35,334 nucleotides of DNA, taken from contig JAGQTV010000003.1 of the NCBI GenBank assembly GCA_020438845.1, forward strand, positions 1 to 35,334, read 5' to 3'. The notes under the pieces were generated by a model. That model did no database searches and was not told where the DNA came from. It worked only from the letters and a program-made list of their open reading frames with translations. This document shows, in pieces, positions 1 to 35,334 of this stretch (the first letter of the stretch is position 1; every line of letters starts with the position of its first letter). The position numbers and the translations under genes are program-made. The stretch is from Mycobacterium sp. (GTDB lineage: Bacteria > Actinomycetota > Actinomycetes > Mycobacteriales > Mycobacteriaceae).

Positions 1-123
1 CCGGTGCACCCGCGCGGGATGGCCCGGCTGCGGATCCTGCTGACCGACGGCACCGGACCGCTCTTCCAAGACGGCTCCGGCAGCCTGGCCGCCGAGTTAC
101 GCGCCGTGCGGGCTGCGCTCTAA
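1..123 (+). CDS. C-terminal end of an unidentified protein (5' truncated)
   Basis: An open frame enters from the left edge and ends in TAA at 121-123. It gives the last 40 residues of a protein, with a stretch reading LRILLTDGTGPLFQDG and an alanine/leucine-rich helical end. Codon use is typical of the GC-rich genes around it. I do not recognise the family from this tail and assign no function. A strong hairpin starts 10 bases after the stop, which fits this being the true 3' end of a transcript. Confidence 0.6.
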   Translation, partial: PVHPRGMARLRILLTDGTGPLFQDGSGSLAAELRAVRAAL

Positions 124-133
124 ACACTGACGC

Positions 134-175
134 GCCGTGCTGCTGCTCTGTGACACATCAGGGCAGCAGCACGGC
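134..175 (+). terminator. Strong hairpin, probable bidirectional terminator
   Basis: Arms at 134-150 and 159-175 form 17 pairs, with a single G-U wobble, around an 8-base loop. It lies just after the stop at 123 and between two convergent genes (1-123 and 373-1152). No T-run follows, but many mycobacterial terminators lack one. The pairing is seen directly; the terminator role is inferred. Confidence 0.6.
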
Positions 176-298
176 CGCATCGCGGCCAGTGCCGAGCTCT
201 CCGGGTTGCACGTCCCGCATCTCGCGAAGGTTTTCGCCACCATCGCCGCGCTCACCGGCCAGCCGACCACCCGACTGGAGTGCGTCGTAGGCAATTGA
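173..298 (+). pseudogene. Possible remnant of an Rrf2-type regulator
   Basis: Read in the frame ending at TGA 296-298, this stretch encodes GRIAASAELSGLHVPHLAKV followed by FATIAALTGQP. The pattern of small-residue helix, then 'hVPhLAKVhxxhAxLtG', resembles the helix-turn-helix of Rrf2-family winged-helix regulators. No credible start is present, the effector and cysteine region is absent, and upstream the frame runs into the hairpin at 134-175. If real, this is a decayed fragment. It could also be a chance resemblance in GC-rich DNA. Confidence 0.3.
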
Positions 299-372
299 GA
301 GTCCCCAGGCCGCCCGGCCGCGGGATCAGTCACGCCATCTGTCGGTAGTACCAAGCTTCCTGCCCGGCGACA

Positions 373-1152
373 TCAGCCTCTGCGGGCGACGTCTTGGCTC
401 AGGATTTGGGGCCAGGTCTCGACATCGGCCGGGGTGTGCGCAATGGTGAGCGTCGACTGAGGCAATAGGGCGGCAAGCGATTCCGCGGTCGACAACGGAT
501 GCGCCGGGTCGCCGGTCCAGGCCAGAATCGTCGTCGGCACATCGATTCGGGTTAGGGCTTCATGAGCGGGAAGGTCGCTGAGAGCGGCACCGCGAAACAG
601 TGCCGGCAGCAGCGCATCGGCAACATCGGGAACTGTTTCGGGCGCGCCGACCGTGGCCGGCGGCGGAGTCGCCTCACGCGCCGAGGCGATGAATGCCCCG
701 ACTCCCTGGGTTTCGATGATTTCGGCGGCAACCCGATAATTGGCCGCCTGCGCGGGCCGGGTGTGCCATGCAGTGGCGGGCACCATCAGCGTGAGACCGG
801 CGAAGCGGTCCGGCTCGCGGGCAGCAGCGTGCAGCAGCGTTCCGGTACCCATGGATGGGCCGACTCCGTGCACCTGCTCGCCGGGAAACCATTTGTCGAG
901 CAGTCGTAGAAGATCCTCGGCGAGGCTTTCCCACCGGTAATCCTCAGGGACTTTGCGACCGGTCGATTTGCCGTGGCCGCGTGCGTCGTAGCGCAGCAGT
1001 CTGGTCCCGCTGAGGCCCCTGCCTAGGTCGAGATTGAGCACCCGGTCGCGCGCGCGGCTGGAGGTGAGTCCGTGCAGTTGAACTACCGGGTGACCACCTT
1101 CGTCGCTCAGTTCAACCGCAAGCTCTGCTCCCGGAACCACGAAAGTGGACAT
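373..1152 (-). CDS. Alpha/beta-hydrolase fold protein
   Basis: A 259-residue predicted cytosolic hydrolase of the alpha/beta fold, substrate unknown. Visible hallmarks are an oxyanion-hole HG at residues 27-28, the nucleophile elbow GPSMG with Ser100, the strand-loop acid in TGDPAHP (Asp215) and a late His (His239) as candidate triad members. The 'RYDARGHGKS' block before the elbow is typical of C-C hydrolase and haloperoxidase-like members. I chose ATG 1152 over an upstream ATG at 1212, because the extra 20 residues are arginine/glycine-rich and unlike the family, and homology begins with the strand after MSTFVV. The gene is transcribed away from the condensation/GNAT gene at 1243 across a 90-base shared promoter region. 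Confidence 0.85.
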   Translation of the reverse strand: MSTFVVPGAELAVELSDEGGHPVVQLHGLTSSRARDRVLNLDLGRGLSGTRLLRYDARGHGKSTGRKVPEDYRWESLAEDLLRLLDKWFPGEQVHGVGPSMGTGTLLHAAAREPDRFAGLTLMVPATAWHTRPAQAANYRVAAEIIETQGVGAFIASAREATPPPATVGAPETVPDVADALLPALFRGAALSDLPAHEALTRIDVPTTILAWTGDPAHPLSTAESLAALLPQSTLTIAHTPADVETWPQILSQDVARRG

Positions 1153-1230
1153 TCCGCAACTCTTTTCACGACCGGACGACTCGCCCCGGAGCCGACCGCG
1201 CTGACCGAGCATTCAGGCTATCTGCGGGGT

Positions 1231-1236
1231 TAGGGT
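1231..1236 (+). promoter_or_regulatory. Candidate leaderless -10 element (TAGGGT)
   Basis: TAGGGT fits the mycobacterial TANNNT -10 consensus. Six bases separate it from the ATG at 1243, so transcription is predicted to begin on the start codon itself. No Shine-Dalgarno sequence is present upstream of this ATG, which agrees with a leaderless mRNA. Confidence 0.6.
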
Positions 1237-1242
1237 ACCGCC

Positions 1243-3009
1243 ATGCGGTTGACCAACGTGGCGCATCTGAGGCTCCCGTTCGGACGACTCTGGGGCTACG
1301 ACGTATCGGTGTCTGATCTCGGCCGGCAGCTTCCGGTGTCCTTTGACCAGCGCATACACGTTGGTGCAGGTGCGCGACCCGGCTCCTGGATGGCTCTGTC
1401 CATCCGGTTGCCGGCTGGGGTCAGCCGGCAATCGCTGGCCGATGCGTGGCTTGCCGTGATCGCCCGCCACGGCACCTTGCGAACGGCATTCACACCCGGG
1501 GCGGACGGCGATCCACAGCTGCATGAGATCGATGTTCGCCCCGGCAGGTGGATCGAGCATGAGATCACTGCGGGTCAGGAGGTCAATGACGCACTGCGAG
1601 TGGTTCTCAATGCGACGTGTTCGCCCTATCAGCGACCCTCACACCGGCTCTGCGTGTTGGAGACCGCCGCCGGATTGACGGTGGTCATCGCCGCTGACCA
1701 CGCCCATGTGGACATGTGGTCGATGCTCGTGATTGCGCGGGATCTGTTGGCGGTGCTCGCCGACACGAGGATCGGACGTACGTCGTCTCTGCAGGAGCCG
1801 CCCGCTTTCGTCGTGCACACCCAAGCACTGCTGGACCGTCCCCCGGCGCCGGACCGCGTGCGTGCGCGGTGGGCACAAATCATCAGCGACAGCGGTGGGG
1901 TCATGCCGCGTTTTCCGCTGCCGTTGGGTGCGCCCGGACCGCATCCGGAACGCGTTGAAGTGCGCGACGTCTTCGATGTCGATGATGGCGCCGCGTTCGC
2001 CGCGCAGGCACGCAATGACGGCGTCTCGACGCTGGCACTCGCGGTGGTCGCCATGACTGCGGTAACCCGCGAGTTGGCGGGAGCGCCGCTGCGCGCCGTC
2101 TTCCCCGTGCACAGCCGATATGAAGACAAGTGGCACGATTCAGTCGGCTGGTTCATCACCAATTCGGTCCTGGAGTCGGCCGTCGTCGAGCCGAACGCCG
2201 CGGCTGCTGCGGTCAAAGAAGCGGTGCAGCTTGGTTCCTGGCCCCTCGCCGACGTGCTGGCTCCGTGGGGTGGAATGCCAATGGCGCCCGGCATGTTCGC
2301 CATTTCCTGGCTGGACCAACGCAAACTTCCGGTGCGGATCGACTCCGTCGGACTCGACGCCCAATATGTGAGCGCGAGGATCCACACCGACGGCGTCATG
2401 CTCTGGTTCATTCAGGACAAGTCCGGGCTTCATCTGCGATGCCGATACCCGGATACCGCGGAGGCACGAGCCAATGTGGGAGCGTGGCTGGACCTGTTGG
2501 TGGCGCGCTTACAGGCTTTGGCTCAGTCCTCGGTTCGCGGGCTGCTGCGGGTGGCAGGCCGCACATTCCGCGTACAGCGCGCGACGCGCGAACACGTAGG
2601 GGTGATCGCGGAATTGCTCTCCGACGACGAATTCGGTCAGGATCGCGAAGGCGCCGGACTCGAACGCTACGAGGCGGCCTACGACACCGTCGTTCGCAAC
2701 CGATCCAACTATCTCGGAGTCGTCCTCAACGGTTCCGACATGGTTGTCGCGACAGTGCAATTGACCATCATTCCCGGTCTGTCCCGTGGCGGCGCCACTC
2801 GGCTGCAGATCGAGGGATTACGCGTCGCCAAAGCCGAACGCGCACAGGGCCTGGGGACTGCGCTCGTCGAGTGGGCACACGACTATGGTCGAGCCCACGG
2901 GGCGCAGTTGGCACAGGTGACCACCGACGATGCTCGCGAAAGGGCTAGGTCGTTCTATTGCCGGCTTGGGTACCGCGCTGCCCACGTCGGGCTCAAACGC
3001 AGCATCTGA
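1243..3009 (+). CDS. Condensation-domain-like acyltransferase fused to a GNAT acetyltransferase domain
   Basis: A 588-residue two-domain protein. Residues about 20-420 resemble NRPS condensation/PapA-type acyltransferases: an early RHGTLRTAF block, an HHxxxD-type motif reading DHAHVDM (His153 and Asp157 kept, first His replaced by Asp) and a 'VGWFITNS' block matching the family's VGxFxN segment. Residues about 445-588 form a GNAT acetyltransferase with the acetyl-CoA loop RAQGLGT (533-539) and an SFYCRLGY motif near the end. No carrier-protein or adenylation domain is present, so this is a free-standing enzyme. It probably moves acyl groups to an unknown amine or alcohol. The fusion is seen in one uninterrupted frame; the substrate is unknown. 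It lies divergent to the hydrolase at 373-1152. Confidence 0.75.
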   Translation: MRLTNVAHLRLPFGRLWGYDVSVSDLGRQLPVSFDQRIHVGAGARPGSWMALSIRLPAGVSRQSLADAWLAVIARHGTLRTAFTPGADGDPQLHEIDVRPGRWIEHEITAGQEVNDALRVVLNATCSPYQRPSHRLCVLETAAGLTVVIAADHAHVDMWSMLVIARDLLAVLADTRIGRTSSLQEPPAFVVHTQALLDRPPAPDRVRARWAQIISDSGGVMPRFPLPLGAPGPHPERVEVRDVFDVDDGAAFAAQARNDGVSTLALAVVAMTAVTRELAGAPLRAVFPVHSRYEDKWHDSVGWFITNSVLESAVVEPNAAAAAVKEAVQLGSWPLADVLAPWGGMPMAPGMFAISWLDQRKLPVRIDSVGLDAQYVSARIHTDGVMLWFIQDKSGLHLRCRYPDTAEARANVGAWLDLLVARLQALAQSSVRGLLRVAGRTFRVQRATREHVGVIAELLSDDEFGQDREGAGLERYEAAYDTVVRNRSNYLGVVLNGSDMVVATVQLTIIPGLSRGGATRLQIEGLRVAKAERAQGLGTALVEWAHDYGRAHGAQLAQVTTDDARERARSFYCRLGYRAAHVGLKRSI

Positions 3010-3120
3010 GTCCGGTGTCCGCTCGGTGATCCTGCGGAAAATCGGATAGCCCGCCAGGGTCAAGGCCAGCATCGTTGGGATACGCCCCGCAGGCTCAGCG
3101 CCACCTGGACGAGTCAGCCA

Positions 3121-3137
3121 TTCTCCGCGACGGAGAA
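3121..3137. terminator. Hairpin between convergent genes, candidate terminator
   Basis: TTCTCCG and CGGAGAA form a perfect 7-bp stem with a 3-base loop. It sits between the stop of the condensation/GNAT gene (3009) and the stop of putP (3230, opposite strand), so it could end both transcripts. No T-tract is present, so the role is tentative. The rest of 3010-3229 shows only a 12-base GATCAGCTGATC palindrome near 3211 and no gene. Confidence 0.35.
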
Positions 3138-3229
3138 CGCGGGCAGCGCAGCACCTTCGGCAGAGGTTGAACTGAGGTGGGATTGGGGCGCACGCGTTCG
3201 GAGGCAGACCGATCAGCTGATCCCCCCAC

Positions 3230-4747
3230 CTAACCGGAACCGATTCGCATCGCCGCGAACTCCTCGCGGATCAGAACACTGTCCGTGCTGTCGCTGCTCA
3301 TTTGTGTCAGCAGCGAGACGGCGACGGCCGCGAGCAGACCTGCGGCGAACCCAGGGATGATTTCGTACACGACGCTGCTGAGCGCGGCGGTCTTGCCCCA
3401 GATCCCAACCACGACGGCGCCAACGATCATGCCCGCCATTGCCCCTTTTGCCGTGAGCCTCGGCCAGTACAGGGATAACACGATGACCGGCCCGAAGGCG
3501 GCGCCGAAACCGGCCCAGGCGAAGCCGACGAGGTCGAGGATGGTGCCGCTGGGGCGGATCGCAAGCAGTCCGGCCACAAGGGCAACGCCGAGCACGCACA
3601 TCCGGCCAAGTATCACGTACGTGCGCGGAGCCTGTTCTTTGCCGAAGACCTTGTAGATGTCCTCGACGAGCGCAGACGAGCAGACGATGAGTTGCGAGGA
3701 GATGGTGGACATCACGGCGGCGAGTACGGCGGCCAGCACGAACCCGGCCACCAGCGGGTGGAACACAATCTGAGACAGACGAAGAAAGACTGTCTCGGCG
3801 TTAGGGAGGTGTTCGTCTGACCTGAAGAAGTAGCCCACGCCGATCAGCCCTGTGACTATCGCTCCCACGGCGCTGAGGACCATCCAGCTGATGCCGATTC
3901 GGCGGCCGGCCTTTGCGTCGGCGGAAGATCGCAGTGCCATGAATCGAACGAGAATGTGGGGCTGCCCGAAGTAGCCGAGCCCCCAGGCCGCGGCGGAAAT
4001 GATGGCCACGAGGCTGCCGCCGAATAGCAGCGAGGTGCGGTGTAATTCGGCATCGGGATTGAGCGCATTGTGCGCCGCGTCAGCTGCGTCGACTGAGGAG
4101 AATGCGTCGCCGAATCCGCCCATCGACATGATCGTGACGATGGGTACCGTGACTAGCGCGGCAAACATCAACAGGCCTTGGGCGACATCGGTCAGCGACG
4201 CGCCGAGGAAGCCGCCGAAGAGGGTGTAGGCCAGGGTGATGCCTGCGACAAGAATCATTCCCATTAAGTAGGGGGAGCCGAACGAGGACTCGAAGAACAC
4301 CCCTCCGGCGACCATGCTGGAGGAGACATAGAACGTGAAGAACAGCAGAATGATTACCCCGGCGGTGATTCGCAGCAAACGTGAGGTGTCCCTGAGTCGG
4401 TTCTCGAAGAAGCTCGGGACGGTGATGGAGTTGTTCGCAATTTCGGTGTAGGTACGCAGCCGCGGGGCTACGAACTTCCAGTTGCAATAGGCTCCGATGA
4501 CCAAACCGATCACGATCCACGCCTTGCTCAGGCCGCTGACGAAGATGGCGCCGGGTAGGCCCATCAAGAGCCAGCCGGACATATCTGAGGCTCCCGCGGA
4601 CAGCGCGGCGACACCGGGGCGCAGCTTGCGCCCGCCAAGCATGTAGTCCTCGAGGTCGGAGGTTTGTCGGTAGGCGTAATACCCGATGGCGAGCATGGTG
4701 GCGAAATAGATGCCGATAGCGATCAGCTGGAACGTTCGATCAGTCAT
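3230..4747 (-). CDS. putP: Sodium/proline symporter PutP
   Basis: A 505-residue inner-membrane symporter of the solute:sodium symporter (SSS) family that imports proline with Na+. The first helices and loop are nearly those of Escherichia coli PutP. With ATG 4747 as start, GASDMSGW falls at residues 52-59, which puts Asp55 and Ser57 at the same numbers as the E. coli Na+/proline site residues. A strong AAGGAG lies 5 bases before this ATG. An upstream ATG at 4798 lacks this and would add an unlikely leader. About 13 hydrophobic helices follow. The gene faces away from putA (4976), with 228 bases between them, making a proline uptake and breakdown pair. Confidence 0.95.
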   Translation of the reverse strand: MTDRTFQLIAIGIYFATMLAIGYYAYRQTSDLEDYMLGGRKLRPGVAALSAGASDMSGWLLMGLPGAIFVSGLSKAWIVIGLVIGAYCNWKFVAPRLRTYTEIANNSITVPSFFENRLRDTSRLLRITAGVIILLFFTFYVSSSMVAGGVFFESSFGSPYLMGMILVAGITLAYTLFGGFLGASLTDVAQGLLMFAALVTVPIVTIMSMGGFGDAFSSVDAADAAHNALNPDAELHRTSLLFGGSLVAIISAAAWGLGYFGQPHILVRFMALRSSADAKAGRRIGISWMVLSAVGAIVTGLIGVGYFFRSDEHLPNAETVFLRLSQIVFHPLVAGFVLAAVLAAVMSTISSQLIVCSSALVEDIYKVFGKEQAPRTYVILGRMCVLGVALVAGLLAIRPSGTILDLVGFAWAGFGAAFGPVIVLSLYWPRLTAKGAMAGMIVGAVVVGIWGKTAALSSVVYEIIPGFAAGLLAAVAVSLLTQMSSDSTDSVLIREEFAAMRIGSG

Positions 4748-4975
4748 CGGGTCTCCTTCGAGGACGTAGGGCCCACATCGAGGACGTTCTGCCGCCATTG
4801 AGTATGGCCCTGAGCAGCAAAGAAGAGAGGCGGGTTTACCGAATGGACGTAGTCGGCCTCGATCAACCCGGGCTACTTTCCCGTCTCGCGCAGCGATCGT
4901 CGGAAGACTTCGCTACGGTTTAGCGTCCACGGGATCCATACTCACAGGCAACCGATTAAGCCATGAGGAGCCGCC

Positions 4976-7900
4976 ATGAGCGATGTCCGTCCGCAAGATC
5001 TGGCCGACCAAGCGGTCGATCTGGTCCGGCGCTGGCTGACTGAAGCCGCGAAGGTGCCTGTCGACCCCTCGGCGCAGCAGTTGGCTGGAGTTCTCAAAGA
5101 CCCCAATGGCCTCGACTTCACAGTCGGTTTCGTCGACGGAGTGGTCCGCCCCGAAGACTTTTCCGTCGCCGCAGCGAATCTTCGTGGTCTTACCGCGAAA
5201 ACCCCGGCATTCCTGCCGTGGTACATGCGCTTCGCAGTGACACTCGGCGGCATGCTCGCAATGGTGCTGCCGAACGTCGTTATCCCGCTGGCGCGCAGGG
5301 TACTTCGCCTGATGGTCAGCCACCTCATCGTCGACGCGAGTGCGGCGAAGCTGGGCAAGTCCATCGCGAAGATCAAAAAAGAGGGGATCAACCTCAACGT
5401 CAACCTGCTCGGCGAGGCGATTCTGGGCGAGGGCGAGGCCGCACGCCGCCTGGCGGGAACTGCCGAATTGCTCGCTCGCGACGACGTGGACTACGTATCG
5501 ATCAAGGTCTCTTCCACCGTTGCTCCGCACAACCACTGGGCCTTCGACGACGCCGTCGACCATATCGCCGAGCGGCTCGCACCGCTCTACCGCCAGGCCG
5601 CCTCCGCTGTGCCCACCCGGAAGTTCATCAACCTGGACATGGAGGAGTACAAGGATCTTGAGTTGACCATCGCGGTGTTCACCCGCCTTCTGGACACTCC
5701 TGAGTTCCGAGAACTCGAAGCCGGGATCGTTCTTCAGGCCTACCTGCCCGACGCATTGTCGGCGATGATTCGGCTGCAAGAGTGGGCCGCGGCTCGCGTC
5801 GCAGCTGGCGGTGCCCCGATCAAGGTGCGTGTGGTCAAGGGCGCAAACCTGCCGATGGAGAAGGTGGACGCCGATCTGCACGGCTGGCCTTTGGCGACCT
5901 GGCATACAAAACGGGAGTCCGACACGTCGTACAAAGCCGTGCTCGACTACGCGATGCACCCGGACCGGATCGGCAACGTCCGGATCGGGGTCGCCGGGCA
6001 CAACCTTTTCGACGTGGCCCTCGCCTGGTTGCTCGCCCAGGAGCGCGCGGTCACAGCGGGTATCGAGTTCGAAATGCTGCTGGGCATGGCCGCGGGCCAG
6101 GCGGAGGTGGTCCGCAGGGATGTGGGTTCGTTACTGCTCTACACCCCGGTGGTGCATCCAGCTGAATTCGACGTGGCGATCGCATATCTGATTCGCCGCC
6201 TCGAGGAGGGCGCCTCCCAGGAGAACTTCATGTCCGCGGTTTTCGAGCTGGATAAGGACAAAGCGCTCTTCGAAAGGGAGAAGCAACGTTTCCTGGACTC
6301 GCTGGCTGCCCTGAACGACGAGGTGCCGGCGCCGTACCGGGTTCAGGACCGCCGCCTCGCCCCCAGCCCGGCCCCCTCGGATGGCTTCGCCAACTGCCCC
6401 GACACCGACCCGGACCTGCCGGGAAACCGCGAGTGGGGCGCACAGATCGCAGCGAGAATGCGCGGCTCGAATCTCGGCGAGGCGACGGCAGAGGCGGGTT
6501 GGGTCGGCTCGCAGGCTGAACTGGACCAGGTCATGGCCACGGCCCTCGACGCTGCCGCCGCGTGGCAGGGCCTCGGAGCCCGGGCCCGGGCCGCGATTCT
6601 GCACCGCGCCGGAGATGTCCTCGAGGCAAAGCGGGCCGAACTGCTGGAGGTGATGGGCGCCGAGTGCGGTAAGACCCTCGACCAGGGCGATCCGGAGGTC
6701 TCCGAGGCGATCGATTTCGCTCATTACTACGCTGAGCTCGGTCGCGAGCTGGAGAACGTCCGGGGCGCATCGTTTGTGCCGCCCAGCCTGACCGTCGTCA
6801 CGCCGCCGTGGAACTTTCCAGTCGCCATCCCCGCCGGGTCAACTCTCGCCGCGCTGGCGGCGGGCTCGGCGGTGGTGATCAAACCCGCCGCTGAGGCCAG
6901 GCGATGCGGTGCGGTCATGGTCGAGGCGCTGTGGGAGGCGGGGGTTCCGCGGGAGCTGCTCGCGTACGTGCAGTTGAGCGAGCGCGACCTGGGTGCCGCC
7001 CTGATCGCTCACCCCAAGGTCGACCGGCTCATCCTCACCGGTGCATACGAGACGGCGGAGCTGTTTCGCTCATTCCGCCCCGATCTGCCCTTGCTGGCCG
7101 AGACCTCCGGCAAGAACGCCGTCATCGTCACCCCGTCGGCCGACCTGGACCTGGCCGCCAAAGACGTTGTGCAGTCGGCGTTCGGCCACGCCGGCCAGAA
7201 GTGTTCCGCCGCCTCACTGGTGGTGCTGGTAGGCAGCGTCGCGGAGTCCCCACGATTTCGGGGTCAGCTGATGGACGCAGTGCGCTCCTTACGGGTTGGG
7301 TACCCGTGGGATCTGGGCAACCAGATGGGGCCACTGATCTCCCCGGCTGAGGGCAAGCTTCTTCGTGGGCTCACCACGCTCGGCGAGGGGGAGTCGTGGC
7401 TCTTGACACCACAGCAGCTTGACGACTCAGGCAGGCTGTGGAGTCCCGGGGTGCGGGAGGGCGTGCGGCGCGGCTCGGAGTACCACCGCACCGAGTACTT
7501 CGGCCCGATCCTCGGCATCATGACCGCTGGGTCGTTGCAAGAGGCCGTGGCGATTGTCAACGAGGTCGACTACGGGCTCACCTCCGGGCTTCATTCCCTG
7601 AACCCCGAAGAAGTCGGGTACTGGCTGGAACACATTCAAGCCGGCAATCTCTATGTCAACCGGGGTATCACCGGAGCAATCGTGCAGCGCCAGCCGTTCG
7701 GCGGCTGGAAGAAATCCGCGGTGGGCGCGGGCGCTAAGGCCGGCGGGCCGAATTATCTGGTGGGTATGGGTTCCTGGCGTGATGCTCCGCTGCCGCCCGT
7801 TGCCGGCACCGTGACCGGTGGGCCAGCCCGGATTCTCGAATCGATGGACGGGCATGAGCACCGGGACTGGCTCGCGGGCGCGTTGAGCGACGACGCCCGC

Positions 7901-8404
7901 CTGTGGGCCGAAGAGTTCGGTATCGCCAAGGATGTATCCGGACTGTTCGCCGAGCGAAACCTGTTCCGGTATCGGCCGGTGCCGGTTGTCATCCGGTACG
8001 ACGCTGAGACCTCCGGGCACGGGGTGGCCGAACTCGCCCGGGTCGCCGCGGCGGGGCTCCTCGCAGGTGCTCGCCTGACCGTTTCCACCGCCGCCGACTT
8101 GCCCGGTCGCCTTGTGGATGTGCTGCGCGCGGCGGGCGTCGCATTGGCGGTCGAGGATGGCGAAGCCTGGACTGCGCGCGCTGCCCGACTGGTCGGGACC
8201 GGCCCGGCGCGCATCCGGCTGATCGGCACGAGCGTCGCTGCGACAACTCTGGCGGTCGGCGGCTCCCCGGACATTGCGGTCTACGGATCGGATGTGGTGG
8301 GGGCCGGCCGGGTGGAGCTACTCACATTCCTGCATGAGCAGGCCGTGTCCATCACAGCGCATCGATACGGCACCCCAAATCATTTGAGCGACGCTCTGAT
8401 CTAG
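4976..8404 (+). CDS. putA: Bifunctional proline dehydrogenase / L-glutamate gamma-semialdehyde (P5C) dehydrogenase
   Basis: A 1,142-residue enzyme that oxidises proline to glutamate in two steps: FAD-dependent proline dehydrogenase, then NAD-dependent P5C dehydrogenase. Residues about 80-440 are the proline dehydrogenase barrel, with the RVVKGAN block and the substrate-binding pair Arg407-Arg408 in YLIRRLEEG. Residues about 500-940 are an aldehyde dehydrogenase with general base Glu709 (LLAETSGKNA) and nucleophile Cys743 (GQKCSAAS), 34 residues apart as in the family. The last 200 residues are the PutA C-terminal ALDH-like tail ending in 'SITAHRYGTPN'. No N-terminal ribbon-helix-helix is present, so it should not act as its own repressor. 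GAGGAG lies 5 bases before the ATG. Well-known mycobacteria such as M. tuberculosis have two separate genes for these steps, so the fused form is noteworthy. Confidence 0.95.
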   Translation: MSDVRPQDLADQAVDLVRRWLTEAAKVPVDPSAQQLAGVLKDPNGLDFTVGFVDGVVRPEDFSVAAANLRGLTAKTPAFLPWYMRFAVTLGGMLAMVLPNVVIPLARRVLRLMVSHLIVDASAAKLGKSIAKIKKEGINLNVNLLGEAILGEGEAARRLAGTAELLARDDVDYVSIKVSSTVAPHNHWAFDDAVDHIAERLAPLYRQAASAVPTRKFINLDMEEYKDLELTIAVFTRLLDTPEFRELEAGIVLQAYLPDALSAMIRLQEWAAARVAAGGAPIKVRVVKGANLPMEKVDADLHGWPLATWHTKRESDTSYKAVLDYAMHPDRIGNVRIGVAGHNLFDVALAWLLAQERAVTAGIEFEMLLGMAAGQAEVVRRDVGSLLLYTPVVHPAEFDVAIAYLIRRLEEGASQENFMSAVFELDKDKALFEREKQRFLDSLAALNDEVPAPYRVQDRRLAPSPAPSDGFANCPDTDPDLPGNREWGAQIAARMRGSNLGEATAEAGWVGSQAELDQVMATALDAAAAWQGLGARARAAILHRAGDVLEAKRAELLEVMGAECGKTLDQGDPEVSEAIDFAHYYAELGRELENVRGASFVPPSLTVVTPPWNFPVAIPAGSTLAALAAGSAVVIKPAAEARRCGAVMVEALWEAGVPRELLAYVQLSERDLGAALIAHPKVDRLILTGAYETAELFRSFRPDLPLLAETSGKNAVIVTPSADLDLAAKDVVQSAFGHAGQKCSAASLVVLVGSVAESPRFRGQLMDAVRSLRVGYPWDLGNQMGPLISPAEGKLLRGLTTLGEGESWLLTPQQLDDSGRLWSPGVREGVRRGSEYHRTEYFGPILGIMTAGSLQEAVAIVNEVDYGLTSGLHSLNPEEVGYWLEHIQAGNLYVNRGITGAIVQRQPFGGWKKSAVGAGAKAGGPNYLVGMGSWRDAPLPPVAGTVTGGPARILESMDGHEHRDWLAGALSDDARLWAEEFGIAKDVSGLFAERNLFRYRPVPVVIRYDAETSGHGVAELARVAAAGLLAGARLTVSTAADLPGRLVDVLRAAGVALAVEDGEAWTARAARLVGTGPARIRLIGTSVAATTLAVGGSPDIAVYGSDVVGAGRVELLTFLHEQAVSITAHRYGTPNHLSDALI

Positions 8405-8502
8405 GCGTGCGGGCAACTCGGCCCGGCCTATGGCGCGGATTGCGATCGCCGAGCAGCCCGTCATCGCCCGGCGTTCTCCGAAAGGCGCTGAACGGGGCAA
8501 TC

Positions 8503-9656
8503 TCAGTTACCTAGACGAAACTCCGCAATCGGGTAACCGCCAAGGCTGTCGCGTCCGGTCTGGGCAAGCTCCATCGTCGGGTAATCAACCCGGTTGAATC
8601 CATCCGGCTTATGTTGGCTCCACACGACTTTGGCCACCATGGTGTAATCCCCGGCCGGAAGTCCGCCGGTCGGCATTAACAGGGTGTCGTCGCTGGTGGC
8701 ACTGGCTGGATCCCGCGTCGTATCCGAGTAGTTCTGCTCGGCGGCGATCGTGCCCAGCGACAGGCCCGACTTCACCCCCAGCACGCTTTCACCCGCGTGG
8801 TCGAAGATCTCGTAAAAGATTTCCCAATTGTCATAGGCCGGCGCGGTGCCAAAGTTGGTCCAACGGAGAGTAATCGGCAGATCTGTGCCCACTGGGAGTT
8901 TGTCCGGCAGCAACGCGGACGTCACGGCGAAGCGATAACCGGCGTACTTATTGGTGCGCGCCCAGATGTCGTAAAAATTGGCGGCGGATCCATCACGCTG
9001 CTGGCCACCATCGAAACATGGTAATTGACAGTGTCTTTCAGCCCCTTGGTGAAGTAGTCGGTGGTGCCGTCGAGTTGAAAGGTGCACCACTCCGTGACCA
9101 CTGGCGCGAACTTCCACCGCGTCAGTACCTGGGACACAAGCTCTTTGTCGTTCTGCGCGTACCAGGATTTCGGGTCGGTCGCCCAATGTGCTGGGGAGAT
9201 CGCGCCGAGGCAATCGCTGCGGATGCCGACCGGTCGGGCCGGTGACGCGGCAAGGAGTTGGCGGGTGATTTCAGGGTTGCCCGCCGCAACCACGATCTGG
9301 GTATCCGGAAACGCTGTCGGGGTCGCTTTGACAAGCCGGGTGATGGACTTCTTGGTAATCGGCTGGATACCGGACCACGGGAAGCGGTTGCCGGCATCGT
9401 GGGTGCCCGGCCACTCCGGATGGCCGCTATCTGACCAGGGATACAACGGGACGCCCAGATTCTCGTATTGGCCTCTCAGGGGGTTGATGACCTCGGGTGC
9501 CGAAAACTGCGTCAGCGAACTGAGTCGACGGTCGACCGGCACGTTGACCACCGGCCTGGCCGGTGTCGCGATCAGACCGATCACGAGGAACGCGGCGGTC
9601 ATCACCACAGCGCGGAAAGCGAAACCCCACAAGCTGATCGGTCGCCGGCCACTCAA
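8503..9656 (-). pseudogene. DUF4832-like exported protein, broken by a frameshift
   Basis: Two overlapping frames together make one protein. The first (TTG 9656 onward) has a membrane or signal segment at about residues 8-30, then 'NPLRGQYENLG' and regions ending DTVNYHVSMVASSV. The second carries AANFYDIWAR, a beta-rich domain with LPITLRWTNFGTAPAYDNW, and ends at TGA 8503. The span is 1,154 bases, one short of a multiple of three, so a single-base loss explains the split. It lies near 8986-8996, within GTGATGGATCC read on the minus strand. The N- and C-terminal patterns resemble DUF4874/DUF4832 wall-associated proteins of unknown, possibly glycan-related, function. TTG is the only plausible start I see. 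It could be a pseudogene, a sequencing error or, less likely, programmed frameshifting. Confidence 0.7.
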
Positions 9657-9698
9657 AGCGCCGCCGATCGGCGACCGAACGGACTGATCAGCACTGCC

Positions 9699-9717
9699 CG
9701 CTCACATCACGTGAGCG
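9699..9717. promoter_or_regulatory. Inverted repeat upstream of the DUF4832-like gene
   Basis: CGCTCAC (9699-9705) and GTGAGCG (9711-9717) are perfect inverted 7-base arms around 5 bases, about 45 bases upstream of the TTG start at 9656. This could be a regulator site or a small hairpin. The rest of 9718-9946 contains no gene I can support: frames there lack family resemblance and good starts. Confidence 0.3.
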
Positions 9718-9946
9718 CGGATCATCGTTGGCATGCTGGTGATCTTTGCAGAATCCTGCTGGTACGGCTCTACAGTTATGCGCTTTTCCGCTTGAATCGG
9801 AAGGCGGATCGCCGTGGAGAATCCTGCAGCGGCAGGCAAGCATTCATCGCATCGAACGCCTCCACCGCGGTCCTCGTGCGCAGGGCTCGGCGGCCTACCG
9901 ACGCCAGCCGATCGACATCGACGCGATCGAACTCATGACGACACGG

Positions 9947-10651
9947 TTACCGAGCTCGTTGCCGGTAGCTCGTCCTAGTCTGCTCGGTGTGGCGGCGCAT
10001 CAGGTCGCGAGCGCGCCCGCTCTTGCTGGCGCTGATCGCTTCAACGATTTCGGCGTGTTCGTCCCATGAGGCACGGCCCCGGGTTCGGGCGAAGGATACG
10101 TGGTACCAGCGCACACGTCGTTCGAACGTTCCGAGAATTTCGGCCAGGAAGCCGTTGCCCGATATCGACACGATGTAGGCGTGGAACTCGGAGTTGGCAG
10201 CCACAAGGGCCGCTGGATCGTCTGCTGCGACGGCCCGCTCTCCTCTTTGTTGCAAGTCGCGGAGGCGTTCGACATGTTCGGCGGTGGCGTGCTGGGCGGC
10301 GAGCCTGGCGGACTCTGCTTCCAGCACGGCGCGGACAGCCAGCAATTCGTCGGCTTCGGTATCCGTAGGGATATGGACGAATGTGCCGTGGGCAGGCCGC
10401 TGGTCGACCCACCCCTCGGCATGCAGGCGCATCAAAGCCTCTCGGATCGGCTGTCGGCTAACCCCCAGGACGCGCGCTAGTTCAGTTTCGACGAGGTGAT
10501 GACCCGGTTGCAGTTCCCGAGAGGTGATCATCTCCAGGAGGTTGTAGTAGACCGCGTCTCGCAGAGAGGCGGGACGCACCAAACGCGCCCGCTGGGGCAA
10601 GCCCGCGGGTGTCGTGGCTGCCGTCGCGGGCTCTGAGGCGTGCTGAGTCAT
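9947..10651 (-). CDS. GntR-family transcriptional regulator, FadR/FCD type
   Basis: A 234-residue DNA-binding regulator. Residues about 30-95 are the GntR winged helix, with LQPGHHLVETELARVLGVSR followed by QPIREALMRLHAEGWV. The rest is the all-helical FCD ligand domain, with FHAYIVSISGN, DEHAEIVEAI and MRRHTEQTR placing the usual metal- or ligand-binding histidines; the Asp normally before FH is Asn here. ATG 10651 is preceded by AGAAGGA at 5 bases, so the longer upstream reading frame is not used. Members usually repress catabolic genes and themselves, with an organic acid as inducer. It faces away from the GlxA-type regulator at 10830, and the 22-bp palindrome between them is its likely operator. 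Confidence 0.9.
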   Translation of the reverse strand: MTQHASEPATAATTPAGLPQRARLVRPASLRDAVYYNLLEMITSRELQPGHHLVETELARVLGVSRQPIREALMRLHAEGWVDQRPAHGTFVHIPTDTEADELLAVRAVLEAESARLAAQHATAEHVERLRDLQQRGERAVAADDPAALVAANSEFHAYIVSISGNGFLAEILGTFERRVRWYHVSFARTRGRASWDEHAEIVEAISASKSGRARDLMRRHTEQTRTSYRQRAR

Positions 10652-10767
10652 GAAGGTCCTTCTCACGCCGGCGGCTACATCAGTGATGGGCGGTCTACAG
10701 AATACGGGGCCTGCCACATGGCGTTGCGGGCGAACGGTCGCCCAGGTGTAATTAGTTGACGCATCAT

Positions 10768-10789
10768 TGTCGACTGTATACAGTCGACA
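10768..10789. promoter_or_regulatory. 22-bp perfect palindrome, likely GntR operator
   Basis: The half-site TGTCGACTGTA is followed at once by its exact reverse complement, with no spacer. The core TGTATACA fits operators of GntR/FCD regulators, which are short palindromes with GT...AC cores. It lies 117 bases upstream of the GntR start and 41 bases upstream of the GlxA-type start, so binding could control both divergent genes. Confidence 0.7.
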
Positions 10790-10795
10790 CGTTTG

Positions 10796-10811
10796 TTCGA
10801 TGAGCATCGAA
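10796..10811. promoter_or_regulatory. Second palindrome, before the GlxA-type gene
   Basis: TTCGATG and CATCGAA are perfect inverted 7-base arms around a 2-base centre, 6 bases after the first palindrome. The GAGGAG ribosome site of the GlxA-type gene (10815-10820) follows almost directly. It could be a second operator, perhaps autoregulatory, or an RNA hairpin beside the ribosome site. Confidence 0.4.
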
Positions 10812-10829
10812 TGCGAGGAGTCGTAGGTA

Positions 10830-11759
10830 TTGGCTGACAGCGTGGTGATCTTCAGCTTTCCGGGGGTGAAGGCTCTCGACGTGGTCGCGCCGAATGAGGT
10901 GTTCACTTGCGCAGCGCATCTCACCGATGGCGGGTATGAGATCACTATCGCGTCGCTGTCCGGCGGAACTGTGACGGCCGAAAGCGGCCTCACGTTCCCC
11001 ACGAAGGCACTGTCGGAACCGAGAATTATCGACACGTTGGTGCTGCCCGGCGGTTTGGGTGTTTACTCAGCGCGGTCCAACACGGAGATGATGTCGTGGA
11101 TCAGGACGGCCTCAAGCCGGGCGCGGCGAACGGTGGGTATGGGCACCGGTGGGGCGGGCGGGATCGATACAGCGCTCGCGGTCGTCGCGGAGGATTTCGG
11201 TGCCGAGGTCGCCAACGAGGTTGCTCGCTCGCTGGACCTGTGTCAGCGTGGCGCGGGCAGCCCGAGTCAGTTCGCCTCACCGGTTTGGGACCCCCGGGCG
11301 AAGCGTGACGCTATTCGACAGGCGCAGGAGGCCATCCAGGCCGATCCCGGTGCCAAACACTCGGTCACCGAGCTGGCTCGCCGCGCTGCCATGAGCCCCC
11401 GGCATTTCGTCCGAGTGTTCCTCGCCGACGTCGGCGAAACGCCGAGTGCGTATCTGGAGCGGACGCGCATCGAACTGGCTCGGCGTAACTTGGCGGAGAC
11501 TGCCGACACCGTGGTCACGATTGCTGCTCGCTGCGGATTTGGGACGGCGGAAACGATGCGGCGCACCTTCGCGCGGCGTATCGGTGTCTCGCCTACCGAG
11601 TACCGCAGGAAACTGGGCCGTGCTGCGGACGACGACGGTGGTGGCCACGCCGGTGGACCTGGTGAACCACGAATCCGGACAGGCATCCCACGCATTGCGA
11701 CGCACATGTCGGCAACGGCGTGGGGATCGAATGATCCTGCGTACCGTCAGTCGCTGTAG
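10830..11759 (+). CDS. GlxA-type AraC-family regulator with a shortened DJ-1/PfpI domain
   Basis: A 309-residue regulator: an N-terminal DJ-1/PfpI-like domain (about 1-145) and a C-terminal AraC double helix-turn-helix (about 165-255, with SVTELARRAAMSPRHFVRVF and RCGFGTAETMRRTFARRIGV). The N-terminal domain is cut short. Family members usually run from 'RRxxSVCTGAFxLA' through a THW region to 'TSAGVTAGID', but here the RARR segment passes in ten residues to GGID. About 50-55 residues, including the cysteine elbow, are missing in frame. DNA binding is likely intact; ligand sensing is probably altered or lost. It starts at TTG 10830 with GAGGAG 9 bases before; a stop lies two codons upstream in this frame. 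The C-terminal 55 residues are a disordered tail. It lies 28 bases before the PGRS-like gene. Confidence 0.8.
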   Translation: MADSVVIFSFPGVKALDVVAPNEVFTCAAHLTDGGYEITIASLSGGTVTAESGLTFPTKALSEPRIIDTLVLPGGLGVYSARSNTEMMSWIRTASSRARRTVGMGTGGAGGIDTALAVVAEDFGAEVANEVARSLDLCQRGAGSPSQFASPVWDPRAKRDAIRQAQEAIQADPGAKHSVTELARRAAMSPRHFVRVFLADVGETPSAYLERTRIELARRNLAETADTVVTIAARCGFGTAETMRRTFARRIGVSPTEYRRKLGRAADDDGGGHAGGPGEPRIRTGIPRIATHMSATAWGSNDPAYRQSL

Positions 11760-11787
11760 AAGCTGTAATTCAGAGGGGATCAGCACC

Positions 11788-12951
11788 ATGAGTTCACCGA
11801 GAGTGGCCGTCGACGCAAAAGGGTATGAGGATGGTGGAATCGGTCACCTGCGTTCGGTAGGACGCGTTGGTGCTCTCGCCGTCGCGCTCGGTATTGGCGC
11901 CGCCGCGGTTTGGACCCCGGCGATAGCTGCAGCGGATAAAAACGGATCGTCCGGTTCAATCGCGTCGAATTCATCCTCCGGTGCGTCGAAGGCGACCAAG
12001 CATGCCGGGCCGCGCGTGAGCAACAGCAGCGCGACCCCGACCGCGAGGTCTTCGTCGGGACCGGTTGCCGGGGCCTCAAACGGCGTCGCGGCGCGTAGCG
12101 CACCATCCGGCATCTCCGCAGGCAATCAGTCAGGGTCGAGGCCCGCCAAAAAAGATGCGGAGATTCCCGCGCCTCCGGTCACCGGCAATGTGGTGCCGGC
12201 ACCTGCGGCGGTTGCGATTCAACCAGCGAGGGTGGCCGATTCGCCGTGGCCCGGTAGCCTGACGACACCAGCACCTGCGTCGGCTGTCTCTGCGATGGCG
12301 GCGGTAACCGCCAGCCGGTCGGGGGTACCCGTCGCAGCCGCCCGGGCGCGTCCGGTCTTGAATTTCATCCGGCTCTTCATCGGGAATGGCACGGCGGCCA
12401 ACCCGAATGCGGGTCTGTTGGTCGGTAACGGCTTCAGCTACGACGCGGGCACGTGTACGGGGACGGCGGCGTGTGCCGGTGGCCGGGGCGGGTTCCTCGT
12501 CGGCAATGGTGGCAACGGATGGAACGGCGGGTCCGGCGGATCAGCAGGGCTGTTCGGAAACGGCGGTGCCGGCGGAGCCGGGCTGTTATGGGGCGGTGAC
12601 GGTGGCCGGGGTGGGTTGATCTGGGGCAGACGCGGTCCCAGCGGGACGAGCGTGGCGTGGTCGTCGGTGTTCGAGTCTCAGCCCGACACAGTCGCCCCCG
12701 AAGACAGCGGGAGCTCAACCGACGCGGTTGCCCCCGGGGACGGCGCAAGCTCCACCGACACCCCGGCCGAGACGTCTTCAACGCCGCCCAGCTTCCCCGA
12801 CCCGTTCAAAGGATGGACCAAGCCCGGGTCCCTGGTAATCCCCGCGTCGGGGGGTCCGCCAGTGGTGTCTGCCGGTTTGTTCCCGCCCGGGGCGCCCGTC
12901 GTAACCGCCGGTGGAGGTTTGGTTATTCCTGCCGGGCCTGCGATTGGCTGA
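11788..12951 (+). CDS. Secreted glycine-rich PGRS-like protein without a PE domain
   Basis: A 387-residue exported protein of unknown function. Residues about 23-51 form a signal peptide (VGRVGALAVALGIGAAAVW, then an AIAAA cleavage region). A Ser/Ala/Pro-rich disordered linker runs to about 190. A PGRS-like block at about 192-290 carries 'GNGTAANPNAGLLVGNG', a Cys pair in CTGTAAC and repeated GGxGG/GNGG units. The tail is Pro/Ser/Thr-rich and ends in GGGLVIPAG repeats. The glycine block looks like PE_PGRS proteins, but no PE domain is present: a conventional signal replaces it. The same signal motif is found in the giant protein at 28646-34936. ATG 11788 has GAGGGG before it. The last 29 bases overlap the end of mmpL on the other strand. 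Confidence 0.8.
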   Translation: MSSPRVAVDAKGYEDGGIGHLRSVGRVGALAVALGIGAAAVWTPAIAAADKNGSSGSIASNSSSGASKATKHAGPRVSNSSATPTARSSSGPVAGASNGVAARSAPSGISAGNQSGSRPAKKDAEIPAPPVTGNVVPAPAAVAIQPARVADSPWPGSLTTPAPASAVSAMAAVTASRSGVPVAAARARPVLNFIRLFIGNGTAANPNAGLLVGNGFSYDAGTCTGTAACAGGRGGFLVGNGGNGWNGGSGGSAGLFGNGGAGGAGLLWGGDGGRGGLIWGRRGPSGTSVAWSSVFESQPDTVAPEDSGSSTDAVAPGDGASSTDTPAETSSTPPSFPDPFKGWTKPGSLVIPASGGPPVVSAGLFPPGAPVVTAGGGLVIPAGPAIG

Positions 12952-15865
12952 GCGAGGAATGTAGCGCGTCTGGCTGCTCTACTTCATTGTCGCGCAACAG
13001 CTCCCGCACGGAACGGCGCGTACCGTAGGGGCGCAGCATGCTGCTGGCCGGCCGCGGACGCACCTTCAGCGGCCACCAGAACCAGCGGCCGAGCAGGGCT
13101 GCGATCGACGGCGTCATGAACGACCGCACGACCAGGGTGTCGAAGATCAGTCCGACGCCGATCGTGGTGCCGATCTGGGCCAACACCATGAGGTCCCCGA
13201 ACGCGAAGCCGCACATGGTGAACGCGAACACCAGACCTGCGGCGGTGACCACCGAGCCGGTGCCCGCCATCGTCCGGATCAGCCCGGTGTTCAACCCCGC
13301 CCCGATCTCCTCCTTGAACCGGGAGATCACCAGAAGGTTGTAGTCCGAGCCCACCGCCAGCAGGATGATGACGGCCAGCGCCAGCACGATCCAGTAGAGC
13401 TGGATGCCGAGCAGGTGCTGCCAGATGAGCACTGACAGTCCGAACGAAGCGCCCAGGGACAACACGACCGTGCCGACGATCACCAGTGCGGCCACCACGC
13501 TGCGGGTCACGAAGATCATGATCAGCAGGATCAGGCTGATCGCCGCGATCGCCACCGTGATCAGGTCTACGTTCGCCATGTCGCGGGCGTCCTTGAAGGC
13601 GGACGCGGTACCGCCGATGTAGATGGCCGATCCGGCCAGCGGGGTCCCTTTGAGTGCTTCCTCTGCGGACTGGCGAATCGGGTCGATATGGGAAATGCCT
13701 CGTGGGGTGGCCGGATCGCCGTCGTGGGTGATGATCATCCGGGCGGCGTGGCCGTCCGGTGACAAGAACAGTTTCAGGCCGCGTTTGAACTCGCTGTTGT
13801 CGAACACCTCTGGGGGGAGGTAGAAGGTGCTGTCGTCCTTCGATTCGTCGAATGCCTTGCCCATCGCGTCGGAATTCTTCAGTGCCTCGGCCTGCTGGGC
13901 GAACAGCCCGGACTGGGTGGCGTAGTTCGATTTGGCAAGGTCCCTGTTGGCTTCCTGGGTGGCGATCTGCTCGGGGATCAGCGCCAGCAGTTGCGGCTGC
14001 AGCGCGTTGAGTTTGTCCAGGCTCGCCGTGACCTGACCGAACTGGTCTGTCAATTCGTCGACCTGGTCGAGGGCATCGAACAGCGACCGGAACGTCGCGC
14101 AGACCGGGATGTCGAAACAGTGCGGTTCCCAATAGAAGTAGTTCTTGATCGGCCGGAAGAAGTCGTCGACATTAGCCACCTTGTCGCGAAGTTCCTGGAC
14201 CGTGTCAACCGTCTTACGGAACGCGGCCGCCTGCTCGTCAGTGGCCGCCGCCGCCTGCTGCTGCAGTGTGTACTGCTGGCGCAGCACGTCGATCGAGGTG
14301 TTGATCTCCTGGATCTGCCGGGCCAGGTCGGCGGCGCGGGCCTGCTGGAACGGCAGATTCTGAATCTGCGCCGAACTCTGCGCGCTCATCGCGAAACCCA
14401 GTGAGGTGTGGTCCAGGGGGGTGCCCAGCGGCCGGGTGATGGACTGCACCATGGCCACGCCGCGGGTGCGGAACACCGCCTTGGCCACGCTTTCCAGCAC
14501 TTTCATGTTCGCCGGGGTGCGCAGATCCTTGTCGGATTCGATCATCAGCACTTCGGGGTTGAGCCGGGCCGTCGAGAAGTGCCGTTCGGCGGCGGTGTAT
14601 CCCACCTTGGCCGGGGCCCAGTCCGGCTGATACGGGCGGGCATCGTAGGAGGTTTTGTAGCCGGGAAGGGCGAGCAGTCCGATCAGCGCCACCGCGATCG
14701 AGGCCACCAGGATCGGTCCGGGCCAGCGGACGATCGCGGTGCCGATCCGGCGCCAGCCACGGGTCCGCATCGCACGTTTCGGGTCGAACAATCCAATCGT
14801 GCTGCCCATCGTGATGACCGCGGGCGTCAGGGTCAGCGAGGCCACCAGGGTGACCAGTACGCCGATGCCGGCCGGGATGCCCAGGCTCTGGAAGTACGGC
14901 GTCTTGGTGAACCGGAGGCAGAAGATCGCCGCGGCCACCGTCAGACCGGAGCCGATGATCACGTGTGCGGTGCTGCGATACATGGTGAAGTACGCCGCCA
15001 TCCGATCCTGCCCGGCCTGCCGGGCCTCCTGGTACCGGCCCAGCAGGAAGATCGCGTAGTCCGTTCCCGCAGCCACGGCGAGCAGGGTCAGCAGGTTGGT
15101 GGCGTACGTCGAGAGCGGAATGATGCCGATATGTCCCAAAAGGGCGACTACACCGCGCGCCGCGGCGACCTGGATGGCGACAGCCACCAGCGTGAGCAGC
15201 GAGGTGACGACCGAGCGGTAGACGATCAGCAGCATCACCGCGATCACCCCGAAAGTCAGCGCGGTGACCTTGATGTGGCTTTTCTCGCCGACTGCGAACT
15301 CGTCGGCGACCAGCGCTGCCGGACCGGACACGTAGGCCTTGACCCCGTCCGGTGGCGGGGTATCGGCGACGATCGCGCGAACCGCGGCGACGGACTCGTT
15401 GGCCTGGCTGCCACCGGCGTCGCCGTCCAGGTACACCTGGATCTGAGCGGCCTTGCCGTCATTGCTCTGGGCGCCGGCCGCCGTGAGCGGGTCACCCCAG
15501 AAGTACTGGACATGCTGAACGTTGGCGGTGTCGGCCCGCAGCCGCTCGACCAGTTCGTCGCCGAAGCGGTGTGCTTCGTCGCCAAGTGGCTGCGTGCCCT
15601 CGAGCACGATGGTGACCAGGCTGTCGGTGTCGTACTCGCCGAAGACCTGTCCCACCCGTTTGGCGGCGATGGTCGAGGGCGCATCCGGGGAGGCCTGCGC
15701 GACGTTGTGGATCCGGCCCACCTCCTCCAGCTGCGGCACCAGGGCGTTGGTGGAGGCGGCCAGCGCCAGCCAGAAGATCGCGATCGGAATGCACAGTTTG
15801 CGGATCAGATTCGGAATACGCGGCGTGCCCTCAGTGCGCGATGTGTCCACGGTGTCCCGGCTCAC
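12923..15865 (-). CDS. mmpL: MmpL family RND transporter
   Basis: A 980-residue inner-membrane exporter of the MmpL (RND) family, close in plan to MmpL4/MmpL5, which move lipids, siderophores or drugs out with the proton gradient. There are two halves of membrane helices, each with the proton-relay Asp-Tyr pair: GTDYAIFLLGRY (Asp269-Tyr270) and GSDYNLLVISRF (Asp841-Tyr842). Between them lies a long periplasmic region with a glutamine/alanine-rich coiled coil at about residues 490-680 and two cysteines in HCFDIPVC. The start is GTG 15865, with GAGGGGG overlapping the mmpS stop. The gap to mmpS is 10 bases, so the two are one operon. The C-terminus overlaps the convergent PGRS-like gene by 29 bases. 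The substrate is unknown; the adjacent polyketide cluster is one candidate source. Confidence 0.95.
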   Translation of the reverse strand: MSRDTVDTSRTEGTPRIPNLIRKLCIPIAIFWLALAASTNALVPQLEEVGRIHNVAQASPDAPSTIAAKRVGQVFGEYDTDSLVTIVLEGTQPLGDEAHRFGDELVERLRADTANVQHVQYFWGDPLTAAGAQSNDGKAAQIQVYLDGDAGGSQANESVAAVRAIVADTPPPDGVKAYVSGPAALVADEFAVGEKSHIKVTALTFGVIAVMLLIVYRSVVTSLLTLVAVAIQVAAARGVVALLGHIGIIPLSTYATNLLTLLAVAAGTDYAIFLLGRYQEARQAGQDRMAAYFTMYRSTAHVIIGSGLTVAAAIFCLRFTKTPYFQSLGIPAGIGVLVTLVASLTLTPAVITMGSTIGLFDPKRAMRTRGWRRIGTAIVRWPGPILVASIAVALIGLLALPGYKTSYDARPYQPDWAPAKVGYTAAERHFSTARLNPEVLMIESDKDLRTPANMKVLESVAKAVFRTRGVAMVQSITRPLGTPLDHTSLGFAMSAQSSAQIQNLPFQQARAADLARQIQEINTSIDVLRQQYTLQQQAAAATDEQAAAFRKTVDTVQELRDKVANVDDFFRPIKNYFYWEPHCFDIPVCATFRSLFDALDQVDELTDQFGQVTASLDKLNALQPQLLALIPEQIATQEANRDLAKSNYATQSGLFAQQAEALKNSDAMGKAFDESKDDSTFYLPPEVFDNSEFKRGLKLFLSPDGHAARMIITHDGDPATPRGISHIDPIRQSAEEALKGTPLAGSAIYIGGTASAFKDARDMANVDLITVAIAAISLILLIMIFVTRSVVAALVIVGTVVLSLGASFGLSVLIWQHLLGIQLYWIVLALAVIILLAVGSDYNLLVISRFKEEIGAGLNTGLIRTMAGTGSVVTAAGLVFAFTMCGFAFGDLMVLAQIGTTIGVGLIFDTLVVRSFMTPSIAALLGRWFWWPLKVRPRPASSMLRPYGTRRSVRELLRDNEVEQPDALHSSLSQSQARQE

Positions 15866-15875
15866 CCGATCCCCC

Positions 15876-16307
15876 TCATCCGGATTTGTCCAGACAGAAG
15901 ACGTAGGCGTCGTCGCCCTCGGAAGACTGCTCCACCTTGACCACGCCGTCGATGGTGATGCGGCAGCTCAGGTTGGACCCGTCGGTCTGGGCCTGGATGT
16001 TGGTGAGCACCGCCGGCACGGTGGTGGAGGCCTGGTAGGCCCACGGCAAAGTGGTGTCGACGCGCTGGGGCGTGGCGTTGACGTCGAGGTAGGTGATGGT
16101 CGCCGACGCTCCCGTGGAACCGAACACCTCCAGCAGTACCCGTTTGGGGTTGAACGGCACGATCTGGTCGGGCATCGCGCCGGGGGCGCCGGAGCCGGCA
16201 TGCGAGCCGAAACTGCTCTGCGTGCGGTAGACGGCGAACGCGGCCAGCGCGACGACTGCGATGGTGAGGAGCACGATCCAGTGTCGCCGTGCCAGCCTGC
16301 CGATCAC
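15876..16307 (-). CDS. mmpS: MmpS family membrane accessory protein
   Basis: A 143-residue partner of MmpL. It has one N-terminal membrane helix (about residues 8-26, HWIVLLTIAVVALAAFAVY) and a periplasmic beta-rich domain with LLEVFGSTGASATITYLDV and a C-terminal Cys pair (SCRITIDG and FCLDKSG), the usual MmpS layout and length. MmpS proteins support export by their MmpL partner. The start is GTG 16307. No good ribosome site is visible, but a TANNNT element ends 7 bases before it, so the message may be leaderless. It is first in the mmpS-mmpL operon and faces away from the MFS exporter gene. Confidence 0.93.
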   Translation of the reverse strand: MIGRLARRHWIVLLTIAVVALAAFAVYRTQSSFGSHAGSGAPGAMPDQIVPFNPKRVLLEVFGSTGASATITYLDVNATPQRVDTTLPWAYQASTTVPAVLTNIQAQTDGSNLSCRITIDGVVKVEQSSEGDDAYVFCLDKSG

Positions 16308-16314
16308 AGCCCGA

Positions 16315-16320
16315 ACAGTA
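16315..16320 (-). promoter_or_regulatory. Candidate leaderless -10 element of mmpS-mmpL (TACTGT)
   Basis: On the minus strand TACTGT (TANNNT) is followed by 7 bases and the GTG start of mmpS at 16307. There is no Shine-Dalgarno, which agrees with a leaderless or near-leaderless start. Confidence 0.45.
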
Positions 16321-16458
16321 CTAGCCGGTACTCCGCGGTGCCTGTTATGGGGGGTTTCGAGTCAGGCTGGCCAGGATGGCCAATCGACGAGGGCGGCGAC
16401 CGTGTGCGTGGCCTGACCGCAGTGCACAGGCAGGACATTTCCGGCCGAAAAGCCGCTA

Positions 16459-16516
16459 CATGTTGACGGCGCTAACTTGTGCTGTCATGCTTGGCGATGT
16501 TACTGCCGTCAACATG
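16459..16516. promoter_or_regulatory. 12-base inverted repeat bracketing the MFS promoter
   Basis: CATGTTGACGGC (16459-16470) recurs as its exact reverse complement GCCGTCAACATG at 16505-16516, with 34 bases between the arms. One arm contains the -35 hexamer, and the other lies just after the predicted transcription start and ends at the ribosome site. This fits two half-sites or two bound dimers of a repressor. No regulator gene is adjacent, so the binding protein is unknown. Confidence 0.5.
16463..16491 (+). promoter_or_regulatory. Candidate promoter of the MFS-SDR operon
   Basis: The -35 TTGACG (16463-16468) and -10 CATGCT (16486-16491) are 17 bases apart, with TGT before the -10 as an extended element. 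The predicted start is near 16498, leaving a leader of about 29 bases with GAGGA before ATG 16527. Confidence 0.45.
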
Positions 16517-16526
16517 AGGAACATCG

Positions 16527-18086
16527 ATGACCATCGCACCGCCAATACGGCCTCATCCCGACAAATCAGCACCCAGGCGGATACGGCCCGCAGCCGTGCT
16601 CGCCGTCGTTCTGGTCGCCTCGCTGGTGATCAATGTCGAGACGACCATCGTCAACGTCGGCCTCCCGACGCTGAACTCGGCGCTCGGAGCATCCACCCGC
16701 GGCCTGCAGTGGATCGTCGACGCCTACAACCTCGCCTTCGCCGCACTGGTCCTGGCCGGCGGAACGCTCGGCGACAAGTTTGGCCGCCGGGGAACGTTGA
16801 TCGCCGGCCTGATGCTCCTGGCGTTGAGCAGCGTCGCAGCGGCGCTGTGTACCACCACGGACTCGCTCATCATCGCGCGGCTGGTCATGGGAGTGGCTGC
16901 GGCGTTGATCTACCCGACCACCTTGGCGATCATCACCGATACCTTCCGCGACCCGAAGCAGCGCGCCGTCGCGATCGGGCTTTGGGGTGCGGTCACCGGC
17001 CTCGGCGTCGCGATCGGACCGATCCTCGGCGGTGCGTTGTTGGAGGTCTTCTGGTGGGGCAGCCTGTTTCTCGCGCTGGTGCCGATCGCCCTGGTCGCCG
17101 CCGTGGCGGCTCCGCTGGTCATTCCGCCCTCATCGGTTGACCGCGGTACGCGGCTGGACCGTGGCGGGCTGCTTCTCTCGGTGGTGATGCTCGGGTCGCT
17201 GGTCTACACGATCATCGAAGCGCCGGAACGCGGTTGGACCTCGCCGACAACCCTGGCCGGGTTCGGGTTGACGGTGGCCGCCGCGATTGGCTTCGCAGTG
17301 TGGGAACGTCGGCAGGCCGACCCGCTGATCGACGTCACGCTGTTCGCCAACCTGAGGTTCAGCGCGGCAAGCGGCGCAGTGACGGTGGCGTTCTTCGCCC
17401 TGTTCGGGTTCATCTTCCTGATCACTCAGTTCATGCAGCTTCTCCAAGGGTTCGGACCGCTGGGCACCGGGGTACGGATTCTGCCGGTGGCCCTGTCGAT
17501 CGCCGTCGGGTCGGTGCTGGGAACCCGGCTGGCGGTCAGCCGGGTCGGCACCAAGGTCGTGGTCTTCGTCGGCCTGGTGATGATGGCGGCCGCCTTCGCC
17601 TGGATCAACGTGATCGATCTGAGCGTCGGTTACCCGGAGATGGCTGCTCAGATGGTGCTGCTGGGCGCCGGCCTCGGGCTGACAACAGCACCCGCGACCG
17701 ACTCCATCATGGGGGTGGTGCGACCCGAGCAGGCCGGCGCCGGGTCGGCTGTCAACGACGCGACCCGTCAGGTGGGCGGAACTCTGGGGGTCGCAGTGAT
17801 CGGCAGCATCTTCTCGACCCTGTACATCCGTCAACTCACGGATAGTCCAGTGCTGCAGGCACTTCCGGCTCCGGTGCGATCGGTGGCCGAAGAAGGCCTG
17901 GCGCAGGGCCTGGCCGTCGCAGCGCAGTCACCGGGCCCGGCGTCTGTCGCCGTCCGAGACACTGTGACCGAGGCCTTCCTCTCCGGTATGGGCGCCGGTT
18001 GCCTGGCTGCGGCGGGGATCTGCCTGGCCGGAGCGGTGTTCGTGCTGGCGGCGCTGCCGGCACATCCGGTGAGGAGCCAGGCATGA
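16527..18086 (+). CDS. MFS exporter, DHA2 (14-helix) family
   Basis: A 519-residue membrane transporter of the EmrB/QacA (DHA2) group, a proton-driven exporter. Motif A reads GTLGDKFGRRGTLIAGL after helix 2 and DAYNLAFAALVLAGG in helix 2. The exporter motif C is GLGVAIGPILGG. The length and number of hydrophobic segments fit 14 helices. ATG 16527 has GAGGA 6 bases before it. Its TGA overlaps the next gene's ATG (ATGA), so translation is coupled to the SDR. Being first in the run that leads to the type III PKS, it is a candidate exporter of the polyketide product or a self-resistance pump. Confidence 0.92.
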   Translation: MTIAPPIRPHPDKSAPRRIRPAAVLAVVLVASLVINVETTIVNVGLPTLNSALGASTRGLQWIVDAYNLAFAALVLAGGTLGDKFGRRGTLIAGLMLLALSSVAAALCTTTDSLIIARLVMGVAAALIYPTTLAIITDTFRDPKQRAVAIGLWGAVTGLGVAIGPILGGALLEVFWWGSLFLALVPIALVAAVAAPLVIPPSSVDRGTRLDRGGLLLSVVMLGSLVYTIIEAPERGWTSPTTLAGFGLTVAAAIGFAVWERRQADPLIDVTLFANLRFSAASGAVTVAFFALFGFIFLITQFMQLLQGFGPLGTGVRILPVALSIAVGSVLGTRLAVSRVGTKVVVFVGLVMMAAAFAWINVIDLSVGYPEMAAQMVLLGAGLGLTTAPATDSIMGVVRPEQAGAGSAVNDATRQVGGTLGVAVIGSIFSTLYIRQLTDSPVLQALPAPVRSVAEEGLAQGLAVAAQSPGPASVAVRDTVTEAFLSGMGAGCLAAAGICLAGAVFVLAALPAHPVRSQA

Positions 18087-18871
18087 ACCGAACCGAAAAA
18101 TACGGTCCGTGGGCGTTGATCACCGGTGCGAGCGATGGGATCGGCCGGGCGATAGCGGCCCGGGTAGCGGCCGAAGGACTCAACGTGGTGCTGGCCGCCC
18201 GAAACGAGGCGGCGCTGCATCAGCTCGCCGCGGAACTGGCCCGCACTTCGAACATCGAGACCCGCGTCGTCCCTGTCGATCTCAGCGCGGTCGACGGACC
18301 GATGAGGCTCATCGCCGCAGTGGACGACCTACCCGTCGGGTTGGCTGTCCTGGCAGCAGGCTTCGGCGGCGTGCGGTCATTTGCCGACTCCTCGCCTGCC
18401 GCTGAGGCCGAGATGATCGCGGTCAACGTGAGTGCGGTCGCGCAGTTGGCCCAGTACTTCGCCCACCGGATGGCCAGGCGCGCGCGCGGGGGCATCGTCC
18501 TGTTCGGATCCCTCCTGGGTTGGCAGGGTGTCCCCGGGCAGGCCAACTATGCCGCGACCAAGGGCTACGTGCAGGCCTTGGGCGAGGGCCTGCACGCCGA
18601 ACTCAAGCCGCACGGAGTCGATGTGCTCTGCGTCGCGCCGGGGCCGGTGCATTCCGGCTTCGCCAATCGCGCCGGTATGACGATGCCGTCTGCCACCACA
18701 CCCGATGTGGTGGCTTCCAGCGTCTGGACCACACTGGGCCGACGGACCACCGTCGTGCCCGGCGCGCAGGGCAAACTGCTCACGGCAAGCTTGAAGACGC
18801 TTCCCAGACCGGTGCGCAGCGCGATTCTTGCGCGCGTCATGGAATCCATGCGGAACGCCGATGGACCTTAG
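18083..18871 (+). CDS. Short-chain dehydrogenase/reductase (classical SDR)
   Basis: A 262-residue NAD(P)-dependent oxidoreductase. The cofactor motif TGASDGIG is at residues about 14-21; AARNE after the second strand, with its Arg, suggests NADPH. NVSAV is the structural Asn region, and the catalytic pair is Tyr156/Lys160 (NYAATKGY) with Ser in LFGSLLGW. The C-terminal 40 residues (after VVPGAQGKLLTA) resemble the lipid-linked SDRs common in mycobacteria. Its start overlaps the MFS stop by ATGA, with GAGGAG upstream. The gap of 188 bases to the PKS gene could hold a second promoter. The substrate is unknown, perhaps a keto group on the polyketide or a fatty precursor. Confidence 0.9.
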   Translation: MNRTEKYGPWALITGASDGIGRAIAARVAAEGLNVVLAARNEAALHQLAAELARTSNIETRVVPVDLSAVDGPMRLIAAVDDLPVGLAVLAAGFGGVRSFADSSPAAEAEMIAVNVSAVAQLAQYFAHRMARRARGGIVLFGSLLGWQGVPGQANYAATKGYVQALGEGLHAELKPHGVDVLCVAPGPVHSGFANRAGMTMPSATTPDVVASSVWTTLGRRTTVVPGAQGKLLTASLKTLPRPVRSAILARVMESMRNADGP

Positions 18872-19059
18872 CCGCCGAATCGCAACATGCGTGGGGATGC
18901 TGGGCGTCGCCGATCACGGGGTCGGAAGACCGGTTGTGCTCTGACCCTCGCTGTTCAGCGGTGTCGTGTTGTCAGACACGTCACACCGGGCCATCCGCCG
19001 GGCCGGTGGCTCCGAATGCACGCCATAACACAGCGAAATGGATCGGAAGGAGAACAACG

Positions 19060-20160
19060 GTGAAGTCCACCAGTTTCGGGCGGAGTTCCCAGGGGCCTGC
19101 CAGCATTGTCGCGGCGGTGCAGGGGGCGCTTCCCGCCAACCGTTACAGCCAGGCCGAGATCACCGAGGCGCTGACCCGCTTGCCTCAATTCGTCCCGCAC
19201 GCGGATCTGCTGCGGCGTTTTCATCAGACCGCGAAAGTTGAGCATCGGCACCTCGCGCTGCGGCTCGAGGAATACCCCCAGCTGCAGGACTTCGGCCAGA
19301 CCAACACGCTGTTCCTCGAGCACGCGGTGAACTTATGCAGCGACGCGGTCTCGGCAGCTCTCGAGGACGCCGGTCTGCGGCCCGAGGATGTTGATCTGAT
19401 CGTCTCCACGACGGTCACCGGTGTCGCGGTGCCGTCTCTTGAGGCCCGGATCGCCGGTCGGTTGGGTATGCGCCCGGACGTGCGGCGGGTTCCGCTGTTC
19501 GGTCTTGGCTGCGTAGCCGGCGCGGCCGGATTGGCCCGAGTTCACGACTACCTCCGCGGCAACCCCGATGGGGTGGCGGTGTTGGTGTCGGCGGAGTTGT
19601 GTTCGTTGACCTTCCCGGCGTTGGGTGCCGACGTGGCAGGACTGGTGGGGACGGCGCTGTTCGGCGACGGAGCTGCCGCCGTGGTTGCGGTCGGTGAGCG
19701 CCGGGCGGAGAAGCTTGGTCTCAGCGGGCCGCGGGTGATCGACACCGCGAGCCGGCTGTATCCCGACTCGCTGCGCACCATGGGCTGGGATGTCGACTCA
19801 TCCGGATTCCGGCTTGTGCTCTCACCAGATGTTCCCGACATGATCAACCGCTACCTGAGGGCGGACCTCGACGGATTCCTCGGGGCTCACGGCCTCGATG
19901 TCGCCGATATCGGGGTGTGGGTCAGTCACCCCGGTGGCCCGAAGATCATCGAGGCGATCACCGACAGCCTCGATCTGCCGCCGGACGCTCTCGAGCTCAC
20001 CTGGCGCTCGCTGGCTGATATAGGCAACATCTCCTCTTCGTCAGTCCTGCACATTCTGCGTGACACCATGACAAAACGGCCCGCCGACGGATCCCCGGCC
20101 GTGATGATGGCGATGGGCCCCGGATTCTGCTCGGAGCTGCTGCTCCTGCAATGGCAGTAA
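19060..20160 (+). CDS. Type III polyketide synthase (chalcone synthase-like)
   Basis: A 366-residue homodimeric enzyme that extends an acyl-CoA starter with malonyl-CoA units and cyclises the chain to an alkylpyrone, alkylresorcinol or related ring. The complete catalytic triad is visible: Cys151 (FGLGCVAGAAGL), His290 (VSHPGGPKI) and Asn323 (GNISSSSV). The end motif 'MAMGPGFCSELLLLQW' is the family's GFGPG-type loop. The sequence is of the mycobacterial Pks10/Pks11/Pks18 group, which favour long fatty acyl starters. GTG 19060 is preceded by AAGGAG at 7 bases; I see no better start upstream. It lies 10 bases before the ICMT methyltransferase gene, and the order PKS, methyltransferase, flavoprotein matches srsABC-type phenolic-lipid operons. 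Confidence 0.93.
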   Translation: MKSTSFGRSSQGPASIVAAVQGALPANRYSQAEITEALTRLPQFVPHADLLRRFHQTAKVEHRHLALRLEEYPQLQDFGQTNTLFLEHAVNLCSDAVSAALEDAGLRPEDVDLIVSTTVTGVAVPSLEARIAGRLGMRPDVRRVPLFGLGCVAGAAGLARVHDYLRGNPDGVAVLVSAELCSLTFPALGADVAGLVGTALFGDGAAAVVAVGERRAEKLGLSGPRVIDTASRLYPDSLRTMGWDVDSSGFRLVLSPDVPDMINRYLRADLDGFLGAHGLDVADIGVWVSHPGGPKIIEAITDSLDLPPDALELTWRSLADIGNISSSSVLHILRDTMTKRPADGSPAVMMAMGPGFCSELLLLQWQ

Positions 20161-20170
20161 GGGGGATCAG

Positions 20171-20680
20171 ATGATGTGGTATCCAGTTCTTCTACTCGCA
20201 GTCGGCCTCGAGCGAATCGCCGAAATGGTTCTGGCGCAACGAAATCTGTCCTGGAGCCGGGCGCGCGGCGGAATCGAGTTGGGTGCAGGTCACTACCCGG
20301 TCATGGTCGTCTTACATCTGGCGCTGCTAGTGGGCTGTGCGCTTGAGGTCCTCGTGCTGCACCGCCCGTTCATTCCGGCGCTGGGGTGGTCGATGTTGGC
20401 CCTCGTCGCCGCCGCCCAGGGTCTGCGCTGGTGGTGCATCGCCACACTGGGACGACAGTGGAACACCCGCGTCGTGGTGATACCCGGTGCAGCGCGGATC
20501 ACCGGAGGTCCCTATCGCTGGCTGTCACACCCCAACTACGTCGCGGTGATCCTGGAGGGGCTGGCCCTTCCGCTCGTCCACACCGCGTGGCTGACGGCGT
20601 TGGCGTTCACCACGCTCAACGCTGTTCTGTTGAGCACCCGTGTCGCCGTGGAGAATTCAGCATTGGAGAGGCTGGCATGA
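20171..20680 (+). CDS. Isoprenylcysteine carboxyl methyltransferase (ICMT)-family membrane methyltransferase
   Basis: A 169-residue membrane protein with about four or five hydrophobic helices and the ICMT-family signature RITGGPYRWLSHPNY followed by VAVILEG, at about residues 108-129. The family uses S-adenosylmethionine. Bacterial members beside type III PKS genes methylate alkylresorcinol or alkylpyrone hydroxyls rather than proteins. Two ATGs (20171 and 20174) follow a GGGGGA ribosome site; the first is used here. Its stop overlaps the next gene's ATG (ATGA), so it is tightly coupled to the flavoprotein gene. Confidence 0.9.
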   Translation: MMWYPVLLLAVGLERIAEMVLAQRNLSWSRARGGIELGAGHYPVMVVLHLALLVGCALEVLVLHRPFIPALGWSMLALVAAAQGLRWWCIATLGRQWNTRVVVIPGAARITGGPYRWLSHPNYVAVILEGLALPLVHTAWLTALAFTTLNAVLLSTRVAVENSALERLA

Positions 20681-21690
20681 ACGACCTCATCGTCGCCGGA
20701 GGCGGACCTGCGGGGCTGGCCACGGCGATTCACGCGGCCCGCGCCGGCCTCGAGGTAACGGTGGTCGAGCGGCGCCCGGGCCCGGTCGACAAGGCCTGCG
20801 GGGAGGGGTTGATGCCGCACACCTTGCGCCACCTCGACTCCCTCGGCATTACCCCGTACGGCAAACCTTTTCGCGGCATCACCTATCTCGACCGGACTCG
20901 ACGTGTCGAGGCGCGCTTTCCCGACGGAGCCGGTCGAGGGGTTCGGCGCACAGTGCTGTCCGAGGCCCTTCACGACACCGCAGCAAGCTCAGGGGTCCGA
21001 ATCGTCCGGGGTGATATCCGAGATGTCGACCAGGACGAATACTCGGTTCGGTGCGGCGGTCTGCAGGCCCGCTATCTGGCAGCGGCAGACGGCTTGCACT
21101 CGCCCATCCGTCGTCAACTCGGGCTGGACCGGCCCAGCGGTCGCGGGCGCCGGTGGGGCATCCGCCGACACTTTCACATCGCTCCGTGGAGCGATACCGT
21201 CGAGGTTTACTGGGCCGCGCACACCGAGGCCTATGTGACTCCGGTGTCTGACGATTGCGTCGGGGTGGCCGTCCTCACCTCCCGGCAGGGCAAGTTTGAG
21301 GATCATTTGCGGGAATTCCCCGCTCTCGCAAGCCGACTCGCAGGCGCCAACCACGGACCCACCCGCGCGGCCGGGCCGCTGCGCCAGCGTGCCCATCGCC
21401 AACATCACGGCAGGGTCATGCTGGTCGGAGACGCCGCCGGATACGTGGATGCACTCACTGGTGAGGGGCTCGGAATCGCCTTCGGCGGTGCCGAAATCCT
21501 GGCCGGATGCGTGGTGGCGGACGACCCGGCTCACTACTCCCGGCAATGGCGCCGCATGTCCCGGCGATATCGGCTGATGACCGCCGCCCTCCTGACGGCG
21601 AGCAACTCGCCGGCTCGGACCATGATCGTACCGGCCGCCGCCACTCTGCCGAAGGTCTTCAACCAGGCGGTGAGACTGCTGGCGCAGTAA
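20677..21690 (+). CDS. FAD-dependent oxidoreductase (geranylgeranyl reductase / hydroxylase-like)
   Basis: A 337-residue flavoprotein. The Rossmann motif GGGPAGLATAIHAARAGL lies near the N-terminus, with Glu in VVERRPG binding the ribose. CGEGLMP follows, and the second FAD motif is MLVGDAAGYVDALTGEGLG at about 248-266. This pattern is that of the geranylgeranyl reductase, PHBH and halogenase superfamily. In type III PKS operons such a protein oxidises the methylated ring, for example hydroxylation toward a quinone (SrsC role). That role is inferred from position. It overlaps the ICMT stop by ATGA and is the last gene of the run. Confidence 0.9.
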   Translation: MNDLIVAGGGPAGLATAIHAARAGLEVTVVERRPGPVDKACGEGLMPHTLRHLDSLGITPYGKPFRGITYLDRTRRVEARFPDGAGRGVRRTVLSEALHDTAASSGVRIVRGDIRDVDQDEYSVRCGGLQARYLAAADGLHSPIRRQLGLDRPSGRGRRWGIRRHFHIAPWSDTVEVYWAAHTEAYVTPVSDDCVGVAVLTSRQGKFEDHLREFPALASRLAGANHGPTRAAGPLRQRAHRQHHGRVMLVGDAAGYVDALTGEGLGIAFGGAEILAGCVVADDPAHYSRQWRRMSRRYRLMTAALLTASNSPARTMIVPAAATLPKVFNQAVRLLAQ

Positions 21691-21760
21691 GTGGGCTGGG
21701 CCTGTTCCAACAAGCGCGAGGCAACGCCTCACGGGCTGGTGATCGCCGGTGGGCCTGCGA

Positions 21761-21778
21761 TCGGCTGACAACAGCCGG
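21761..21778 (+). terminator. Small hairpin after the PKS operon
   Basis: TCGGCTG and CAGCCGG (six Watson-Crick pairs plus one G-U) enclose a 4-base loop, about 70 bases after the flavoprotein stop. There is no T-tract. A weak candidate for the operon end; nothing else stands out in 21691-21891. Confidence 0.25.
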
Positions 21779-21891
21779 GGCTCGGGATGGACATAGGGCT
21801 ACTGCCACAAACCTGGTTGTGTTGTCTTCGCGGGCAGGAGAGTTCGTTCTTCGAATTGAATGAATCAAAAGCTGTGAGCTCAGGACGAACG

Positions 21892-21897
21892 TAGGCT
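21892..21897 (+). promoter_or_regulatory. Candidate leaderless -10 element of fadD (TAGGCT)
   Basis: TAGGCT (TANNNT) lies 6 bases before GTG 21904, the same geometry as at 1231-1243; the two sites share TAGG-base-TACCGCC before the start codon. No ribosome site is present. This suggests fadD has its own leaderless promoter rather than depending on the PKS operon. Confidence 0.6.
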
Positions 21898-21903
21898 ACC
21901 GCC

Positions 21904-23745
21904 GTGACAACACCACAGCCTGCCGGTGACAACCTCCGGATCGCGCGAGTCGAGAAGCGACTGCCAACGGTCGCAAAAATGCTCGTCGCGAGGGTCGCCG
22001 CGACTCCCGGGCGGGAGGCGTTTCGCTATCCCCGTGGTGATCGATGGGAGAGCGTCACCTGGCAGCAGGTCGACGACCGCGTCCGGACCATCGCCGCCGG
22101 CCTGATCTCGCTCGGCGTCGCCCCGGGCGAACGCGTCGCTCTTATTTCGTCGACGCGTTATGAGTGGGTGATCGTCGATTACGGCGTGCTGTGCGCGCGT
22201 GCGGCGACTACGACGGTGTATCCGACCACCATCGCCGCCGACGTCGCCTTCATTGTCGGCAATTCCGGGAGCCGGGTGGTGGTGGCGGAGGATCAGAGTC
22301 AGGTCGACAAACTGGTCGAGCGTCGTGCGGACATTCCCGATGTGATCAACGTCGTGGTCATCGACGGCGAAGGTGACGGGGACTGGGTGATCACGCTCGA
22401 GGAACTCGAGCGACGCGGTAAAGAGCTGCTGGACAAGTCCCCCGGCGCTGTCGACGAGCGGATCGAGGCCGGCCGGGCCGACGACCTCGCCGCCATCATC
22501 TACACCTCCGGTACCACGGGCAACCCCAAGGGGGTCCAGCTCACCAACGTGGCGGGAACCTACATCCCGTCGGCCGTCGATACGCTGGACAGCGTCTACC
22601 CCGACGACCTGAACTACGTGTGGTTGCCACTGTCGCACTCGTTCGGCAAGGTCATGACGTCTATGCCGCTGGTGGTCGGGTTCCCCAGCGTGATCGACGG
22701 CCGCGTGCCCAAGCTGGCCGAAAACCTCGGCATCCTGCGTCCCACCTTCCTCTGCGCGGTGCCCCGTGTCCTGGAGAAGGTCAAGGCCGGCGTGCAGGGC
22801 GCGATCGCAGAGATGACCGGCGTGAAAAAGGTGATGGCCGACTGGGCCATCGGGGTCGGCCTCCAGGTAGCCCGGGCGCGGCAGGCCGGCAAGCGGCCAT
22901 CGCCGGTGTTACAGGTCCAGCACCAACTGGCCGACAGGCTGGTGCTGTTCGGAATTCGGGAGAAGCTGGGCGGCCGGCTGCGCTTCGTCATGACCGCCTC
23001 GGCGCCATTGGACCGCGACGTCGCATTGTGGTTCGACGCCATCGGCATCCCCGTAGTCGAGGGTTACGGACTGACTGAGACATCCGCTGCGTCGTTACTG
23101 AATCGCCTCGACGCGTACCGCTTCGGGACCGTGGGTGTGCCACTGCCCGGCACGGAGGTGCGGATCGCCGAGGATGGAGAGGTTCTCCTGCGTGGGCCGG
23201 GAGTGATGATCGGCTACCACGAAATGCCGGAGGCCACTGCCGAGGTGCTGGAGCCGGACGGCTGGTTCCACACCGGCGACATCGGCGAGCTCGACCCAGA
23301 CGGGTACCTGCGGATCACCGACCGCAAGAAAGATCTGTTCAAGACTTCGCAGGGCAAGTACGTGGCGCCATCGGCGATCGCCGCGGCCTTCGGCGGCATC
23401 TGCCCGTACGTCGCCGAGTTCGTGGTGTACGGCGAAGCCCGTCCGTACGCTGTCGCGTTGGTCGCGCTGGACCCGGACGCGATCAAAGCGTGGGCAGCCA
23501 AACAGGGCCTTGGCGACAAATCCTTCGCCGAGATCGCGCGCGATCCGCAGACCCGCGAGCTCGTCGGTGGGTACATTGACCAGCTCAACGCACAGCTCAA
23601 TCGCTGGGAGCAGATCAAGAAGTTCACGATCATCGATCGGGAGCTATCGATAGCGGCCGGTGACCTGACACCGAGCATGAAGCTGCGCCGCAAGGCCGTG
23701 GTCACCAACTTCGCGGAACAGTTGGAGGATCTGTACGACAAGTGA
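21904..23745 (+). CDS. fadD: Long-chain fatty acyl-CoA synthetase, FadD15-like
   Basis: A 613-residue adenylate-forming enzyme that activates long-chain fatty acids to acyl-CoA in two steps through an acyl-AMP. The P-loop motif YTSGTTGNPKGV is at 200-211, the A5-type motif is VEGYGLTETSA, the TGDIGELDPDGYLRITDRKKD block precedes the hinge, and the C-terminal TPSMKLRRK (Lys593) is the form seen in eukaryotic-like and FadD15 enzymes. The length and these motifs match FadD15 rather than the shorter fatty acyl-AMP ligases, which carry an insertion. It could supply acyl-CoA starters to the type III PKS just upstream, or serve general lipid metabolism. It starts at GTG 21904. Confidence 0.92.
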   Translation: MTTPQPAGDNLRIARVEKRLPTVAKMLVARVAATPGREAFRYPRGDRWESVTWQQVDDRVRTIAAGLISLGVAPGERVALISSTRYEWVIVDYGVLCARAATTTVYPTTIAADVAFIVGNSGSRVVVAEDQSQVDKLVERRADIPDVINVVVIDGEGDGDWVITLEELERRGKELLDKSPGAVDERIEAGRADDLAAIIYTSGTTGNPKGVQLTNVAGTYIPSAVDTLDSVYPDDLNYVWLPLSHSFGKVMTSMPLVVGFPSVIDGRVPKLAENLGILRPTFLCAVPRVLEKVKAGVQGAIAEMTGVKKVMADWAIGVGLQVARARQAGKRPSPVLQVQHQLADRLVLFGIREKLGGRLRFVMTASAPLDRDVALWFDAIGIPVVEGYGLTETSAASLLNRLDAYRFGTVGVPLPGTEVRIAEDGEVLLRGPGVMIGYHEMPEATAEVLEPDGWFHTGDIGELDPDGYLRITDRKKDLFKTSQGKYVAPSAIAAAFGGICPYVAEFVVYGEARPYAVALVALDPDAIKAWAAKQGLGDKSFAEIARDPQTRELVGGYIDQLNAQLNRWEQIKKFTIIDRELSIAAGDLTPSMKLRRKAVVTNFAEQLEDLYDK

Positions 23746-23804
23746 CCCCAGCACATCTGGAGGGCTCCATGTTGTGCGGTATTCCCCCGGCGTGAGGTGC
23801 AGCC

Positions 23805-25421
23805 CTACGAGGTTCTCGCCATTGCCTCGACCGTTTGGGTCGCGCAATTGATGAGCGTTGGCCGTGCGCGATCGGCGATGCCGGCTCGAACCAGCTCAGT
23901 GACCTCGTCGGCGGTGTGCGCTTCGTGGGCGTCGACGCCGTAGCTGGCGGCGGTGGCCACGACGTCGAGGCCCGGCAGGTCGAGGCCCGGGACCCCTGGC
24001 GTCTGCTCAATAAAGCCGAACTGCTTGAGCACCCCGTACTCGGTGTTCGAGGCGACGACCACCGTGATCGGGATCTGGTACTTAGCCGCGGTCCACAGGG
24101 CGGTGATGGCGTAGTGCATCGAGCCGTCACCCATGAGCGCGACCACGGGCCGGTCCTGGGCAGCAAGCTGTGCCCCGACAGCGGCCGGCAACCCGTAGCC
24201 CAGGCCACCACCGGCAGCCGACAGGTGTGAAAGTCGTTGACCGGGCCGGATGCAGTCGACGATCGCGGTCTCGTTGCTGCCGGCTTCGCTCACCCACAGG
24301 GCATTCGGCGGGGCGGCCTTTGCGACTGCGCTCCAGAGATTCTCTGGTGCCAGGGGTGTGGATCCCGGTTGAACATCTGGAGCTACGCGCCGGGATGCCG
24401 GGGTAGGCCGCTGCGTCGGGGCGGAGGCGTCACACAGTGCCCGCGCGGCGCAGGCCAGGTCGGCGACGATGGCGTCGCCCACGGGCGCGCGGGCCGCCTC
24501 GTCGGGGTCGTTGGTGATGTGGATCAGCGACGCCCCCTCGGGCAGGTAGGGCCCCGGAATCAGCGGGTAGTAGCGAAACACCGGCGCTCCGATCACTACG
24601 ACCAGGTCGTGCCCCGTGAGCGTCGCAGAAATCCACCCGGCCCCGGGCGGCAATATGCCCTGGTAGAGCGGGTGGTTCTCGGGGAATCCGCTCCATCCGG
24701 TCAACGGCGCGGTCCAGACCGGCAGGTTGTTGCGTTCAGCGAGGGCGATCACGTTGTCCCAGGCGTCGAAACGCTCCACGTCGCCACCGACGACGAGTAC
24801 GGGCGAGGCCGCGGACTGTATCCGCTGACAAATCTGTTGAGCCAACTCGGGGGGGAAACCGGAGGCGCGAGTCACCGTCCGGTTGCGCACGACGGCGACG
24901 TCGGACTGCTGCTTCTCGGTCAATTCGACCGGCAGATCGTCCATCGGCAGCGACACGAACACCGGTCCCATCGGCGGCGTGGTTGCCAGGTGGATGGCGT
25001 GAGCGAGCACCGCCGGCGCTTCGCTGGCGATCGCCGGTTCGGCGGCCCACTTCACGAAAGGCTTCGGAACGGTGGTGGACTCGATGTTTGTCAGCAGGCA
25101 GTACTGGTTCTGCATGAACCGGCGCTGATTGCCGGCCGTCACGATCAACGGGGTCTTGTTGACATAGGCATTGTATAACTGGCCCTGGGCGTTTCCCATG
25201 CCGGGGGCGGTGTGCAGATTCACCAGCGCCGGTCGGCCCGTCACCTGGGCGTAGGCATCGGCCATCCCGACCGGAATCATCTCCTGCAGACCCAGCAGGT
25301 AGCGGAAATCGGCCGGAAAGTCCTCCAGCAGAGAGAGTTCCGAAGATCCGGGATTGCCGAACCAGGTTGTCAAACCGTGGGCGCGGCACAGATCCAGGAT
25401 GGCGTTGCGAACCGTTGGCAT
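23805..25421 (-). CDS. mdlC: Benzoylformate decarboxylase-like ThDP enzyme
   Basis: A 538-residue thiamine-diphosphate enzyme similar throughout to Pseudomonas putida benzoylformate decarboxylase (BFD), which turns benzoylformate into benzaldehyde in mandelate breakdown. Matching features are GNPGSSEL (Ser26), LGLQEMIPVG (Glu47, cofactor activation), VNLHTAPGMGNA (His70) and the ThDP motif from GDGS (Asp432) to Asn459, with the same 27-residue spacing as BFD. One key site differs: the FRYHQY of BFD, holding His281, reads FRYYPL here, so Tyr285 replaces the histidine. Activity or substrate may therefore differ. ATG 25421 gives the family length and the BFD numbering. It converges with fadD and stands apart from other mandelate genes in this window. 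Confidence 0.85.
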   Translation of the reverse strand: MPTVRNAILDLCRAHGLTTWFGNPGSSELSLLEDFPADFRYLLGLQEMIPVGMADAYAQVTGRPALVNLHTAPGMGNAQGQLYNAYVNKTPLIVTAGNQRRFMQNQYCLLTNIESTTVPKPFVKWAAEPAIASEAPAVLAHAIHLATTPPMGPVFVSLPMDDLPVELTEKQQSDVAVVRNRTVTRASGFPPELAQQICQRIQSAASPVLVVGGDVERFDAWDNVIALAERNNLPVWTAPLTGWSGFPENHPLYQGILPPGAGWISATLTGHDLVVVIGAPVFRYYPLIPGPYLPEGASLIHITNDPDEAARAPVGDAIVADLACAARALCDASAPTQRPTPASRRVAPDVQPGSTPLAPENLWSAVAKAAPPNALWVSEAGSNETAIVDCIRPGQRLSHLSAAGGGLGYGLPAAVGAQLAAQDRPVVALMGDGSMHYAITALWTAAKYQIPITVVVASNTEYGVLKQFGFIEQTPGVPGLDLPGLDVVATAASYGVDAHEAHTADEVTELVRAGIADRARPTLINCATQTVEAMARTS

Positions 25422-25786
25422 GCGTTCAATCGCTTTCGTCCCAAGGATGATTGATTCCGGTCTTGTGGCTGAAGTTAGGCGATTCGGCGTTCCTTGAGAG
25501 TGGGTTCGGGAGAAAAATTGCGGCCCGATCCGCGGTCGCGGCGGCGGGCAACGGAACATGAGGGCCGTCTGGGCCTGCCCGGGCGCCTCTGAAGGCATGC
25601 AAGGCCGACACTCGGCCGTGTGTCGCGACCCTGCAGCGCAACTCCTGAGTGCACGCCGGTGGGGGATGCCATGTCGTTGAATCTTCCTGATATAACTCAG
25701 GTTCTGCGGGACACCACCCGGATGGGTGTGGGCAGTCCGCGGTGGCAGCAACCCACCTATGTCCATGTTTCTGAGGATCCAGAAGG
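25422..25786. other. Divergent intergenic region, no gene seen
   Basis: About 365 bases between the starts of the BFD-like gene (-) and the cyclase gene (+). I see no supportable gene. On the minus strand TAACTT (25477-25472) is a possible -10 for the BFD-like gene. On the plus strand the only structured site is the repeat at 25686-25701. Confidence 0.5.
25686..25701. promoter_or_regulatory. Small inverted repeat around TATAAC
   Basis: CCTGA (25686-25690) and TCAGG (25697-25701) flank TATAAC, which resembles a -10 hexamer. It could be an operator over a promoter about 100 bases upstream of the cyclase gene. Short arms make chance possible. Confidence 0.25.
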
Positions 25787-25792
25787 TAACCT
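25787..25792 (+). promoter_or_regulatory. Candidate leaderless -10 element of the cyclase gene (TAACCT)
   Basis: TAACCT (TANNNT) is followed by 6 bases and GTG 25799, the spacing expected when transcription starts on the start codon. No good ribosome site precedes this GTG. Confidence 0.5.
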
Positions 25793-25798
25793 GTCTGA

Positions 25799-27160
25799 GT
25801 GCAGGGGCCGCGAACGCAGTTCGCCAGCTGCGGCGAAACCGATATCGCCTACCAGGTCATGGGCACTGGCCCGGTAGACCTGTTGGTGTTTCCGGGTCCA
25901 CCCATTCCCGTCGACTCCATCGACGACGAGCCCTCGATGTTCCGCTTCCACCGGCGCCTTGCCTCGTTCAGCCGTCTGATCAGGTTCGATCAGCGTGGCC
26001 AAGGTTCTTCGTCGCGTGCCCCGCTAGACGCAGTTGGACCCGACTACTGGGCAGAGGACGCACTATCCATCCTCGACGCCGTAGGTTCCGAGCAGGCGAC
26101 GATATTTGCTTCGACGTACTTCTCCGCCAGCGCCCTTGTTCTGGCAGCCGAGCACCCCGAGCGGGTGCGCAGCCTGGTGATCGTCAACGGTGCGGCGCGT
26201 ACGTTGTGGGCACCCGATTACCCTTTAGGAGCGAAAACAAGTCTCGCGAACCGTTTCTCGACGGTTGGGCTGGAACCGGACGCGGTCCAGAAGGGCTTCG
26301 ATGGCCTCAAAGCGATAGCACCGTCCGTGGCCGGCGACAACGGTTTTCGTGCATGGTGGGACCTTGCCGGCAACCGTGCGGCATCACCGAGCATGGCGCG
26401 GGTCATGCACAGAGCGCTGGCAGAAAGCGACGTGCGTGACGCACTCGAGCGGATCACGGCCCCAACTCTGATCATCAGCCGCGACAGCTCAGAATTCGTA
26501 CCGGTTGGGCACGGCCGTTATCTGGCTGAGCACATCGTCGGTGCGCGTTATGTGGAGTTGCCCGGCGTTGACGCGTTGTACTGGGTCGGGGACACCGCCG
26601 CGATGCTGGATGAGATCGAAGAGTTCGTCACCGGTGTGCGCCGCGGGCTCGAAACCGAGCGTGTTCTGACAACCATCGTGTTCACTGACATCGTCGGCTC
26701 GACCGAGCGTGCGGCCGCACTGGGCGACGAGCATTGGCGAGATCTGCTCGACCTCCACGACAAGGTGGTTCGACGGGAGCTTGCGCGATTCCGGGGCCGA
26801 GAAGTGAACACCGCCGGTGACGGCTTCGTCGCGACGTTCACCAGTCCGAGTGTCGCCATCGACTGTGCCCAGGCAATAGTGGATTCGGTTGACGAGATCG
26901 GCCTCGCGGTGCGCGTGGGGATCCACGCAGGTGAAGTCGAGGTACGCGGAAACGACATCGCCGGACTCGCCGTGCATATCGGCGCACGGGTGGCGGCCCA
27001 CGCCGGGTCGGGGGAAGTGCTGGTCTCATCCACGGTGCGTGAGATCGTCACCGGATCGCGTCGCACATTCACCGACCGCGGCGAGTACCAACTCAAAGGC
27101 GTTCCGGGCCGTTGGCGGCTTTACGCGCCGGTTCGGGATACTGCTGCTGTCAGTCAGTGA
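25799..27160 (+). CDS. Alpha/beta-hydrolase-like domain fused to a class III adenylate cyclase (Rv1900c/LipJ-like)
   Basis: A 453-residue fusion with the plan and length of M. tuberculosis Rv1900c: hydrolase fold (about 1-280), then a class III nucleotide cyclase (about 285-450) making cAMP. In the cyclase the two metal aspartates are present (Asp297 in [10 protein letters not shown], Asp341 in NTAGDGF) and Arg397 (GARV) is at the transition-state arginine position. Asn338 stands where the substrate-choosing Lys usually is, and His393 where the transition-state Asn usually is. In the hydrolase part the normal GxSxG elbow is replaced by FASTYFSA (103-110), so esterase activity is doubtful and it may act as a sensor. 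It starts at GTG 25799. Confidence 0.88.
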
Positions 27161-27224
27161 TTCAGCTCCGCAAGTTCTGCCCAGTCGGATTGTCACCGCC
27201 ACTTTGCGGGCGTTTACTGATCGG

Positions 27225-27854
27225 ATGGTTGACGTTCTCAGCGGTCTGAATCGTAGGGTCGAGCGCAGCGGAGATCGAAAGCTGGTCGACGACGTCTTCG
27301 ATCAGTGTCTGGTTGCCACCTTGTCGACCGTCATCGAGGGCCAACCGTGGTCAGTTCCGCTGCTTGTCGCCCGCGACGGCGATCGGCTACTAGTACACGG
27401 CTCTACAGGGGCAGGAGCCCTGCGGCACGTTGCCGAGGGCGCTCCGGTGGCTATCAGCGCCTACGTTCTCGATGACATTGTCATCGCCGAGCGGCAGTTC
27501 GATCACTCCGCCAACTACCGATCCGCGGTAGTGCGTGGTACCTGCCGCAGAGTTGGTGAAGACGATATTGCAGCGGCGCTGAACTGCTTCACCGACACCT
27601 TGTTGGCTGGTCGGTCCCAGGAGTGTCCTAGTCATGCGCCCAAAGAAATTGCCGCAACCATGGTTTTGGAACTGGCAATCACCGAGAACAATTGGGTTTC
27701 CAAGCAGCGCCAGGGTCCTCCGGCCTCGCCCAGCGATAGCGATACATGGACCGGGGTCATACCGGTCAAACAGAATTTTGGCCCGCCCGCGTCGGATTCC
27801 TGCCAACCCGTTCCGCGGTCTGTCGAAGAGTTCATCGCGAAGCGCAGCAGCTAG
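27225..27854 (+). CDS. Flavin-binding split-barrel protein (pyridoxamine 5'-phosphate oxidase-like)
   Basis: A 209-residue predicted FMN-binding split-barrel protein, with the family pattern 'VATLSTVIEGQPWSVPLLVA', RDGDRLLVHGSTGAGALRHV and a later AVVRGTCRRVGE strand. Such proteins bind flavin and act as small-molecule reductases or detoxifiers (NimA and general stress groups); the substrate is unknown. The start is uncertain. ATG 27225 is chosen as the first ATG in frame upstream of the domain, but the frame stays open upstream with TTG codons, and no strong ribosome site is seen. The gene begins about 65 bases after the cyclase stop and ends 14 bases before the methyltransferase ATG, so the three are probably one transcript. 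Confidence 0.75.
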   Translation: MVDVLSGLNRRVERSGDRKLVDDVFDQCLVATLSTVIEGQPWSVPLLVARDGDRLLVHGSTGAGALRHVAEGAPVAISAYVLDDIVIAERQFDHSANYRSAVVRGTCRRVGEDDIAAALNCFTDTLLAGRSQECPSHAPKEIAATMVLELAITENNWVSKQRQGPPASPSDSDTWTGVIPVKQNFGPPASDSCQPVPRSVEEFIAKRSS

Positions 27855-27868
27855 AGAAGGGGAAAGCC

Positions 27869-28630
27869 ATGGTCACCGATTACAACCATGGCAACGTCGC
27901 CAAGCAATACGAAAAGTCCAAGGCGATGCCGGTGCGCTCCAGGATCGAGGCGTACTCGTTCCTCAAGCGCATCGGTGACGTGCGTGGTCAAAAGGTGGTT
28001 GACATCGCTTGTGGTGCAGGAGATTACACTCGCATGCTTTGCCGGGCAGGCGCGTCACCCGTTGTGGGCTTAGACATTTCGGAAAAGATGATCGCCCTGG
28101 CCCGCGAGTCGGAGGCGCGCGAGCCTCTGGGAATTGAGTACCTCGTTGCCGACGCCCGTATGACTTCGCTGCAACGAGATTTCGACATCGGCGTGGCCGC
28201 ATACCTCTTGGTGTACGCACGGGATCGCGATGAACTCGCCAGGATGTGTCGCGGTCTGGCGTGCTGGATCAGGCCGGGCGGTCGGCTCGTCACCTTGACC
28301 ACGAATCCTGCGCTCTACGAGTTCGAACAGATACCCGACTACCGCAAGTATGGGTTCCAGATCAGACTGGATGAGACGGTCCATGAGGGGGCGCCCATCG
28401 AACTGACGGCGTTCCTCGGTGACGACTCTCTGGTCATCCAGAACTACTATTTGCCGATCGAGGCATACGAGGAGGCGTTGCGCGATGCGGGCTTCCGCAA
28501 CGTCGAAATACACATGCCGGAACTCTCTCCCGGGCCCGAGTCCGCCGACGAGGGCGGCTACTGGAACGACTACCTGAACTACCCTCCCGCGATCGTCATT
28601 GAGTGCGTTCGCTCTTCTCGCGGATGGTGA
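27869..28630 (+). CDS. Class I SAM-dependent methyltransferase
   Basis: A 253-residue cytosolic methyltransferase. The SAM-binding motif I is VVDIACGAGDYTRML at about residues 43-57, the acidic end of strand 2 is VVGLDIS, and motif II/III areas are YLVADARM and RPGGRLVTLT. The acceptor is unknown; the family includes ubiquinone/UbiE-like and small-molecule methyltransferases. ATG 27869 is preceded by AGAAGGGGAA. It follows the flavin-binding gene by 14 bases and converges with the giant protein gene, whose stop is 15 bases away. Confidence 0.88.
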   Translation: MVTDYNHGNVAKQYEKSKAMPVRSRIEAYSFLKRIGDVRGQKVVDIACGAGDYTRMLCRAGASPVVGLDISEKMIALARESEAREPLGIEYLVADARMTSLQRDFDIGVAAYLLVYARDRDELARMCRGLACWIRPGGRLVTLTTNPALYEFEQIPDYRKYGFQIRLDETVHEGAPIELTAFLGDDSLVIQNYYLPIEAYEEALRDAGFRNVEIHMPELSPGPESADEGGYWNDYLNYPPAIVIECVRSSRGW

Positions 28631-28645
28631 CGGGCGCTCAGTTGA

Positions 28646-31600
28646 TCAGAGGAAGTTCGCCGGCTGGATCTGGTCCTTGACGCTGTAGACCTGATACTTG
28701 CCCTTCCAACTCAAATCTGAGGTGATCTGCGGGATGAATGCTGCGCTGGCGGTCAGGAACCCCTGAGAGGTGAGCGATAACTTCGTCTTGTCGGGATCGG
28801 CCAATGGAATCGTGAGGTCCGCGGTTATCGGATTCTGGAATCCCACCGACAGTTTGAAGACGTCCAAACTGATCGGGAAACTCGGCGGCGTGTAAAGGCC
28901 GTAGGACACCGATGCGTACGGTGTCACCGTGGCACTCAGGCTCGCGGAACCGGTCACGTCGAAGTAGTTTTCGATGTCTTTTGTCGACACGTATCCCGTC
29001 GTGGAGAAGGCGCTGGCCGACATGCCCAGCGAATCCGGGTTTCCGGCGCTATTCCAGGTGAACAGCAGGCCGGGCGTGTAGAGAGCCTGAGCCAGTGTGA
29101 GCGGGTTCTCGGGTTTCGATTGGATCCCGATGGACCCTGTCAGCGAGGCGTCAAGGCCGATGGTCTCTCCGAATACGCCGAACTCGGTTTCCTGAGTATC
29201 GGTGTAGCTGTAGCTGGCCTTGACCGTGTCGGTCACCGGCCCGGACTGCCAGTCGGGGATATTGAGAAGCAGCGACGGACCGCCCTGCACGCCCAGCACC
29301 AGACCGGCTGCGTAGTCATCCGGGACGAACTTGTCCCAGATACCCGCGGGAACGAAGACGTAGCCGTAGCCCGCCGCCGACAGATTCACGTCGGCCTGAA
29401 TGGTGTCTCCGTACGTGTAGATCACCCCCTTATCGCCGAAGGGGTAGTTGAAGACGAATGTTTGGAAGTCGCCGTCGCAACTGGAACCGCAATAGGGCTG
29501 GTTGAACGATTGGCCGAATACGGGGTCAGTTGAGCCGCCCACCGCGCCTGTGGTGCCGAACGCTCCGGAAGGTGCGTTAGCGCCCGTTGCGAACGTCCAT
29601 GCCGATTGCAATGTTTCGGGATCGAGCTGACCGGGCAGCGGCGCCGGGGCCTGCTGTTCTTTCCACGTCGTGGCTGGACTCCAGGTGGTTTTCGGGGGAT
29701 AAGCCGCCGGCGGGAGATTCGAGCCGTCCCAGGAATAGATTCCGTTGTCGGTCAGGCCCACCGCCAGCGACGACGCGTACCACCGATTCCCCGCGGAATC
29801 TGTGACGACCTGACTGATCGGGACCATCTGCTGTACCGATCCGACTGTTCCGGGCGGCCCCGGAAGCGCACTGCTATTGGCGATTTGGGTGACCGCGTTC
29901 ACGGGATTCTGTGCAGTCACCGTCGTGGTGGTCGTCGTGGACCCTGACGTGGTCGTCGATGTGGTCGTCGTCTGCAAAAAGCCGAAAGCAGAGCTAGTCG
30001 AAGGTGCGCCGAAGGCGGTAAAGATCTGAACCGTTCCATTGGACGGGTCATCCGGCGCGGTGAGGCCGTACGCGAAGCCGTCGCCCATCGGCACCATCGA
30101 CGTCACCGCCTGATTCCCGGCAGGGAAGCAGCCGCAGCCTGGGTCATAACCCACTAGTTGTGACCATCCGGCCGGCTGGCTGAGCATGGAGGGAATGGTG
30201 GCCCCAGGGTAGGTGAGCGACATCGTGGTCTGGTTGTCCGGAACGAACGGACCCGAGCCGACGGTGGGATTGTTGGAGGGGCTCCAATACATGATCGAGC
30301 CGTTGTCCAAGCCGACGACAAACCCGTCGCGCCACGGAATCATGGTCGTCTCAGCCGAATACCACGTCTGGCCCGGGACCAACTCACCTAGGCCGTTGTT
30401 CCAGCCCGCAACGCTGCCGTCGCTGAAGCCCACCACCCAGCCGGTTCCATCCGACGCACTCATCGGGGTGCCCGGTGCCACTACCTGCGACGTGTCGACA
30501 AGGTAGACACCCGTGCTCCCGCCATTACACCCGAAACCGCTTGCGTCGCACAGATTCCCCGCGCCGTCGCTGATCTGCCGGACGATCGTGGTTTCCGACG
30601 CGAGGCCGGCCCCGCCGTACAGCTGTTGGCCGACCCTGATCGGGTTGCCGCCGGCTTCCTGGACGGTCAGCACATAGCCGCCGCAGCCACCCCCATTCCC
30701 GCTGTTGTAGGACCAGTTGCAGCCTGCGGCGAACGCCGACAAGTCGGGGAACGTTGACTCCAACGCGTAGGCCGGGGTGGAGATCACCCCGGTCGTTTCG
30801 TCGGCGATGACCGGTGCACCGCTGATAGACCCGACCAAGGTGGTGCCGTCGTAGGGAATCAAGGTGGTGGGTAGCGAGTTGGTGAATGGCGCGCCCTCGG
30901 CGAACGGGGCGCCATCGAATCCCTGCATCCAGCCGATGGTCTGGCCCGGGCTGTAGTTGTCATCCCAGCCGATGGCGACGAAGCCACCGTTCTGTCCGCT
31001 GGCTACGACCGCCTTGACCGAGGTTAATCCGTTGTCCGGCCCGGTGGGGGTGACAGTCCAGCAGTCACCCGGCGAACCGTTGGAACACCCGCTGTTCCCA
31101 CCGGAGGCCGGCGGCACGATTGATCCGTCCGCCAGAATGTAGTTGTTCCAGGTCGCCACCGTGCCGTTGCTGGTGCCGACGACAAAACCGAGATTGTTCG
31201 GCAATGCTGTGATGGTGTTGACGGCCACGTCGTCGCCCCAACCGTTGGGGGCTTGCAGTTCAGCCCACCCTTGAGCGACCGGAGTGGCGACCTGGAAGAC
31301 CGGGACGGTCCCGTAATCATCGCTTCCGCCGTCGTAGTTAGCCAGGTAGACGTTGATGCCGTCGGCTGTCACGGCAATGCCCAAGGTGTCGTCGCCACCG
31401 GCGCCGGTGGCGAAAGTTGAGATCACGCTCATGAGCCCTGTGTCGATGACCGAGACCGTGCTGTCATTCGAGTTGGTGACGTAGGCGTACTGCAGGCCGG
31501 GATTCGGATTGAACGCGACTCCGCTGGGACCGTTACCCACAGCGATGTAGGACACGTCGTACGTCGAGGTGTCGATAACGGAGACAAAGTTGGTGTCAAG

Positions 31601-34600
31601 GTTGGGCGTCTGGGCGACGATCAGAGTCGAGCCGTCTGGGGAGACCGCAATGGCGCTGGGCCGCCCGCCGACACTAATGGTCTGCTCGACCTGGTCGTTT
31701 TGCGTGTTGATCACATAGACGTTTCCGGCTGCCGGGTACGAGACGTACAGGCTGTTGCCGTCCGGCGAAAACGCCAGCCCCGCATAGCCCGGGTCCTGTG
31801 GAGCGTCCGGGAGCGCGGTAACGGTACCCAACACAAGGGGGTTGGTAGCTGGGTCGGTACTGGTCGCGAATCGGTACACCGAGCCTGTGGAGCCGCTCGC
31901 GATGTAGCCGTAGGTGTTATCGGGGCTGATGGCTACGGCGTCGGCGTTCGTGTACTGCGGAAGCGCCAAATACGCCTGGACGGTGTTCTTCGCCGTGTCG
32001 ATCACCGCTAAACCGGCCGTGTCATTGCCGAGGTACGCCGTGGCGTAGACGAAAAGACCGTCAGGGCTGACTACTACCTGGGGAACCGGTCCGGGTCGCG
32101 CAATCCCGAGGGTTGCAGTGATGGCGTCAGTAGCGCTGTCGATCACCGTCAAGTTGTCGCCGAGGGCGTACACATTGCCGTTGGGTGCGATCGCCATGCT
32201 CACCGGGGAATCCACCCCCGGCACGACCGTTACGCCCGAGCCGTTGACGGCGGCGCCAGGCGAACTGTTCCACCCGCACGTCGTTGCGGATGAACTGCAT
32301 GCGTTGCCATTCCAGAAGTACACCGATCCATCCGTGAGGCCGACGAGCAGGCCGGGTTGCGTCGTGACCTTGTCCGGCAGCGTGACCGCGATCGGCAGCG
32401 TGACCTCGACGGATGGGGTGGAGGCATCAATCGCATTGCTGAGCGAGTACGTGACGCCCGTGGGGCCGCTGCTGACCACCCCGGTGATCAAGGTCTTGGT
32501 AGTAATCCCCTGGCCGTTGATCGCCTTGCCGATCAAGCTGTTCTGGTCGACGCCACTCGTCACGTCGATTAATACGGTGTTCGTCCGCGTCCCGGTCAAT
32601 GACGTTCCCGGTGGCGCCACGGGCGTTCCCGTGTAGGTGCTGGGAACAACCGGATTGCTGACCGAGTAGGTGACACCCGTGACATCACTGCTGATGAACC
32701 CGGTGAGCACGGTGTTGGCTGCGATCCCTTGTCCGGTGATCGCCTGCCCGATCAAGCTGCTGGGGTCGATGTCGCTCGTCACGGCAAGCTTCAGGGCGGC
32801 GTCCGTCCCGTACACGGGAGTCCCGGTGTAGGTGAGGGGAATGGGGTTTCCGGTCGCATCGGTGAGGATCAGGTCGTAGGGAGTCATCACATTGACCCCT
32901 GCGTTCCAGGCGTTGCTCATCAATGCCGTCTTGGTCCACTTGGGCTGCCCGCCGCGCGGCGCCTGGGCTGAGAACCAGAAGATCCCGTTGCCCTCATCTG
33001 CGCCTGCTGCCTGTGTCATGTTGCTAGCGGCGATGAAGGAACCGTCGGTCCCCCAGGGGACCATGGCAGTCAGTTCGAGCGGTTGGTAACCGGTGCTGCC
33101 GAAGAACAAACTGCCATTGCCTTCGCCGACGGCGATGGTGCCGGGCCCCGTCTGGCCGGGGCTGGTCTGGTAAGCGGACGCCACACCGGGCTCTGCTAAC
33201 GGGTAGTCGTGGCCGCCCACTTCGCTGAAGGCACTGGCGGACAGCGTTGTCGTGCCGAGGGTCCCGACGGCCGAGACCGTGGCGCATACATGTCCGGACT
33301 TGCAGTCCTTGAGCCCGGCGGCGTTCAGGAAGTTGTCGTAGGCGGCCTTGTATTTGTGTCCGACGAAGTCCCAGGTGTCGACGCGGCCTTCTTGGGCTGG
33401 TACGCCGTCTTTGAGATCGCCGGAGATCGTGTAGGAGCCGTCGGCGTTCTTGGTCACCGAGTTGACGTCGACGAACACCGCCTTCTCGACGCCCTGGTCG
33501 GAGTACTTGAAAGTCAGCAACGGCTCGCCGCCGTTCTCGCCGGCTTTCTTCGAATAGGCTTTCCAGTCTTCGCCCAGCATCGTGTCGACCGGGACTGAGC
33601 CCCCGTTTCCGCGGCTGTCCATCCAGGCAAACGATTTAGCGGCCGTGCCAGCCGGAAGCGTCACCGTTACTGCGTATTTCGGATTCAAGAAGCGCTGCTT
33701 CTTGACCGTGACCGTGGCCGCGGTATTCGACAGGTACAGATGGGTATCGGGGGTGTCCTTCGGGTCGGCGCCTTCAGCGTCGAAACGGCCCTTTGCCGCC
33801 TCAGCGGCATTCCCCACGGCCACCGTGTAATAGCGGGTGTCCAAGGCGCCGAAGGGGTGCAGGATGTTGAATCCCGACCCGGTGGAGGTGACTTTCACGA
33901 CGAACTCGTCATCGCCGGTGTAGCCCTCATCGGGGGTGTAGGTGTATTGCGTCGAGCCGATCCCGTTCGCCTGTGAGGTGCTCCCCAACACCACGATGCC
34001 GTTACTGGGATCGCTGACCAACTCGACCTTCCAGCCATCACCTTCGGGGTCGATCACGTCGATCTTTCCGGTCACCAAGGTGGGTGAGTTCGCGGTCTGA
34101 ACCGAGTGGACCCCCGCGGTTTGGTTGAAAAGCGACTTGCGGATCATCACCAGCGTGCCCTCGAACCAGTTGGTCAGCGAGTTCACCGGCAGCGTGGCCG
34201 TCCAGTTCAGTAGTTCGTGGAAGATCGTGCGCACCATCGCTTGATTGCGCGCGTCGATCTTTTGCACCAGTTGTGCGACGCGCCCGCTCGCCGACGGCTC
34301 GGCGAACGGTACCGGGTCCGCGGACGCAACGGCCGCGGCCGTCGCGTGTCGCAAAGCGGGCGGCATGGTCGCCACGGCCGCAGCCCCGGCGTTTCCGGAA
34401 GAGCCTGAGGTCACGGTCGCGGCGGGGGCCGCCAGGGCAGTTGGGGTGCTCGTTGGCGTGGTCGCCTCCCGTGTCATGGTGGCCGTCACGGCCGATTCGG
34501 AGCCCCCGCTCCTGGCCAGTGGGGACGCGCCACTCCTGACAGCCCCATTCCGATCGCTGCGCCTCGGGCCCGCTTGTGAAGCGGCCGAATTCGGCGAATC

Positions 34601-34936
34601 GCCAGCCCCTTGGGCGGATATGCCAGCCTGCCGGCGGTCTCCACCCTTAGCGGATGTGACCGCCGTTCGGGAGGAACTGTGGCCCAGACCTCTCGAGCCG
34701 CCCGATATGGATCCAGAACTGTTCGCCGACCCGCTCGCACCGTCAGAGCCGCCGGTTTCGGCGGCTGCCACGCCCGGAATTGCAAACATCGCGGCTCCGA
34801 TGCCAAGGGCGGCTGCCAGTGCGCCAACCCGGCCCACAACCAACCTCGATACCGAAATCGCCGGGCCACCTGGTTGACGGCCACCCCAATCGGCCGCATC
34901 CGTCGAAACGACACCGTTGCCAGCGGGTACGCCCAT
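28646..34936 (-). CDS. Giant exported beta-propeller-like surface protein
   Basis: A 2,096-residue secreted protein. A signal peptide at about residues 34-59 (VGRVGALAAALGIGAAMF, then GVAAA) is followed by a Ser/Gly/Ala-rich linker to about 240. Next come a cadherin/Ig-like stretch at about 285-362 with YTPDEGYTGDDEFVVKV, two copies of a 73-residue-spaced repeat, and a long region (about 900-1,250) of YVTN-type propeller units such as AYVTNSNDSTVSVIDTG. Several 'DGSVxxWN' units occur (GLTDGSVYFWNG, GFSDGSVAGWNN, GLDNGSIMYWSP). A Thr-rich hinge at about 1,650-1,670 leads to a C-terminal 280-residue domain of alternating polar and hydrophobic strands ending in ANFL. ATG 34936 is preferred over ATG 35005: it has GGGGA upstream, and a good promoter would start transcription past 35005. 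Function is unknown; it probably lies in the cell envelope or outside. Confidence 0.8.
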   Translation of the reverse strand: MGVPAGNGVVSTDAADWGGRQPGGPAISVSRLVVGRVGALAAALGIGAAMFAIPGVAAAETGGSDGASGSANSSGSISGGSRGLGHSSSRTAVTSAKGGDRRQAGISAQGAGDSPNSAASQAGPRRSDRNGAVRSGASPLARSGGSESAVTATMTREATTPTSTPTALAAPAATVTSGSSGNAGAAAVATMPPALRHATAAAVASADPVPFAEPSASGRVAQLVQKIDARNQAMVRTIFHELLNWTATLPVNSLTNWFEGTLVMIRKSLFNQTAGVHSVQTANSPTLVTGKIDVIDPEGDGWKVELVSDPSNGIVVLGSTSQANGIGSTQYTYTPDEGYTGDDEFVVKVTSTGSGFNILHPFGALDTRYYTVAVGNAAEAAKGRFDAEGADPKDTPDTHLYLSNTAATVTVKKQRFLNPKYAVTVTLPAGTAAKSFAWMDSRGNGGSVPVDTMLGEDWKAYSKKAGENGGEPLLTFKYSDQGVEKAVFVDVNSVTKNADGSYTISGDLKDGVPAQEGRVDTWDFVGHKYKAAYDNFLNAAGLKDCKSGHVCATVSAVGTLGTTTLSASAFSEVGGHDYPLAEPGVASAYQTSPGQTGPGTIAVGEGNGSLFFGSTGYQPLELTAMVPWGTDGSFIAASNMTQAAGADEGNGIFWFSAQAPRGGQPKWTKTALMSNAWNAGVNVMTPYDLILTDATGNPIPLTYTGTPVYGTDAALKLAVTSDIDPSSLIGQAITGQGIAANTVLTGFISSDVTGVTYSVSNPVVPSTYTGTPVAPPGTSLTGTRTNTVLIDVTSGVDQNSLIGKAINGQGITTKTLITGVVSSGPTGVTYSLSNAIDASTPSVEVTLPIAVTLPDKVTTQPGLLVGLTDGSVYFWNGNACSSSATTCGWNSSPGAAVNGSGVTVVPGVDSPVSMAIAPNGNVYALGDNLTVIDSATDAITATLGIARPGPVPQVVVSPDGLFVYATAYLGNDTAGLAVIDTAKNTVQAYLALPQYTNADAVAISPDNTYGYIASGSTGSVYRFATSTDPATNPLVLGTVTALPDAPQDPGYAGLAFSPDGNSLYVSYPAAGNVYVINTQNDQVEQTISVGGRPSAIAVSPDGSTLIVAQTPNLDTNFVSVIDTSTYDVSYIAVGNGPSGVAFNPNPGLQYAYVTNSNDSTVSVIDTGLMSVISTFATGAGGDDTLGIAVTADGINVYLANYDGGSDDYGTVPVFQVATPVAQGWAELQAPNGWGDDVAVNTITALPNNLGFVVGTSNGTVATWNNYILADGSIVPPASGGNSGCSNGSPGDCWTVTPTGPDNGLTSVKAVVASGQNGGFVAIGWDDNYSPGQTIGWMQGFDGAPFAEGAPFTNSLPTTLIPYDGTTLVGSISGAPVIADETTGVISTPAYALESTFPDLSAFAAGCNWSYNSGNGGGCGGYVLTVQEAGGNPIRVGQQLYGGAGLASETTIVRQISDGAGNLCDASGFGCNGGSTGVYLVDTSQVVAPGTPMSASDGTGWVVGFSDGSVAGWNNGLGELVPGQTWYSAETTMIPWRDGFVVGLDNGSIMYWSPSNNPTVGSGPFVPDNQTTMSLTYPGATIPSMLSQPAGWSQLVGYDPGCGCFPAGNQAVTSMVPMGDGFAYGLTAPDDPSNGTVQIFTAFGAPSTSSAFGFLQTTTTSTTTSGSTTTTTTVTAQNPVNAVTQIANSSALPGPPGTVGSVQQMVPISQVVTDSAGNRWYASSLAVGLTDNGIYSWDGSNLPPAAYPPKTTWSPATTWKEQQAPAPLPGQLDPETLQSAWTFATGANAPSGAFGTTGAVGGSTDPVFGQSFNQPYCGSSCDGDFQTFVFNYPFGDKGVIYTYGDTIQADVNLSAAGYGYVFVPAGIWDKFVPDDYAAGLVLGVQGGPSLLLNIPDWQSGPVTDTVKASYSYTDTQETEFGVFGETIGLDASLTGSIGIQSKPENPLTLAQALYTPGLLFTWNSAGNPDSLGMSASAFSTTGYVSTKDIENYFDVTGSASLSATVTPYASVSYGLYTPPSFPISLDVFKLSVGFQNPITADLTIPLADPDKTKLSLTSQGFLTASAAFIPQITSDLSWKGKYQVYSVKDQIQPANFL
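32435..32800 (-). repeat. Two tandem protein-coding repeats, 219-base period
   Basis: Starting at 32435 and 32654, two copies of about 150 bases encode near-identical blocks: SSLIGQAITGQGIAANTVLT / NSLIGKAINGQGITTKTLIT, each followed by GVTYS(V/L)SN. The period is exactly 73 codons, so the repeat is in frame within the giant protein and reflects domain duplication. Confidence 0.75.
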
Positions 34937-35008
34937 GCCAATTCCCCATCCGACGAAAAGGGGGCAACGCGAGTGCCGCCCCGACCCAACGGGGAACGTT
35001 AGCATTGG

Positions 35009-35038
35009 ATTGTGAGATATGCATCACACTTCTGGCAA
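35009..35038 (-). promoter_or_regulatory. Candidate promoter of the giant surface protein gene
   Basis: On the minus strand, -35 TTGCCA (35038-35033) and -10 CACAAT (35014-35009) are 18 bases apart. The predicted start is near 35002, giving a leader of about 65 bases before ATG 34936. Confidence 0.4.
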
Positions 35039-35121
35039 ATAATCGATCGTTGAAACCCGTACAAACCAGGCGCGGCGCTGCCGAGCATGATGTTTCACTA
35101 TGCGCTTCCACTACCACAGCT

Positions 35122-35209
35122 TTCATTCGGACGATCGTGACTGTTGACGGCGATGTCGCCGCCGAGATCGATCGTCTTCGCCGCGATGGGGCGGGGGTCT
35201 CAGCAAAGC
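35122..35209 (+). pseudogene. 5' part of a ribbon-helix-helix antitoxin-like gene, cut by an insertion sequence
   Basis: The frame reads IRTIVTVDGDVAAEIDRLRR followed by DGAGVS, matching the start of VapB/RHH antitoxins (a TVxxDVAAEIxRLRR-like strand and helix). The usual ATG position is ATT here (35122); a GTG at 35137 is the only alternative. Family likeness stops after GVS, exactly where the insertion-sequence end begins at 35210, and the frame runs on into the element to TGA 35253. No toxin gene is seen within the window. Confidence 0.5.
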
Positions 35210-35334
35210 GGCTCTTCGCAGTTAGCAGGGGCGTTGGCGCCGGATGGGTGTGACCTGCCGTGATCGGCGGGTGCAGGCCCAGCGTACGCGGCGGCGTTGG
35301 TTGTCGGGGTTGCGGAAGCCGAAGGCGATGCGGC
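35210..35334. mobile_element. End of an ISL3-family insertion sequence (continues past the window)
   Basis: The sequence from 35210 begins GGCTCTTCGCAGTTAGC. This resembles the GGCTCTT- terminal inverted repeats of ISL3-family elements, and the transposase frame on the minus strand stops 12 bases inside it. ISL3 elements make 8-base target duplications, so AGCAAAGC (35202-35209) is the expected duplicate; the other copy would lie beyond the window. Confidence 0.75.
35222..35334 (-). CDS. ISL3-family transposase, C-terminal fragment
   Basis: The minus strand encodes RIAFGFRNPDNQRRRVRWAC followed by TRRSRQVTPIRRQRPC, then TAA at 35224-35222. The FGFRNPDNQRRR(V) block is characteristic of the C-terminus of actinobacterial ISL3-family transposases. 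Only the last 37 residues are in the window, so its integrity cannot be judged. Confidence 0.75.
   Translation of the reverse strand, partial: RIAFGFRNPDNQRRRVRWACTRRSRQVTPIRRQRPC

Follow-up and report, generated by a model that had tools for sequence, protein, structure and literature searches.

Within 7.2 kb of the window, by which we mean the whole analysed stretch of 35,334 nucleotides, six genes follow one another on the + strand: an MFS transporter gene, a short-chain dehydrogenase/reductase (SDR) gene, a type III polyketide synthase (PKS) gene, an ICMT-family methyltransferase (MT) gene, a FAD-dependent oxidoreductase gene and fadD (Table 1). The families assigned to them are consistent in Pfam and NCBIfam. 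Their common direction and the ATGA overlaps at 18083-18086 (MFS/SDR) and 20677-20680 (methyltransferase/FAD), pointed out in a previous sequence-only reading of this DNA, were confirmed, as was the intact PKS triad of Cys151, His290 and Asn323, counted from the GTG start codon at 19060, which was absent from that reading. Gaps of 188 bp, 10 bp and 213 bp separate SDR from PKS, PKS from methyltransferase, and FAD from FadD, respectively.

Table 1. Features at the PKS locus, in window coordinates
Feature	Position	Strand	Remarks
MmpL-family RND transporter	12923..15865	-	Divergent from MFS
MmpS-family membrane protein	15876..16307	-	PF05423; divergent from MFS, outside the operon
DHA2-type MFS transporter (EmrB/SmvA/LfrA-like)	16527..18086	+	First gene of the apparently separate MFS-SDR unit
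Short-chain dehydrogenase/reductase	18083..18871	+	PF00106; ATGA-coupled to MFS
Alpha/beta hydrolase remnant	18861..18977	+	39 of 266 aa matched, internal stop; marks the left junction
Conserved island, TCACA-N24-CTCCGAAT in the window	18980..19017	+	Possible promoter/regulatory site of the three-gene operon
Type III polyketide synthase, 366 aa	19060..20160	+	GTG start, GGAAGGAG upstream; PF00195, PF02797; C151, H290, N323; W243
ICMT-family small membrane methyltransferase, 169 aa	20171..20680	+	PF04140, 89.9 bits; SrsB/PkqB-like by position and type
FAD-dependent oxidoreductase, 337 aa	20677..21690	+	PF01494; TIGR02032 below cut-off; SrsC/PkqC-like by position and type
FadD11-like long-chain acyl-CoA synthetase	21904..23745	+	Below the model's cut-off; behind a 213-bp gap

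The three-gene core and its neighbours

We compared the locus with nine relatives that keep the window-type operon (PKS identity 77-84%), all of them MAG records with often short flanks, and with 72 canonical PKS-methyltransferase-FAD loci, from which six Pks10/11-type loci of 80 had been dropped before counting; two of the 72 (L033 and L187) are identical in the tree, so that 71 are distinct. Directly downstream of the PKS, the methyltransferase follows after the 10-bp gap and the FAD gene through the ATGA overlap. The methyltransferase follows the PKS in all 10 window-type loci, the window included, and in 70 of the 72 canonical ones, and the FAD gene is present in 71 of the 72 and, at the threshold used, in 9 of the 10 window-type loci (the tenth, L005, ends at a contig edge). 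Families and gene order support the earlier assignment of this core to the srsABC or polyketide-quinone type: the three genes at 19060-21690 form an operon of the pkq/srsABC kind. The closest solved relative of the PKS is M. tuberculosis Pks11 (4JAO, 502 bits), and in alignment with Pks11 its W243 is the Trp at the ArsB W281 position, which PMC9927152 and PMC5916927 link to resorcinol formation. Because Pks11, annotated as an alpha-pyrone synthase, also has this Trp, the residue is compatible with pyrones as well.

The cluster search for co-occurrence of SDR, MFS and FadD, set beforehand as the refuting test, gave a different picture of the remaining genes. Neither MFS, SDR, FadD nor mmpS was found in the compared flanks of the PKS in any of the nine window-type relatives or the 72 further loci at thresholds of 300 bits for MFS, 150 for SDR, 500 for FadD and 60 for mmpS (500 for mmpL). 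Part of the gene orders came from a simple gene caller. Among the nine, the flanks would reveal the SDR in eight (>0.6 kb upstream), the MFS in seven (at least 1.8 kb upstream) and most of FadD in five (at least 3.2 kb downstream). Below the thresholds lie distant SDR matches (30-33%) in L009, L034 and L053. L053 also has an MFS match (43%) some 9.5 kb away from its PKS, and in L028, one of the 72, mmpL is partly matched (66-74%) at a distance of more than 8 kb. The mmpS-mmpL pair does adjoin the locus, as had been stated, but it lies on the opposite strand and diverges from the MFS gene; mmpS has no match above 60 bits in 81 other PKS loci, and the window MmpL differs from the MMPL protein preceding many canonical operons (24-32% over the matched part).

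Elsewhere, SDR relatives (57-68%), taken from 12 genomes besides the own one with G054 left out, adjoin an MFS gene, and in all eight other loci where the pair was seen it occurs without a PKS; L177 and L179 have the SDR but no MFS, and the contig of L176 is short. At the nucleotide level, homology to other genomes on their MFS side extends over 16460-18958, whereas 18970-21688 is homologous to the PKS operon of L003 (19109-21688 for L008 and L198), so that one homology gives way to the other at 18958-18970, between SDR and PKS. The remnant there derives from a hydrolase gene of the MFS-SDR unit, which follows the MFS gene in G417 and G418. G417, which has an operon of the same type, carries a 94%-identical MFS gene on a different contig than its PKS operon. 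These comparisons suggest that MFS-SDR is a separate unit joined to the PKS operon by rearrangement, with the junction marked by the gene remnant. A right-hand junction behind FadD, read from a TPP gene match in G417, was dropped because that gene is inverted relative to MFS between the two genomes, and the regions there are not colinear.

The arrangement that these data argue against is a single six-gene cluster, in which FadD would provide the acyl-CoA starter, PKS, methyltransferase and flavoprotein would build the lipid, the SDR would tailor it and the MFS transporter, with mmpS-mmpL, would export it. The co-direction of all genes within 7.2 kb and the two coupled junctions favour such a cluster, as do the short distance to FadD and the fact that no relative reveals a prior occupant there. 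We nevertheless consider it very unlikely, since none of the relatives keeps the added genes in the flanks compared at the thresholds used, MFS-SDR pairs exist without a PKS, a gene remnant and a conserved island lie between SDR and PKS, and G417 has its PKS operon and MFS apart. The proposed roles of the SDR in the pathway, of MFS or mmpS/mmpL in export and of FadD in starter supply are accordingly left without comparative support; MFS, SDR and mmpS-mmpL were rejected as pathway members on neighbour conservation, separate MFS-SDR loci and the junction, and FadD as unsupported. FadD is one of two paralogues in the genome (the other, on contig C62, is 62% identical), and it is probably a neighbour by rearrangement rather than a pathway member. 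By comparison with relatives, the locus appears to be a mosaic of separate units and not one cluster. We regard it as highly probable that 18980-21690 constitutes a self-contained three-gene polyketide-quinone operon, an extra copy in its genome, with MFS, SDR, mmpS/mmpL and probably FadD as neighbours by rearrangement.

The upstream island and the second operon copy

The conserved island ends 42 bp before the PKS start codon. Its mean identity to eight relatives is 0.75; the 108 bp upstream of it reach 0.32, the downstream stretch 0.39 and 4-fold sites 0.46-0.59. This comparison is the better evidence for the island, and its limits were also set after looking. The pattern itself occurs in L003-L010 and in an altered form in L011; as it was taken from the alignment, finding it in the aligned loci is no independent evidence. 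It was found in none of the canonical loci compared. A second match in the own genome lies on contig C16. A promoter role of the island is possible. A scan of 16200-22000 for sigma-70-type promoters found 0 vs 0.7 expected, and a search with the DosR box consensus gave at best 14 of 20 letters (window 5033 and 11196, and 1078 in L137), none at either operon of this genome.

That other operon, on contig C21 (L137), has the same order, with PKS, methyltransferase and FAD proteins 71%, 71% and 73% identical to those of the window, and an overlapping MMPL-family gene lies ahead of its PKS (L137 7352-9601, simple gene caller). Of the 72 canonical loci, 55 have an MMPL gene no more than 2.5 kb ahead of the PKS, vs none of the 10 window-type loci, seven of which have at least 2.3 kb upstream. 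All nine window-type relatives likewise have a second type III PKS, in one case a 31-aa fragment at a contig edge. In quick trees, made without bootstrap, the window type is monophyletic with an SH-aLRT support of 100 both for the PKS (111 rows kept, Pks11 included, after rows with stops, <300 aa or duplicate sequences were dropped; L162 is a very long branch) and for the three proteins together (without L025, which like L005 is cut by contig ends). Together with 20 canonical operons it forms a set of 30 rows at 98 in the three-protein tree; for the PKS, the corresponding set has 31 rows and a support of 92. The gene trees of the two copies show no pairwise agreement, which leaves duplication and transfer indistinguishable.

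The stem of the window type is long (0.32 changes per column in the three-protein tree), and Tajima counts between the window copy and the own canonical copy of 95:68, 91:57 and 87:64 (chi2 4.5, 7.8 and 3.5) indicate that the window type changed more. The long stem and the excess change suggest that the activity may have shifted. At nine positions, for example R232 and M261, the window type has an invariant residue that canonical copies seldom show; none of the nine can be read from the sequence as an active-site change. This somewhat faster evolution after the split, together with the rarity of a PKS of >75% identity (3 of the 118 genomes of the genus, counting the own one), might be taken for the signs of a dying duplicate without present function. 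However, the three frames are intact, the catalytic residues and the upstream island are retained, and dN/dS is 0.02-0.18 in five pairs inside the window-type clade and 0.08-0.14 against L003. The window operon is under purifying selection, and a decaying copy seems to us the most improbable of the alternatives.

Predicted product and relation to known systems

Homology to srsABC of S. griseus and pkqABC of M. smegmatis predicts that a long-chain acyl-CoA would be loaded on the type III PKS, extended with malonyl- or methylmalonyl-CoA and cyclised to give a (methyl-)alkylresorcinol. The flavoprotein could hydroxylate or oxidise the ring in the direction of a benzoquinone, and O-methylation would fall to the ICMT-type membrane enzyme. 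The most likely product, by analogy, is a methoxy-alkylbenzoquinone in the membrane, where it would be an alternative electron carrier or a phenolic lipid. According to PMC9927152, a three-gene operon of this type makes alkylbenzoquinones in M. smegmatis and in a Streptomyces.

Alternatively, the window-type operon might produce Pks11-like alkylpyrones, methylated by the methyltransferase, with the flavoprotein acting elsewhere and no quinone formed. Pks11 being the best solved relative would fit, as would PMC5916927, in which MMAR_2470/2474 yield methylated triketide pyrones and Phe52 supports tetraketides in MMAR_2474, with a conserved Leu in related enzymes; the window PKS has Leu65 there (position by Trp offset). 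On the other hand, its W243 is present where pyrone-only MMAR_2470 has Tyr, its Tyr72 stands at the place of Tyr59, and methyltransferase and FAD genes are kept beside the window-type PKS, whereas the Pks10/11-type loci compared have neither. We therefore think the pyrone alternative unlikely, though less so than the other two.

Returning to the polyketide-quinone operon, we tentatively propose, as a possibility below even chances, that a mostly uncultured mycobacterial lineage keeps two separately controlled operons of this kind, one MMPL-coupled and one self-contained and place-changing with its own upstream element, the second making a different quinone (in chain length or methylation) or working under other conditions. 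If so, two polyketide-quinone pools would exist in the cell beside menaquinone. The tempting interpretation of a six-gene operon for making and exporting a product is hereby corrected to separate units with a visible junction, and a second copy of the polyketide-quinone pathway in one genome is indicated. Polyketide quinones have only recently joined the known respiratory chemistry, and a genome with two diverged operons offers a natural test of what determines their structure and of when they are used.

The top NCBIfam match of the PKS is the DpgA 3,5-dihydroxyphenylacetyl-CoA synthase (NF042429), but its 180 bits vs the curated cut-off of 425 led us to reject this membership. With Pks10/Pks11 (MMAR_2470/2474) the PKS is about 64-66% identical and has the family and triad in common; orthology was rejected because they form their own branch (94 SH-aLRT) in the PKS tree apart from the window type (100). 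The MT-FAD pair is absent beside the PKS in the Pks10/11 loci compared. PMC5916927 places the Pks10/Pks11 cluster next to type I PKS, P450 and ABC genes; no type I PKS was found among the 20 window ORFs scanned, and of the type III PKSs one lies on this contig and the other on C21. S. griseus srsABC, distant in sequence, resembles the window operon by gene types: all three kinds of enzyme are united there in a single operon (PMC9927152). A Streptomyces record (L190) has PKS, MT and FAD at 57, 62 and 52%. Unlike the own C21 copy, the window operon is without the overlapping MMPL-family gene before the PKS. M. smegmatis pkqABC (MSMEG_0808, 0809 and 0810) agrees with the window operon in gene order, from the type III PKS through the methyltransferase to the oxidoreductase, and in the intact triad and the Trp. 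The window type shares one large mycobacterial clade with the operons of G361 and G077, near-smegmatis genomes (best MspA matches 99% and 98%); M. smegmatis itself did not turn up in the sets searched. The window type differs from pkqABC as a diverged separate clade, housed in genomes that carry another type III PKS, and by its own upstream island.

Genes around the PKS operon

The window, contig C5 of a 4.53 Mb genome in 118 contigs, was originally read from sequence alone as carrying one six-gene cluster (MFS, SDR, type III PKS, ICMT-family methyltransferase (MT), FAD oxidoreductase and FadD) for making and exporting a lipid. Much of that description held: the gene types match Pfam and NCBIfam results, all six genes run in one direction, the ATGA overlaps are present at MFS/SDR and MT/FAD, and the PKS triad is Cys151, His290 and Asn323, numbered from the GTG start. 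Gaps of 188 bp and 213 bp separate SDR from PKS and FAD from FadD, respectively. Farther downstream lie a hydrolase-cyclase fusion, of which a 45% relative stands immediately 5' of the PKS on the opposite strand in another locus (L074:8583-9905), and a long ORF.

Features of the window (window numbering)
Feature	Position	Strand	Remarks
mmpL	12923-15865	-	strand opposite to the six genes
mmpS	15876-16307	-	strand opposite to the six genes
MFS	16527-18086	+	type by Pfam/NCBIfam
SDR	18083-18871	+	type by Pfam/NCBIfam
Hydrolase remnant	18861-18977		internal stop
Conserved island	18980-19017		putative promoter or operator
Type III PKS	19060-20160	+	GTG start, 366 aa
ICMT-family methyltransferase	20171-20680	+	type by Pfam/NCBIfam
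FAD oxidoreductase	20677-21690	+	type by Pfam/NCBIfam
Long-chain acyl-CoA synthetase (FadD)	21904-23745	+	type by Pfam/NCBIfam
Alpha/beta hydrolase fused to adenylate/guanylate cyclase domain	25799-27160	+	
ORF	28646-35005	-	2119 aa, only weak beta-propeller matches

By tblastn we compared the window with nine close relatives of its operon (together, the window-type loci) and 72 other PKS-MT-FAD loci (canonical loci), drawing on 80 loci of named records and some from further genomes. Above bit thresholds of 300 (MFS), 150 (SDR), 500 (FadD), 60 (mmpS) and 500 (mmpL), none of these genes was found near the PKS in any of the nine relatives or the 72 canonical loci, only in the window. Upstream, six of the relatives offered 0.4, 0.7, 1.8, 3.1, 4.6 and 6.8 kb of sequence and the other three 10 kb each; downstream of the PKS they offered 0.7 to 10 kb. 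These lengths would have been enough to show SDR in eight, MFS in seven and most of FadD in five. Below threshold there were distant SDR matches (30-33%; L009, L034, L053, L198). L053 also has a 43% MFS match about 9.5 kb away, and L028 matches part of mmpL (66-74%) more than 8 kb away.

A close SDR (57% or more) occurs in 13 of 238 genus genomes, including the window's own; 11 of the other 12 were fetched. It directly adjoins MFS in eight loci (L141, L173, L174, L175, L178, L180, L181, L182), with no PKS, MT or FAD match within the fetched 10-18 kb, and MFS is present without SDR in L142-L145. Because MFS and SDR are paired elsewhere without the PKS, MT and FAD genes, MFS-SDR is a unit of its own. 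The closest FadD relative among 236 genus genomes is 68% identical, and a 62% paralogue lies on contig C62 of the same genome; seven of the nine window-type genomes have a FadD match, always on contigs other than those of their PKS genes. MFS, SDR, mmpS and mmpL, and probably FadD, thus lie outside the core operon, and neither the proposed export and starter-supply genes as its parts nor a conserved co-occurrence of SDR and MFS with this PKS clade is supported.

The junction between the two units

Nucleotide homology to MFS-SDR units elsewhere (L141, L173-L175) runs from about 16460 to 18805-18880, and extends to 18958 in G417 and G418, two genomes with a window-type operon. In these genomes a 266-aa alpha/beta hydrolase comes next in the MFS unit; its remnant in the window matches the first 39 residues only, at 74%. 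The PKS operon of L003, a window-type relative, is homologous to the window from 18970 to 21688, the FAD stop, so the two units join between 18958 and 18970. The truncated hydrolase favours a probable rearrangement in the window's lineage over loss elsewhere. G417 carries its PKS operon on contig C29 and an MFS 94% identical to that of the window on C31. A TPP enzyme (89%) lies there about 6.5 kb from MFS, its window counterpart stands behind FadD, and its orientation relative to MFS is inverted between the two; the right-hand side is therefore non-colinear, and FadD may or may not have arrived with the operon. The SDR body is absent between MFS and hydrolase in G417 (L194:9809-9814) and G418 (L197), and just a short SDR match adjoins MFS in G414 (L195:5162-5317), which indicates that the MFS unit itself is eroding in this lineage.

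Upstream island and second operon copy

Aligning the pre-PKS region of the window with eight relatives (the ninth, L011, left out) revealed a conserved island, TCACA-N20..26-CTCCGAAT, ending 42 bp before the PKS GTG. Within the island, the window averages 0.75 identity to the eight. The corresponding values are 0.32 in both 18872-18930 and 18931-18979 and 0.39 from the island to the ribosome site, while 4-fold degenerate positions of the PKS give 0.46-0.59. The pattern is present in L003-L010, with altered letters in L011, and absent from every canonical locus examined; the window's own genome has two occurrences, one at this operon, and the reversed control none. A scan found no sigma-70-type promoter match. 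The island is a putative promoter or operator.

The same genome has another PKS-MT-FAD operon on contig C21 (PKS 71% identical), its start overlapped by an MMPL gene. Each of the nine genomes carrying a window-type operon also has a second match to type III PKS (58-71%). In G419 this match covers just 31 residues, at the edge of a contig; G420 has two full matches and one fragment. At 55 of the 72 canonical loci, and at none of the 10 window-type ones, MMPL lies within 2.5 kb upstream of the PKS. The window type forms a single clade (SH-aLRT 100) both in the 111-row PKS tree and in the 61-row tree of the three proteins. A larger set unites it with 20 canonical operons, most of which belong to MAGs and some, judging by record titles, to lake samples. 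This set has 30 rows and a support of 98 in the three-protein tree (31 rows, 92, in the PKS tree), and the order within it has no resolution. These data suggest that the operon was duplicated or transferred within one lineage and then relocated. The gene trees of the two copies are mismatched pair by pair, the window grouping with L003 and the C21 copy with L013/L016, and transfer between relatives is therefore a possible route. Purifying selection acts on the window copy (dN/dS 0.08-0.14 versus L003), which has accumulated more changes than its C21 counterpart against three outgroups (95:68, 91:57, 87:64; chi2 4.5, 7.8 and 3.5, the last not reaching significance at 5%). A PKS more than 75% identical occurs in only 3 of 118 genus genomes, the window's own included. 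Among the papers listed by literature searches, no title or abstract beginning mentions a mycobacterial genome with two such operons.

Several other loci showed features of their own. Besides MMPL, 35 of the 72 canonical loci hold a 238-aa membrane-like protein with no Pfam match (e.g. L154:11664-12380) that by eye resembles a second ICMT-type methyltransferase, and 17 have a different SDR immediately 3' of the FAD gene; L154 also has a divergent O-methyltransferase (PF01596). L071 and L076 carry tandem type III PKS genes, PKS(53-54%)-MT-MMPL-PKS(63-65%)-MT-FAD. L148-L153 and L161 represent a further mycobacterial type III PKS clade, at 51-53% identity to that of the window, with an MT match and no FAD match, several members lying in another conserved neighbourhood. 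L017 and L018, titled as a Bifidobacterium breve MAG, have a clearly mycobacterial operon, and these bins look mislabelled or contaminated.

Core operon and predicted chemistry

All 10 window-type loci have MT 3' of the PKS, as do 70 of the 72 canonical ones. The FAD gene is kept in 71 of the canonical loci and in nine of the window-type loci, the remaining one, L005, being cut off by the end of its contig. The core PKS-MT-FAD operon is of a known kind, in agreement with its first assignment to the phenolic-lipid/polyketide-quinone type: according to PMC9927152 and PMC8730385, M. smegmatis and a Streptomyces have PKS, methyltransferase and oxidoreductase in the same order for alkylbenzoquinones, proposed low-oxygen electron carriers. 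By analogy with such homologous operons, the PKS would form an alkylresorcinol, ring hydroxylation/oxidation would follow, and O-methylation would then give a methoxy-alkylbenzoquinone, the most likely product of the predicted chemistry. The Trp linked with resorcinol formation (PMC5916927) is W243 in the window PKS. The nearest solved protein, M. tuberculosis Pks11 (4JAO, 502 bits), likewise carries Trp at this position. The window operon is an additional member of the known operon kind.
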